Shown here: positions 1 through 64,000 of the stretch, piece after piece
Position numbering within the stretch: the stretch's first letter is position 1
Layout of the letters: each line of letters starts with the position of its first letter
Source of the DNA: Tetraselmis striata
Taxonomy: Eukaryota; Chlorophyta; Chlorodendrophyceae; Chlorodendrales; Chlorodendraceae
NCBI GenBank assembly: GCA_006384855.1
Contig: VCJN01000247.1
Coordinates: forward strand, 1 to 64,000
Direction of reading: 5' to 3'
Length of the DNA: 64,000 bases
Translations under genes and position numbers: made by a program
The notes under the pieces: model-generated
Database searches by the model: none
Seen by the model: only the letters and a program-made list of their open reading frames with translations
Told to the model about the DNA's origin: nothing

Positions 1-1940
1 GGAAGCGGGCCCAAGACGACCTACAAAAAAAGCGAAATGGACAGCCCCGGTGAATAGCAGACAGACGGCCGGGCCACAGTGCAGCGCGTCGTCGTGGCAA
101 ATCACGAGTGACTTCTCAATTCGGCACAGCATGGTCGATCTGATGCTGCGAAGGCCTCAAACTTTAAATCTCGATATTTAATATTTGATGCCGGAATTCC
201 GTGCCCTGTGCGGCCTGCCGGCGAGCGGGGAGCTCTGTCGCACTCCGCCGAGCCCCTCGCGAGCGACGTCCCCGCGGTTTAAGTGCTTCTCACGGGGCGG
301 GTGGCTTATGACTTTGCCATCCCGGCTGAAGAGGGATGCCCGTGCCTTGGCTGACGCTGCGGGCTTGTGTATGGCGAGGTTCGGAGTAAAGGCACTTACA
401 TATGCAGCAAAAGCTTCATCGCGCTCAGCCCAGTTCGGCAAAAATGTCTCGACATGGAATAGTAGTACTCACGCCACCAGCTGATCTTCAGTCGGCAGCA
501 CGCGCAGCGCAGGCTGTCCGAGCGCTTCTGCATGTCTGGGCTCCAGGGCTTGGGCAGTCCTCGAGTAGCATGCGCGCCCTGAGCCTTTCCTGCGGCCTTG
601 AGCTTCCAGTCGTCTGGTCTGACGGTGCGCGCTCGACTTCGCGCCCGAGCGGGATCTTCTCGTCCAGCAAATACGGGGGGTGCGAAGAATTATTTCACCA
701 GTTTAGTTCCCCCCTCATCGCCCCCCAGGGGGTGGGGGGTCAAAAACGTCATGCATGCTCGGACCTGTTGTATAGGCGTGTGTACGGTATCAATCACGAC
801 ATCATTACATTTTCATGCTTGTTTATTCCAGAAGACTACCCTACTGGGCTGCAAAACTATGTTTCGAACTGCGCCTCTGCAAAACGAGCGCCCAAACCTG
901 GACAACTGAAAGCTTTAACTGCGGTGGGGGAAATTGTAAATGTATCTAGGACTTACGTGTCAATGCCTATCTGTATTTCTTTGAATGATATCAGAGCATT
1001 CTTTGTTATTCCAGCATATCCGGAAATTGCATGAAACCTATCACGGACTGCGAGTAAACAGCACGCCTACTGCCACCCCTGGCCTATCATCTGCCGGGTG
1101 CGTAATAAGCTGATGTGCGCATTACGTTATTACATATGTGCGGAGGCATAACGCAGAGTGAAGCGGACAGCAGACAGTGAGCCCCAGCAGCGGCCTCAGC
1201 CATGTTGGCCTCGGCCATCCAACCTGACGAGCGGAATGACGGCAAAGAATCGGGTCGTTACATAGCAGAAACATTGCTGTCTTACGGAATTAATAAAAGC
1301 CTGCCCATTAAGTCTACATTCACAAAGATTTTCCACGCGCTGATGCCACAGGGCAATAAGCAATGCACATCACGGGGGGGGGGGGGGGGGGGGGGGGGAG
1401 CAGAAGCCAGAAAAAAAGCCTCTGAATACCCGGCGGCACGCTTGGGGTCTTGATCTCCGGGTCTTGCTGGCGCAGACATCTCCTGGACGCGCGGAAGGCG
1501 ATGTGGACGGCTCAACTAAAATGTCCGTGTCGCAACTAGGCTGGCTGCCGCGCCTCGGGTGGGCGAGGCAGCGCAGGGTCGAAGGCACGGGGGGATGGGC
1601 ATCGCCTCCTGCCGGCGGGATCACCGCAGCTGTCGGGTCAGCCCGGCACCAACAGATGGCCCATCCGCCAGCCGGACCTCAGGCGGCTCCGATCCGGCCG
1701 ACGCACCCGCAGCGGGGTGCCGCTATATCTCTTGCCCGAGCAGCCAGACGAGACGGCATGGGGCACACGCAAGCGGGGTAGACCTGCCGCGGAGCAGCCA
1801 GGGCAAGGGCAGCAGCAGCGTGGGTCCCGGCGCTCCGCAAAAGGGCCGTCCGAGAGACTCTGTAGGGACTCGCGAATGCCGGCGACGCCCGGCTGCCTCT
1901 TCTCCACCACAGTGCGCGCCACCCCTAGAGGCGCGCCCTG
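1..1940. other. 3' flank of the 5-phosphatase gene; no gene recognised
   Basis: I see no supportable gene here. The stretch lies beyond the stop codon of the minus-strand phosphatase gene and should hold its 3' UTR. It contains a run of 25 G at 1374-1398. A minus-strand stretch around 670-450 reads as a short Cys- and Trp-containing peptide (RCACCRLKISWWR) that could be a transposase scrap, but it is too short to name. Confidence 0.4.
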
Positions 1941-4900
1941 TCACCGGCTCCCCGTGTTCTTCCAGACAATCTCCCCCATCAGCATGGCCGCCGAGATGCC
2001 GGCGTTCTCCAGGCTGATCTCAAAAGTGACCGCCGTCTTGCCCTGGTTCATGGCGTCCACCACCTGCGAGCGCAGCCCCCCAACACACACGCTCCGTCAC
2101 ATTGCAGCCACAGGCGCGCAGGGCACACACTCACTGCAGCCAGGGGGGCCAACGGGGGCCGAGGCGCCCGGGGCACAAGTACCTGCAAGTGCTTATTACT
2201 ATCATTCATAAGTCGACTATATAAGTCGACAATCTGATCAGTATTCGGTATTAAGGGCCATCAACATTGCCCAAATTATGGCGACTTCCGCAACAAACCC
2301 CCATTGCCGGTGTGTTGGGAGAAGAAGCGGGCAGTTTAGAGCCCGAAGCGCCTCAAAGCCATGATTTGTAGCGGGGTATGGAGTCACCTAAGAGTACACC
2401 GAGGCGTCAGGTTTCTACCACACTTTCTCTTATTCACAATTTCCTGGACGACCCCCCCCCCCCCCCCCCCCCCCCTCTTTCCCCTGTGATACGGCAATCG
2501 AAAGGCGAGACCGCAGGCCCAGGGGCAAGGAACCCATGCAGTTGGCACAGCTGGCGTGGGGAGGGGGCCGCAGCCCGCGCACCAGGCCGAAGTCGAGCGT
2601 CCCGTGCGCGATGTGCCCCCGCACGCTGTGGGCGCCCTTGTGTGCCTTGAGCTTCACCTGCGCCCAGCAGCCCCACCCAGCCGTTAGCTGTCTCCACACC
2701 CAGCCCGGCAACGCACGGGGGCCGTATGCGGCTCCCATTGGCGGCCTCGCGCAGGCACTGACACCCCCCCGCTCATCGGTGCAAAGCAGAAGCCAATGAA
2801 ATTGAGCCGTTTCGCGCTTCCAGCTGACCCCATCTGATCCTATCTATGGCCGAGTGAGCAGGTGAGTCACAGCCAAGACGAGCGTGGTAACTGCGGCCCC
2901 AGGAATCAGCGGCCTCCGCGACGAGGCCTATCAAATGTTTACTACGACCATCCGTACTATGTATGCGCGTATTTTCCTGCGTACGGGTGCCGGCGTACCT
3001 ATGGGAACCCGTGTTATAATAAGGCTCAAATCAGGCTTGCATGCTTCCTGTAAAAACATTCGCGATAGTTCCGGTATAGTTTCGTCTGCATTGGACCTCT
3101 GGCAGACAGGGCAGGCGCTTATTCGCTGCGATCCTTCTTCTGGCCGCGTCGACACCAGTAGTACTTATCCCACCGGCGGCAAACTTCATTGCGCTGATAT
3201 TCCGTACAGTATTCCGTTTGAATTCGTTAATTTGCGCGGACAGGATGGCGTATCGTCGAGGACCGGTACATGCCCTAGTTATTCCGTATATTAGGCCTTT
3301 TCTTATACCGGAACGAATCCGTAGGCGTAAATACATATGTACAGGGACAACAACAAATCACTAAATCGCGGCTTACCAACAACTACACAATAAGCAGTGA
3401 TAAGTACGAATACTTAAATTCGTGCCGGCACGACTACCCGTAAGAGTATTTACGGCTGCGGTCGGCGATATATCAGGCGGTATATTACTCACACAATAAG
3501 AATCGGCCTAATGGCGCTGCCGTGCGAGCTACACTGCCTGCACAGTGGCGTTGACAATTGGTGTTGGCGCTGCTGGGCTCTCTGTTGGTGCCGGTTCGGC
3601 TTGGCATCATTGCGGTTGGTGTGCAGCGAGCGCAGCGGCTGTACGCGTGCCGACGCACCTCCGCAAACAAACTGTAGGACCGCCGTGTCCGACTTTTCGC
3701 CCACCCAAAAAGCAACGAGTATATCGCCCAGACACATTGCTTAGGAAAGCGCCGCCGGGAACACGTACACCGTGTCATTATACTCGCACGCGTGTCTCGT
3801 AGGTGCGCGGGCACTCGTACCTGGGCGAACATCCTCTCGCAGGCCTCGAAGGAGATGTTCCCCAGGTCCACCTTCATCTGTGCGTTCCATTTGAGCCCCT
3901 TGCCCGCCAGCTTCACGTGACTAGACTTGACCTGCCGCAAGCAGCACCGCAAGCGCGTCAGCGGTTGCCAAAGGGCGCCGCGCCTTTCTAGTCCTCTCCC
4001 TTCCGGCCGACACTCGGCAGCCGACCAGGCGGGACGAAACCTTTTTGAACTCGCCGTGCGGGGACTGCAGCGCCAGGTAGAACTGCTGCGCGGAGACGGT
4101 GTCTTTGTTGAGCTTGACGCCGGGCACGTGCAGATTGCTAAAAAACACGACGATGTCCCGCTCGCCCCTGTGAAGGGAGCCCCGCGGAGGGCGAGCAGGG
4201 CGGGTCGGGGGTGAGGTCCCGCCATGACGAGCAGGCCCGCCGTGAATTCATGGGAGTTGTCAGCACATGCAGCAGCATCCGCAGGGGCGGCCAGGAGAAG
4301 GGGGGGGGGGGGGGGGGGGGTATGAGGCATCACAATGCAAGGGTATCCTGCCATACATGGAGTGGCTACGGGGCGGGGATGACTGACGCAGAGATGATAT
4401 AGTCAATGCCCTGAGGACTCATCTCTGTATATAGCAAAAACTCGAGAGAAAGAGAGAGAGAGAGAGAGAGAGCTACCTTGAATGCAGGCATTCCATCCAG
4501 GGCACCATAGAATAAACCAAAGGGGAGGGTACAGGCTGTCCGGGATACACTAGGCGACGGGAGATGGCATCTTTGCTTGAGTACTGTTCTATGTACCGTG
4601 GCAGTCTACGACACACTGGTAACCATCACATATCTGTGTGGTATCGATGGTGTCGGATTATTATGATAGTTGGGATTAACGCCAATATGGTAAGAATCGT
4701 GAACGGAGTGTGAGTATCTAGACTTGGGCAGTGTCGTTGCTGAAGGATTAAGCGAACAAATTAGACGCGCCCCCACTGTCGTAAATATTAAACATGTACG
4801 CGAAAATATGCTGCACTTCGTGCCTCTACTGCGATAAATACTTCGTCGACCAAGTCACACGGGGTGAGTTGAAGCTACATGGATGTGGTGGTGGTGGGTT

Positions 4901-7900
4901 TCGGCCGCACTCACCCCTTGGTGCGCAGGTGCGGCGCGGCCAGCATGGCGTGCGGCACCTTGTACGCGGCGGCCACGGGCTTGTGGTCCGACGTGGACAC
5001 CTGTACGGGCGGGGGGGGGGGGGGGGGGGGGTCGTCAGCGCGGTAGCGGGCGGTCGGGGGTGGGGCGGGCGCTGTGCCGCCGCACCGCCTCTGTGCGGCG
5101 CCACATATCGGATCCTCACGAAGGTATCGAAACTGCGTCCGGTCAAAGGGGCGCCGGATCCGCCACATACCTCCCCGGCGGCAAAGTAGCCGTCACTTGT
5201 TGCGCGCAGTGCGGCAACGGGCGAGTAGTACAGCACTCGGTCCGTCCAGGCCGGGAGCCGCTTGGTGGCGTAGGCAAAGCCCGCTTGCGGGAGCACCTGA
5301 GCGGGAAGGGTGCGCCGGGGGGTTGCTCAGAGCCTCCGCGGGGAGGGGGGGGGGGGCATATCCTTGGAGGGGACGCCGGCTTGGGCGAACCTTAAAGGTG
5401 GGCGGGAAGTCACGGTGCGCCTCGGCAAAGTCGGGAAAGGCGTTGCCGGCGCGGATCTCGGCCTGCAGCTGGTCCATCTCGCCCAGCATCCTGAAGTCCT
5501 TGCGCTGGATGCGCGACATCTGCGAAGGTGCCCCGGCAGCAGCAGCAGCAATGACTCGCCGCTCTGTGCTGTGCAGGCGGGTAAACTCGCCGCATGGCCA
5601 CCACAAAGCTAAAATGAGGAATAGCCAGTGTGTATTGGGCTAACTATAACCACACCAGCAGGGCCTTTTGGCTTGGTTAGAAAAAATCCTAGAGCAAACA
5701 CAATACCATGCCAACTAAGATGCAGCACATACTGGGGCTGGTGTCAGTGCACTATATGCATATTATGTATGTGTAAATATATACACATTATTCTACCAGT
5801 ACTATATGCAATATAAAGTTTGGTTCACGGATCCCAGGTATAATGATTTTAGGGTTTTAGGTTTTGCGGTTTGGACTATTCTTCCGCTCCTGGGACAGGA
5901 CTTTGTTTCGTTTTGTGTTGCATCGAGGACACCGGGAGATGCCACATCTCAGTGGAGTGGGTGTGCGAGGACGGAGGTGGGAGTCTGCTCCATGGACCAC
6001 TACATAGCACGGCGGCAGCTCGGCTGGCTTGGTCATGTCATCCGGATGGAGTTTGAGCGTCTACCCCGCCGCATGCCGTCATCATGGGTGCGCCTCATAA
6101 ACGCCCGGGAACAACCCCAACATGGTGATCTATGGCCGCGCGGTTCAGGAGACCCTCGAAATGTTTGGCATCGATGCCACCGGGCAGACAATGGTGACCG
6201 ACCGCATACCTTTTTCCCCCAAAGGCGCCGGCGGGTAAAGAGCGGGTGATCTCAATGCCCTGGGTGGGGAGAGGGCGGCTTCCTATCCGGTGGGTTCCGG
6301 CCTGACTGGGCGGGAGAGCTGCTTCTCCAGTTGCAAGAGGCAATGACGGCACGGCAACTTCAACGGCAAGCCGCCGAAGAGGACCAGGCGCAACCCTGAT
6401 GAGTTTCCATGTACTGTAGCCCCATCACGTGGCAGTGCAGTACTTCGATCCCATTTCCCCAAGAATCCGCTTTTATTTACATGGCCCATCGTCCCTGATT
6501 AATGTCTTGATAGGAAGTGCGTAATACTGACCGACTCCTGCATCATCGCGTTGGGAATTCCGTGGTGTTTCGGTTGTATTCTGGTATATTCCAGAAGGAG
6601 TTATTTACTCCTTTGCGAGGGGGTAAAAATAACGCGAATAAAAAAGCCAACCCAAAGCGTGGTCACGGTAGCCGGGGGTACCGCCTAGCCCGGGTGTTGA
6701 CAGCGGGAGGGCGAACCCACATGGCAGCGACCCCTTAGCAAGGACGGCTCACATGTTCGCACGGCGGCGTGCACACAATGAATGGTACGCGCCGAGTCGG
6801 AATGAGGATATACCAGATTGCTTGCCAGGATGCTCAGAGTTCGCACCGCCTGAGCTGCCACGGCCGGCAGGGCGCATCGGCCACAGGTGGCCGTGCGCGC
6901 GAGGGGAGTGGTGGTGGTGGTGGGGGGGGGGGGGGGGGGGGGCTGCTGCGGGGCGCACCATGTCCTGGAAGTCTTGCTGCGTGGGCGCGTTGCCGCGCTG
7001 CTCGCCCCAGTCCACGCGGTAGTTGAGGTCGCCCATCCAAAAGAGGTGGTGCGCGGAGCCCTTCAGCTCCATCCGGTGGCGGTCCCCCACGATGTTTTGG
7101 CAGATGGAGCTGTAGTCGCGGTTGCGCTCCTTCACTTTGCCCTGACAGGAAGAGCGCCAGGAACATATAGGGGGGGGGGGGGGTGTTCGGCCGCCGCCAG
7201 CCACTGCTATTTGAATGAATAGACCATCGTCTGCCATGTGTGACTAACCAAGTCAATTCAATTGACAAAACATCAGAAGCGGTGGTCCGGGCGTCCATGG
7301 TGTTGCCTTTGGGGGGCGGCTGCAGTGGGGCATGCAGGCGGGTAGCGGCCCAGGCGGATCGCACCTGGTGCGCCGCCAAGTGGGAGTTGACAAACTGGAA
7401 GCGGGTTTCGAAGACCTCTAGCGAGACCATCACCCCGCCTTTGTTGGTGCCGACGCCGCCAACACCTTGACGGCGAAGAAACCCCACGAGGGCAGAGGAG
7501 GGGATGAGGGAAGGGGGGGGGGGGGGGCAATAACGATAAGCTGTCTCTACCAAAGCGACCAGTTCAAGTGCCACGCATAAACAGCACACGCCAGATGAAC
7601 GTTCGGCGTGATGGCGGCACCAAAACAGGGGAGCAAAACGAGTCAGTCAAACAAGTCGGCGCTACGCTCCGTACAAGGGAATACCACGAATCGATGAAGG
7701 TGCATTGACGTGGGTAGTTAGGTCGCAAATGGCTTGGCATTAACATACAGGACAGGAGCATGTAATGCCAGTATGCCAGTAATGCCAGTATGCGGATTGG
7801 CATGTGTCGCACGTAATCGACCGCAACGCATGAATCTCACTGATACCCCCTTCAGGCCTACAGGCCTCGTTGTCTGTCTACTCGGGAGAATGGTGGTTTC

Positions 7901-10900
7901 GTCTTGCACAAGAGGTCCCCGCTTCGATTCCCGGTTCTCCCAATTGAGGGCAATGTCGACAGGGTCCGTGTCCCGGGTCTACCTGGTTGATGCATTACCC
8001 CTTCCAGGCTCGCACGAGGCAATGGTCTAAGGGCGATGCCAGACCTACGACAGCAGTGGGCGCAAGAGGCCAAGTGCTGGGGCGGCTTTGGTCCGTGATG
8101 ACCCGGGGTGAACTTTACTTTACTTCTACCCCCTTCAGAGCGTGGCATTTTGTTATGCGCAGTAGGATGTGTTCGATGCTGAGCGGTGATTGGGGTGCTT
8201 TGACGGTGGCGTGCCAGGGCTTCAGCCCCAACATGACACTGGCAATACCCCTTGGCGAATACCATGCAGTTGCAAGACTGCCCCAAACTGGCTGCCTTCC
8301 GCGCTCGCGTCAAATCGCCAGCTAGTCCAAGCCAAACCGGGCAAGCAGTGCACACATTCTGGACGGCTCCCCACAGTGGCCGGGGCGGCGCGCACCTGTG
8401 GCGGTGTGTTTCTCATGCACGTTCTTCACAAAGGGGAAGATATCGGAGCGCACGTAGACGCTGAGGCGGATCTGCCCCATGTGCACGTGCTTCACAGGCA
8501 CGTAGCTGCCGCCCAGCATCTCCGACAGCCCGTTCTCCCACCTGTCGCGTGAGCGCAAGCGGGCACGGGTCAACTCCAGGCGCAGGGCCCGTCATCAGCA
8601 ATGACGCGTCGCAATGCGCCATGTGGCGATGTCATCGCAGAAGTGCACTCGCTGTGCGTTGCTGAATGCAGCCCCCTCGGGCCTACCCATGGAGCAGCGC
8701 TTGCATGTTGTCAGGAATCAGCAGGCAGAGAGGCGGAGGCAGATGGCGGGCTACATGGCTGGGCGGCAATGGTGTCGCAGGCGGCGCGGTGTTCAGAGTG
8801 TGCAGAGCTAGCGGTGTGCAGAGCTAGCGGTGTTCGCATGGAATGGCGCGTGTGTGGAGAGGGGGGGTGCGGGGGGATGATGAGGGACACGTCGGCTCGA
8901 GGCGCACCGGTCCACAAAGGCGCCATGGCGGATTTTTTGCAGAACCTGGTGGAAACCCTTTGGCTTCTTGCTGACGGGCGAGTATGTGGGCTTCAAACTG
9001 GAGTTTGGGCTGTCTAGCAGGTGGTTCTGGCCGGACGGCGAGCCCGTCACGCCGCGGGATGACGTGCCACACGGTGAGAAGGACACGGTCTTGGTAAGGT
9101 CTGGCTGCGGCTCTCTGGCTTGCATGCGGCCTCCGGCGGATTCGCAGCAGGCGTAGGGCGGGCTTGGACTGGAGGGAGGATTACTGGAGGGAACGCGAAA
9201 CAGAGGGGAGGCGGTGCGGTCCTCCTCGAACGTCTCTGGCCTCATGGAGCCCCACCGTATGGAAAAGTCGGAGGATGTGGAGCAGAGCTCAGGCTGGCTG
9301 TCTGCCAACTCATTGCGCGTGCTGTTGACTCTGCTCTTCAGGAGGGGATTCCTTCCCATGGTCATAGAGGCGGCGCAGGAGCTGGGGAAACTCGTGGGCC
9401 CACCGCCCTCCTTCTTGTCCTCATAGCTGCACTCTTGGACGCCTGCGCAGTCCAACGGGGACGCAGCCAGGGTTGCGAGGCCGCGCTGCCGCCGTACGGA
9501 TGCGCTCGCTGCTTTTGATTGGCACGACATCGCAACAGCATCTGGGGTGATGGCATCAGGCATCTCGGGCAGGTGGGGGCGTATGAGAGGGGGCGGCGGG
9601 TGCAGGATGGCGCGCACCGATCGCCACCAGCTCGTGGTCCAGGTCATGGCAGCCGCGCAGCCAGTCTGTTAGATCCCTTGGCGGGCCCTTGTTGCCCATG
9701 TTCCAGGTGGCGGCAAGCACGTTGAGCTTCAGGTCCCGCATGTGCTTGTGCTCCACAGAGATGCCCACCTGCAGCTGCCCCACTACTGACTTCTTCCGCG
9801 CCTTGGTGTCAATCAGCGGGTACCAAATAAGCTTGTCGTTGTCTTCAATCTCGCCCTCGGCATCCAATAGATCCGAAAGTGCAATGACCAGCTCCCCGAT
9901 GTAGTCGTTCTTGGAGTACTGCAGCCACGCACACGAGTCTCACGTGATGCCTCAGTATGTGGCAAACGACCGCTCTCCTCTAGTGTGCAACCTTCTTGAG
10001 CAAGGCATCTCACAAGTAATGTCAGGGAACCCGGTGAGCTATCCCCGACCCCGTACGCGCATGCACGGATCAACAACTACTACTGAGACTACGAGAACTA
10101 CTTCAAACACAGCCCAGCAAGGACGCGGCCGTACATTGTCGTGGTCGTACACCTTCATTTGCACATCCACCTCATGCGGAGGAGTGCCGCCCAAGGTCAT
10201 CGCAAACATCTCGTTCCACACCGGATTTTGGTTCCGCTGCAACAGAGAAAGCGCAGCGTCAGGCACCACATTCTCGCGCCTGCGGACAATGCGCTCTTCT
10301 GTGCGATATGATGGAAACCATGCGCTCCTCAGGCGAAAATTAACTGTCATCATGCTCCCCTTGATGCCCTCCTGTCGCCCCAACACACATGCTGGATCGG
10401 AGCATGTCACTGCGTGAGAGGATTGGGCAGCACATCACCTTAATCACCTTCGACTTGAACCTCGGGCAGCCGGTCACAGTGATGACCACAAAGGGGTCAC
10501 ACGTGCCCGGCCAAACGTCCTGCGCACAGGCGACAAGCAAACCAGACGAGTGAGCAGGCCCAACGCAGCCCTACCGCCAAACACCACAATGCCATTTCAC
10601 CGCAATACTACAGCAGAAGGTCCACACCTACCACGTACATACAGAAGGCAGCGTCACAATTCATGTGCGAATTGAGGCGGTGCAGAAGCTCTTTGCGACT
10701 AATGGATGATCTGGAACCCACAGACTGAGGGGAAGTGTATTTAGGCGTATCGAAGAGCCTTTAAACATATTCTCAAGCAAACTGTCAATGACAACAGGGA
10801 GCGGCTAATGGATATGACTTCACATATATGGAGTAACCGTACGGTGTCATCAATGGTCTATGATCATCCGTACCAGCATCGCCATTGTCATTGCACTCAT

Positions 10901-11787
10901 GTGGGTGTGTGTTGGTGTGTGTTTGGGGAAGGGGGGGGGGGGGGGGGGGGGGGCTTGTGTGTTATGAGGCCCTGGAGCTGGGGGTGTCACCTTGATGGGC
11001 AGGTCAACCGCTGAGACAAGGTGGACGGTGAGTGCAGTGAGGCGCGTGCTGGCAACGCTGCGTGCGCGGCTCCAACGCTTGGGCACCAGGTGTGACGTCA
11101 AGCCTCGGACCATGGACATCTGTCGATTGATGAGGCTGCTGGGGCGTTCACTTGCGCGGTTGGTGCCAGTATGGATGGAGGTGGCGCTGTCGCGCGGTGC
11201 AGCGGCGGCCGCTTCCCGCCTCTCCTTGAAGGACATGCGCATGTTGCCCATGGTCGCCAGGCTGGGACGGTCGCCGTGCCTGCTGCCGGGCGTATTCATG
11301 CTGCTTCCCGGGGAATTCTCATAGGGGGTCATCGGGGTCATCACAGCCAGCTCGTGAGCCTTCAGCGAGGTGGCGGTGGTCACTGGCGTCAACTTTGCGC
11401 GCTCATGACTGTCCTCCGCCTCAGTAATCGGGCACCTCTGTCCTTGCTTCTCAGGCAGCATGGACGTGACAAGCACGTTCCGGTGGCTGGCTTGTGACTC
11501 TGGTGCTGGCTCTGCCAGGCCAAAGTTCTGCCCGGCCATAGTTCGCTGCTCCTGCTCCTCCTCCATTGCCAGCTGCTGCTGCTGCTGTGCCATCTTGGCC
11601 TGTTGTTGCTGCTGTGCTAGCATCGCCTGTTGTTGTTGCTGCTGAGCCATCATTGCCTGCTGCTGCTGTTGCTGTTGCTGCTGAGCCATCATTGCTTGCT
11701 GCTGCTGCTGTTGCTGCTGAGCCATCATTGCCTGCTGCTGCTGCTGCTGAGCCATCATTGCCTGCTGCTGCTGCTGCGCCATCACGG

Positions 11788-11819
<32 letters not shown>

Positions 11820-12079
11820 GCCATCATAGCATGTTGCTGCTGCTCAGCCATTACTGCTTGCTGCTGCTGTCCCATCATCACCATCATTGCCTGTTGCTGC
11901 GCATGTGCGTCGGCGTAAGCCCCCACAAGGCCACCTGCGGACCTATTGTACTCAGCCTCTGGGTGCATTCCACGCTGGCAAGCAAAGGACGGCACGTACG
12001 CCTTGGGGTTACGGTGTGCCTGCATGCCTCTGTCTGACAGCTGCTGATCCTCGCCCTCCTCACTCTGCTGCGACATCAT
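1941..12079 (-). CDS. C2-domain inositol polyphosphate 5-phosphatase, 15 exons
   Basis: It would remove the 5-phosphate from inositol polyphosphates or phosphoinositides at membranes. Exons: 12079-10991, 10519-10439, 10236-10135, 9918-9618, 9442-8908, 8541-8396, 7465-7365, 7141-6959, 5519-5391, 5296-5171, 5000-4915, 4167-4041, 3931-3821, 2657-2583, 2063-1941. They total 3315 nt with every junction in phase (1104 aa). Residues 60-180 are Gln-rich. A C2 domain covers about 347-480 (LTVHLVSAVDLP, NPVWNE). The IPPc domain starts at TWNMGN (about 495) and has NKGG, NSHLAAH, WMGDLNYR (about 822), PAWTDRVL (about 904) and SDHKPV. A Ser/Pro-rich insert of about 170 aa interrupts it after VQEC. The last 140 residues look like a second C2-like fold (inference). 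The start is the first in-frame ATG. Introns carry poly(C) tracts, a LINE tail and a SINE. One acceptor (7466, AAG) is non-canonical. An extra small exon could be missed between 3821 and 2657. Confidence 0.88.
2452..2475. repeat. Poly(C) tract of 24 nt
   Basis: This pure C run lies in the last intron of the 5-phosphatase gene. It is one of only two intronic tracts in the window where the sense strand carries G rather than C. Confidence 0.95.
2980..3106. repeat. Dispersed repeat, copy 1
   Basis: This sequence aligns along its length with 36010-36134 in the same orientation. Shared blocks include TTTCGTCTGCATT, GGCTTGC and GACC-CTGG, with many substitutions between. It lies in an intron of the 5-phosphatase gene. 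I recognise no coding content, so it is probably an old copy of an unnamed element. Confidence 0.6.
4445..4472. repeat. (GA)n microsatellite
   Basis: A run of GA dinucleotides in an intron of the 5-phosphatase gene, about 130 bp from a 21-nt poly(G) run at 4300-4320. Confidence 0.9.
5936..6410 (+). mobile_element. 3' fragment of a LINE-type non-LTR retrotransposon
   Basis: Residues read from about 5994 as HYIARRQLGWLGHVIRMEF followed by ERLPRRMPSSW. This is the conserved tail after the reverse transcriptase in many algal and oomycete LINE proteins (pattern RRQLxWLGHVxRM...RLPRR). A shifted frame continues with MVIYGRAVQETL, also typical of that tail, so at least one frameshift is present. 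Only the 3' end survives. It lies in the large intron between exons 8 and 9 of the 5-phosphatase gene, antisense to it. Telomere-like TTTTAGGG motifs sit just upstream near 5850. Confidence 0.6.
7884..8130 (+). repeat. SINE-like repeat copy 1, preceded by a tRNA-like block
   Basis: The body (about 7984-8130) is the reverse-complement equivalent of the copies at 13772, 16432 and 18505. All share the core GCCGCCCCAGCACTTG (or its complement) and end in AACTTTACTTT-type tails. Directly upstream, 7884-7941 has 7-bp complementary ends (GGGAGAA/TTCTCCC) and a B-box-like TTCGATTCC, resembling a shortened tRNA. At 58 nt with a mismatched T-arm it is not a functional tRNA gene. It may be the tRNA-derived head of the SINE (inference). 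It sits in an intron of the 5-phosphatase gene. Confidence 0.6.
11550..11880 (-). repeat. Glutamine-coding CAG repeat tract in exon 1
   Basis: On the minus strand this encodes repeated blocks of 4-11 Gln separated by Ala-Met-Met, about residues 66-176 of the 5-phosphatase. The array is built on a MMAQQQQ-type unit. It is likely length-polymorphic and disordered. Confidence 0.9.
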
Positions 12080-13760
12080 CTCGTCCGAACTGACCCGGCA
12101 CGCTGGGCGAGCAGCTTGTAGACGCAACCTGTCAAGTTGCCCAGTCCTGCCCGGGTTGGCAAGCCCAGGGGTCCCTGCGGGAACTGTCGAATACGCCTTC
12201 GCGGGTGCTAGCTCACTGGCTGTAGGGCTAGGGCGGGGTAGCGACCAAGGGGCCGGCCAATGGCGCGAAGCTTGTTGCACGAAGGCGCACACGCCGCGCT
12301 GGCGACGCGCTGCTGCTGGCCGCAGGACGTGCTGACACTAGAGCGCAAAATCGTAACAACTCAAGTATCACGAGTACCGCGGGACGCTGTGCAGCAGGGT
12401 GCCCAAATGCTCGACGCCGGGAGGCGAGACTGCGAAGACGACCTCGTACAGGCATGTGCCCCCGGGCCAAACACCGGTAGAAGGCCGGGCGGCGCGTTGA
12501 GCCCGTGGCGGCTGGCTGTCAGTCGTCTTGCAGCGGAGAAACCCTTTCAGAGCTGCTGATGCCAGGCGCGAAGAGCCTGGCAAGGAGGCTGTTTGGGTTG
12601 GCGGACGGCGAACCCGTCCCGTCTGCGGTACCCGTATGGGGTGTTGCTGCCTTGACAATAAATAAGAGCGCGAAATAGGTAGCACGTGTAGTTTGTGGTA
12701 TGAATAGCGAGATTGTGCCGACGAAGCGCGAGCGCGCGCACCTAACTACGCAAGACTTGCCACGATCAGGATGGACTGGTCGTGCAGCTCCAATGTGGAC
12801 ACACTGGAGCTTCTCATAGGGACAGCCCAGTGCAGCCGCAATGTGTCCTCGAAAGCTGTGTACCACCGGGGGCGTAGACGAGCCGGAGCAGCGTAGCGGC
12901 TGTAGCGACCTAACGCTACGATACTCGCCATGATACCAAACCCGTCATACGGGTACTCGTCTTGCGGTGGGTACCTGTAGCGACTCCTGTATAACGAAGC
13001 GTCACCTACCCAGCCTACTTTTCAACGAAGCTGCCTCCTAATCCTTGTACTACCAGGTACTGCTGGTGTGAATAGTCTCGTAATACATGAGCTAGACGCA
13101 ACATTCAAGAAATCCACACAGTCTCGTAATACAACAGGCCAGTTTACTACTGCTGACGCGGTAGCGACTACTGGTGTGAATTCCAAAACGGCCGCCAGAG
13201 CAGTAACAAATCCACAGCTACCCGTACCGCCCGAAGAAGCAGTATTGTTTACAGCTAGATGAAGCAGTACTGTCATGTACTACAATCGCGATGTGCACAT
13301 ACCTATATGCACTGGTGTGAATTACAAAAAGGCTACTGGTACTTATTTTACCGTTTCCAACCTTGCCATGTCGTCCGATCTTGTACGGGTAGTCGTTTTT
13401 GATCATCGACAGTCAATATTGCGCTTGCTATCTGCACAATTCATTATGTGATATGCAGACAGCCATAGATAGAGACTACAGGCAGCGACCACGTGCATAT
13501 AGCGACTGTGTATGACCTACAGGTAAGGATTAATCCGCAGCATATCTGGTTTTGCGTACATCAGTGCTTTGCCTTCATCAGTGCTAACATAGCGAGTATG
13601 CGCACCGCGAACATATTCGCATGTAGAGACTACAGGTAGCGACCATGTATGCTCGGATAGCTGCTCGGATAGTATCTGCACAATCCGAGCACGCGAAATG
13701 TGACATAAAGGGTAGCTGGTACCCTGTATGGTATCTGCACACAGTATAATTCCTACTGCT
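12080..13760. other. 5' flank of the 5-phosphatase gene; repeat-rich, no gene recognised
   Basis: No supportable gene. The region upstream of the phosphatase ATG should hold its promoter and 5' UTR. Open minus-strand stretches at 12685-12368 and 12931-12746 have no family I recognise and the second starts in repeat sequence. From about 12960 on, the DNA is rich in the motif TAGCGACT (12978, 13162, 13500) and in a GGTGTGAATTACAAAAA repeat (about 13312) shared with 18957 and 61888. Confidence 0.4.
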
Positions 13761-13771
13761 AAATAAAGTAA

Positions 13772-14012
13772 CAGTAAAGTTCGCCCCGGGACATCGGCCG
13801 ATGCCGCCCCAGCACTTGACATCTTCCCCAGAGGGTTCTGCTTAAATGCAGGCTTTTTCCTTCCCCAGTACTTTCCGTGCATTCTTGACGCTCTCCTTGT
13901 AACCAAAAAGTTACTTGACCTCTTGCGCCAACTTTATCAGTCGTAGGTCTGCCATAGCCCGTAGAACATTGCCTCATTCGAATCCCGAAGGGTTTTTAAA
14001 TGCATTAACCGG
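13772..14012 (-). repeat. SINE-like repeat copy 2, interrupted by an insertion
   Basis: Read on the minus strand it runs from ACCCGG-TTAATGCATT through GGGATTCGAATGAGGC to CCGGGGCGAACTTTACTGTTAC, matching the copy at 16432-16580. The copy is split by a 92-bp insertion at 13821-13912 flanked by a duplicated ACTTGAC. Confidence 0.7.
13821..13912. repeat. 92-bp inserted repeat with 7-bp target duplication
   Basis: ACTTGAC occurs at 13814-13820 and again at 13913-13919, bounding a 92-bp segment absent from the other SINE copies. The same segment, inverted, flanks the copia element (19089-19117 and 26679-26733), so it is a dispersed short element. I see no terminal inverted repeats or ORF. Its type is unknown. 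Confidence 0.65.
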
Positions 14013-14218
14013 GTTACCCCCTTCTTAGGATGAGAAATACTACCTGATTCTCGGTTGCCGCCCGGTTAACGCCCGCGCTGCCGCTCTACGTCAGCATTCG
14101 GCAGGAGCTGCCCCAGCGGGAGTTCCCGTATTTCAGAAATACGGAATATTTCGCCACTCCCGGTATCCGCGCGCCCGTGGACCCCCCGCGCGTCGCCGGC
14201 GAGTCCCAGCGCGCGTGA

Positions 14219-14794
14219 GTGCCATCCATTTCAAACTCAAACCTAATAAGCCAACCGCTCCGCCTGATGCGCCCACTCGACTTACTACTGCCAACACGGC
14301 ACCCCAACGCTTGTACTGCCTCTCCCCAGAATGAAGTTGAGTCGCCAACGGCCCCCGGCGAAAGATCCAGACACATAACGTCGCATGAACCTAGCGATGT
14401 GCCTCGTGACGTTGCTCGTGTCAGGAACATTCGATTTCTCTTGTCAAAGGAACAATACTTCAATTTATGTTTCTCTTCAACACGGATGTATGTGGAGCAA
14501 GTCTTTGGCATGTGGAAGTCTCGTTGGCGAGTTTGCATTCGTGAGCAACAATGCTCCCATGGCATGATGTCCCTAAAGACATGTTCTGCCATTATTATGG
14601 TTTTGCACAGCATTTGCATATTCCACAGGTGCACCGGTGACTTCAAAGCAGACCCTGCAAACATTGTCACGTTGATGGAGAAACATCCACTGCCACGCTG
14701 CAAACGTGATTCATTGTGTGCACAATCAGCCACCAACTCGAGTGGCAAGTGCAAATCCAAACATGCTGAAAAGGCGCGACATCATCGCCGATAA
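14219..14794 (+). pseudogene. C-terminal fragment of a PIF/Harbinger-like transposase
   Basis: Part of this frame reads YFNLCFSSTRMYVEQVFGM then WKSRWRVC, followed 20-30 residues later by a hydrophobic stretch with LHSICIF. This fits the last part of the DDE_Tnp_4 domain, where the catalytic Glu lies in R..VE..FG.LK.RW and a conserved LHN follows. Upstream catalytic Asp motifs are not visible and the first 70 residues look non-coding, so this is a remnant. The family call rests on one motif. Confidence 0.5.
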
Positions 14795-16424
14795 ACTCTA
14801 GGTTGAGTACGTTTAAGACGTGATTCAACGCGGTTTGCCCATCGAGACTGCATTTGGTTCTCACAACATTGCAAATCAGTAATTTGTAATTCAATCCCCT
14901 TTCATGAAACAAGAACTATTGTTGCGTATCTTAGCATGATGTCACACCATCCTCAGCACGTGTCTGCACATTGTTAGCCAGCCACCCAATTGCTTGCCAG
15001 CCTCATAATGTTGCATATCCTGCGCCACCGCCGCGGCCGAAGAAACACTGCTGCAATGCCGCCGCATGATGATGCGCGGCAGGCGCAGGGCAGCGGGGCC
15101 AGCAGCATCCAATTGCTTGCCAGCCTCGTACTGTTACGTACATGTCATGCGCCGCCTCTGCGGCCGCAGAATTATGGCTGCATTAAAATGTATACTTTGC
15201 CTATTGAACTGTATCTGGATGGGCTGAACTTACGCATCAACCCAAAGCCCGCCGGGACGATATTGCCGAAAATACATCGGCCATGAATCGATACCCGGAC
15301 CTACTCTCGCGTACGAGACGACCGCTCAACCGAGCGGACAAGGCATGTATCCAAAATCATCATCTATCCACCACCAGCACTGCCCGACTATTCGCTATTC
15401 GCCAACATGGAAATCCGCTACATCCAGAAACCTCGTCTATCCACCACCACTGCCCGACTAGAACTTGTCTCCCTTGACGCCGCCACCCTCCTTAGTTGCT
15501 GGGGCGCCTCGTCAAGGAGCGGTGATCTACCTACCGGCAAATGATCACATGCCGGAAGTCCACCTCCATTTCAGCACGGAAATTATGCCGCCGGACTCTG
15601 CCTACCCAAACATGACGCCACAAAGCTAGTCAGCGACGTTTTCTTCGAATGGGTTCATTGACCCATTGGTTAATGGTTCGGTGAATGGCCTCTCCCCCGA
15701 AATTTGATTGCCGAAACACATCCCGAAATAAATAATTCCTACTGCTATCTGCTCACGATACGGTACGTACGGACAACTCAAACGGGCGTCCCACAGCGCC
15801 CAAATGTTATTGCAACGTCATCGGACGGCGATCGCGCGCCACCGGCAAGATCAAGATGGGCGTGGCCAGCTACCGGTACAAGTAGCCGCTCCCGGGTACC
15901 CGTAGCCGACAACGATGGGCGCGGCCGGTTACTGCCACGCGACAAAACATCCTGACCACACCCAATTCGTCGCGTGCGGCCATTGTTCCCGACACGGCGG
16001 TAGACTCGGGCACCTCGACCCCATGGTGCGCGGAGAGAGCGGCGTCGCGTAGCTTGTGCACTCTCGCGCAAAGCTTTTCGTGTGTGAGCTTGGTCAGTCG
16101 AGTCACTTTCAGCAAAATCGCCGAGATGGACTCCTGCACGTTGCGATTGGTTGCGGGCGCATTTATCGCACTTGCGGCTGCAACAGTGCCGATCGTGCGC
16201 GTGCGCGCCTGTTGTGGGTCTCAGTCTGGACCATGTTGCTAGCAAGATTCGTTGACGGGATCTGAGAGGGATTGGCGACTACGGGTATCGGTAGCGACTT
16301 TCAAACGCCGCGAGGCGCGGACCGGGGCGGGAGGCGTCCGGATTATAATGCACATGCTCCCGCCAAACACCCGCACGTGCGTGCTCTTCGAATATATTGT
16401 CGAGGGACCTTAGATTGCTATACA
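14795..16424. other. Intergenic, repetitive; no gene recognised
   Basis: A block with CCAATTGCTTGCCAGCCTC occurs at about 14987 and again at about 15109, a partial tandem duplication with a period near 122 bp. Shorter duplications lie at 15360-15460. The minus-strand frame 16139-15870 could encode an 89-residue peptide with a helical N-terminal half, but I recognise no family and there is no support beyond the open frame. Confidence 0.35.
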
Positions 16425-16431
16425 GTAGTGA

Positions 16432-16580
16432 AAAGTAAAAGTAAAGTTCGCCCCGGGACATCGGCCGAAGCCGCCCCAGCACTTGACCTATTGCGCCAAT
16501 TTCAGTCGTAGGTCTCGCGTAGTCCTTAGACCATGGCCTCATTCGAACCCCGAAGGGCTAATGCGTCAACCGGGTAAAGC
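16432..16580 (-). repeat. SINE-like repeat copy 3 (most complete)
   Basis: On the minus strand it reads ACCCGGTTGACGCATTAG, then GGGGTTCGAATGAGGCCATG (B-box-like GGTTCGA), then the shared core with GTGCTGGGGCGGCTTCGGC, ending in CGAACTTTACTTTTACTTTT. It is the reference for the other copies at 7984, 13772, 18298 and 18505. The repeated short A/T-rich tail suggests LINE-dependent retroposition (inference). Confidence 0.7.
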
Positions 16581-16889
16581 CGGGACCCGGGATGCTATGC
16601 AACAGTATTTGCACATAATTTTGCTATGTGCACATGTTCAAAGGGACAACGCCGTGTAAGGATTTAGTTACCAAAGCTACCCAGTAGCCAGTCCGGTCGG
16701 CAAACGAGGTTGCCTAATTAGGTCTCCGCGCGACTCCGGGCCGCGGGGGGCCAGCCCCGCGTTTCGCTCATCCTGACCGCCCGCCCGCCCACCAGCTCCG
16801 CATTTCCGTCTCTTCCGCACTCTGCGTCACCAATCTCCGTCACCAATCCCATCCAGTTTGCCAGGACCCGCAGCACCAGTCGGGCGACA

Positions 16890-17330
16890 CGGACTCGTAT
16901 CGTCGAGCATCAGTTCGGATCTTTATCCAGCTGCACGACTTGGAGGGGCAGAACTACATGGTCGTCCATGTGCAGCATAACGTCCATCCTGCGATGCAGT
17001 ACTTGCTTGGTTCTCTATAACCCCATCCGCATTCATGGCGGGATCGTGTACCGCATGACGTGGTGCACGTGTCCATCTCTTCCGGTTTGCCATGCCGTCA
17101 CTTCTTCGTTGGGGTGAAAACTCTCCCCCACGTGTGTTGCTCTGTCCTCATGGTGCATCCGTATTGGCACAACCCTGGGCGGCGTCACCGTAGACAACAA
17201 GCTGTATCACGTCTCTGGCGTGGTGAAGGGGGGCTGCCCCTTTCGTCCCAGCAGCGTTGGGTAGGAACACCGGAGTCACGGCCTCGTGGAACAAGGCGAC
17301 ATGGCAGTTGATGGAGCTTATTCATGTCCG
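16890..17330 (+). pseudogene. Decayed transposase-like remnant with a SWIM-type zinc motif
   Basis: Two overlapping plus-strand frames carry the halves of a SWIM motif: TWCTCP in one frame (around 17060) and ISSGLPCRHFFVGV in the next. Together they fit CxC...GxPCxH, found in MULE transposases and FAR1-like proteins. A +1 frameshift separates the halves. The stretch before it (LHDLEGQNYMVVHVQHNVHP) reads like the preceding beta-rich segment. No catalytic domain is recognisable. The family is not certain. Confidence 0.4.
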
Positions 17331-18282
17331 CGAGGCCCAAAAGGCCAGCGTGATGTACGGCGCTTGTGGGGACCTTAGATTCAGACGTCGTGCTCTTTGG
17401 TGGAGAGAGAGCTCGGCGCCATTCTAGACGACTTGCACGCTGCATTGGATGTTGCAATTTCGGCGGTGTTGCAGAAGGAGAAGCATCGCGTGGCAACACG
17501 GGCGGCTATTGCCGAGTTGCTAATTGCGGATACATATGTATGGCGAGGGCATTCTAACAAATGTTATTGTCAACACGCTTTCGCATCTACATTGTGTATG
17601 TGCAGGACCCAACACGAATGTATGTGGCGCGCCGCGGGCAAGAAGTCCAGGGCTGTGAGCCGCTGTTGCCGTGGGATTGTTGGACCACGTGGCCATAATC
17701 AACGCATATGCTCCAAGATAATGGCTGATGAGGATGCCGCCCCTCCAGTCGCGCTGCTTAGTGCCCTGCACTTGGAGGATGAGAGCCCCTTCTTGCTGCT
17801 TGCAAGCCTTCTATTGGACCTTGATTAGGCCCCATACTTAATTGCACATGCTTGTTCACCGCCAATTTAATTGCCACTCTCCCAGCATTCCCCACTCTCT
17901 GCTTGGCACTTTCCTTTCACTACTACTCAGGTGTTGCCCCATGCTCGCATGCATGGTCACCTAGCAAATATTTCCGGGAGGCAATAATGCGATGGAACTA
18001 CTGCCCATACGCGCTCTGTGTTCGTCGTTGCATGGTAGTCGGAACTATCGATCACTACCTGCCTTAGTGGTATTTTGTCATGCTGGACAGGATGTCCAAA
18101 TTGGACACTCGCCTAGTAGGGCAGAGTGGCGACCCTATGGAAACCCTAAATGTAAAAACACAGCGTAGAAAATATTTTGAAATGAGCGAGAAGTCACTTT
18201 CCATGAATAACAGAATAACGCGCAAAGTACTGTGCAAATGATTACATGCAAACCCGGTTTGCATATAGTCCGCCCGGTGAAT

Positions 18283-18352
18283 GCATTCCTGTAGGTAAAA
18301 GTATAAAAGTAAAGTTCGCCCCGGGACATCGGCCGAAGCATTCCTGTAGGTA
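18283..18352 (-). repeat. 5'-truncated SINE copy 4 with 15-bp target duplication
   Basis: GCATTCCTGTAGGTA occurs at 18283-18297 and 18338-18352. Between them lie only 40 bp, the 3' end of the SINE-like family (complement of CCGGGGCGAACTTTACTTTT). A truncated 3' end between perfect 15-bp direct repeats is the signature of target-primed reverse transcription. This copy also defines the 3' terminus of the family. Confidence 0.8.
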
Positions 18353-18504
18353 CCGGTACTGAGGATTAATCCTTAATGCCCATTTACTTAAATATAATTA
18401 CATGAGCTAGCAGCAGAAGGCGATATCGGAAATCACCAAAATAAAATGCAATCAGAAAGGTCCTCTACATCGACTGCGGGGTGGAATTTACCTAAATGGT
18501 AGAT

Positions 18505-18590
18505 TAGATTTACGTTCGCCCCGTCGGACATCAGCCGAAGCCGCCCCAGCACTTGGCCAATTGCGCCGACTGCAGTCGAAGATCTGGGAC
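18505..18590 (-). repeat. SINE-like repeat copy 5 (partial)
   Basis: It carries the shared core (ACGTTCGCCCC-GTCGGACATC, then GCCGAAGCCGCCCCAGCAC) and a diverged continuation to about 18590, where similarity fades. Confidence 0.6.
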
Positions 18591-18945
18591 GTGGATCTGG
18601 GAGAGGATCTGGGACGTGGTCGTAGCGACTAATCCTTACAGGTCTGCAGGTACCCGTACCGGAACTGTAGCCACCCGAGCCACTACCCGCGGCACCGTCC
18701 GAGGCAGCTTCACATCACCTATCTTCGCCCGTCGGTCCGCACTTCACGGTGATGACTCCGCATGCGCGCTCGCGCGTAGCGGTGTGGGTCGCACCGCCAA
18801 CTCCACAAGACTCCAGACATGAAGACGGAGGCGTTGCTCTTTCTCACGTGGGCTTCTGGCAGCTTTATTGAAGTTGCCCGTATTCTTGTACTACGCGGTA
18901 GTATATATAGATATCTTGTTGCTGCTTATTGCGCTTTTGCAATCC

Positions 18946-19060
18946 AAACCGGTCGCCGGTGTGAATTACAAAAAGGGCAGTTCCCCAGAATAAGAAAATC
19001 AACACAGCAAGCCGCCTAAAAGCGGCCCGCGTCCGGCGTCCCGCATCCCGCATAATCCAA
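18946..19060. repeat. Dispersed repeat shared with 61880-61992
   Basis: It contains GGTGTGAATTACAAAAA, AATCAACACA and a hairpin-forming GCCGCCTAAAAGCGGC followed by CCGCATCCCGCAT. The copy at 61880-61992 has the same blocks in the same order, with the hairpin conserved as CCGCCTAGAGGCGG. A related piece lies near 13312. The element type is unknown. Confidence 0.6.
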
Positions 19061-19117
19061 ACCGGTACTGTACCAGTAGTCATTTTATACTTTTGGTTAC
19101 AGGAGGCGCGTCAAGAG

Positions 19118-19442
19118 GGACAGAGGGATGGCTCAGAAACTGGAAGCAGAGAAGGAAGGAATGATTACAGTTCCGGAATTCCGGGCTATATATATGTATG
19201 GTCGTGCGGCTGAACGGTCACACCTCGGTCAGCCTCGCACGCACTCTTGATGGATACGGGTAGTTAGCCGGTATCTCTAGGGTCTCTAAGTGAAACTACT
19301 AGAACTGCTAAGTGTTGCCCTTGTATAGGGGAGGGGAACCGCCGGGTCGCCGAACGGTCACATGACATGGTGGCGATGGTGATTTAACTGTCGGGTGTAG
19401 GGTTTGACAAAGCATGGCTAGCCAGGGTCTGACTAGCCAACA
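19118..19442 (-). repeat. 3' LTR of the copia element
   Basis: This is the left LTR in window coordinates, downstream of the minus-strand pol frame. It differs from the right LTR at about six positions, including its last base, which makes the end TGTCC instead of TGTCA. The target duplication AAGAG precedes it at 19113-19117. Confidence 0.9.
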
Positions 19443-19453
19443 CCCCCCCACAA
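19443..19453 (-). other. Polypurine tract of the copia element
   Basis: In sense orientation, TTTGTGGGGGGG abuts the TGTTGG start of the 3' LTR. This is the expected position and composition for the plus-strand primer. Confidence 0.75.
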
Positions 19454-19515
19454 ACCAAACACCAGTGGAAGGGGCTTGATGGTGGAGAACACACGGGGTG
19501 AAAACGAAATAGCGT

Positions 19516-22500
19516 CTAGGGGAGTTGGGGACGGGCACGGTGGTCACGCATGAAGCGGGCCCGGAACTGGGAGAATCTTGGGTTTGGAATAGCCTTGGTG
19601 AACATATCGGCAAGATTGTCTGCAGACTGGACATACTCCACGTGAATGGCTCCAGACGCGACCAATTCACGAACGTAGTGATATCGGATGTCGACATGTC
19701 GCAACTTCCGGCCCACAGAAAGTTGACGCAGGTTGCAAAGTGAGCCTTCATTGTCGGACTGGAGAGTGACGGGATGGTCCTTCAAGGCAGTTGGTCCGAG
19801 AACCTCGCACAAAAACTGGCGAGAGAACATAATGACGCGTCCATCTTCAGACGCGGAGACATATTCTGCTTCGCATGAAGAGAGAGCGGTAGTGACTTGC
19901 TTGTGGGAGCCCCAACAGAAAGCGGACCCAGAGAGACAACCGACATGGCCGGATGTGGAGCGCCGGTCGTCGGCATCCCCTGCCCAATCGGAGTCAACTG
20001 CGAACAATGGGAGGAAGGACTGGGCTGTGGTCTGGGTATAGTGTAGACCAAGGGTAGCGGAACCGGCGAGGTAGCGAAGCACGCCCTTAGCTGCCAGCAA
20101 ATGCTGGTCTGTGGGTTTGTGATTGTAAGAACAAAGCTTGGTGACTATCGCAGTGATGTCCGGGCGGGTACAGACAGAGAGCCACAGAAGGCTGCCCACC
20201 AGTTGCTTGTATAGAGACACTTGATCGGTTGGTAGGAGAGTGCCTGCAGTGGCTGAGAGACGGGTGTCCACGCGACACGGTAGGCTCTGCGGGTTGCAGT
20301 CTGTCATGCCGAAGGTGGCAAGGACATCGTGAATGTATTTAGTTTGATGAAGGATAACGGACCCGTCATCGTCGTCCCAGTCGAGGCCCATCCCCATGAG
20401 CCAGGTGCAAAGGCCAGCGTCGGTGCAGTCGAACTCGGCCAGCAAACGAGTCTTGAATGCCGGGTACCACGCGGGATCCGCGGCCTCGAGGATGATGATG
20501 TCATCAACGTAGATTGCAACAGCTGCGAAGTCCCCGTCGGTGCCAACGAGTTGTACATACACACACCCATCCGATGTGCACTGTCGAAAGTTATTGAGCT
20601 TGAGATAGTTGTCGAGCTCTGTGAACCAAAGGCCGGGTGACTGGCGGAGGCCGTAGAGAGCGCGGAGGAGTCGACCCACCATAGGTTCGCCACTCTCGGA
20701 AAATTCCTCCATGCCGCGGGGAAGTTTTATGTAAATTTCCTCAGTGACCTTGGCATTGAGAAACGCAGTGGTGACGTCCATGTTGTAGATGCGACGACGA
20801 AGGTAAACAGCCAGGGCGAGCAGTATGCGGATGGAGACAAAAGAGACCACGGGCGCATACAGCTTGGTGCTGTCAAAGTCGATGCCGGGGCGTTGGTGGT
20901 TGCCCAAAACTACGAAACGAGCCTTGCGCTTGTCAACATACCCATTCTTTAAGAATTTAGTCCGAAAGGCATACCGGGTGCCGAGCGCCTTATGCCCAGC
21001 GGGGAGTGGACACACTTTCCACGTCTGTTTAGCGAGAAGGGCAGTATTTTCTGCCGCAACGGCAGCCTGCCACTCCGCAGCGTAGGGGGAGCGCATGGCT
21101 TCGTCATAAGTGAGCGGGTCAGGAGGTAGATCTCCACCAGGGGAATGGCGAGGTGCTGAGGCTGCAAGGCAAAAGCTGGAGGTAGGAGCTGGAGAACGGG
21201 GGTGAAATTCCCGGCCCGCGGTGTCAGGTCGAGGTATCGCGCACGCCAAGAGGGCGGTTGGCACACCGGCGTCGCACGGGATGGCGTGCTGAGAGAGGGT
21301 GGAGGGAAGCGAAACTGAGTCCACGACTGCAGCCGGGGCAGCCGGGCATGAGGACTTGGTGGTCCCATAGTAGACGTAGGAATCATCGGTGGTGCTGGAG
21401 CGGATACGAGTGCTGCGACGCAGTGGCGGGGAAGATGGCAGTGGTGGCAGCTGGCGGACGTCCACGGCAGCGTTGTCGGCGCCGTCGCTAGAGGAAGAAT
21501 CAGCCACAGCGTGGGGGCTGACGTTGGACGGGGTGGTGGGAGGCAGGGAAGAACCACGTTGCAGAGGCGACGTGGGGGTCTCCGCAGAGAGGAGAGTTGA
21601 CGAAGGTGAGGCCATTGAGGAGGGCAGCTGGGGAAGAACCGGCTGCGGTGCGGGGGTATGGTCGTCGTTGTGCACGGAGCGGGGAGGCGGAGAGGCAGGC
21701 GATAGTGGAGAGTCCACATATGGGTGTATGATGCCGGTGGAAATGTATGTGGGGGGTTGCGCATGGTCATCGTCGTCATCGAAAGAGAGCGCTGGCGACT
21801 GAGGGTATAGCGTCGCCGCCTCACTTGGTGACTCCAACAAGGGCTCGCTGGAAAAGGACTGGGAACCGAATGGAAAGGTGTGGCCCTGCCTCCAGCTCTC
21901 GCTGAACACCGCACTGCGTGTTACCGAGATCGCGCCGGTGGTTGGGTTATACACCTGCCAGCCAGGAGAATTAGGCGACTGACCCACGTATATGCCCTTC
22001 CATGCTGCCACGTCCGCCTTTCGGCGAAGCGTACGGTCGAGGTGCACGTAGGCCGGGCAGCCGAAGACCCGCAGGCCGGAGAGGTCTACCTCTTGACCAG
22101 CAGCGAGCAACGGGACATTTGCGGGTCCTGCGCTCCACTTGCGATTAATGATGTAGACTGCATGGTGCCAAGAGAGCTCCCAGAAACTAAGGGGTAGACC
22201 GGCATAGAGCAGTTGGCATTTGGCAATGCAGGCCAGGGTTCGCCAAGGGCGCTCCGCACGCGCGTTCTGATGAGGGCTATAGCTGTCGCACGTCTGCATA
22301 TCCACATTAGTGTCTTTGCAGATCTTCTCAAGAGAAGAGCACAGGAACACAGCAGCGCGGTCAACGCGGATCTGAGGGACAGTGAAGCCCTTGCGGCGTG
22401 CAAAAGTCAAGAAGCGATCCACGGCACCTGCGGCCTCGGCCTGCGTAACAAGACTGCCCGCCAGGTGAACATTCGTGCGCCGGCAGTTGGCGCCAATCAT

Positions 22501-25500
22501 CCAGCGGCGACCGTGAAGCGACGGAGCCATAGGTCCCCATATGTCGAGATTGAGTACGGCGAATGGTTCATGCTCGAAACGTGAGCCGACGGTGCGAGGA
22601 ACTGCATCAACGGTGGACTTGACGAGTGCGCATACCTCGCAGAATGGCGGGGCACCGGTAACATAGGGGAGACTGGGCACCAGTTTGGCGGTTCGCAAGA
22701 TGCCGTCATGATGGGTGTGACCCATCCGCGCATGGAGGAGTGCAGCCTGGGAACGAGAGCCAGCAAAACCGCCCGAACGGCCGACAGCGGCCGCCGCCAC
22801 CGGCACGGGAGAGGCGAGTGTGCGAGCACTAGCTTGGGGCGCATCGGCAGAAGGGGTCACGACAGCGTGCAACGCGTAGAGTCCGACATCGTGCATACGT
22901 TCCACATTGACGTCCGCGCCGCAGGGGAGCGTCATGGTAGAAGTGCTGGGGCCGAAGTAGAAAGTCGCGCCGGAGGACTGCGCTGCGCTCTGGCTGAAAA
23001 GGAACTCCACTGCGTGCGGAAGAGCGGCGGTGGGAAGGCCGGGAGCGTGGAGTACATTCCGCAAAACGGAGACGACTGGTTGACCAGCGGTAGATGTGTA
23101 AGTAACTTGTAAGGTACCCACACCGTAAACTGTTGCGCGTAGGCCGCCAAGGCGAAACTGGTCCGAGGATGCCAGTGTCGTGTAAGTATAGAAACGACGA
23201 CGCCGCCCAACGACGTGCCACGATGCGCCGCTGTCCAGGAGGAATAGCTGAGGACTGGGAGGTGCGGTGTTGGGAAGAACATCACACGCGGGTAGAGCCG
23301 CACAGGGTATAGATGTGCAAAGATAGGCCGCCACGGCCCGGAAGAACCAGACCGCGAGGTTGCGGTCGACGCAGCCTCCGAGGGCTGCACACGACTCGTT
23401 GTTGGGGATAGATGTGCAGAGCACCGCGTTCCTAGGGAAACCCATGATGAGAGCGCGCACTAGAGCATCCGGTTCCTCCATCTTTCCAAAATGCATCAGC
23501 ATGCCAGCACCAGGAGATCCGTCCGGCTGAGGACGAAAGGCATAACTCCCTGCCGTTGCGACTAGTTTAGGGAGGTGATGTTGGTCATGGCGAATGCATG
23601 TCCATTCGGGCGACAGGCCGTGCGATGACAGCACCGACGCCAGTGGCGGAGCCGAGTGACGTTGAGCGGCGTAGTGGTCCATGAGAGAGCTATAAGGAGC
23701 GGCGTTGGTCCACAGGAGTGTACGCCGGGCAGCCGACGAACCGTAGTCCAACGCGTTCACGATGAGAGGCTCGCCAAGAGAGAGGATAAGCTCTGGACAC
23801 TTCAGCGCTCCCGGCACATTTTCTATTAAGTAAGAAACTGAGGCAGGCTGCGCATCCGCCAGATGCCGTACAATGCGAATGACGGCTGCCATGACGCCGC
23901 TGCGCATATCCTCCCACCCGCGACCGGAGCCAGCACTAGACCAGGGCTCACAACAGGGCCCCGCAGCAACCAGGGTGACTGGAGGCATGGCCGCAAGCAC
24001 ATCCTCAGTGATTAAGGTCACGTCTTGCGGCGTAGAGGAGAACGCCTCCTGCAAGGCGTCCTCGTGGAGCTGGGTCGGGTACTCGGCAGACAGCATCCGA
24101 AGGCGGTCCGCAGCCCAACGTCTCCGCACGGGACTAATTTCGCAAAGTGTCACCCTAGTGACCGCAAAGCCTGCCGTCAGCATGCCGTCGAGCAGAGAGA
24201 GCGTCCCACCGCAGCACAGCCCGAAGAAGTGATTGATGATGAGAGCATGAGGAAGAGGCACCAGGCCCACGGTCTGAAGGGACGGAAGCTCCGGGGCGGA
24301 GGCGGGGGGTGCAGCAGCAGCTGTGAAAACCAATGCGGATGGCGCGCACATGTCCATGGTTGCGGTGCAGCCAGTCGGAGTCGCAGGGCCCGTGACTGGT
24401 GAGTGATGGTCAATGGCGGGTCGCTCCAACGGCAGTGATACGCTGTCAAGGGCATGCGTGCAAAGTGAGGAATGGCCACGTGGCCGGAGTGGACCAGCGG
24501 CAGATGGGGCATCAGTGTAGAGAGAGTAGTGACGCCCACAATTTGTGTGGTCGATGAGGGGTGAGGCCGATCCACGTAGAGCACATGTGTCGTGCTGACC
24601 GCCGCGCCCAGCCAGACCAACGCCGCCACTCCGCGCGGCCGTGGTGTCGTTGAGGAAACCGCAGTCACCGCAGTCAGTATAGGTGGCGCACTCAGCGCCC
24701 TCTCCGCCAGCACGCGTTCCATCCACCACGTCGAACAGCTCATCGAATCCATCACAGCCGGCCGAGACGGAGTAACTGCGCTGTCCTTGCGGGAGCTCAG
24801 TAGGTGTAGTCTCGGCGACGGTGGGGGAGGGCACATTGAATCCGTCGCAGATGGGAAGGGAGAGCGGAAAAACGGGGGCGTGAGCCATGCACACGAAACC
24901 GTCCCCAGGCAACTCCACGGTGGGGGGGGCGCTGGCGATAGCGCCAGTGGGCCGCCCGCGAGGGAACACATGCGGCTGGGACTTGACAGGGTTCGGGCGT
25001 GCTCCCGCTGAAGTGCGAAGGCCGCCGCTGGCAAGCCACGCAGGTTTCTCCGCCGGCGGGGAATCAAGGAGCCTGGAGCCGTTGACGTGCCGTGTTTGCC
25101 AGCAATACGGTGCTGTGTGACGGGAACGACCACAGCGACTGCATTCACGGTCGGGGTAGGACTGGGTAGGGAGCGACGCCGACATTGCCACTGGTGGTGG
25201 GGTGACGGGAGCAGGAGCGCGAGTAATAAGGTCAACGTGCGGTGACAACGACGGGCGCCTGGCGGCCTCACGAAGAGCCTTGATCATGACCTTGCCGCGA
25301 AGCGCTGCGTAGTCGCAGTGGATGCCATCTGCCCGTAGCTCCTCCAAGTCGTCCCGCAGTTTCTCATAGCGCTCGTGAATACCGGGAACATAACATAGAT
25401 CCATGAAGTCGTCGTCCGTAAGCTCCGCCTCCAGGGTTGTACGCAAGGTACGGCGCGCAGTCTCCATGCGATAAAGGTAGGCGCCTAAGTCTTCATGTGC

Positions 25501-25914
25501 GAGTTGACCACGGCGCAGGCCGTCCAGTACCGTTTTTACGTGCCTATGCTTGTGCTGCTGAAACATGTTTAACACCGCTCCCCATGCAGCCGCGCCATGA
25601 TGGTTGTCGATAGCGAGGACATCGTTGTCAAGAGGGGTACAATAATTGACCTCCGCAGTTGCAAGAGGATTTTGTTGAACGGCTGCCTCCACGCACTCGA
25701 AGAGAAGATTTTGACGCAGGTAGCCACTGCTTCCGGCCAGGGCCTCAGCGAGGCCGTTTCTGGCAGCCCATGATGTAAAGGACTTGCGCCATGTGATAAA
25801 ATCTTCAATGCTTGCCCGGTCCGCAAGTTTGGGAGCGCGCTGTGGCTCGACACGTTGCATGGTGCTCTCCTCAAGAAGGACAGCGGGGGATGCGCCGGAG
25901 GTTGCCGAAGTCAT
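19516..25914 (-). CDS. Copia gag-pol polyprotein with a C5-cytosine methyltransferase domain
   Basis: One 2132-aa frame opens with ATG at 25914. Order: Gag; CCHC knuckle (CSRCGRSRHTAPYC, 258-271); a low-complexity linker; a C5 DNA methyltransferase domain at about 550-830; protease DSGAS (894); GAG-pre-integrase HHCC region (about 1060); integrase D1124, D1185, E1221 (DX35E spacing); reverse transcriptase with YVDD at 1802-1805; RNase H (DSDWAGD about 1973) to the end. The methyltransferase shows motif I (FFGLCCGGTLSLLDG), motif IV GPCCEPWSSAG with the probable catalytic Cys655 (the usual Pro before it is Cys), motif VI ENV (698-700), motif VIII RRTLLW (about 731) and motif X MGFPRN (about 826). 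The gap between VIII and X leaves only a small target-recognition region. No stops or frameshifts are present, so the element may be active. The integrase second Asp sits in VDRAAVF rather than the usual SDNGxEF. Confidence 0.93.
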   Translation of the reverse strand: MTSATSGASPAVLLEESTMQRVEPQRAPKLADRASIEDFITWRKSFTSWAARNGLAEALAGSSGYLRQNLLFECVEAAVQQNPLATAEVNYCTPLDNDVLAIDNHHGAAAWGAVLNMFQQHKHRHVKTVLDGLRRGQLAHEDLGAYLYRMETARRTLRTTLEAELTDDDFMDLCYVPGIHERYEKLRDDLEELRADGIHCDYAALRGKVMIKALREAARRPSLSPHVDLITRAPAPVTPPPVAMSASLPTQSYPDRECSRCGRSRHTAPYCWQTRHVNGSRLLDSPPAEKPAWLASGGLRTSAGARPNPVKSQPHVFPRGRPTGAIASAPPTVELPGDGFVCMAHAPVFPLSLPICDGFNVPSPTVAETTPTELPQGQRSYSVSAGCDGFDELFDVVDGTRAGGEGAECATYTDCGDCGFLNDTTAARSGGVGLAGRGGQHDTCALRGSASPLIDHTNCGRHYSLYTDAPSAAGPLRPRGHSSLCTHALDSVSLPLERPAIDHHSPVTGPATPTGCTATMDMCAPSALVFTAAAAPPASAPELPSLQTVGLVPLPHALIINHFFGLCCGGTLSLLDGMLTAGFAVTRVTLCEISPVRRRWAADRLRMLSAEYPTQLHEDALQEAFSSTPQDVTLITEDVLAAMPPVTLVAAGPCCEPWSSAGSGRGWEDMRSGVMAAVIRIVRHLADAQPASVSYLIENVPGALKCPELILSLGEPLIVNALDYGSSAARRTLLWTNAAPYSSLMDHYAAQRHSAPPLASVLSSHGLSPEWTCIRHDQHHLPKLVATAGSYAFRPQPDGSPGAGMLMHFGKMEEPDALVRALIMGFPRNAVLCTSIPNNESCAALGGCVDRNLAVWFFRAVAAYLCTSIPCAALPACDVLPNTAPPSPQLFLLDSGASWHVVGRRRRFYTYTTLASSDQFRLGGLRATVYGVGTLQVTYTSTAGQPVVSVLRNVLHAPGLPTAALPHAVEFLFSQSAAQSSGATFYFGPSTSTMTLPCGADVNVERMHDVGLYALHAVVTPSADAPQASARTLASPVPVAAAAVGRSGGFAGSRSQAALLHARMGHTHHDGILRTAKLVPSLPYVTGAPPFCEVCALVKSTVDAVPRTVGSRFEHEPFAVLNLDIWGPMAPSLHGRRWMIGANCRRTNVHLAGSLVTQAEAAGAVDRFLTFARRKGFTVPQIRVDRAAVFLCSSLEKICKDTNVDMQTCDSYSPHQNARAERPWRTLACIAKCQLLYAGLPLSFWELSWHHAVYIINRKWSAGPANVPLLAAGQEVDLSGLRVFGCPAYVHLDRTLRRKADVAAWKGIYVGQSPNSPGWQVYNPTTGAISVTRSAVFSESWRQGHTFPFGSQSFSSEPLLESPSEAATLYPQSPALSFDDDDDHAQPPTYISTGIIHPYVDSPLSPASPPPRSVHNDDHTPAPQPVLPQLPSSMASPSSTLLSAETPTSPLQRGSSLPPTTPSNVSPHAVADSSSSDGADNAAVDVRQLPPLPSSPPLRRSTRIRSSTTDDSYVYYGTTKSSCPAAPAAVVDSVSLPSTLSQHAIPCDAGVPTALLACAIPRPDTAGREFHPRSPAPTSSFCLAASAPRHSPGGDLPPDPLTYDEAMRSPYAAEWQAAVAAENTALLAKQTWKVCPLPAGHKALGTRYAFRTKFLKNGYVDKRKARFVVLGNHQRPGIDFDSTKLYAPVVSFVSIRILLALAVYLRRRIYNMDVTTAFLNAKVTEEIYIKLPRGMEEFSESGEPMVGRLLRALYGLRQSPGLWFTELDNYLKLNNFRQCTSDGCVYVQLVGTDGDFAAVAIYVDDIIILEAADPAWYPAFKTRLLAEFDCTDAGLCTWLMGMGLDWDDDDGSVILHQTKYIHDVLATFGMTDCNPQSLPCRVDTRLSATAGTLLPTDQVSLYKQLVGSLLWLSVCTRPDITAIVTKLCSYNHKPTDQHLLAAKGVLRYLAGSATLGLHYTQTTAQSFLPLFAVDSDWAGDADDRRSTSGHVGCLSGSAFCWGSHKQVTTALSSCEAEYVSASEDGRVIMFSRQFLCEVLGPTALKDHPVTLQSDNEGSLCNLRQLSVGRKLRHVDIRYHYVRELVASGAIHVEYVQSADNLADMFTKAIPNPRFSQFRARFMRDHRARPQLP

Positions 25915-26348
25915 GTTTATGGGGAAAAGAATGGGTTGAAAGGTTGAAAGTCGTCCTGCCAGTGGTAGTGAATGTGATGACAGGAAGAGGTTGGTGGTGA
26001 TGTTGCAGAATTATATGCTTTTCGGCAAGCTGAGATGATGTCGACCGCAAGCTTGTAGAGGATGAGCAAGGAGAAAGCCAAAGACGTTGAGGCTGAGGCA
26101 GACACGAAGTGGCAGAAAGTAGAGACGACGTCTGAGGACGTTGTCGACACGAGGGTGTTGAAGCAGGTGTCCAAAATATAGGAAAGGGGGAAGGAAAATC
26201 GATCAGTTTTCGAGCTGCTTTTCAGGTCGGCGCGCTTGTTGGCAAGCAGCTGGAGCGGCCGAGGCAGTGCAAAAGGAAAGGCAAAGGAAGTCGGTGGAGT
26301 TCACTCGATGCTGTCGAGGAAGTCTACCAAGTGAGAGGGCCCATAGCC

Positions 26349-26673
26349 TGACATAGGGATGGCTCAGAAACTGGAAGCAGAGAAGGAAGGAATGATTACA
26401 GTTCCGGAATTCCGGGCTATATATATGTATGGTCGTGCGGCTGAACGGTCACACCTCGGTCAGCCTCGCACGCACTCTTGATGGATACGGGTAGTTAGCC
26501 GGTATCTCTAGGGTCTCTAAGTGAAACTACTAGAACTGCTAAGCGTTGCCCTTGTATAGGGGAGGGGAACCGCCGGGTCGCCGAACGGTCACCTGACATG
26601 GTGACGATGGTGATTTAACTGTCGGGTGTAGGGTTTGACAAAGCAGGGCTAGCCAGGGTCTGACTAGCCAACA
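26349..26673 (-). repeat. 5' LTR of the copia element
   Basis: This right-hand LTR precedes the gag ATG (25914) and should contain the promoter. In sense orientation it starts TGTTGGCTAGTC and ends ATCCCTATGTCA. The target duplication AAGAG follows at 26674-26678. Confidence 0.9.
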
Positions 26674-26678
26674 AAGAG

Positions 26679-26880
26679 AACGCACGCAAAGTACTGGGGA
26701 AGGAAAAAGCCTACATTTAAGCAGAACCCTCTTAGCGCCGGGCCGCGGGGCCCGGCGATGTGGCAGGTAGTCGCTAATTGTCAGCCGGCCGGCCTAAAAG
26801 ATCTTCCGCCGAAGCCGAAGGGACGGCTTCCGGTGTGCCGACAGAGATTATTTTTCGCCCCCGGGACAGGACAGAGATAT
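26679..26880. other. Junction between the copia and recombinase elements
   Basis: 26679-26733 continues the 92-bp repeat interrupted by copia. It is followed by a perfect hairpin, CGCCGGGCC (26736-26744) and GGCCCGGCG (26749-26757) with a 4-nt loop, then an AGTCGCTA motif at 26769. No gene. Confidence 0.6.
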
Positions 26881-27180
26881 GATCTAAACTAGTTTATGGG
26901 GTTTCCATCCTTGACCTAACCGCTTTTTAGCTACAAGTGCTGCTCAGTGGTACGGGAACTAGTAACTGTTGTTGCGCGCCCTTGTTGGGTGCAGCACGAG
27001 TAGACATAAAAGCAGCCAGAACAGCTGAGCCTGCCATCTTCCAGTTTTCGCTGCGTTCCACGCAGCGATGTAAAAACTGTCTCGTGACCCGTTGCGAGCA
27101 AGGTCACCCCAGGTTGTTCAAGACCACACCCGGCTCGCCATCCGAGTGTGATATTCTCGTCCGTACGTCCGTGCGTTACC

Positions 27181-28056
27181 ATGCCAGATGGAGAAGAACC
27201 CGTCGCCGAGCCGACGTTGGAGTCGCTGAACGCAGATATGAGGGCCCAGTCTTCATTACTGCGAGAGCTGGCTACAGCTGTGGCACAATTGACGGCTCGT
27301 GATCGCGTTGTTGATGGAGAAGGGGCACATGGCTCCGACTCAGGGCAGCGCTTCGCGAGACAGCCGACAGGCAGCGGGGGAGCCGCAGAGCGCCCCAACT
27401 TGCTAGAGCTAGCCCAGAGCGGCCGTGTCGGAGCAAAATCCGTGAGTGCCGAGGATGATTACCTCGCGGTGCCAGAGCTACTGCAGAGAGCAGAGTCTGG
27501 TTACGAGGCCGTTCGACCGGTCAGCCGAGTGCCTGGACTTTTCCCTTTGAGCACCGACCTAACGAACGAGTACCTCAAGCAGGATGACCGGCGTCTGCCG
27601 GCCCAGGAGGAGTACTTGTGGGTGTCGTGTTTCGGGGCCCACATGGCCGCCCTTTTCGTGGCGCTCGACGAGCTGCTACCTTACGTCCCCGCCACTAACC
27701 AAGACTTCACCCCCTACCTCGCGAGAGCTCGGAATCACGCCGAGGCCATCGACAAGGCGTTTCGTTTTCGTCTAGCCTTCCTGCGGAAACTGAATGAGAT
27801 CAAGCGGGTGCACGGTGACCAAGGAGTTCTGGACGTGCTGCGAGATCAGCATTTTCAGCCTGCTTCGGAGCATTTGGGTTGTGCAATTTCTGGGGACCTC
27901 ATGAGGGACTACGAGCGTCGTGTCTTCGAGGCGACCGTTGCCAGCAGCGCCAAGGCGACCGCTACTTCTCGAGTAGCGGCTGCAGCTGCAGGTCGCGGGC
28001 GTGGGCGAGGACGTGGCGGCGGACGTGGACGTGGCCGCGAAGGTGAGCACGAGTGA
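27181..28056 (+). CDS. Gag-like protein of the DIRS-like element
   Basis: The 291-aa frame starts at ATG 27181, in context ACCATG. The N-terminal part is acidic and probably helical. The middle contains YLKQDDRRLPAQEEYLWVS and an Arg-rich helix (FRFRLAFLRKLNEIKRVHG). The C-terminus is an RGG-type tail (GRGRGRGRGGGRGRGRE) suited to nucleic-acid binding. It is positioned where gag lies in DIRS elements. A homologous frameshifted copy at 63171 onwards shows it belongs to the repeated element. The stop lies just after a strong donor-like AAGGTGAGC, so the annotated C-terminus may be removed by splicing. Confidence 0.75.
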   Translation: MPDGEEPVAEPTLESLNADMRAQSSLLRELATAVAQLTARDRVVDGEGAHGSDSGQRFARQPTGSGGAAERPNLLELAQSGRVGAKSVSAEDDYLAVPELLQRAESGYEAVRPVSRVPGLFPLSTDLTNEYLKQDDRRLPAQEEYLWVSCFGAHMAALFVALDELLPYVPATNQDFTPYLARARNHAEAIDKAFRFRLAFLRKLNEIKRVHGDQGVLDVLRDQHFQPASEHLGCAISGDLMRDYERRVFEATVASSAKATATSRVAAAAAGRGRGRGRGGGRGRGREGEHE

Positions 28057-28138
28057 CGGTGTAGGGCGCCGCTCGTCGGAGCTGCATGAGCCTTGCGAGG
28101 CCACCTTTCGGTGACCGCCGCAAGACGCACCCTTGCAG
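28043..28138 (+). other. Possible 96-nt intron joining gag to the recombinase
   Basis: The donor AAG|GTGAGC at 28043 and acceptor CCCTTGCAG at 28138 match the splice consensus of the host genes here. The interval is 96 nt (a multiple of 3) and contains both in-frame TGA codons (28054 and 28087) between the gag and recombinase frames, which are in the same phase. Removing it would give one 813-aa gag-recombinase frame from ATG 27181 to 29718. This is inference; readthrough or separate initiation are alternatives. Confidence 0.45.
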
Positions 28139-29718
28139 CTCAACGGCGGGATGAGCGCCCTGTGTCAGGACCTGACCCCCCCACCTTACATACTTCATTT
28201 AGACCTTCCTCGGTGCGGCGCTTCTTACAGCTACAGCCGAGTGCGGCTCAACCATCCGCACGCCTGCGCAGGGCGGCTCAACCATCCGCCTTTCTTACAA
28301 CCCCATCTCTGCGTTCGTCGGTTGTTACACTACGTGTTACAACCGGTTCGCAACGACCAAGTTTCGCGCGTGTACGTTACGCACGGGACAGGCGCTATGA
28401 GCGCGAAGGGCGCGCGGGGCGGCCCTCTTACCTGAACCTAGCCCCGCAAACCCGTACTGGAACTACTGCAAACCCGTCCAGCAACTACCGGCCAACCGCC
28501 GGGAACCTAACCGTTGCTGCCGAGTACTTTGCGAACAGTAGCCGTGCCGGTGGAACTCTGTCAGTAAAACGACGCACTTACGTAATTGACGAGCCCGCAG
28601 CTATCGCTCCATGGGCTGCGTCACTGCGATCTCGACCGCAGGACGCGTTCGGCTCAGACGAGCTAGGCCAGCGGACGCTCGACCTGCTCTCCAGCTCCCT
28701 CAGCGCTCAGACCCTCAAGAGCTACGCCGGCAGGTTGTCTCAGTTCGCTGAGTTCTGCCACGACTCCGAGAACATCAGCCCGCTGGAAGCGACTACTGCT
28801 ACTGTTGTTCGGTACGTTGCCTGGATCGGGGAGCGAGGGCACATCGCAGCTAAATCGCTGCAGCCCTACCTGTCTGCCATCAACACCTTCTTCGAGCTGC
28901 ACAACCTCGTCCCGATCGCCAAGGACATCCTACATCTCACTTCAGCAAGACGTGGGTTAATGTTGCGTCAGCGCCGACTGGACGCTGCCCCTTTGCGTGT
29001 CCCTCTGCCTGCGGATGTAGCTTACCGCTTCGTCTCAAAGGCCGAGCTAATTGTGTCTGCTCCTTACCCAGAGTCCCACCTCGACTACCGAGCCCTCTTG
29101 GCCTCGGTTGTCAACTTCCTGTTCTTTGCCAGGGGCCTTACTGGCGTCTCCTGTCGAGTGCAAGATGTGCATGTCGACACCTACAACATCACCTTGCAGA
29201 TCTACCGCGAGAAGGGTCGCGCTGGCCGACGGGGACCCGGCGACCTGCGCGTACTTCTCCTTCCAGTGTCCGAGCACCCTCGAGTCGCACGTCTCTTGCA
29301 CTACTTCATCGACAACGTCCAGTCTGCCCCCCTGGTTACTGTTGGCTTGGCTGCCTCCAACTTCTGGGCTGTCAATGTGGCTGAGCGGTCAAAACCTTGG
29401 ACTGCAGCTACGATGTCAGACTGGTTGTCTATAGCAGTCAACCTAGTCAACGCTGCCCCCCCTGCTGGCACTTCCTGGACTTCACACAGTCTACGCAAGG
29501 GCGCAGCCTCTGCAGCAAACGCCATCGGAGCGCCACTGTCCCACATCCGCTACCAAGGCGGTTGGGCCACTAACTCTGATGTCGTTCTGGACTACATCGA
29601 CCCCAACGTTCTTCCTTCTCCTTGCGCGTGGTTCTTCTTTGGACACATCGCCCCCCTCCGCCACTTCCAAGTCCAACAGGACTCCGCAGCGGTGGCCTTC
29701 CCAGTGCCTCCTTCATGA
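28093..29718 (+). CDS. Tyrosine recombinase of the DIRS-like element
   Basis: It would integrate a circular DNA copy. The open frame has no ATG before the domain, so it is probably expressed as a fusion with gag. The N-terminal SAM-like helical region is at about 28640-28930 (TLKSYAGRLSQFAEFC). The catalytic part has an Arg in FFARGLTG (about 29130), a Lys in REKGRAG, HSLRKG (the H-x-x-R box, about 29490), GGW, and the nucleophile Tyr in LDYID (29593-29595). All catalytic positions seem present. The first 150 residues after 28139 are low-complexity and may be the scar of a lost segment. The frame ends 55 nt before B1. Confidence 0.85.
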   Translation: MRGHLSVTAARRTLAAQRRDERPVSGPDPPTLHTSFRPSSVRRFLQLQPSAAQPSARLRRAAQPSAFLTTPSLRSSVVTLRVTTGSQRPSFARVRYARDRRYEREGRAGRPSYLNLAPQTRTGTTANPSSNYRPTAGNLTVAAEYFANSSRAGGTLSVKRRTYVIDEPAAIAPWAASLRSRPQDAFGSDELGQRTLDLLSSSLSAQTLKSYAGRLSQFAEFCHDSENISPLEATTATVVRYVAWIGERGHIAAKSLQPYLSAINTFFELHNLVPIAKDILHLTSARRGLMLRQRRLDAAPLRVPLPADVAYRFVSKAELIVSAPYPESHLDYRALLASVVNFLFFARGLTGVSCRVQDVHVDTYNITLQIYREKGRAGRRGPGDLRVLLLPVSEHPRVARLLHYFIDNVQSAPLVTVGLAASNFWAVNVAERSKPWTAATMSDWLSIAVNLVNAAPPAGTSWTSHSLRKGAASAANAIGAPLSHIRYQGGWATNSDVVLDYIDPNVLPSPCAWFFFGHIAPLRHFQVQQDSAAVAFPVPPS

Positions 29719-29773
29719 CTTGGCGCTACCCCTTCTCCGTCAATCCACCGCTCTCTACGTTCGCTCAAGACTG

Positions 29774-30102
29774 GCAAAAACAGACTCAACTTTGAAATGA
29801 TCTAAACTAGTTTATGGGGTTTCCATCCTTGACCTAACCGCTTTTCAGCTACAAGTGCTGCTCAGTTGTACGGGAACTAGTAACTGTTGTTGCGCCCTTG
29901 TTGGGTGCAGCACGAGTAGACATAAAAGCAGCCAGAACAGCTGAGCCTGCCATCTTCCAGTTTTCGCTGCGTTCCACGCAGCGCCCCCCCTGACTCCGTT
30001 CTCCCTCCACGCTTTCGCTAAACCATCCTGCCAATTTCGGCTCTTGACCGTGTAAAACAGCCTGCGCGACCTTTTTGGCAAAACGAGACTCAACTTTGAA
30101 AT
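29774..30102 (+). repeat. B1-A2-B2 block of the split direct repeats
   Basis: B1 29774-29799, A2 29800-29983, B2 30078-30102. The B copies match at about 25 of 27 positions, ending in ACTCAACTTTGAAAT. A2 matches A1 (26881-27067) with three small differences. The sequence between A2 and B2 (29984-30077) is only loosely similar to that before B1. Confidence 0.8.
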
Positions 30103-30414
30103 TCGGCGATATATTGCTGTAGCAGTTTCTTGAATGTTACGTCCGGCACATGTAGAGTAACATGCATATATTGTAGCAGTCATAGTGGAGAAGTAAACGC
30201 GCGCGCGGTGCGCTGCTGTAGTGACTGCCGGAGCAGCATGCAGGTGCGGTCGTTGTGCGGGCTGCGCTGGGCTGATATATTACGAATGAGACGCGCCATC
30301 AACACGACCAAACCCATCAATGAGACGCCCGAGGGCAACCAGCTGCCGCCAGCAGCAGGTCGGTCACTCGCGCGCCGCCCTTGCGTTGCCTGGCGGGGAG
30401 GATCAACCAGACCC
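30103..30414. other. Short intergenic region upstream of the RanBPM-like gene
   Basis: Only 312 bp separate the right end of the DIRS-like element from the chosen ATG. It must hold the promoter and 5' UTR of the next gene, unless that gene starts further upstream inside the element. The frame is open upstream but the residues look non-coding. Confidence 0.5.
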
Positions 30415-33400
30415 ATGGACCCACGACCCCCAACAGGCCTGGCGGCAATGATGCGGCAGGAGTTCTTCGCGCGCGGCGGCACGGGTGCGGGTAGGGGCCG
30501 TTACGGCGCCGCCCTCACGCGTCGTGGCGCCGACGAGCGGCGCGGTGGAGCAGCGGCAGACACGGCGCCGCTGCCCCCGCCGCCGCCCATGCCCGCCTCT
30601 ACCAGCGGGCGCGCCCAGACGCCCAGCGCCTGGGAGGGACAGCATTCGCCGGGCCCAGTGACGGCGGGCAACCTGGAGCTGGGGCCTGGCCTGCGCCTCA
30701 AGTACATCGGCCCCGGCAACCACGACACCGACGCGGCCATAATCACAGTATGCCCCCCCCCCCCCCTCCCTCACGCTCGGCACTTCCGCTCAGCCAGCAA
30801 AGTGTCAAGCAACACAGTAGCTGGCAACGGCATAGTGACCCGCCCTAGGTTGCACTGTCCGGTCGCCATCAGGAGAGATGCCTGAGTCCGTGCCGCGAGG
30901 GGGTGGACTGAAGCTGTGGCGCTGCTGCTGCCCTCATCGTGCGCTGCAGTCGGACCACCCGGTACCCGCAGACCAGCCCATCTTCTGCTTCGAGGCGGAG
31001 GTGGTGAGCAAGGGCGCGGAGGGGTTCATAGGTACGCCAGCCCGCCTGGCGGCGATCCGCTGCTTGCGGAACATTCTGTCCCTGACCTCCGCTGGGTCTT
31101 GTGGAACGCCCTGGCATCGCGCGTGATGTCGAAAACGCACCTGAATCCCTGACTAAACAGGCCATTGTAGGGGCGCTGCACGTGTCTCATTGTTGTCAGT
31201 CCTGTGCTGGGGAGCAGGAGGGAGGGAGGCAGGCTGCATCCCCTTGCCGCTGCCTCCCCCCCTCTTGCCCCACCCCAAACTCGCCCCACCTCAAATCCGC
31301 CCTTGGGTTGCTCTAGGGGTGGGCTTTGCGCGGAAAGGCGTCCAGTCCAACATCCTGCCCGGCTGGAAGGACGGCTCGTATGGCTACCACGGCGACGACG
31401 GCAAGATCTTCGGCGGCTCTGGGCGTGGCGAGGACTACGGCCCCACCTTCACCACCGGTGCGCCCTCCCTCTCCCAACCCGCCCCGGTGGCCCTCATTCC
31501 ATCCCAGTGCAGCCGCCGAGCCGCCAGGTGTCCGTCCGCTTGCCCCCCCCCCCCCCCCCCCCCCCCGCTTTCACACGGCCCCGTCCCTACGCTGCCGGCA
31601 GGAGACACCATCAGCTGCATCTGGTGCCAGGTCAACCGCACCATCTCCTTTGCCAAGAACGGCATGGACCTGGGCGTGGCCTTTCGCAACGTGTCTGAGG
31701 CTGCGCTGTACCCCGCCATCGGCATGCGCACCAAGAACGAGGAGGTGCGCGTGGCACGCATGTGGTGGGGGGGGGGGGGGGGGGGGGGCACGCAAGGTCG
31801 CTTGGGGTTGACAGTGTCGCTTAGGCTCTGTAGAATCGCATACCGTGCCATTTAATTTCTGGGTTCCCAGGTTATAAGAACATAACAAATGGTAACTGTT
31901 TCCCAGCATCATGTCGGCATCTCGGTGAAGTTCACGATGGCTCGGGATGCTCCCAACCTGTCCCAAACGCCTGACACGCGGGAGCGCGCGCGCCCGGGTG
32001 ACTTGCGCGCCAGGTGCTGGCCAACTTTGGGGGCACCCCCCTGCGGAGCAGCGTGCACACCTACAAGCTCAATGAGCTGCGGCAGACCGCGGTGGCAGAA
32101 GTAGAGGCGGCGGGGCTGCCGCTCGCGCCGTGGGCCCCCTCGCGCGCCTCGCTGCACCAGCTGGTGCACGCGTACCTGCAGCACAGCGGCTACCCCGGCG
32201 CGGCGGCTGCCATGGCGGGTGCGGGCCTGGGCTGCGAGGACGTGCAGGACAGCTCGGCGCACGATGCGGAGGTCCGCGCGCGCATCCAGACGGCCATCCT
32301 GGCGGGCCAGGTGGACCAGGTGCGATGCCCCCCCCCCCCCCCCCACCCACCCACCTCACCCCACAGTGCGCATGGGGCTTAAGCACGGAATGCGCCAGCC
32401 GGAGGCTGCAATGTCACCGCTTGGCACACCGCGTGCGCAGTGCCAGCATACACAGGAAGTAAAGCCTAGCTCCAGGTGGATGTGGGATCGGCCAGTTGGC
32501 TCCTGAGCTCACACTGTCTCACCTGCCAACACGGTCGCACAAGCAACGCCCTGCCCTCGCCGGGTGGAACGATGCTACAACATCGTATCTGGCGTGGGTG
32601 GCCCGGCAATTGCACCCGGGAACCATTCTTACCATTTTTACCGTTTAACCCCCCCCCCCCCCCCCCCCCCCCCTTCTCCCCGTAGCCAGCTAGCCAGCCA
32701 TGCACACGCTGCCAAATAGCAAGTCCCGAGACGCAGAAAACCCTGTCATGCTGGAGATACTTGCAACCCTAACACACACACACACACTCACACACACACA
32801 AGACCCTGCGATGCAGCAAGCCCTACCATGCAGTGATCCACGAGTGGCTAGACGCCCAGACAACACAAAAAGGGCTTGGCCCGGAGATTGCGAGGCACAG
32901 GAGGGAGCGGCAAAGGGGGTGGGGGATTGGTTTGTGAGGAGTGTGGGGGGCCGGAGGGGGGATTAGCGGTGGCGGCAGCGGCAGCGGCGACGATGAGCTC
33001 ACCGCGGCGCGCTCCGTGTTGTGTCCCCGGGCTGCCTGGCCGGCGCAGGCGGAGGCGCTGATCGAGGAGCTGGCGCCCGGCATGCTTGAGGCGGAGGCAG
33101 AGGTGCGGTTCCGGGTGCGGTGTCAGAAGTTCATGGAGATGTGCCAGGTGAGGCCCCAGACCCATTTGTCCGCCGCCGCGCCCTTGCCAATGGAGACGAG
33201 ATGGCGAGAGAGGCACCTGGGGGTGCATCGAGCGGCAACTGGGTGTGGAACATGATGCGGCAAGAGGGCGTGACATGTCAAACATTAGGCGGCAAGCTGA
33301 GCCCCTTTTAACAGCCGATCTGTGTTCCTCAAGAAGAGACTGGGAAGAGGGAAAACCTAAAAATCTAAACCCTTATGAAACTCGTCAGGCTCCCCCCCCC

Positions 33401-34811
33401 GGCCGCCCCGTAGACTCGGCCTGCTACTGTGCCGGGAGGAGGGGGTGAAGGGGAAGGGGGGGTGAGTAGCTGGCCTGGATTTGGCCCGAGGAACATTCAC
33501 AGGCATGCCGTGTGTTCCCACCTCGTTATGTGTTTCAACAAGAGATTGGGGATGTTGGCGCTGTGAGACAGGAACCCTCACAAACAAGACACCTTGACTG
33601 TGGTTGGTTGACGGGGTATAAGATTTAGGTTTTAGGGGTTTTGAGCCCAGAATCCGGTTGGATTTGTGTGTTTGTGTGGTTAGGGGGCTTGGGGGGGTCT
33701 GACTTTCCTACCTCGCACGGCGCGGCAGGAAGGAGACGACGCCGCGACGGTGGCGTATGGCGCGGCGCACCTGTCGGAGGGTGGGCAGCTGTTCCCGCAG
33801 GGCGCGGAGATGGTGAAGGACGCGGCGCTCATGCTCGCGTTTCCGGAAGACGGGGAGGACTCGCAGTCCAACGCGCTGCGCCTGTCGTACCGCCGCAGGC
33901 TGGCCTCCGTCATCAACAGCGCGCTGCAGGTGCCCCTCCCCCCCCCCCCCCTCCCCCCGGGGCCGTTTCTAAACCCTGAAACCCTAACTTTTCCCTTTCA
34001 CCAGGCCCTTCATTCGTTTAGGGTTTATGTATCTAGGGTCTTGGCTCCAGCAGCTGCACCCCTCAAAACCAAAAGCATGTCAACAGCACTCTGCCCCCTT
34101 GTGTGATGCCCTGATGGAGAGTGTTCTACATCTCTTAGATTAGGGTTATTAGGGTTTAGTCGTCACAGATCAAACCCCCCATACAAACCTCTTGATGCCT
34201 GTCAACAGTGTTGTGCCCCCCTTTTCAGGCCCCTTTAGGGTTTACCTTTGTTAGGGTTTCAGCAGCCAAACGCAAGGCCCTAAATATCCTGCATGGTACA
34301 GTATCGTTTGATTGGGCCCCTGCTCGCGGTTCACAAAATAATGAACTTGTTGGCGCCCTCGAGAGGGAGATTTTGTGCTATATGTTCCCTGTGTATTCTG
34401 CTAGATTTCCATATAAATGCAGTTTTCCCATCTTCTACGGGAGGGGGAGAGGGAGGGGTTAAAACCGATGCAGTACGCCCCCTATTATGAACCCTATATA
34501 AAACCCTATAGATATTTAGGGTTTTGTTTTTCTCGTGAGTCGGGTTGTGATCAAGATGCCCCATCGCCGACTCTACCCCGTGTAACCAAACCCATCATCA
34601 AGATGCCCCCCTAAGTCGTGCCCCCCCCCGGGCGAGTGCGGGCCAGGTGCGCGCGGGGCGGCCGGCGCACAGCGTGCTGGAGCGCCTCCTGGCGCAGCTG
34701 AAGCTGGCGCTGCAGTCGCTGCGTGCGGAGGGCGACCTGCTGCCGGGCCTGGCGGCGGAGGAGCTGGGCGCGGGGCTCGCCCTGCACGGCGGCGACGGCT
34801 CCGAGAGGTAG
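30415..34811 (+). CDS. RanBPM/RanBP9-like protein (SPRY-LisH-CTLH-CRA), Gid1-type
   Basis: This family is the scaffold of the GID/CTLH ubiquitin ligase. Exons: 30415-30747, 30950-31031, 31317-31457, 31602-31744, 32014-32319, 33049-33147, 33729-33929, 34647-34811. They total 1470 nt, all in phase, giving 489 aa. A disordered Gly/Arg/Pro N-terminus (1-90) precedes the SPRY domain (about 95-245), with ILPGWKDGSYGYHGDDG, YGPTFTTGDTI, FAKNG, YPAIG and NFGG. LisH follows (LHQLVHAYLQHSGYPGAAAA, about 275-295), then CTLH (ARIQTAILAGQVDQ to FRVRCQKFMEM) and CRA (GAEMVKDAALMLAFPEDG to the end). Introns hold poly(C) tracts and, in introns 6 and 7, many TTTAGGG motifs. The start is the first ATG giving a plausible N-terminus; homologues vary there. 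Confidence 0.92.
32769..32800. repeat. (AC)n microsatellite
   Basis: Interrupted CA repeats in intron 5 of the RanBPM-like gene, about 100 bp from a 25-nt poly(C) run at 32649-32673. Confidence 0.85.
33616..34525 (+). repeat. Cluster of telomere-like TTTAGGG motifs
   Basis: At least nine TTAGGG or CCCTAA cores (about 33626, 33978, 34017, 34139-34160, 34235, 34250, 34280, 34516), mostly flanked by extra T, lie in introns 6-7 of the RanBPM-like gene. They are scattered rather than a clean tandem array. Confidence 0.65.
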
Positions 34812-37388
34812 CCGCAGCGCGCAGGGGCGGCGCGGTGGCGGCGTTGGTTGCGCCACCAAGGGCGGCCAGACCTGCGTCGGTGCCTGGGGTTGCGGTGTCG
34901 TTTCAATGCGGCGCAAGGATGGGGGCGTGAGTGCCAAGGAGCCCCCCCCCTCCCCCCTTAGGCCAGTTGCACTGAAAACATAATCATCAAAGGAGAGTCG
35001 GAATGGCAGTACCCGGACAGCATACGGAAAACCCGAGTTGGGAACGGAAGTAGTCCGTCAATGACCTTGAATTAGTGTTGCGGAATGCTTCGGCAACCTG
35101 TGTGATTACTCTAACGGAGCGTCGCCTTCCCGGGGCTTTCCATCACTGGATTGCTGCCTGGACGATCCGTCGTCGGACTTTGACAGGCCGTTGTAGACGC
35201 TGCATATGTGTCACTGGTGCCAGTCCCGGGCGCGAAAAAAGATGTGCCGACTTGCTGCCGTGCTCCGCTCCGGCTGAGTTGCTCTCTGTAGATGGCGGCG
35301 CGATGAACTTCTGAAACAACCTGACATGCATAAAGGGTGTACATAAAGGGTTTAGGGTTTTAACACATAATACCGTAAAAACATAAACATGGACATCTTG
35401 GCGGAGTTAGATCTTATACACACCCACAGCGGCTTCTCGGCAAGACATTGTGGGTGTTTATAGTAATATCAAACTAACGCTTGGTGGGTGTTAATGAGGC
35501 TGGGGCGAGAGGTGGGTGGCATGCATCGCCGTTTCCCAACAACGTCTGAACAACGGTACACCCCCCCCCCCCCCCCCCCCCCGGCTCACCACCCCCGGCC
35601 ACCTTTAAAGTGCCGCCAAGAGACAAGCTCCGTGGTGATACAAGCTATCGCAACTCCCACTTGCGGCTCGGCAGTGCGAAGGGCTGTCTGTGGGCGGTCG
35701 CCGGTAGTGTGTTGGGCCGCGGCATGAGCAAATGGTCAGGGCAAAGTGCCAAGCGAGACTCCGCCGTTTCGATAGACCGGCCAGCGACCCTTTTCTCGCC
35801 CACAGACCCGCATCTTGCACGGACTGAGGGTAGGCGCCCGTGATTAGCCAGCAACGTCGCACGTGATCGAGTCAGGGTCGGCTGTCACGGGCTGGTCGGC
35901 GACAGCCAGCTGGTGCCATCTGGGCACCAAACTGACAGAGGCGGTTGGATCTATCTACTCAATACACCGCTGTGCATGGAGTCCAAGGTTTGCAGCGGTT
36001 GCCAACTCTTGACGGGTGCAGGCGGTACCTATAACAACCCTTGCTATAAGCCCCCGCGAATTGGGCTTGCGTGCAACGTATACGAACATTTGCAATGGTT
36101 CCGCTACACTTTCGTCTGCATTTGACCCCTGGAAGGCATAGCATGTATAATACGTTCGCACCCGTACAGGGTTGTCACTTTGTGCGCCCCGCATTATGGA
36201 CCGTTGCATCGCGGGAAATGACAACGCGTGAGTAGGCGCCACATGTGCACATGTGTCACGTTTTCATATGGGTCTTAACATATACATGGCAACGACTGCT
36301 ATCGCGGCGCGGAACAAGAGGATACGAGACGTGTTTGGGAGGTGACACAACGGCGATCAACTCAATGCAGGAGAAAGTGTATTCATGAAGGATGACATGT
36401 TTGGTTCAGCCCCAAAAACCGTCATAGAAAGCGGGTTTCAGCGAAGATAATGCAACATTAATTCGATTCTTAGTTTGCATTATCTGTTACCTTTCATTGT
36501 TATTGCGCATGGCATGGCTGATGCTGGGATATTCATGGCTGTGCCCAAAACAGCTCCTGTCCTGGGGGCTTCAGGTACACCGCCAATCCCTCGGCAAAAT
36601 CAGTCCACTATGCAGAGCCATGGGGTTTGACCGGGCGAAAGGGGCTGCTTCATGCTATTGGGCGAGGCGATTTTCCCAGATGGGATGATCTCAAACTATG
36701 AAAAAGCTCCAGCAACGAGCCTTTAGTGTGCTCGGGACGCCATAGCCATACGACCTCGTTTGACAGTTGCCAAAATGTTAGTACCACTTTCGGTGTATCC
36801 ACATTTCAATATTCAGCATACTCTGATAGTATATCACTGTTGATACACACCACGATGTGTTGCATCTACTGAACCACTTGGCCGCGGTGGTTGTCCTGGT
36901 TGGTGGGACGGTTTAATGGTTTGCGCCATCAGTTCTCAGCCCCCCGCGACGATAGACAACACAGCGACCCGCATTGCATACAGGCACCGGTGACAGCTGT
37001 GGCCGCAGGCGAGTGTATGCTAGGGGTAGTCTGGCAGTGCATGCCTTCATGGGAATGGTTGTCGACGTGCGGCGATATCGATAGTGGTAATAAATTCTGT
37101 GAGGAGAGAAGATTGCCGGTAATACAAATGCATATTGACATGCCAAACAATGTGCCAGGACTGTTTGGTATCCCGTTTGCATCCGGTGTCAGTCGCATCC
37201 GTCTGCTGGGAACCCCATCTGCCTCAGTTTGTGGTGCGGCCCGGTTGAATGCTCATTGAGTTCGCGTGGATTACACTTGCGCGGCCTGAGGCAGAGCCTA
37301 CTGGCGCCGTCTGTCCACAATGGCGACAATTTTGCCCGGATATACAGAGGAGGGGATAGGGGACGTGGGTCACCTTGGGGCAGCCCCC
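34812..37388. other. Intergenic between two tail-to-tail genes; no gene recognised
   Basis: The RanBPM-like gene (plus) and the TKI1-like gene (minus) both end toward this 2.6-kb region, so it holds their 3' ends. It contains 22 C at 35561-35582, a GGGTTTAGGGTTTT motif near 35348, and a dispersed repeat at 36010-36134. Short ORFs present resemble nothing I know. Confidence 0.45.
36010..36134. repeat. Dispersed repeat, copy 2
   Basis: It matches 2980-3106 in the same orientation, sharing ACGGGTGC-GGCG, GGCTTGC, TTTCGTCTGCATT and GACCCCTGG blocks. Confidence 0.6.
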
Positions 37389-39431
37389 TCACGGCGCGCC
37401 AAACAGGGCCTGAAAGGGCCGCTCCGGCAGCTTTTGGGGTGCCGGGGCACCGGCGGGCCTGAGGGCCGACGCGGGCTGCGCAGCGGGGCCCTCCGCCTCC
37501 GGCCCCGTGGTCGCCAGCGGGGTGCCCACCCCCAGCAGCGAGTCCAGGCCGATGGAGAAGTCCAGCGACATGTCCACGCGGCGCATGGGCGACATCGCCA
37601 GCAGGCTGTCGGCGGCGCGCACGGCGGCGGCCTTCTCGGGGGTGCCACCAGCCCCGGCGGACGCGCCCCCGCTGCGCGCCAGCCCCAGCAGGCTTCCGAA
37701 CAGGTTGCTATCGCAGTCCAGCTGCGCCAGCGTGGCGAGGCCGCTGGGGGGCGGCGCGCCGGCGCCCACCGTGGCGTCCGTGCCAGCGGCCCCAGCCTCT
37801 TCCATGCCCGGCAGCATCGCCAGGTCCTCCATTGCGCGGTTCCAGGCGCCCAGGCTGCTGTCCCCTGCGCCAAATTTGGGGAGGGGCTCCGCGAGCTCGC
37901 CCGGCGCCGGCGACGCTGCGGAGGGGCAGTCCAGCAGGCTGGCCAGCGCACGCTTTCGCCCGGCGGAGGCCCCGGTGGAGCCCTGCGAGTCGCCGTTGGG
38001 CGGCAGAGGGGTCGGTCCCGCGCCCTCCTCCGCCGTGCCGCCGAACTTGCTGAGCTCCTGCCGCAGGAAAGAGCCGGTGCCCGCTTGCGCTGCCGCGGCG
38101 GCCGTGGCCGCGTTGTCCCCCTCCACCAGAAACGACCCAAACGCCTGGCCCGTCTCTGCGCGGACGGGGGCGGCCGCTGCCGCAGGGGCGGTGCCGGCGG
38201 ACGGCTGGCCGTTGGAGCCGTTGCTGCGCGCAGGGTCGGCGCCGTCGGCGGTGGCACCCGGCAGGGAGGCCATGCTGGAGCAGGGCTGCGAGTTGCTGCA
38301 GCCCTGCAGGTCATACGACAGGCGGAACGTTGCCGGGGAGCCGAGCGCCGCAAAGATGTCCAAGGCCTGCCGGGGACGAGCGAATAGGCGGGCCACGCAG
38401 CGGTCAGGGACCTGCCTGCCTGCTTGCGCCTGGCAGGATGTACTTCAGGGGTTGCCGCCCAGCTAGTAGCTAGTGGCCACGTAGTTGGTGCGATGGAAGC
38501 ACGCAAGAGGGGAAAGGGCAGCTGATGCTCACCTTGAGGTCCTTTGCGCAGTTCTCCAGCGACCAGGTCATGCCACGCAGCAGCGCAGGGCATCCCTTGG
38601 GCATAGGGCGTAGCAGAACCGCGCCGGACCCCCACTTGGTCTCCAGGTGCGTCAGGATGGAGCGCACGGGCTTGGAGCAGCGGAATGTCAACGCCTGGCC
38701 AGCGGCAGGAGGGTGATCGGGAAGGGAAGATCGGGGGGAGGGGGGCAGCCGTCAGTCTCCCTGTTGGCAATGGCACTGGTGTTTATGGTTCACTTAAGCT
38801 TTGACGCGCCAGGAGCGCAAGGCTCAGCCTCCTGTGGGTACCCTTGTAGCATGTGCTTTGCGTACCGTAGTGACACGGCACTACACGAAAGCTTCTCAAA
38901 GAACGCCTTTGGGCAGCGCGGATTTTGACTTGGCGACAGCTTCATGTGATCAACTGAATTGTACAGTCTAGTTGAGTATGGCAATAGGAAAAGGAGGACC
39001 CTCGGCCCAGAGACTTCAGGAGCGGGGCACCGTTGTGTGACCCATCGTCCGCGATGAACTTGTATAGACTGGACGTGGGTACCAATGATGGACTGTCTGA
39101 CTGACGCACCGAATGACGTGCGGGGCGACCCCTTTGACCCCCCAACGCGTTGCTTCTCGAGGCGATGAGGCGGGCCAACCTGATAGGGGTGTTGCTTCGC
39201 GTGCTCCAGCGCCGCCTTGGCAGCCTTGGTCCGCGGCAGCAGCTCCAGCATGAGCTTCGCCGGGAGCCCCGCCCCCGCGCCGCAGTGCTGGGCGGCGGGC
39301 GCAGTCGGCGCCGCGGCCGCCACCGGAGCCCCGGCCGGAGGGACAACGGCTGGCGGGGCGGCGGCCTTCGGGGCGGAAGCCGGGGGCGCGTCCCCGCCTG
39401 TGCTCGTTGACTTTTTCCGCTTGCCGGCCAT
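37389..39431 (-). CDS. TKI1/Cramped-like protein
   Basis: Homologues (plant TSL-kinase interacting protein 1, animal Cramped) are nuclear chromatin-associated proteins. Exons: 39431-39180, 38694-38533, 38366-37389. They total 1392 nt in phase, 463 aa. The basic N-terminus (MAGKRKK) is followed by an Ala/Pro linker. The ubiquitin-like region of the family runs from about 64 to 160: KLMLELLPRTKAAKAALEH, HPY, VRSILTHLETKWG and DIFAALGSPATFRLSYDL, matching the family signatures (KISSVxxHLxxKW; DVxxLxGSPPxFRLRY). The C-terminal 300 residues are Ala/Gly/Ser-rich with MSLDFSIGLDSLLG near the end. The ATG follows a 28-nt G run (plus strand) at 39594-39621. I rate family membership likely, not certain; no SANT domain is visible. 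Confidence 0.65.
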
Positions 39432-40726
39432 CGCGCCCTTGGTCCGCTGTCGCTGGTGGAAGCTCCGATAAGCAGCAGCAGAGGCGTCCCGAGCCGAATT
39501 TCGGACCGGAACCTGCTGAGGAGAGGAGACGGGAGAGGGCGAGTGGAGGCCAGCCACAGCGGCGCTGCCAGATGTGACTATGCAAGAGTAGTCGGGGGGG
39601 GGGGGGGGGGGGGGGGGGGGGAGGGGGGGTCGGTGTGCTGTGCTAGCACTCGTCGTCGCTAGCTCAATTTCGATTCTAGTTCAATGTGTCCGGCTGACGA
39701 GGCGCGCTTGCCCAGCCGGATGGCGTTGAGCTGAGGCCTCTTCCCACAGCCCGCTCGCCTCGACCCAGCAACTACGCTGGCTGAAATTCGCGACTGGTGT
39801 GGGCTTGGGTCGTGCGAAGGTGTGCTTCTCCCTGCCTCTCGGGAGCTGGGGTCACTAGCCGCTGCTCAGGGTTCGATAGGCGCTCCGCCTCTCGGAGCTG
39901 CCGACGAACCGGGGCGCGAAACTGTAGCTATATAAATATGGTATATTGGCCTGTTTCGGGCGGGCGGACGGCTGCAGGCGTGCGGGCGGTACAGCCAATT
40001 TGGCGGTGGGGCAGACAGCCACCCAGCCGAGTCGTGACAGCGGCAGAGGGCCGCGTGGAGAAGAAGATAATTCTGAAGCCGCTTTCCCACTGGGCCGCTT
40101 GGTCGCGTTTTACGGGCACGACCGTGAGCACGTATCACTGTGCCGCGGTCAGCCAAGCAGCAAGCAGAAGTTTGAAGTGCAACTTCGAACACCGGGAGCG
40201 CCTCGTCTACCTGTACCTGTCATCGGCCCAAGCTACGCGGCCAGCTACAAATTCAAATTTGAAAAGGATTAATCCTTAGTCGCTAAGGCCCGTATCCCTA
40301 GTAGCATATCCCCAACGTCATCCATCAGGTAGCATATCAATTCAAGGGATAGCGACTCTGTACAGCGGAACTACGGAGCGGGAGCATCAGAATATTTATA
40401 TAATGATATTATGATGTACATCAATAGCAATCCATAATCCTTATTACATCATACATTAATACTATATTATAACACAGCAGTACTGCTAATCTGTTAGATC
40501 GGGGAAACACCATCTGTACCTGTTGATGCCCCCCTGTTGCGTCAAGTCGTGAAAAAATGCTAATTTGAGCAGTAACAACGTAATGATTGGCCATAGCATC
40601 CCCTCGACACTAGGTTCTCCGTAATAACTGTCTACTTATTAATTATTATTATGTACTTGAGTACTCTAAGTAGTGAGGATTAAGCGGTCACACCTGGTCG
40701 TGGCGGCAGCTGAGCACTGAACAAGA
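39432..40726. other. Upstream region of the TKI1-like gene; no gene recognised
   Basis: This holds the promoter and 5' UTR of the minus-strand gene, including 28 G at 39594-39621. A perfect 14-bp palindrome AAGGATTAATCCTT lies at about 40264, next to AGTCGCTA at 40278. About 40380-40480 is unusually A/T-rich. No coding content found. Confidence 0.45.
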
Positions 40727-41159
40727 CAGACAACACAGCTGATCTCGTTGTCAGCCAGCCATGAACACAGGGCGCCCTGGCGACTCATCGCTTGAAAGGC
40801 TGTCGACAGCACTGCACAGAATTCCTTACGTCGTTGTACTGCCGACTTAACACTGCGGTATACCGCCGAGTAAAACATTGAGATGCCACAGGAATGTCGA
40901 AAGACAACACAGCTGATCTCGTTGTCAGCCAGCCATGAACACAGGGCGCCCTGGCGACTCATCACTTGAAAGGCTGTCGACAGCACCAGACAACACAGCT
41001 GATCTCGTTGTCAGCCAGCCATGAACACAGGGCGCCCTGGCGACTCATCACGTGAAAGGCTGTCGACAGCACTGCACAGAATTCCTTACGTCGTTGTACT
41101 GCCGACTTAACACTGCGGTACACCGCCGAGTAAAACATTAAGATGCCACAGGAATGTCG
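40727..41159. repeat. Tandem repeat with A-B-A-A-B order
   Basis: Unit A (about 86 bp, CAGACAACACAGCTGATCTC to GTCGACAGCAC) occurs at about 40727, 40900 and 40987. Unit B (about 87 bp, TGCACAGAATTCC to GGAATGTCG) occurs at 40813 and 41073. Copies are nearly identical, so the duplications are recent. The minus strand is open across the first A-B-A (40986-40666) and encodes the repeated peptide SRQGALCSWLADNEISCVV, but I recognise no family. Confidence 0.85.
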
Positions 41160-42166
41160 CTAATTACGAAGACTCGACAGTTCCACTGACAGTGCAGACT
41201 AGCTATCTCGTGGCAGAACTCACAGTGTGACTAGCTATCTCCGTATCACGGCAGTACGACGAACGTCCCATGACAGCTGGGCTGCTGGCTGCCGGCTGAC
41301 AAGGAAGTGGACGCACTTTCAAGGCAATGTGCAATGTGATCCCGTCACGGTTGCCACTTACTACTTGCAGGCAATGCCTACCTTGGCATGCCCTGCTGAC
41401 GACAAATACTGGATAGAAAATTCTTCTATTCACATGTTATCTCTACCTCGTAAAGTAAGAGTACGACCACACTAATCCGCAGGAGGGGGAGGGGGGTGCA
41501 AAATGCTTGTGACATGTCCTAGATAGATACTATTTTATGATTACCGCCTGCCACCTGCTGAAATGACTGTGAACAATGCATGGTGCCACCCAGGTAAATG
41601 TACTGGTCAGTAGGCCAGTCAGTACTACGTGGACGGAGACGATCCTTTCAGTACCCAGTTCAGGCTTTCCCGAGTTGGTTCTGTACCCGTATCCCTATTT
41701 TCATAAACTCTAGATTATTCAATAGATCAATTGTAGCTGACTGCCAAACGAGGGTGCACAGACGAAGGCTTAAAATTTCGCGTGGATGTTACAAATTTGC
41801 TGCATGTGGACGTGGTTATGGATTTCATGGGTTTAGAATGCCGCATCAAGCTACTATTCGTGCTCTGTACGCCCCTTCCAGTCCTATCAACATCAGACAC
41901 TCCTCAATGGTGACTGGCGGGTATGCCTCTGTGCACTGATCTGTGTTCTACCACCCTGCAGCATTGCGTGAGCGACTGTACTGCCCCTGTCCCTTCCCGG
42001 ACATCCGGATCAGGGGATCAACAACACTGTATGCTACTGCGAAGCTGCCCCGTGTCAAGAGCTTCAGGGGGAAGAGGTGGGCCAGTTTATGCACACCGCC
42101 AGCTCCATCCGAATCCGCGCGGCAGACCTGGACATGCCCACCAATGCTCGATGCCTGCGCACAACC
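41160..42166. other. Intergenic; no gene recognised
   Basis: About 1 kb of mixed composition downstream of the minus-strand membrane-protein gene. It presumably contains its 3' UTR at the right end. Short open frames are not supported by any motif. Confidence 0.4.
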
Positions 42167-43288
42167 TCAGGGCCTGATACTGCTGGTCTCCTCGGGCTCA
42201 GGCTTGCTGCTTTTGATTTTGTTCACGCTGTGGCAGCCGTCCCCGAAGAACCCAAAGTAGGTGTATCCCACAGCCAGAGCGCTGTACAGCGGCAGGGTGT
42301 ACCACTTCACGCCGTAACCCACTCCAAAGTACAGCGCGAAGGAGATGGCGAGCAGAACGATCTCTGACAGGGAGGACACCGCCTCCTCTCCCGCCTTGAA
42401 GGCGACATACTGGCTGATGGCCCAGCCAAGACAGGGAACGCTCATGAGGGACACCAGTGCTGCCGAGTTGGGGAACGCAGCTCCGGGCCCCATCAGCACC
42501 TGCCACCCAAGCTGGGGGCTCAGGTACAGCCCGACGACGGCACACATCAGAAACACGCTGGTCACCGCCATGAAGGCGCTCGCCTTCCAGCCGCAGGGTG
42601 TCACGACCCTAGGGACGTGCGGCACCTTCCTGCCGGTGAACGAGACCGCATACGAAGCCAGAGAGGCCAGAGCAAAGCACCAAGCCAGCACAGTGGACTC
42701 CATCTGATTCATCAGATTGGCGCCCAGCAGGAAACTGAGCGCATTGTACTGGCAGTACTCTGCGCTGGCCTTGGGGCCCGCGTCCACAGCGGACATCATC
42801 CCGGCGCCCCACCCCAGCAGGCAGGGCGAGAGCATCACACACGCGGCGCGACATCCATCCGCGAGTACCGCTTGCTTCCCGGCAATGATCGCCCACATGG
42901 CTGAGGGAAAGAATCCGAAGGCCATGGCCGTCGCCATGGCGTAGGCGGCGCCAAGCCACAGGAAAACGCTTTTGGTGTCCGTTCCGCGGTTGGGGTCGCT
43001 CATGTGCGGCGGCGGCGCAGCGCCGTTGCCCTCCGAGAACGAAGCATCCACCACAGGGTTATCCTCGGGCCGGTGGCTGCCCGGGCGGGATGACGCGTTT
43101 ACCTCTACCCGGGGCCGGCGGCCGCCCCACTCTGTCGGCTGACGCGGCAACGGAACGGCGACCCGCAGCGCGCTAGTGTGACGGAGCATCGCCGCCGCTT
43201 TGTGCCCCCTCGGCGACGGAGCCTTAACGTGGTTGCGGGAGAGCGCCCCGCTGGGGAGAGCCACAGCTGCGGCCATATGGTAGGGCAT
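42167..43288 (-). CDS. Intronless multi-pass membrane protein, function unknown
   Basis: The 373-aa frame starts at ATG 43288 and ends at TGA 42169-42167 with no intron, unlike the other host genes here. The N-terminal 55 residues are rich in Ala, Ser, Arg and Pro with almost no acidic residues, which suits a chloroplast transit peptide. About seven hydrophobic segments follow, for example FLWLGAAYAMATAMAFGFF, VLAWCFALASLASYAVSF, FMAVTSVFLMCAVVGLYL and IVLLAISFALYFGVGYGV. The C-terminus is hydrophilic (KSSKPEPEETS). I recognise no family or catalytic motif. Possible roles are a plastid or other endomembrane transporter or channel, but that is only inference from topology. Lack of introns could mean a retrocopy. 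Confidence 0.72.
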   Translation of the reverse strand: MPYHMAAAVALPSGALSRNHVKAPSPRGHKAAAMLRHTSALRVAVPLPRQPTEWGGRRPRVEVNASSRPGSHRPEDNPVVDASFSEGNGAAPPPHMSDPNRGTDTKSVFLWLGAAYAMATAMAFGFFPSAMWAIIAGKQAVLADGCRAACVMLSPCLLGWGAGMMSAVDAGPKASAEYCQYNALSFLLGANLMNQMESTVLAWCFALASLASYAVSFTGRKVPHVPRVVTPCGWKASAFMAVTSVFLMCAVVGLYLSPQLGWQVLMGPGAAFPNSAALVSLMSVPCLGWAISQYVAFKAGEEAVSSLSEIVLLAISFALYFGVGYGVKWYTLPLYSALAVGYTYFGFFGDGCHSVNKIKSSKPEPEETSSIRP

Positions 43289-43740
43289 GTTTGTCCTGTG
43301 CGTGCACTTGACCAGTTGTGGGTTGGGAATTCGCGGGAATCTCCAACGCCGCCGCTATATTTCACTTGGTTGCGGGCTCCAACTGCTCGCTGATGAGGTC
43401 AATAAGAGGGAATTATTACCAAATTGCCACGGCCTTTGGTCTTCTGCGCGAAGAGCGGAACGCAGCGGACACCGTCTGATGCCAAGAAAGCGTGGCTTTT
43501 TCGATGACCTACAGGGCAAGTTTGCCGCACGGGATCGCCAATGGCGGCGCTAGACTATTTGGTATGCGGCACTAATTTGACGTGCAGGGAGGTGACGTCC
43601 AGGCAGGTGTCCAAGATGGCATCAGGCATCCGCCGAAGATGACGCGCGCAACACCAACACGCGCGCGCATCCGGAGGCACCGCGAGGCGGCCGCCTCATA
43701 TCGGCACCGCCGTCGGCAGCAAACGACCGCCGCGCCCCGG
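43289..43740. other. Upstream region of the membrane-protein gene
   Basis: About 450 bp between the gene and the left end of the split-repeat element. It would contain the promoter of the membrane-protein gene; no motif stands out. Confidence 0.4.
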
Positions 43741-45777
43741 AGGAAAGCTTTTTCGCCGACTCGGAGCTGTGGTGACAGTACGGTAGCGGCGAAATTATGC
43801 TACTATGGGGAAGGGGCGGCACGGCCGCGCGCGTCGCGCGCTCTCTGCTTATTAGCAGGCGGCGCTACGAATAATTTAATCCTTTAACTAATATTGCAAC
43901 GCCTCCCGACAGCAGCTGCGATAGCTGAACCAGCTGAAGAAACGTTGCCCTCCAACGGGCAATAAACAACCGCAGGAGCGAGGGAAGAGGAAGATCAAGC
44001 GACTCTAGGCCAGGGTGTAGTGGGCCGCGGGGGTCGTAGGAGCCTCGGCTATCCCACTACAAAAAGTTAGGAGGCGGTCCACAAAGCAAGATCCGGCTCA
44101 TCCAATTCCGGCTTTTCAATCGCCCAGATGTCGACAAGACTACCTTCTTGCCTCTACCCGCTCTTACTCCTCACACCTCTATCTGCCCGACCTCATCATG
44201 GGACCCAGCTTGAGTCGTCGCCGGACAGAGGCCGAGGGGGACGCTAACTTCGGAGCCCCAGCTGCAGCTCTATCTCGTGGCCGAGCCTCGTCGTGTGTGA
44301 AGGACCACATATTGCGATTGATTGGCTACGTCGTCTGCTGAGCGTTGCCGAAGTACACAAGGAAGTGTTAGTGGACAACAAGGACGGCGGCGGTAAAGCT
44401 GACCATGTTGGATCGTCATCTTTCGGGCCGAGAGCAGATGATGGCACTGAGCATTTCGGCCCCCAAAGGGCGGTTTCTTTCTCACTACGCCGCCAACCAC
44501 ACCAGGGTTGAGGCCGGCTACATTTTCTGGCAAACCTTATGCCGGATTTTCAGTAGCATTCAAGCAATCATATGTCCGGGCGTATCCCGACGCGCCAGCC
44601 CGCACCGCGGACTTGGCACAGGTTACCAGCCATTCGGGCCGGAAGTCGCTCGTGACTTGGTTGTGGAACGTATACCATAGTCGGCGGTTGATCGCGGATG
44701 TGGGCCAATATTTGGCACGCGGAGAGGATGCGATGGATACGTAATCTGTGGCACATCTGTGGCACAGCTTCTACTGTTGATTCGTAATCTATAATTACAA
44801 GCCAATGAACATTTAGTGCCGCGCAGCGCAACGCGCGACACGCACACCAACGATAACCTTGCATCGTCGTGCCGTGCACGAGCGCGCAGCATGATGAGCC
44901 CACACGGACGAGTTTCTCCGGTGGAATGTCTTCTCTGCTGATGACGTCCCGATGTCGTACGCAGCGCGTACACGCCGGCGTGCCTCGCATGACCTGCGCA
45001 GGGTTAGTTTGGGGATGCCCCGCCAACTCGCCAATGAACTCGCCATGCAGCAGCATTGGCAGAGCTCGAAAGACGGTACGAGAGCTTTGCGCATCACCTA
45101 AAACTAGTTTCCCGGCGGCGACCTCGCCGCTGATGACGCTATGAAGTATGCGGCTCCGTACACGTCGTCGGCGTACACTTGGCTGATCCAGCAGGTGTTA
45201 CAACGGGCGCCGTTATCTACGGCGTAATCTATAATTACGTGACATGAGTCTATCGGGAGTATTGTCTAAGGTATTGGCTGTGCGTCTTCGATACATAATG
45301 TTAAACATCGATGAAGGTTTAGCCGGCACCTCAGATTGGCTAGCTAAGACTATTGTGCGGCATGGGCAACTTCGAGCAAACACTATAATGTAATATTGTG
45401 TTTGCATCTCAACTGAGTGTGGCCAAGCCCCTTCCAAAAGGTCTATTTCGCTGACTTCGGAGTAGTTGTGGCGACAGTGGCGGCGAAATTATGTTTTTCG
45501 AAGGGGCGGCACGGAAGCGCGCGTTGCGCGCTCTCCGCTTTGTAGGCGCGTTGCGAATAATTCAATTAATCATTGCAACGCCTCCCGACAGGTAGGTCCT
45601 GCGACAGCTAAACCAATAACTGAAGAAACTTTGCCCTCCAACGGGCAAACATCCGTAGAAGCGAGGTAAGAGGAAAATCAAGCGATACTAGGCAAGGGTG
45701 TAGCCACTTCGAGCAAACACTGTAATGTAATGTGTTTACATCTCAAATGAGTGTGGCCCAGCCTCTCCGCCAAAAAA
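43741..45777 (+). mobile_element. Second split-direct-repeat tyrosine-recombinase element, decayed
   Basis: A1 (about 43745-44030) recurs as A2 (about 45446-45704); both contain GGCGGCGAAATTATG or a close variant, AAGGGGCGGCACGG, GCAACGCCTCCCGACAG and CCCTCCAACGGGCAA. A B sequence (ACTTCGAGCAAACACT ... GAGTGTGGCC) lies at 45367-45445 before A2 and again at 45705-45777 after it. Order A1-recombinase remnant-B1-A2-B2 is again PAT/Kangaroo-like. Identity between copies is visibly lower than in the 26881 element, so this one is older. Sequence family and repeats are unrelated to that element. Confidence 0.65.
44505..44744 (+). pseudogene. C-terminal tyrosine recombinase remnant
   Basis: The frame reads VTSHSGRKSLVTWLWNVYHS and, after a few residues, ADVGQYLARGEDAMDT. 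This is the H-x-x-R box and the following helix of a tyrosine recombinase. It stops exactly where the nucleophilic Tyr is expected, so the enzyme is dead as read. Upstream catalytic residues are missing or out of frame: a piece in another frame (DWLRRLLSVAEVHKEVLVDN, from about 44320) may belong to the same protein. Confidence 0.6.
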
Positions 45778-47884
45778 ATAAACGGATCCGTGACTACCCG
45801 GGGTATCCATACAACATCGTCGTCGCGCTGCGCCGCGGGGAACTCCCTCATCACCTGACGCGAGTACGCTCGCGCTATTGACCGTACATAATTACGGGTA
45901 AGGATTAGTAATTGACACATCGGTCCCCGGCCTCTGGCCGTGGCGTGGCCGGTGGGGGTTCAGCACCGTGGGGCGTCCTCAGGCCCCCCCAAGCCCCTTT
46001 TCTAGGGCGTCTTCCCTGTGGGTCGCGGTTCCGGCGGGGGTGGCGGTGGTGGTGGGCACGCGGCGCTGCAATGGCGCGGGTTCAGTGGTCGACGCCGGGC
46101 GGGGACGTTGACTGCTGCCCTGGCAGTTCCGGTATTGCGATGGCAGCTGCGGACGCACCTACAAGCGGCCCGGCCCCATGTGCAAGCACGTGAACCACGG
46201 GATGGAGTCCGACCTCCCAGCGGTAGCTGCCATGCACCTCGCCTACGCTGTGACTTTCGACCCCTCTGTGTATGTGCGGTGCGCCCCCCCGAGCCGGCTG
46301 CCCGCGCTCGGGCAACCACGTGCTCCATGGCGCGAGCGGCGGCCCGTGCCGCCACCGGCGAATTCTGCACCCCCCCCCCCCCCCCCCCCCCCCCCTCCCA
46401 CGGCTCCGCCCCCCGGTGTGGCTCTCCCGGCGTCGGCAACTGGCATAATATGCGGGCGCTGCTACTACTAGCCGGATGACCCCAAAAACTGAAATTGAAA
46501 TTGAAATTGAATACAACGATGTGCTAGTCTGCCGCCCTCCACCGCCCAGACTAAGTTGATCTTAGGGCATGTCATCCCTAACGATATTAGGGAACACTAC
46601 ACATATATAGAAAGTGTAATTACAGCTCAAGCTTCCGGCCATCCGCTTTCGTTTCCAAGCCCCGCCTCCTTCCATCACGTGATCACTAGCTGTGTTATTT
46701 TCGGATAACTACGGGTAGTCGACAATACGAGCGACTACCGCTAATTCGCAGTACGGGGATTACGAATGCGGTACTCGCCCCGCCCCCGAAAAGGTTTTCA
46801 GGTACATTGGTTGGGAATGCAGCGGCACCGCGCAATCTTCGGTCGTCGTGCGACTTGGCTCCACCTGCCGCCATCGCTGAAAATATCCCGCAAGTCGCGG
46901 CGCTGATCGCCCCACTACGCCGGCTGTGGCGGTCCGCCAGCCTACTCGGCCGCGGTCCGCCGATGCTGCCTCCATCTCGCCCGCCTGAGCTCTTGCGGTA
47001 TGGAGGGGGGGAGGCGGGCACCAACCGCTCCCCACCCCCCCCCCCCGTTCCGCGTGTCGTCGCTCCGTGGTCGGCACGCCGAGCATGCTCGCCCGCGCGC
47101 CGCTCGCCTCCGCAGCGCACCTTGTCGCCGTAGCCGCCCGTCCAGGGTCATACCGAGCTGACCGCCAGCTGACTCCTCCCACTGCATGGCTGCGACTCCC
47201 TCGGGACACTCCGGTTCCTGTCTCATGGCCCCTGAGTCGCTGCCATGCCCGGCCTCTCCGCCCCCAAACGCTCGCCCCGCCTTTAAGTGCCGGACGCGTC
47301 ATGTCTCCTCGCGCTCGCCGCCCTCGCCCGTTCTGCTCACGAGAGGATTGAGGGTTTCCCGGGTGTTCCGAATAGGTCGGCCGCATGGCGCCGCCGAACA
47401 CTCCGCTGTACTAGGCCGGGATTTGAGTGATTCACATGTGGAACACATACGGGTGGGGGGTACGCCAGATCTTCTACATGTCGGTCGCGGGTCGTACCGA
47501 GGTACGGGAACACGATTTTATTGCATATCGAACAGCTCTCGCGAGTAAGCTGCTCCCGTCCGAGTAGTACATACCCCGCCCTCCCCGCCCTTAGGCGGAT
47601 ATCGGAGAGGCCGGCGCAAGGCTGAGGTCGTACAGAAAATATTTTCAGCAGCCCCATGTACAGGGCTGCTACCCGGCGGCGCCAGCAGGCGCTACCGGGA
47701 CCACGAGTAATATTTAAAAAGCCCCCCGTAGGGCTCCCCGGTCGTCGCAGGATCCAAGGACCCGCCACAACCGGCCACCCCGCTCAGCCCCCTGCCGCAC
47801 CTAGCCAGGCACGGGTCTTAGGGGTCACCAGCGCCCGCCACGTGGAGATGGGGATGGTGCCGCCGGGCATGCCGCACCCATGAT
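45778..47884. other. Intergenic or decayed element sequence; possible zinc-finger exon
   Basis: No gene can be supported. A 26-nt C run lies at 46370-46395 and a short AATTG repeat near 46490. One plus-strand stretch after a CAG acceptor-like site near 46124 reads FRYCDGSCGRTYKRPGPMC then KHVNH, fitting a C2H2 finger, but it is isolated. From about 47570 on the DNA may be the degraded 5' part of the non-LTR element that follows. Confidence 0.35.
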
Positions 47885-50844
47885 CCTCCGCCGCTGTCTG
47901 GCGGCGGGCGCTTGATCCCGGTACTTTGCGCGCCACCATGCAGTCTCGTACGGGCGTGCGTCAGGGTGATGTATTGGCCCCGCTATGTTTCTGCCTCGCT
48001 ATCGCGGGCCCGGTGTCCGGTTGTGGGTCGTACCGCCGCTGATTCTTTCTGCTAGAGTTTGCGGATGATTGCGGCGCGGCTACTGCCGCGGCTCACGTTC
48101 CGTGAGTTTTTGATGGGTATTGTACGGAGCTTTTCAAAGTGGGACTGGTGGCGGTACATGGCAGTAAGACGCGGTACGTTCGTCACCCCGGTGACAGCGA
48201 GGCCGAGTTGCGGGCAGTGCCGGCAAACTTGGCCCCGGGAGGGTTTCGTATCCCGGCCGACGACCATGTCCAGGATGGCGCCGTGTACCTAGGTGCTCCT
48301 ATCTATTAGCCATTACCCCGGGTGGATGACCCGTGCGTTGGGGCGGCACCAGGAGGCCCACCCCGCATTGTTGCAGCGCATCGCCTCCTATGGCACGTCG
48401 GGATACGGCTACCACCATGGGGCCATGCGGCTGCTGGTCATATGCACAATGAGCGAGGCAGACCGGCTTACTCAGCCGCATGATGCCACCGTCAGAGCTT
48501 GGCCTTTCTTGGAGGCCGTGAACGCCGCCAACATTTTGGCTGCATTTTCGTTGCTTGATCTTGACGCTTACGACCAGTTTACACCGCGAATGGAGGCTGC
48601 GATCGTTCAAATGAGTATGCCCGCGGATTTTGGTGGGTTGAGTATGGCCTTGCTGCAGTCTGAGGCTCCTGCGGCCTTTTTCCGCGCAATCGGTTGTCCC
48701 GCCGAAGTTGGTACGGCAGTAGGGGCCCGCGCCCTCGGCCCCTTACTGTACGAGGCGGATCGCGCCGAGGTGTCATCCGTGGCTACGAATTCTTTGCCAG
48801 CATGGGCGCGCGAGACGCGCCGCGTTTACGAGACTGTACGGGCCCTCACTACGTTACCGCAAGAAGATGTGCGGCGCGCACGCACCGGGCGGTACGGGCA
48901 CGCCCACGAGATCTTCGAGTTACATACGGTCGGCAATGCGACTACCACCGCTGCACCGGATCCATCAGCTCGTACTACGGCCCGTACGGGTACGAGCACT
49001 GGCGGATGACTGCGCGTCACCACATCTCGTCGACATTTACGGCCACTCCTCATGGAGTTGGTATTGATGAGGCCTCCTCTCCTGCCGAGTAATCGCATCC
49101 TATCGGTGGTACGAGGATTGCCCATACCGTTACTGCATGCGCTTTGTCGCTCTCAAGATACCGTCGCCCCGCGAAATAGTGGCACCCCCTCCGTCAGCGG
49201 CAACGCGACCCCCAGCCTGGAGGTACTACACCTCCGCCCTCGGGTACGGGTACGGGTGTTGCCTGCGATGATCAACCCTCGACCATGGTTGTCCAACGCC
49301 ACCTCAACCGTGCGATTCGCTTGCGTGACTTCGTGGCCCTCGCTCTTGGCTTCCAACGTACGGGTGCCACAATCTCGCGACTTGATACCATGCGCTTGTA
49401 CAGCGCGTGCGGGCCGGGCTCCCTATCGCTTTTCCAGTCGGATCACGAGTCAGCCCGCAAGATTCCTCATGCCGCCTATTCGGCCGCCGCTGCGCGGGTG
49501 CTGGACCTTCGCCCGCGCGGGCGTTCCGCACTTGTCACATACCATGGCCCCGCGTGTGGTATTGACCCCTTATGGCTTCGCTCTACGGATGGCTCAAACC
49601 GGAACGCTACGGATTTCGTCGTGGATCATCTCCCCATCTGCCCTGTCGCGAACTACAAGAACCGCATGCATACCGCAAAGCTTTGAAAAATCTGTGGGAT
49701 TCCGTGGCGATAGAAGCGGGGGCGGTGCTCGACCGGGACCGCTCGGGAGTCGGCGACTTGACCCTTGAGGCGAGTGGGCTGCGCCCAGCGGACCGCTCGC
49801 GGCCGTCATATTTGTCGCTGGCTGAGTGGGGGGGGGGGGGGGGGTGGGCGATTACTACATACATGATCGATTTCGCGTGCGTACTTGTCCTCCACGACCC
49901 CCACTTGGGGCAACGACCCCCGCTGGTGCACCCCGGGGATCGCGGCGACCGAGGCAGGGCTCAACAAGCGCGCTGGCGGCGGACCTAGCATTTTAAATAA
50001 GCGCCGGTGCGGGGTGTTTACCGGCACTACCCTTTTGTGGCTGAGGACCGCAGCCGCCTCGGAAAATCCGCTTTGACGGCGGTCTACATCCTCGCGGTGT
50101 TGCTTGCTGTGCGCAACTTCCCTAGCGGTCCTTCCGCCCCGACTTCATGCTTCCTTCTTGGTCGGTCCGTCCAGGCTCTTCGGAACTTTATTTGTTGCCA
50201 GCCAGCCCGCTGACTTCCGCCATCACATGGCGCGCACGTAGCGGGGGTTGTTGCATCGATCGAGTCTCTACTTGCGTGCATGGTAGCTTGGGCGGCATTC
50301 TCTCTGCCGGAGTGCATACCTGCGGCCAAGTATCATGTGCCTGCCCTTGCTTATTCCGCACCCTCTTATGGCGCTGCTTCCACCTCGCAATTGTTGTAGT
50401 GGACGTTTCCTATGGCCTTTTTCAGGTGAATTCCGGATCGCCTTTTGCAGGTAGCTTATGTAAGTATATAATAAGTAATTCATTTCTACGCGATCTGCGT
50501 AGTAATCTATTACTACGATGCGTCTAGCACATGTAACCTATTACGACGCGATCTACCAGTAGCGACTACGGGTACATACGGGTACGCCGACTAGCGGTTT
50601 GGGGTTTTAAAAGTCGACGCTACACAAAAGTCGACGTGTATACCTTTCAGCAGTCGCAGTCGCTATCTAAACATACATTTTAGCATGCGGCTTGCTTTGT
50701 TAATCTTTTAGCATTGCTTTTAGCGGTGGATTGTTGCTGACCTTTTATTAGCAAAGAAAAAGGTCATCAGCCAACAAAGTTGAATGATGCGTACTACGTA
50801 GCGGTCGCTATAGATGTATAGATATACGTACATTGCATATAGTA

Positions 50845-50861
50845 ATATATATATATATATA
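50845..50861. repeat. (AT)n microsatellite
   Basis: A short TA run inside an A/T-rich interval that interrupts the decayed non-LTR element. Confidence 0.8.
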
Positions 50862-51864
50862 CATTCCATGAGACCGTGAGCCACCGCTTCCACACGGTCC
50901 GCTTCACAAAGCTTGCGGCGCGTATGCATGCAAGCGGCCGTGACATTGACAGCTTATGGGGCCGCGTCTTAGTCTCTTACGCGCTGCGACGGCGCAGTTC
51001 CTGGTGACAAATCCAAGTGAGGGTCGCCTTGGTGAAGTCCGTGAGCGTTCCCCCGAGTTAATACTACGATTCTATGTTCCGCGTTGCCGCTTGCCGTCCA
51101 TTCGGCCTTCCGGCGGCTCCTGCCCTCTCCCTCGGCAAGCCCCGATCTTGTGTTTTTTGCTCCTTCTCGGTACAAAAGCAAGGCATGCTGGCCCGTTATG
51201 AGGATGATGGCGTGGAGTTCACTCCTACGGCTTGGGCGGTCGCGTACGATGATCACGTGGCACGTTGCTGTGGGGGCGACTCCAATCACGCCGCACACGA
51301 GTGGGCGGCACTACAATACTACATGGCCTTTCCGGCACGACGGTAAGTCCTAGACGTTGAGTCCGCCCTAGGCGTGGGTGTCCAGATCCTCACGGACCCG
51401 TCCGTGCTTGTTTCTCTTCCGAAGGGCAGCGACTGTCGGCCGGCCGATGTTGGGCTTTTTAGGAGCCTAGTGGGTATGGTGGTATCCGCGGGAACACGGT
51501 TGCTATCGATACCACCATTTCCCTTATTATCGGCGTGTCAAGCTCGGATCCAACGACTGCATTGCGGGCCGCAAAGCGCCAGAAAATCCAAAAGTATGAC
51601 GAGGGTGTGCGAAACGACGCCGGGATGCTTCGCTTTGCTCCCTTCGCCGTCACCGAGTTCGGCTCGCTGGCCCCGCTAGCCACACGCACACTGCCCAAAA
51701 AATCGGCCAACTCTTGTTTGCGTGGCGCCGCCATTTCTCCGTGCGTGCTCGTCATTACGGCACATGCATATACAACGTTAGTTCTTGGCGGGGTCGCGGC
51801 GGCGCGCGCGGCACGTGATAGATATTTGCTTTATAGTAGTTTGTTAGTTTGTTTGCCCGCGTGC

Positions 51865-52055
51865 ATCCATCCTGTGGATGGAAGAATGTGTCCATCCTGT
51901 GGATGGAAGCATGTGTTCATCCTATGGATGGAAGCATGCGTCCATGCTGTGGATGGACGCATCCGTCCATCATGTGGATGCAAGCATGCGTCCACGCTGT
52001 GGATGGAAGCATGCGTCCATGCTGTGGATGGAAGCATGGGTCTATCATGTGGAGG
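51865..52055 (+). repeat. 25-bp minisatellite
   Basis: About 7.5 copies of a unit close to TGTGGATGGAAGCATGCGTC+CATGC. Because 25 is not a multiple of 3, all three frames cycle through the array. The inverted partner at 52757-53222 lacks the array: it goes straight from CACGTGAT to GCGCCTGCGTCG, so the expansion arose in this copy only. Confidence 0.85.
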
Positions 52056-52142
52056 GAAGCTCATGCGCCTGCGTCGCGTCGATCGTGTGCATGTGTTGCT
52101 ATGACCCGGGTCATCGGTTGCAAGCGCAATCGCCGCGGCTGA

Positions 52143-52756
52143 TGGCCCACCTTTGGGCAGTGGTCCCCATTGGTTTCTTGTTCCCCTTTCTGGTTTCTTG
52201 TGGTCGTTCCTTGATTTTCCTGGACCCATTGGTTCCTTGGCGACTTTGTAGCTTCCCGGTACCCGTGGCTCATCCATGGTTCTTGGGTCCCTGGCCTCCT
52301 GGTTGACCCTTGGTTTCAAAAACAATTCCTCTTTTTCTGGCAACCTCTCACAATTGCTTTTAGCACTGATTTTATTGCGCGTATGTTAAAGCATTGACAT
52401 GAAAAACATTAAGAATGAAGCAAATATAAACAAATAAGTGCCCTTAATGCTTCAATATTACGCTCAAATATGTATTATCCCCATATCAAGCAAGAGATAC
52501 GAAATACACTGCAGCCATTTGCCTAGTATATAATAACTAATTACATCGGGGCTTTGACAAATGCGCACTACAATCAGAACTAACGGCAACTGCCTATACA
52601 AGGTTGCCAGCAAAAGATATACACAAGCATGAAACCAAGATCGAGCAGGAGGCTAGGGAGCCAAAGCAAGAACCAAGGAGGAGCCAAGGAAACCACGAAG
52701 TCGCCAAGCTGCCAGGAACCAAATAAAGGGAACACCGCCCCGGGGTAGATAGGCTA
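52143..52756. other. Spacer between inverted non-LTR 3' ends
   Basis: Each side near the arms is C/T-rich in its own sense strand (repeated TTGGTTTC and TTCCTTGG-type words), consistent with 3' UTRs of the two copies meeting tail to tail. The centre is A/T-rich. No gene. Confidence 0.5.
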
Positions 52757-53222
52757 TCAGCCGCGGCGAGGACGCTTGCAGCCAATGACCCGGGTCATAG
52801 CAACACTACATGCCGACGAGCGACGCGACGCAGGCGCAGGAGCACCATCACGTGCCGCGCGCGCAGCCGCAACCCGCCCCCCAAGAACGTTGTCTGCATG
52901 TGCCATGTTGATGAGCAAGGAGAAACGGCAGCGCCACGCAGACAAGAGCTGGCCGATCGGCCAGTGTGTGTGTGGCTAGCTTTCGCAAGCTCCACCAAGA
53001 AGGCCTCATCGTGCGGGGCCAGCGAGCCAAACTCGGAAATAAACGGCGAAAGGAACAAAGCGAAGCATGCCGGCGGCGTTTCGGACAACCTCGTCATACT
53101 TTTGGATTTTGTGGCGCTCTGCAGCCCGCAATGCAGTCGTTGGGTCCGAGCTTGACACGCCGAGGATAGGGGCAATGGTGGTATCGACAGCAACCGTGTT
53201 CCCGCGGATACCACCATACCCA
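52757..53222 (-). pseudogene. Inverted 3'-end copy of the non-LTR element
   Basis: On the minus strand this matches 51471-52142, from GGTATGGTGGTATCCGCGGG to CGCCGCGGCTGA. One frame reads SSSDPTTALRAAERHKIQKY then DEVVRNAAGMLRFVPFAV; a shift after that separates EFGSLAPHDEAFLVELAKAS. It retains a segment (HDEAFLVELA) lost from the plus copy and lacks the minisatellite. It is a 5'-truncated copy, consistent with target-primed insertion. Confidence 0.65.
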
Positions 53223-53266
53223 AAACCCCCACCTTGTATATAATCCCTACTCCTAGCTCATGTATA

Positions 53267-53309
53267 TGTTGAGACCCATGTACGAAAATGCCCTGTGTAT
53301 ACACAGGTC
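53267..53309 (+). repeat. Left terminal inverted repeat
   Basis: It begins TGTTGAGACCC and matches the complement of 56852-56894 with one or two differences. TATA precedes it. Confidence 0.85.
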
Positions 53310-53700
53310 GCCCTGTGTATACACAGGTCATCAATTTGACCTGTGTGTACACAGGTCTAATTTTTATTGACCTGTGTACACACAGGTCATTATTTTGCCT
53401 GTGTATACACAGGTCGATACCGTAATGACCTGTGTGTACACGGGTCATCCTCACTTTGACCCGTGTACACACAGGTCACCTTTTATGACCCATGTACAAA
53501 CAGGTCAAATTGATCATGACCCGTGTACACACTGGTCATTACAGTATCGACCTGTGTATACACGGGTCACCAATGATAGCCCGTGTACACACAGGTCAAA
53601 TTATTTTTTGACCCATGTACACATAGGTCATTTTTTGGACCTATGTACGAACACCTTAATTTTCTGTACATAGGACATAGCGAATTCGACCTGTGTGCGG
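53290..53700. repeat. Left array of about 13-15 short palindromes
   Basis: The consensus GACCTGTGTATACACAGGTC is a perfect 20-bp palindrome. Units start at about 53290, 53310, 53338, 53369, 53396, 53427, 53458, 53487, 53518, 53549, 53578, 53610 and 53638, so after the first the step is 27-32 bp, mostly 29-31. Substitutions in one arm are often matched in neither, so units are decaying inward. The A/T-rich spacers are unique. Confidence 0.9.
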
Positions 53701-54265
53701 AACATGTCTTTCTGGATGTCCCATGTACCGCGTACTGGGACCGAAACTACAAGGATTCAAAACGCCCGACGTTACGGCTCTTGTGCGCCCGGCGGTGCGA
53801 AGCTACTCTACGGGCGTGCGCATTTCAAACCAGCCCGCCAACATCTGCCCAGATGCATACAGGCTCATCCGCCCCGCCCGCCCCAAGTGCCAATAAGGCA
53901 GACGCCGAACCGACCCATACCCTAGGTATGGCAGACCTGGCCGAAGCTGCGGCGTTTGCGTCAGAAAGCGCCCACCCCCGGAAGGATGCCGCGGAAGCCG
54001 CCGCCGCCGCCGACGCCACCACGAGGCAGCCGGCCACGCGGCGCTGGAGCGCTCCGCCGCCATGGCACTCCACCGCATAGCGCTCAACGATAAACTGGCC
54101 CTGTGGATAGAATCCGCCAGACACAACATCACGCGGCTTACATAGGAGGCTTGGCGAACTGCCAAGCACGATGTCATGGCATGGCGACTGCCGAAAGGGT
54201 AGGTTCTCCTGCGTGATCTTGCCCCCCCCCCCCCCCCCTTCCCCCTTTCGCGCAGAGCTTCAGAT

Positions 54266-56299
54266 ATGCGTGATCGTGAGCATAGCATGACGCCGAACGC
54301 GCCTGTCCGAACGCGCCTGTTGTGCATCATAGGTCCACCTCTGATCTTGCAGTCTGACAACGGGAGGGAGTTCCTCAACCTTGTTGCACGCAGTGGCTCT
54401 AACAATGGTAACATGGCTGTAGCAGTGGCTCAGTCTATCATCGTTTCGCCCGATAACAGTGGCTGTAACAATGTTACTGACTTTGCGCACATGCCCCTGC
54501 TCGTCTTGTTGGTACAGGTGTTACTGATGCTCAAGGCCAAGCTGCAGGTGCCGGTGCCTGCCTTGGTAACAGGGCGCCTTAGGCACAGCCCAAGCAATGG
54601 CGGCAGCGATCGTTTCAACCGCACCATTGAAGAGAAGGTGCGCCTCTTCTGTTGTGAGCACAACACACCAAACTGGCCGGCGGCGGCTCACCTGGTAGCA
54701 TGGCAGTACAACACCAGCTTTCGCTCAGCCATCCAGCATGGCGACATGCGCACCCTATTCATGATTGTACATGCCGCATATAATATTTCGAATGCCAACC
54801 ACTGATATGCTGTCTGATGCGCAGGTGCCGTATGTTGCAGTCTTTGGTCAGGTGCCGCGTGTAGGCCTGCAATCCCTGGGCCTTAGCGATGACCTGGCCA
54901 ACTCGCTGACCACGGAGGCGGACCTCAATGCTGCACTGGGCTTGCCGGAAGACAAGGCCATCGATGATGACAGCCCCGCTGCATCTGAGCCGAGGGCAGA
55001 GGATGCAGCAGCCCCGCCCACTGATGGCTAACCAGGTGCGACATGCGCACCCCATTCAGGAATAGAAATGCCGCATGTAATGTTTGGAATGCGTTCTACT
55101 GATATATTGTTTTATGCGCAGGTGGCGCAGGTCAACCTCAGCCGCCGGGGCGGGTGGCACCGCGGGAGTGCAGCCCTGGCCCTGGCCACAAGGAAGATTG
55201 GAACCCATTGACATCCATTGTTGCGTGCAAAGCTTATGTGGCTGGTGGAGTGTGTGTGATAGGCCAGAGGATACCTACGGAAGGGCCTCTGAAGGGGCAC
55301 CAATGCAAGGGATGCGGGATGCTCTACCACAACATCTGCACAGGAAATACAGGTGCCATTCCCCCATGTCTGTGCAAATATATATATTGTGAATGCAGAC
55401 TGACACAATTCATGTGCGCGCAGGAGGGACAGAGGAGGGCTACTGCAGCGAGCAGTGCCCCTCTATAGGGCTCAGCTGGCAAGGGGACTTCTTCGCCCCA
55501 GCTCTGCAAGACCCGGCGGAGCAGCCGCATGATAACGGTGGCACTGCAGAAGGCCAACATCATGTAGCACATGTTCTACGCAAGCGCCCTCTCGACCCTG
55601 TAGGCTCTCCTGAAGATGCAGCTGTGACGCCCTTTAGGCGGAGCGTTTGCCAGGCATGCGGTGTTGCTCAGGCCAAACAAGCTGGCCCCATGGCGGCAGC
55701 TGTGGCACGGCGGTTCGGCCCTGCGCCTGAGGTTGGCGACACTGTGCAAGTTGCTGTCCCTGGTGTGGATCGTGGGAAGGTTGATGCAACGACATGCACA
55801 TTGGTTATCATTGAGGTGAGTAGCAGACTGTATGAATTTTGCCTCTGTTGGCCGCACATCACACCTGCAGTAGGTATATTTGTACGCCGGTGCCTTTAAT
55901 GAATTAGTGAGCTTCCACCCTATTGTTGTGTTGCCAGGTAACCGCCAAGGGCATGTACCGCCTGGCAAACCTGGCTGGCGTTGTGAACAGATGTTACGGT
56001 CAGTCAGACCTTGCTCCCATGAGGTCAGTGACCCCAGCACAGCTGGGACTGCAAGGGGTGGTTGACAAGTGGAGGGATCCAGGGAGTTGGAAGAAAATCT
56101 CGCTCCGGGACGCTGTTAGATCGGTGTCCCTCCATGGTGGGCAAGGTATGATTAAGTGCAGTTGCAAGGGGCCATGCAAAACCAACGCTTGTGCCTGCCG
56201 AAAAGCAAGGCGAAAGTGCAACTCTAGATGCCACAACGGCAACGCCACTTGCGTGAATTTGTATGACGCAGGTGCGTCCACCAGTGGGGGAAATGTGTA
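54266..56299 (+). pseudogene. Ginger-type integrase remnant with C-terminal Cys-rich domain
   Basis: Coding pieces with intron-like gaps. GPPLILQSDNGREFLN (about 54330) holds the second catalytic Asp. RLRHSPSNGGSDRFNRTIEE (about 54570) is the region of the catalytic Glu, here Asp in SDRFN. FGQVPRVGLQSL (about 54845) matches the tail seen in KRBA2/Ginger integrases. A C-C-H-C patch (CKGCGMLYHNIC, about 55300) is PHD-like. VGDTVQVAVPGVDRGKVDA (about 55735) follows, then CSCKGPCKTNACACRKARRK then CNSRCHNGNATCVN (56155-56260). GTAACA...TACAG (about 54414-54521) and GAG|GTGAGT...CCAG (about 55816-55937) look like introns. The first Asp is missing. Confidence 0.6.
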
Positions 56300-56409
56300 G
56301 AAAATGGCAGAATGTAGTGGAAAACCCGGTGAAAAACGGTTTAATTTGATATATTTGAACATCAAATGCAATTTGCGCAATGTTCGCACTTGGGGCATAC
56401 CGGGTGATA

Positions 56410-56871
56410 GCCCTGTGTACACACAGGTCAGTCTGCATTGGCCCAAGTAGCAAATCTGGTCTGGAAATGGCGTGTTCGCACTTGGGACATTAGCCATGTT
56501 TGACCTGTGTATACATGGGTCACCAATGTAAAAAATACCTAAAATCCGACACCTTGTTTGCACATGGGGCATCTGTGAAATGACCTGGGTGAAAACATGT
56601 ACTTGGGTCATATGTCATATGACCTGTGTACAAACAAGGCAGCGATGTTCGCACTTGGGTCATTCTCTATGACCTGTGTGTATACAGGGCGATTTCAAGT
56701 GACCTGTGTATACACAGGTCATGGTCAAAATGACCTGTGTGTACACAGGTCAATGCAAGTGACCTGTGTGTACACATGGCATACAAGGTAATGCCCTGTG
56801 TACACACGGGTCACCTAAATGCCCTGTGTGTACACAGGGCATTTTGACCATGACCTGTGTACACACAGGGC
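56410..56871. repeat. Right array of palindromes plus a second repeated word
   Basis: Seven regular units start at 56671, 56701, 56732, 56761, 56792, 56821 and 56852, spaced 29-31 bp. Degenerate ones lie at 56410, 56502 and 56621. Among the degenerate units a different word, close to TGTTCGCACTTGGG then a base and CAT, recurs at about 56381, 56473, 56555 and 56646. Confidence 0.88.
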
Positions 56872-56894
56872 ATTTTCGTACATGGGTCTCAACA
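56852..56894 (-). repeat. Right terminal inverted repeat
   Basis: Complement begins TGTTGAGACCCATGTACGAA as at the left end. It is followed by the TATA duplication at 56895-56898. Confidence 0.85.
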
Positions 56895-57887
56895 TATATA
56901 ATCCTTACTCCTTACTGTGCTTGTACTAGTTGTATGATTTGTATCCTGTGCTGGTACTGGTGTGAATGCCCGTACAGTACTACGAGCAGTAAAACCAGTA
57001 TAAATCCTTACGGGTAGGTAGTCGCTACGTGGTGCAACTATTTGTACAGAGCCAACCAATTTGAGAACTGAAGCAGCGAGTAGTGACTAGACCGGTTGCA
57101 TAGAGTGTGGAATCGAGAGGCCGCAGGGATCAATTGTAGTAGTCGCTACATTGTACCGCCCCACGTCCGCCGACCCGCCGACCCGGGGCCCGGCGTTTGC
57201 CGACGGACGGGCGGCGAGGCGGCGACGTGACGGTCGTCCGGCGTCCGGCGACGGACGAACGACGGCGTCCGGCGTCCGGGTCCGGTCCACGCGCCGGGCT
57301 CGGCGCTTCTCGGCATGCCCGCCGCCCCGTAGACCTGACGAACGGCGATGAAACCCTAAAGGCCCGACTACCGGCGGCGGCCGGGCGGCCGGTACCCGTA
57401 CGTACGGGTACAGGTACCCGGATAGTCAGGCCGTTAGCGCGACGGTTATTTTGGCCTGCGCGGAATTATAACGGAATTTATAACGGAAACAGGTTTGATT
57501 TATCTCGTATTCTATGCAAATCCGTTCCGACAGTCGGATACAGACTCACAGACAGACAGACTCACCTCGTGATATGGCGGTACCGTAGGATGGAACCGGT
57601 TGCGCAGCAGCGCTGTAATCAGTACAGGTACGGTAGCGACTATCTCATAGCGACTATCCCTGTAGGGATATCGCAGCAGCCCGTCACCCCGTCGTCGTAG
57701 AGCGCTCTGCTGGTAGTAGCGAGCACCTGCAGCGAAGTTGTTGCTGCTGGTCGCTAGTGAGTCTATAGCCGCACGTGCGCGAGAGTGAGCGCATGCAAAC
57801 AAATCTTTCCAGCCCTGCCAGTAGCGTTACTGAAGTCCATGGCGCGCTAACCAGAAGCGCGCCGGAGGTGGTGGTGTGGGCGTTGCC
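56895..57887. other. Intergenic; low-complexity GC-rich and repeat motifs
   Basis: Contains several TAGCGACT/AGTCGCTA motifs (57020, 57141, 57634, 57648), a GC-rich stretch with CGACGG-type repeats (57150-57320) and a palindromic CCCGTACGTACGGG near 57395. No gene recognised. Confidence 0.4.
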
Positions 57888-58046
57888 ATGACGCGGACAA
57901 TAGAGCTGCCGCTGGAGGGGGGCGGTGGCGAGGGCGACTCGCTCCTGCTAGACAGCACCGTCGAGGATGACGTCTTCTTCGACGCCACAGAGGCGAGCTT
58001 TGTTGAGGAGGAGGCGTTGGGAACACCCGCTGGGGCGCGCACACAG
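57888..58046 (+). CDS. Possible orphan exon (acidic peptide)
   Basis: An ATG at 57888 opens 53 codons ending at a CAG|GT donor-like site (58046). The peptide is acidic (DSTVEDDVFFDATEASFVEE). It could be the first exon of the DUF6940-like gene downstream or part of another gene; no partner exon can be proven and the opposite strand is also open here. Confidence 0.28.
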
Positions 58047-59003
58047 GTCCTGGAACAATGGCATGACAACGACGAAACGAGGGCGGCCGGTCGGCGCTTG
58101 CCGGCTACCCCGCTGCCACAATCGGATTTCAAACGGAAACCAAACGAAATACATACGAATAATATTGAACTCATTACGAAAAGTCGCGCAGCACAGGCGG
58201 GGTCGCCTACCCGCCGTAGTGCTGCGGTCAACCAAGCCGGCGCGCGGGCCTCACCTGATCCTGCGCCGCCCCGAAGCTCAGCAACGATGCCTAGAGGAAT
58301 GTCGTCCCTACTTCCCGCGGCTCTCACGGCGTCGTGGGCTACGCGTGCCTGCGCGCTGCGGGCCGTCGACCGGCAGGGCAGCGGGTGGCAGGCTCTGGGT
58401 GCGCCCTCTCGCCGCCTGCCCCCCCCTACCCCATCCTCACTCACGGGCAGTGCCGCTCCCAATTATGTGTATATACGGCATGAAAGACCCCCGCTGCTCC
58501 TTGTTTACCGGGAACTCCTGACGAACAGCAGGACATGCAGAATATTTCTGCCGCTCTGGCCGCCTTTCTCCTTCATTTGCATCGTTCAGCCACAGCAGTT
58601 TTTAATTGCATTCTGGAAAACACTGGACTTTGAAAGTGTCAAAGGTTCAGGTCCGGTGGAAGTGGGATCGGCGATAGGTGGTGATGAAAAGGCTGGCGGG
58701 GGTAGCGGGGAGCCCCCTTGGGGGGGGGGGGGGGGGGGGTAACCAACCAAAGCACATCAAGCGGACATAGATATGAGATTGCTTCATATTTGACCTTGTA
58801 TGTATGTTTATCATGACGCCAGACCATGTATCGCTACGAAAGCAGTCATACAGGAGGAAAAAAAACTGCATGTGAGGTCTTGCTACGGTATGCAAGGCGT
58901 GATCCGGTCAGACTTTCGGTCAGCCTGCTCCCAGCTAACCGCTTGCGGAGTACCCGCTTCTCGTTGGCCGCAGCCTTCCTGACCCTCGCCATTGCTTCCT
59001 GCC
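58047..59003. other. Region upstream of the DUF6940-like gene; no gene supported
   Basis: Several long frames exist on both strands at 58050-58460 because the DNA is GC-rich, but none shows a motif. 20 G lie at 58720-58739. The part nearest 59003 should include the promoter or 5' UTR of the next gene. Confidence 0.35.
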
Positions 59004-60547
59004 ATGGCACACGCAGGCAGCGAAGATACGGACAGCCCGAGCCCCTCGCAGGCGGGCTCAGTTGCGTGCGGCTGGGGCTCCAGCTTCGCCACGGGCCACG
59101 CCAGCTCCGGGCGGCTGGGGAAGGCGTACAGCGTGCGCAGCTCCGCACGCACTCTGCGCGCAGTCAGTCTGGAGAGCTCCGCGGCGCCAGGCGGCAGCAG
59201 CATGCAAGCGGCTAGCCAGCCGCAGAAGGTGTACGGCGACAGCGGGGAGCCCCTTACCTGGGCGCAGGTCACCTACCTCTGGCAGCACGACGACGACTTT
59301 TGCGACGCGTTCACCGAGGCGCTGCAGGGCGCGCCCTTCAAAGACTTTTTCTGGGAGACGGTGCCGGTGTGCAGCCGCACGGCGGGCGAGCAGCCGTTTG
59401 AGTTTGTGGTGCTGGACGCGCACGGGGCGCTGGACGCCAGCAGCGGCAACCCGCGGCTCTTCCTGCACAGCATCTTTCAGGGGCAGGTGCGCCCCCCAGT
59501 ACACACCCATAATCACCCCCCCCCCCCCCCCCCCCCCCCCAACACACACACACACACACAGACCATCACCACCACTCACCTTCCTCGCAGCACTTGCAGC
59601 CACCCCCTGGCGATCCCTGGTATCGTACTGTATTGTGCTGTTGAAATGTTATTGCTGATGGCCTCCACTCTCGCCTTCCCCTGGATGCACCTCGCCCCTC
59701 CCATGGCCCACAGGACAGCAACCAGGTGGAGCTGTTCTACAGCAGTTCGCAAAGGGTGGTCATCGTGACTCCGTGTCAGAACGGGCGTGCGGATGACTAC
59801 GCCCATCTGGCGGCCTTCCTGCGGCGTGGCCCTCGCGCGCAGGTGCGCGAGCTGTGGCGCCGGCTGGGGCAGGGCGTGGAGGAGAAGCTGGCGGCGGGCG
59901 GCGACGAGAGCGGCGCCTCCCCGGGTATGCGCCCCAAGCCGCTGTGGGTCAGCAGCAACGGCCTGGGCGTGCCGTGGCTGCACATCCGGCTGGACTCGGC
60001 TCCAAAGTACTACAACCATGCGCTGTGGCGGATGGCGCCCGAGAAGCTGCGTGCCAATGGGGTGTCTCCGGTGGCGGAGGGGCCCTCCTCGCGCCTGGGG
60101 GCCTTGCCATTCGGGCCCGCGGCGGCGGCGGCGGGGCAGCAGCTGAAGCACCGCCCCGTGAGCCGCGGCGCGCAGCACACAGCGGATGGGCTGCTGGGCA
60201 CGGACGAGCCGGCCGCGCCCAGCAGCCCGCTGCGCATGCTGGACCTGGGCGCCGAGTCGCCCTCGCGGCCCGTGCGCCGCACCAGTCTCGCCAGCCACGC
60301 CAGCCTGGACGACTCCCGCTCCGTCAGCAGCCTGACGGATGATCTGTATGCCTGCAGCGAGGCGTCCACCAGCTTCCTGCAGGGCTGCTTCTCCTCGTGC
60401 GGCCTCGGCATCCTGCGCCGCAGGCGCGTACCGCCCTGGCGCCGCAAGAAGGGTCGGCGCGCGCCTAGCAAGGACCACTCGGGCGCCTACGCCGCGTGCC
60501 CGCAGATGGCGGCGCGCCGCCGCGACCTGCTTGCTTTAGCGCACTGA
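59004..60547 (+). CDS. DUF6940-like protein
   Basis: Two exons, 59004-59486 and 59714-60547, total 1317 nt in phase (438 aa). The start is the first ATG (GCCATGG context). After a Ser/Ala-rich N-terminus comes the conserved body (about 78-260): TWAQVTYLWQHDDDFCDAFTE, FKDFFWETVPVC, FEFVVLDAHGALD, VVIVTPCQNGRADDYAHLAAF, LWVSSNGLGVPWLHIRLDSA and PKYY. The pattern WETxP...FEFVxxDA...YAHLAxF...WLHxRLDxxPKYY is what I associate with DUF6940, a family of unknown biochemical role; I could not check it. The C-terminal 170 residues are Ser/Arg/Ala-rich and probably disordered. The intron carries 25 C (59516-59540) followed by an (AC)n run. Confidence 0.75.
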
Positions 60548-61879
60548 GGCGGCGGAGGGGAGGAGCAGCCCCTGCGGACGCCGCTTGCCTCTGGCCATTG
60601 GGCATATGGATGGGGGGGGCAGCTGCCAACACCGTCGACTCCTCGAGTAGCTCAAAACACGAATTCATCTGCTGCGTTGCTCCTGCAATGCAACAGTTTT
60701 AAATCAAAACATGGAGTATCTCCACTTGACTTGTCGCCCACTCCCACATCTCACGGCTGATATCCCACGGCACCTCTCTTTAAGAGCTGCATCTGGGGGT
60801 TTACTCATAATCTTGTATCCAACAGAATGAGGGCCTCTGGAGTGTGCTCCCCCTCCGCATCTCACCCGTTCATTCATCAGCCCCGCCTGCCCGGGTGCTC
60901 TGAGCATTGCCTCTGTCCATGAAGCTGCCGAGCAGGCGAAGTGGTACTTTAAGCGATCGTGCCCGGCCAAGCACCTTACGGTACCAGGACTCCAGGCGCG
61001 ATGCAAATATGTTTAGGTCGTCCTATAAACCCTAGTACAGTGGTTTACCGCGCGAAACGCATCCCAATAAAAAGGCGATGTAATCGCCCTGCGCGGGCGG
61101 ATTTTCCCCGCGTAGGGCCCCCTAGGCGCAGCCCAATAGTAGCAGAATATGGGAGCGTATTAATGGCCAGCCCTACCACATACCCTGGACGATGCCCTAG
61201 CAGGTGACCATGTAGACTCACCCGCTGACTCGGGGGCTGCACCCCTGCGCAGTACGGGCTGAAGCCCGGCTCTACCAAGGGCGCATTTAATGCAAACAAC
61301 GGCTATATGTGGGCTGGTTTGGAGCACACATTAATTGCAGTATTGACCGTTTTGCGAGAAACTGCTCACTTGCTTGCATGCCGATGGCGGGGAGAGCGCG
61401 CCTTTGTGAATGTGTTCCACGATGATAGAGCTAACTTTTGGCGTGCAGCCGTACACAAATAACGCATATATGTTCGATATAAAAATTCGTGCCCTCGTGA
61501 CATTGGGTTGTCAAATTCATTACTACCCCTGAACACGGGTTTTCCTAAACTACCCCATGACACGCACACGTATCGCTTTTACAATGAGGGCACAACAAAC
61601 GCCACTTAGGGCTGTCCCCACGCATGATGTCATGTTCATGTATGGCACATGGAATGGCGCGGCCGGAAGCGAAGGCCATGAGGGCTCATAATTGGCCAAT
61701 CTACAAATGATGCTTGACAAAGGAGGCAAGACTTTTGTGGGAAGGTGTATTTACATGGGCCACGGGAAGCTGCAGCAAGAGGCGATCGGGAAATCGCCCA
61801 AAAAGGCAATAGGAAACGCCCACCAGTACCGGTAGTGTAATCCTTTATCATTTCAAATGCCGCCTTTTACTGTGCGAGT
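60548..61879. other. Intergenic; no gene recognised
   Basis: 1.3 kb downstream of the DUF6940-like gene. Small open frames on both strands have no motif. It contains the 3' UTR of that gene at its left end. Confidence 0.4.
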
Positions 61880-61992
61880 ACGTGTTCTGGTGTGAATTAC
61901 AAAAAAGGCAGTAACAAATCCACCTACCGCTAGAAGTAGTACTAAAAGATCAACACAACAATCCGCCTAGAGGCGGCCCGCATCCCGCATGA
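61880..61992. repeat. Dispersed repeat shared with 18946-19060
   Basis: Shares GGTGTGAATTACAAAAA, GATCAACACAACA or a close match, the hairpin CCGCCTAGAGGCGG and CCGCATCCCGCAT in the same order. The right end overlaps the 3' end of the minus-strand ORF below. Confidence 0.6.
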
Positions 61993-62623
61993 GGCGGGAT
62001 GGATGAGTGATGCGCGCACGGTTCAGAATCCGGGCCACGCGTGCACGTGTGTGCGAGAGTGATCCCCGGACGTGTTGAGCAGCTTCGGCAACGGGGTGGC
62101 GGACGAATCCGCGCCGTCTGATAAGGCACCGAGCACGCTCTCGAGCCGCCACCAAGCTCAAGACCCTGAAAAAATCTCCTGCGAGTAGGGCCTCCTGGTG
62201 AACCCGGGTGGTGCACCGAGTGCCCCGCGATGAGAGGGCACCCCGATCCGCAGCCAACCATGCGACACCGCGCACAGTGCGGCGCACTCCCTTGCTCACC
62301 TCACCCATTGTGCCGAAGACCATGCCCGTGTACTCCGACATATCCAGGATCTCTCGAAGAGGGCCCTTTTGTCCGGGCTCCGTGTTGTGCCACGTCGCGT
62401 CCCCCACTGCCAACCCCCGTTGTATGTCGCCCAGCAGGGAGCGCTCAAACCGATCCACAGTGTAATTGACCCGAGGGACCGCAGTGTACTTGACCCCGTA
62501 CCGCATAGTCTTGAACTCCAACGACGTGGACTTCAAGCTCTGGGGGTCATAGCTCCCGGTCACGACGTTGAACGCCGGGAGGGAGAGCTCTACGTCCGGC
62601 ACTAGGTCCTTGAGTTCATCCAT
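61967..62623 (-). CDS. Unrecognised ORF
   Basis: From ATG 62623 the frame encodes about 218 aa and is open upstream to about 62760 (RDHCVHDLSIAVRREVDDLF). The first 130 residues have normal protein composition (LSLPAFNVVTGSYDPQSLKS, RYGVKYTAVPRVNYTVDRFE). The last 90 are Arg-rich and may be read-through into repeat DNA. A GTGAGC donor-like site near 62300 could end the coding part. It lies between a dispersed repeat and a DIRS-like element, so it may belong to a mobile element. No family recognised. Confidence 0.35.
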   Translation of the reverse strand: MDELKDLVPDVELSLPAFNVVTGSYDPQSLKSTSLEFKTMRYGVKYTAVPRVNYTVDRFERSLLGDIQRGLAVGDATWHNTEPGQKGPLREILDMSEYTGMVFGTMGEVSKGVRRTVRGVAWLAADRGALSSRGTRCTTRVHQEALLAGDFFRVLSLVAARERARCLIRRRGFVRHPVAEAAQHVRGSLSHTRARVARILNRARITHPSRLMRDAGRL

Positions 62624-62871
62624 GGGTACGGTGTTGCCGAGAGGCACTGCCTGCTGGAACAAGTCATCCACCTCCCGGCGTACAGCGATACTTAGGTCGT
62701 GAACACAGTGATCGCGGAAGGCGTCTGCGATAGCGTCGTGCTGTACATGTATTGGTACGGGTATGCGGTACGGGTGAGTTCCGTCCGCGGGGCGCGCGCA
62801 CTGTTGTCGTAGTTATTGGGCATGCTTCACGCTGCTATCCGCCGCCATATGGCAACCGTCGTTGCCATTAT

Positions 62872-64000
62872 GATCTAAACTAGTTTATGGGGTTTCCTAC
62901 TTTCCAAACCGGTTTTTCGACAACATGTGCTGCTAAGTGGTATGGGGTACTAGTTCACCCGTCGCTGCGCCCTTTCGTGTGCAACACAAGTAGACATAAA
63001 AGCAGCCGTAACGGCTCAGTCGGCCATCCTCAAGCTTCGCTGTGTTACACACATTGATTAAACGTCCCGCATCTTGTTGCGGGCAAGGTCACATGTTGCT
63101 TGTTTCAAGACCACACCCGGCTCACCATCCGTTTGTGTAATTCTCATCAAAACGTCCGTGCGTCACCATGCCAGATGGAGAAGACCCCGTCGCCGGGCCG
63201 GCGTTCGAATCGTTGCAAGCAGACATGCAAGCCCTACATTGCTGCTCGAGCTCACATCGTCCCTGGCCCAATTGACAGCTTGCGAACGTGGTGTCGATGC
63301 TCGAGACGGATCACATGGCTATGGCTCCGGGGAACGCGTCGCGGGACAGCTGACGAGCAGCGGGGGAGTTGCAGTGCGCCCCGACTTGCTAGAGCTAGCC
63401 CATAGCGGCCGTGTCGGAGCAAAATCCGCGAGTGACGAGGACGACTGCCTCGCGGTGCCACAACAAATGCAACTAGCAGAGCCTGGTTACAATGACTGCG
63501 TTGGACCGCGGTCGGCCGAATGCCTAGGCTTTAACTCTTTGCGTACCGACCTGGCGAATGACTACCTCAAGCAAGATGACCGGTGTTTGCCGGCCCAAGA
63601 GGAGTACATTTGGTTGACGTGTTTTGGGCTCACATCGCCGCTCTCTTCGTGGATCTCGACGAGCTGCTGCCCTACTATGTCCCCGCTACTAATCAAGACT
63701 TCGCCCCTTACCTCGCGCGCCCCCGCCGGAACCACGCCGAGGCCATCGACAAGGCGTTTCGCTTTCGTCCAGCCTTTCTGAGGAGGCTCAACGAGATCAA
63801 GCGTGTGCACAGCGATCACGGGGAGCTGGACGTACTGCGGGTTCAGCATTTCCAGCCCGCAGCAGAGCACTTGGGGATCTGCCGTTTTCGGCATCTTGAT
63901 GTGCGACTACGAGCGTCGGGTTTTCGAGGCGACAATCGCCGGCCGCGCGAAGGATACCGCCATGGCTCGGTTGGCGGCGACGACGCTAGCATGTCGCGGG
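62872..64000 (+). mobile_element. Second, diverged copy of the DIRS-like gag-recombinase element (partial)
   Basis: 62872-63058 matches A1 of the 26881 element (GATCTAAACTAGTTTATGGG, TAGACATAAAAGCAGCC). A gag homologue starts at ATG 63171 (MPDGEDPVAGPAFESLQADM). It shifts frame by about 63230 (LTSSLAQLTACERGVDARDG onwards) and again near 63630, so it is a pseudogene. Conserved blocks include LLELAHSGRVGAKS and YLKQDDRCLPAQEEYIW. The element runs past the window end, so its recombinase and right repeats are not seen. Confidence 0.8.

Follow-up and report, generated by a model that had tools for sequence, protein, structure and literature searches.

A C5-cytosine methyltransferase domain between Gag and protease in a Copia retrotransposon of Tetraselmis striata

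In the 64-kb window considered here (the whole stretch of DNA that was analysed), Tetraselmis striata has a Copia retrotransposon that is young and structurally complete and carries a methyltransferase between Gag and the protease, and this is almost certainly a genuine C5-cytosine methyltransferase domain. As judged from sequence, it belongs to a retrotransposon-borne, putatively DNMT3-like clade that also includes the domains of a T. striata LINE and of Gypsy elements of green algae. The capture of DNMTs by LINE, DIRS, and Gypsy elements has already been published; a described Copia carrier, the position between Gag and protease, and the kinship of Copia, LINE, and Gypsy domains look new in the literature searched. 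It seems that mobile elements have taken up a tool with which the cell marks its genome, and the puzzle is why a transposon carries a type of enzyme that normally silences transposons.

Structure of the element

The element was assigned to Ty1/Copia on account of an integrase that precedes an RVT_2-type reverse transcriptase (RT) in one polyprotein, together with a pair of LTRs and a short target-site duplication (Table 1). A preliminary description of this DNA had proposed an intact copia element with LTRs about 98% identical and an undamaged target duplication, in what looked like a chlorophyte; its coordinates and strand proved accurate, the LTRs differ at 5 of 324 aligned bp (98.5% identity), CTCTT is present on both sides, and the genus Tetraselmis lies within Chlorophyta. 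The species was recognised from an ORF of this assembly with 100% identity over 1839 aa to EukProt protein P0001, whose label jgi/Tetstr1 is taken to denote T. striata. The aligned LTR pair ends in TGTC, and an exact fit to CTCTT needs one additional base per LTR, namely an A for one terminus and a C for the second. The candidate primer binding site is what we take to be an approximate complement of the anticodon arm of the initiator tRNA-Met; no tRNA genes were found in the 64-kb window by ARAGORN.

The polyprotein is, as had been claimed, single and uninterrupted, and its 2132 aa compare with a longest stop-free run of 293 aa in 50 mononucleotide shuffles of the same stretch. Its domains follow the Copia order (Gag knuckle, C5-methyltransferase, protease, integrase, and RT-RNase H), with the methyltransferase lying between zinc knuckle and protease as previously described; the Gag knuckle, DSG protease, D,D35,E integrase, YVDD RT, and RNase H residues are all present by eye or by pattern. 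In a Pfam scan of the whole protein, RVT_2 (E 1.1e-50), SH3_retrovirus (6.9e-19), Pol_BBD (1.8e-8), and DNA_methylase (1.3e-6; 28.5 bits, cut-off 22) were reported, and gag_pre-integrs, rve, and zf-CCHC_5 stayed under their Pfam cut-offs. An assembly join is ruled out as the source of the frame by near-identical copies on other contigs, one of which (C1860) has an open frame of 2152 aa.

Table 1. Features of the Copia element in the window.
Feature	Position	Strand	Remarks
Complete Copia LTR retrotransposon, family A	19118..26673	minus	LTR pair, target duplication, single gag-pol ORF
5' LTR	26350..26673	minus	324 bp aligned; 325 if ends are TG...CA
3' LTR	19119..19442	minus	19118 is the extra base if 325 bp
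Target-site duplication CTCTT, 5' side	26674..26678	minus	
Target-site duplication CTCTT, 3' side	19113..19117	minus	
Putative polypurine tract GTGGGGGGG	19443..19451	minus	just inside 3' LTR; function by position only
Putative primer binding site GGCTATGGGCCC	26337..26348	minus	just inside 5' LTR; read from sequence
Single gag-pol ORF, 2132 aa	19516..25914	minus	
Gag CCHC zinc knuckle, residues 258-271	25102..25143	minus	Pfam zf-CCHC_5 at E 0.16 only
C5-cytosine methyltransferase domain, residues 541-880	23275..24294	minus	PF00145 above cut-off; DNMT3A and bacterial C5 profile matches
Aspartic protease site LDSGASW, residues 893-899	23218..23238	minus	Pfam Pol_BBD 891-961
gag_pre-integrase region, integrase core, and SH3-like domain, residues 1051-1340	21895..22764	minus	D,D35,E by eye
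Reverse transcriptase and RNase H	19516..21027	minus	RVT_2 1630-1880, YVDD at 1802; RNase H residues by eye
Motif positions in ORF			I 564, IV 653, VI 698, VIII 727, X 848, protease LDSGA 893

The methyltransferase domain and its motifs

The region had been expected to match the Pfam DNA_methylase profile, and it does so above the curated cut-off of 22, both within the whole protein and alone (E 9.4e-8, 32.3 bits). With E values of 0.01 or less, PF00145 matches every one of the seven sequences in alignment A4; for the family F domain inside its longer ORF, the score is 19.2, under the same cut-off. A profile built from eight relatives, with the window sequence left out, scores the domain at 299 bits (E 3.6e-91), and at E up to 10 it reported neither any of 200 shuffles nor the remainder of the ORF nor a Copia protein that lacks the methyltransferase.

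Motifs I, IV, VI, VIII, and X occur in the order first noted, including the catalytic cysteine of motif IV and the ENV of motif VI; that reading needs amendment in that motif IV reads GPCCEPWS and motifs I, VIII, and X show partial degeneration. In family A, a cysteine stands in place of the proline preceding the catalytic cysteine; PPC is the reading in the other Copia families. All eight rows of the Copia clade retain the catalytic cysteine, as do all eight family-A copies that were compared, and 7 of the 8 rows retain ENV. Motif I of the Copia rows is altered, contains a one-residue insertion, and lacks the usual glycine pattern, and the second arginine of motif VIII is replaced in 8/8 Copia rows as well as in the LINE. 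With the cysteine kept but motif I and this arginine altered, the domain is only somewhat more likely than not to be catalytic, and the altered motifs make methylation of the element's own DNA somewhat less favoured.

Copies, families, and selection

The family-A domain was found end to end at no fewer than 20 genomic places (its own included) at 85-100% identity, 16 of the 20 being stop-free and four having a stop, from 119 of 509 candidates scored; these include the further genomic copies that the preliminary description had proposed to look for. Four additional, distant Copia families bear the domain just before the protease, namely B (L009), C (L022-L027), D (L029 and L030, with the RT at L058 on the same contig), and F (L057). 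E (L043) is assigned to the Copia clade from its tree position alone. A common 1561-aa Copia family of T. striata, of which one copy was read, lacks the domain, and Copia movement in T. striata therefore does not depend on it; the genome search concerned scored 150 of 897 candidates. Another genome search, with PF00145, scored 123 of 337 candidates and missed the window's own element, and all such genome counts are lower bounds.

The domain is under purifying selection in families A, B, and C: dN/dS (codon-bootstrap 95% range) is 0.40 in A (0.23-0.68; 8 of at least 20 copies compared), 0.25 in B (0.16-0.34; 15 of 15 loci), and 0.26 in C (0.19-0.38; 9 of 9). In the linker preceding the domain, it is 0.74 in A (0.46-1.13; 7 of 8 copies), 0.70 in B (0.49-0.97; 13 of 15), and 0.55 in C (0.21-2.01; 6 of 9), the ranges of linker and domain overlapping in A and C. 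The RT values of 0.46 in A (3 copies) and 0.36 in C (6 of 9), like the family-A protease value, are based on few differences. Copies entered a comparison when they filled a set share of the reference, which also gave 12 of 15 for INT and 8 of 15 for RT in family B and 6 of 9 for INT in family C; the remaining regions are complete. It is very probable that the domain is functional for the element. As a trace of self-methylation, CpG depletion was sought and found neither in the element (0.96 vs 0.93 in the rest of the window) nor in the stretches of domain-bearing families (0.85-0.93 vs 0.83 in the domain-less family).

Kinship of the domain

The eight Copia-clade rows form one clade in the methyltransferase tree (100/99 with and without outgroups), next to which the LINE domain is placed at 97/91 with outgroups; without them, Copia and LINE together are separated from the Gypsy rows at 100/98. 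Families A and C group at 96/86 with outgroups and 90/83 without. The two outgroup rows, DNMT3A and a further C5 enzyme, are both long-branched, and the trees contain 28 P rows hand-picked from 105 extracted domains; P0007-P0011 were placed with Gypsy in these trees, with the integrase zinc domain found in P0009 only. Of the tree of host and retrotransposon methyltransferases envisaged in the preliminary description, the retrotransposon side was obtained, and the nearest relatives found are retrotransposon-borne, i.e., the T. striata LINE and the green-algal Gypsy elements. In the RT tree, the only domain-less Copia row (L059), chosen as root, falls between A+C and B+D+F, and the union of A and C may be false as their long branches meet. 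This topology may reflect either loss in the domain-less Copia family or two separate gains; a single entry into Copia, ahead of the divergence of today's families, is the probable history.

The polyproteins came from two protein searches that covered candidates as long as a polyprotein, which kept host genes out of their results. A domain-length search, in which 8000 candidates were scored, yielded pieces of T. striata Copia elements, unassigned metagenomic proteins, and weakly matching enzymes of bacterial type; a named host DNMT3 was not among them. The human DNMT3A domain as query gave 0 matches against T. striata and missed the retrotransposon domains as well, and is thus uninformative on host DNMT3. 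A viral origin received no support from one scan of viral contigs, a weak test with one peptide pattern that gave a single short 37% match (L062).

Proposed function and alternative explanations

Translated in frame with Gag and Pol, the domain would be packed into the virus-like particle and be freed by the element's own protease; it would then methylate cytosines in the freshly made cDNA, no later than its integration, such that the new copy would arrive already marked, presumably to the benefit of the element. The position before the protease predicts entry of the enzyme into the particle, and a precedent exists in two SymbioDIRS-Dnmt3 domains that methylated CG in yeast (PMC5890265). This account as a whole is given an even chance, and action upon the element's own cDNA or DNA slightly less than that.

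A possible though less favoured explanation is that catalysis was lost and the domain was kept as a nucleic-acid- or protein-binding module in the manner of DNMT3L, for example in aid of Gag RNA packing or in steering integration. The altered motif I and missing motif VIII arginine across a Copia clade that is nonetheless under purifying selection agree with such a module, as does the absence of CpG depletion, whereas a pure binder need not keep the catalytic cysteine, which is invariant in the rows and copies compared, alongside ENV in nearly all rows. It is rather unlikely that the domain is catalytic upon host DNA or RNA instead of element cDNA, altering host silencing or methylating RNA like DNMT2. 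Under a Copia-only profile, a tRNA cytosine-38 methyltransferase (1.3e-7) almost equals DNMT3A (3.9e-8), with M.HaeIII slightly ahead of the latter (1.3e-9), and the related LINE has a second methyltransferase-like domain, PCIF1_WW; RNA methylation was also raised by de Mendoza and colleagues for LINE carriers (PMC5890265). Once Gypsy and LINE relatives are included in the profile, however, DNMT3A (1.6e-18) clearly surpasses both M.HaeIII (7.5e-11) and the best tRNA methyltransferase (2.6e-9).

Retrotransposons do capture host sequence, and four of the 20 end-to-end family-A domains have a stop, as would befit a host gene fragment caught by chance and now decaying; this reading is contradicted by the selection and kinship results, as the domain has the same position in five Copia families, forms one clade, and has dN/dS well under 1 in all three families tested, and it is hence most improbable. 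That the Copia, LINE, and Gypsy lineages each took up a host DNMT3 gene on their own, in place of passage between retrotransposon classes, deserves more weight and is a substantial possibility, though short of even: separate captures were inferred for dinoflagellates and charophytes (PMC5890265), and host chlorophyte DNMT3 was outside the reach of both the trees and the polyprotein searches. Against them, the Copia and LINE domains of T. striata are each other's nearest, and the domain-length search brought up no named host DNMT3 among the candidates scored. Returning to the premarking of element cDNA, a wider and more tentative version, less likely than not, is that one DNMT3-like module passed among the mechanistically different Gypsy, LINE, and Copia elements of green algae, was long held in Copia between Gag and protease, and became an element-owned enzyme, rewired at motifs I and VIII, that premarks the cDNA; the only DNMT3-type genes of the genome would perhaps now be those in retrotransposons. 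If the domain does move between retrotransposon classes, DNMT capture would be a traded module rather than a set of isolated accidents. The T. striata genome offers natural controls for these questions, such as domain-bearing next to domain-less Copia families, near-identical copies whose frames are intact, and the related LINE.

Comparison with known systems

The 2018 paper cited in the preliminary description exists and reports LINE and DIRS carriers of DNMT in the dinoflagellate Symbiodinium and a Gypsy carrier in Klebsormidium; according to it, the Copia elements of Symbiodinium are without DNMT (PMC5890265). The window element shares what marks such carriers, i.e., a DNMT in the coding region, multiple copies, and purifying selection. 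Compared by description only, KnitGypsy-Dnmt3 of Klebsormidium nitens is similarly an LTR element, its host alga belongs to the green lineage, and its polyprotein includes a Dnmt3-type domain reported to be under purifying selection, but it is a Gypsy element of a streptophyte host with the domain inside the Pol polyprotein (PMC5890265). SymbioDIRS-Dnmt3 and SymbioLINE-Dnmt of dinoflagellates are likewise multicopy, retrotransposon-borne C5 methyltransferases under purifying selection, and differ in their DIRS (tyrosine recombinase) and LINE machinery and in their hosts (PMC5890265). Section 5 of a 2025 article (PMC12344493) mentions such elements and describes there neither element, host, nor position; since the 2018 source reports Gypsy, not Copia, in the streptophyte, this mention is an error or else points to a Copia case that has yet to be described.

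Homologous methyltransferase domains occur in the green-algal Gypsy elements P0005, P0057 (pol, Scenedesmus sp. PABB004), and P0102 (Cymbomonas tetramitiformis), and the window domain as query retrieved P0003 at 7.6e-22. The Gypsy order is RT-RNase H-DNMT-integrase-PHD; unlike in Copia, the domain lies between RNase H and integrase, with a terminal PHD finger, and both motif VIII arginines are retained in the 8 P rows shown. In the tree, no methyltransferase lies nearer to the Copia clade than that of the T. striata LINE (L028, C2687), which has the Pfam order endonuclease-RT-PCIF1_WW-DNMT-RNase H. The LINE shares with this clade the replaced second motif VIII arginine, yet it is a non-LTR element that has the second methyltransferase-like domain and a motif I without the insertion.

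Structure of the element

The preliminary description had placed an intact Copia retrotransposon at 19118..26673, with LTRs about 98% identical, an intact target duplication and a methyltransferase between the Gag zinc knuckle and the protease. Each of these points held: on the minus strand the element runs exactly from 26673 to 19118, the LTRs mismatch at 5 of 324 positions, CTCTT lies at both element ends, and the domain occupies the predicted position. The element is a Copia because its reverse transcriptase (RT) follows the integrase. By sequence reading, a G-rich purine run abuts the 3' LTR, and the 5' LTR is abutted by a candidate primer site, which we take to resemble the initiator tRNA anticodon arm. 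Adjoining the element, a tyrosine-recombinase ORF and a neighbouring arginine/glycine-rich ORF are bracketed by direct repeats, and the whole is possibly a small tyrosine-recombinase element.

Features of the family A element, of the adjoining stretch and of the LINE L028
Feature	Position	Strand	Remark
5' LTR	26350-26673	-	LTR pair alignment
Leader, 435 bp	between 5' LTR and ORF	-	
ORF, 2132 aa	25914-19516	-	one uninterrupted frame
CCHC knuckle	ORF residue 258		
Methyltransferase domain	ORF residues about 541-880		
Protease site LDSGA	ORF residue 893		
Integrase	ORF, after protease, before RT		
RT with YVDD	ORF residue 1802		RNase H next
Trailer, 73 bp	between ORF and 3' LTR	-	
3' LTR	downstream of trailer, element end at 19118	-	
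Direct repeats, about 190 bp	26876-27067 and 29794-29983		
Arginine/glycine-rich ORF, 302 aa	27148-28056	+	
Tyrosine-recombinase ORF	28093-29718	+	
Possible tyrosine-recombinase element	26876-29983	+	
PCIF1_WW of L028	residues 1914-2055		
DNA_methylase of L028	core 2260-2336; 2168-2532		Pfam; profile

Identity of the domain

Pfam DNA_methylase matched the domain alone at 32.3 bits, as the proposed methyltransferase identity had implied, and the whole 2132-aa protein at 28.5 bits (cut-off 22); a profile of eight relatives, with the window sequence left out, scored 299 bits on the window domain and reported 0 of 200 shuffled controls. Against solved structures, the single-sequence query found M.HaeIII best (0.0086), the 9-row Copia, LINE and Gypsy profile found DNMT3A (1.6e-18), and the 7-row Copia-clade profile found M.HaeIII at 1.3e-9 and DNMT3A at 3.9e-8. 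The 9-row match to DNMT3A falls in collinear stretches (motif I; motifs III-VIII; motif X), the outer two being weak taken singly. These sequence comparisons argue firmly for a C5-methyltransferase, and a "DNMT3-like" label for the Copia domain depends on its Gypsy and LINE relatives.

The catalytic cysteine is present in 8/8 Copia-clade rows (families A-F) and ENV in seven, lineage E being the exception; GPCCEPWS is found in all eight family A copies compared. Motif I of the Copia-clade rows carries an insertion, and in all eight of them, as in the LINE, the first arginine of motif VIII is kept and the second replaced; the second is kept in the 8 database-protein rows shown.

Copies and families in the genome

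The window's assembly (224 Mb, 2903 contigs) was searched. Its supposed chlorophyte origin was confirmed by EukProt protein P0001 (jgi/Tetstr1, presumably Tetraselmis striata, of a chlorophyte genus), which matches an assembly ORF at 100% identity along 1839 aa. The domain search gave at least 122 matches (119 of 509 candidates scored), and the expected further copies were found: at least 20 end-to-end domains of 85-100% identity, the window's own included, constitute family A. Among the matches listed, 16 of 20 such domains lack a stop, and the largest family A open frames reach 2164 and 2152 aa; the other listed matches are family A fragments or different families of about 33-41% identity. 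Four further Copia families carry the domain, namely B (L009-L021, L032, L034; open frames up to 2299 aa), C (L022-L027, L031, L033, L040, L041; up to 2162 aa), D (L029, L030, L036, L037, L039) and F (L057), and in the loci read it precedes the protease as in A. For lineage E (L043), the stretch read holds the domain alone and the element type is not assigned. Among 150 Copia RT matches scored, more than 40 lie in 1561-aa open frames; the one such copy read (L059) has Gag knuckle, protease, integrase and RT, and no methyltransferase. DNMT-bearing Copia elements in T. striata are a real, well-preserved, multi-family phenomenon.

Two T. striata gene models (P0016, P0021) fuse family A pieces C-terminally to a different stretch, and are either gene-prediction artefacts or nested elements. 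Similar C5 methyltransferases in frames of about 325-349 aa (L001-L006, L008, L044, L048) occur at many genome places, three inside about 25 kb of contig C1230 and some with like flanking ORFs; they fall outside the retrotransposon methyltransferase clade and possibly come from another mobile or viral element. Two more (L045 on G000:C2009, L007 on G000:C2385) look bacterial or phage-like by eye, with contamination and transfer both conceivable.

Relationship to LINE and Gypsy domains

In a 39-row IQ-TREE methyltransferase tree, families A-F (8 rows) group in a single clade (100/99), whose neighbour is a T. striata LINE domain (97/91); once the two long outgroup rows are removed, this clade remains at 100/99 and the Gypsy rows split from Copia plus LINE at 100/98. 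The LINE frame (L028, G000:C2687, ORF 3-9695, 3231 aa) encodes endonuclease, RT, PCIF1_WW, DNA_methylase and RNase H, placing two methyltransferase-like domains between RT and RNase H, and its methyltransferase occurs at four genome places (92-100% identity). Short open frames matching it at 40% (G000:C1398:309323-309847) and 37% (G000:C2224:186097-186603) represent either additional families or a DNMT3-like gene of the host.

A P0003-seeded search, admitting polyprotein-length candidates only, returned 97 proteins, query included; the three scanned, namely P0005, then P0057 (from Scenedesmus sp. PABB004), and P0102 (from Cymbomonas tetramitiformis), read RT-RNase H-DNMT-integrase-PHD. P0003 and P0035-P0129, which come from green algae and metagenomes, form a large set of polyproteins that combine Gypsy-type domains with this methyltransferase and, often, a PHD finger.

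The Copia RT tree shares its main split, A+C versus B+D+F, with the methyltransferase tree, which fits long shared descent, with the tool warning that the A+C union may be a long-branch artefact; within B+D+F the two trees branch differently.

Selection and possible function

Among element copies, where dN/dS blends selection in active lineages with dead-copy decay, the methyltransferase gave 0.40 (95% range by codon bootstrap 0.23-0.68), 0.25 (0.16-0.34) and 0.26 (0.19-0.38) in families A, B and C. Values for integrase were 0.35, 0.37 and 0.19, for RT 0.46 (from 3 copies), 0.24 and 0.36, for the family A protease 0.60 (0.33-1.14), and for the linker preceding the methyltransferase 0.74 (0.46-1.13), 0.70 (0.49-0.97) and 0.55 (0.21-2.01). 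The methyltransferase is conserved about as strongly as the retrotransposition enzymes.

The likeliest use of the domain would be marking of the cDNA or of the insertion. A single frame without a shift would give one methyltransferase per Gag-Pol molecule, and a domain ahead of the protease could be cut loose by the protease inside the particle, the site of cDNA synthesis. Against such marking count the altered motifs and the lack of CpG depletion, with values of 0.96 for the element, 0.93 elsewhere in the window and 0.83 for the Copia stretch that lacks the domain; the main rival is a non-catalytic binding role.

Comparison with known elements

Methyltransferase capture by dinoflagellate and streptophyte retrotransposons, mentioned in the preliminary description, is documented in PMC5890265: Symbiodinium LINE and DIRS elements and a Klebsormidium Gypsy element carry DNMT, two SymbioDIRS domains yield CG methylation in yeast, and Symbiodinium Copia elements are without it. 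PMC5890265 also cites two earlier studies, one a review by Iyer and colleagues (2011), that tied DNMTs to reverse-transcriptase domains in rare cases. Crediting PMC5890265, which appeared in 2018, section 5 of PMC12344493 speaks of DNMT3 in "LTR Copia and DIRS families", and that section describes no Copia element. In the open-access titles and abstract openings searched, no Copia carrier or DNMT-bearing Tetraselmis element is described. DNMT-carrying retrotransposons as a kind are therefore already known; as far as open-access searches go, what is new is a Copia carrier described from a chlorophyte, the position of the DNMT between Gag and protease, and one clade common to Copia, LINE and Gypsy domains.
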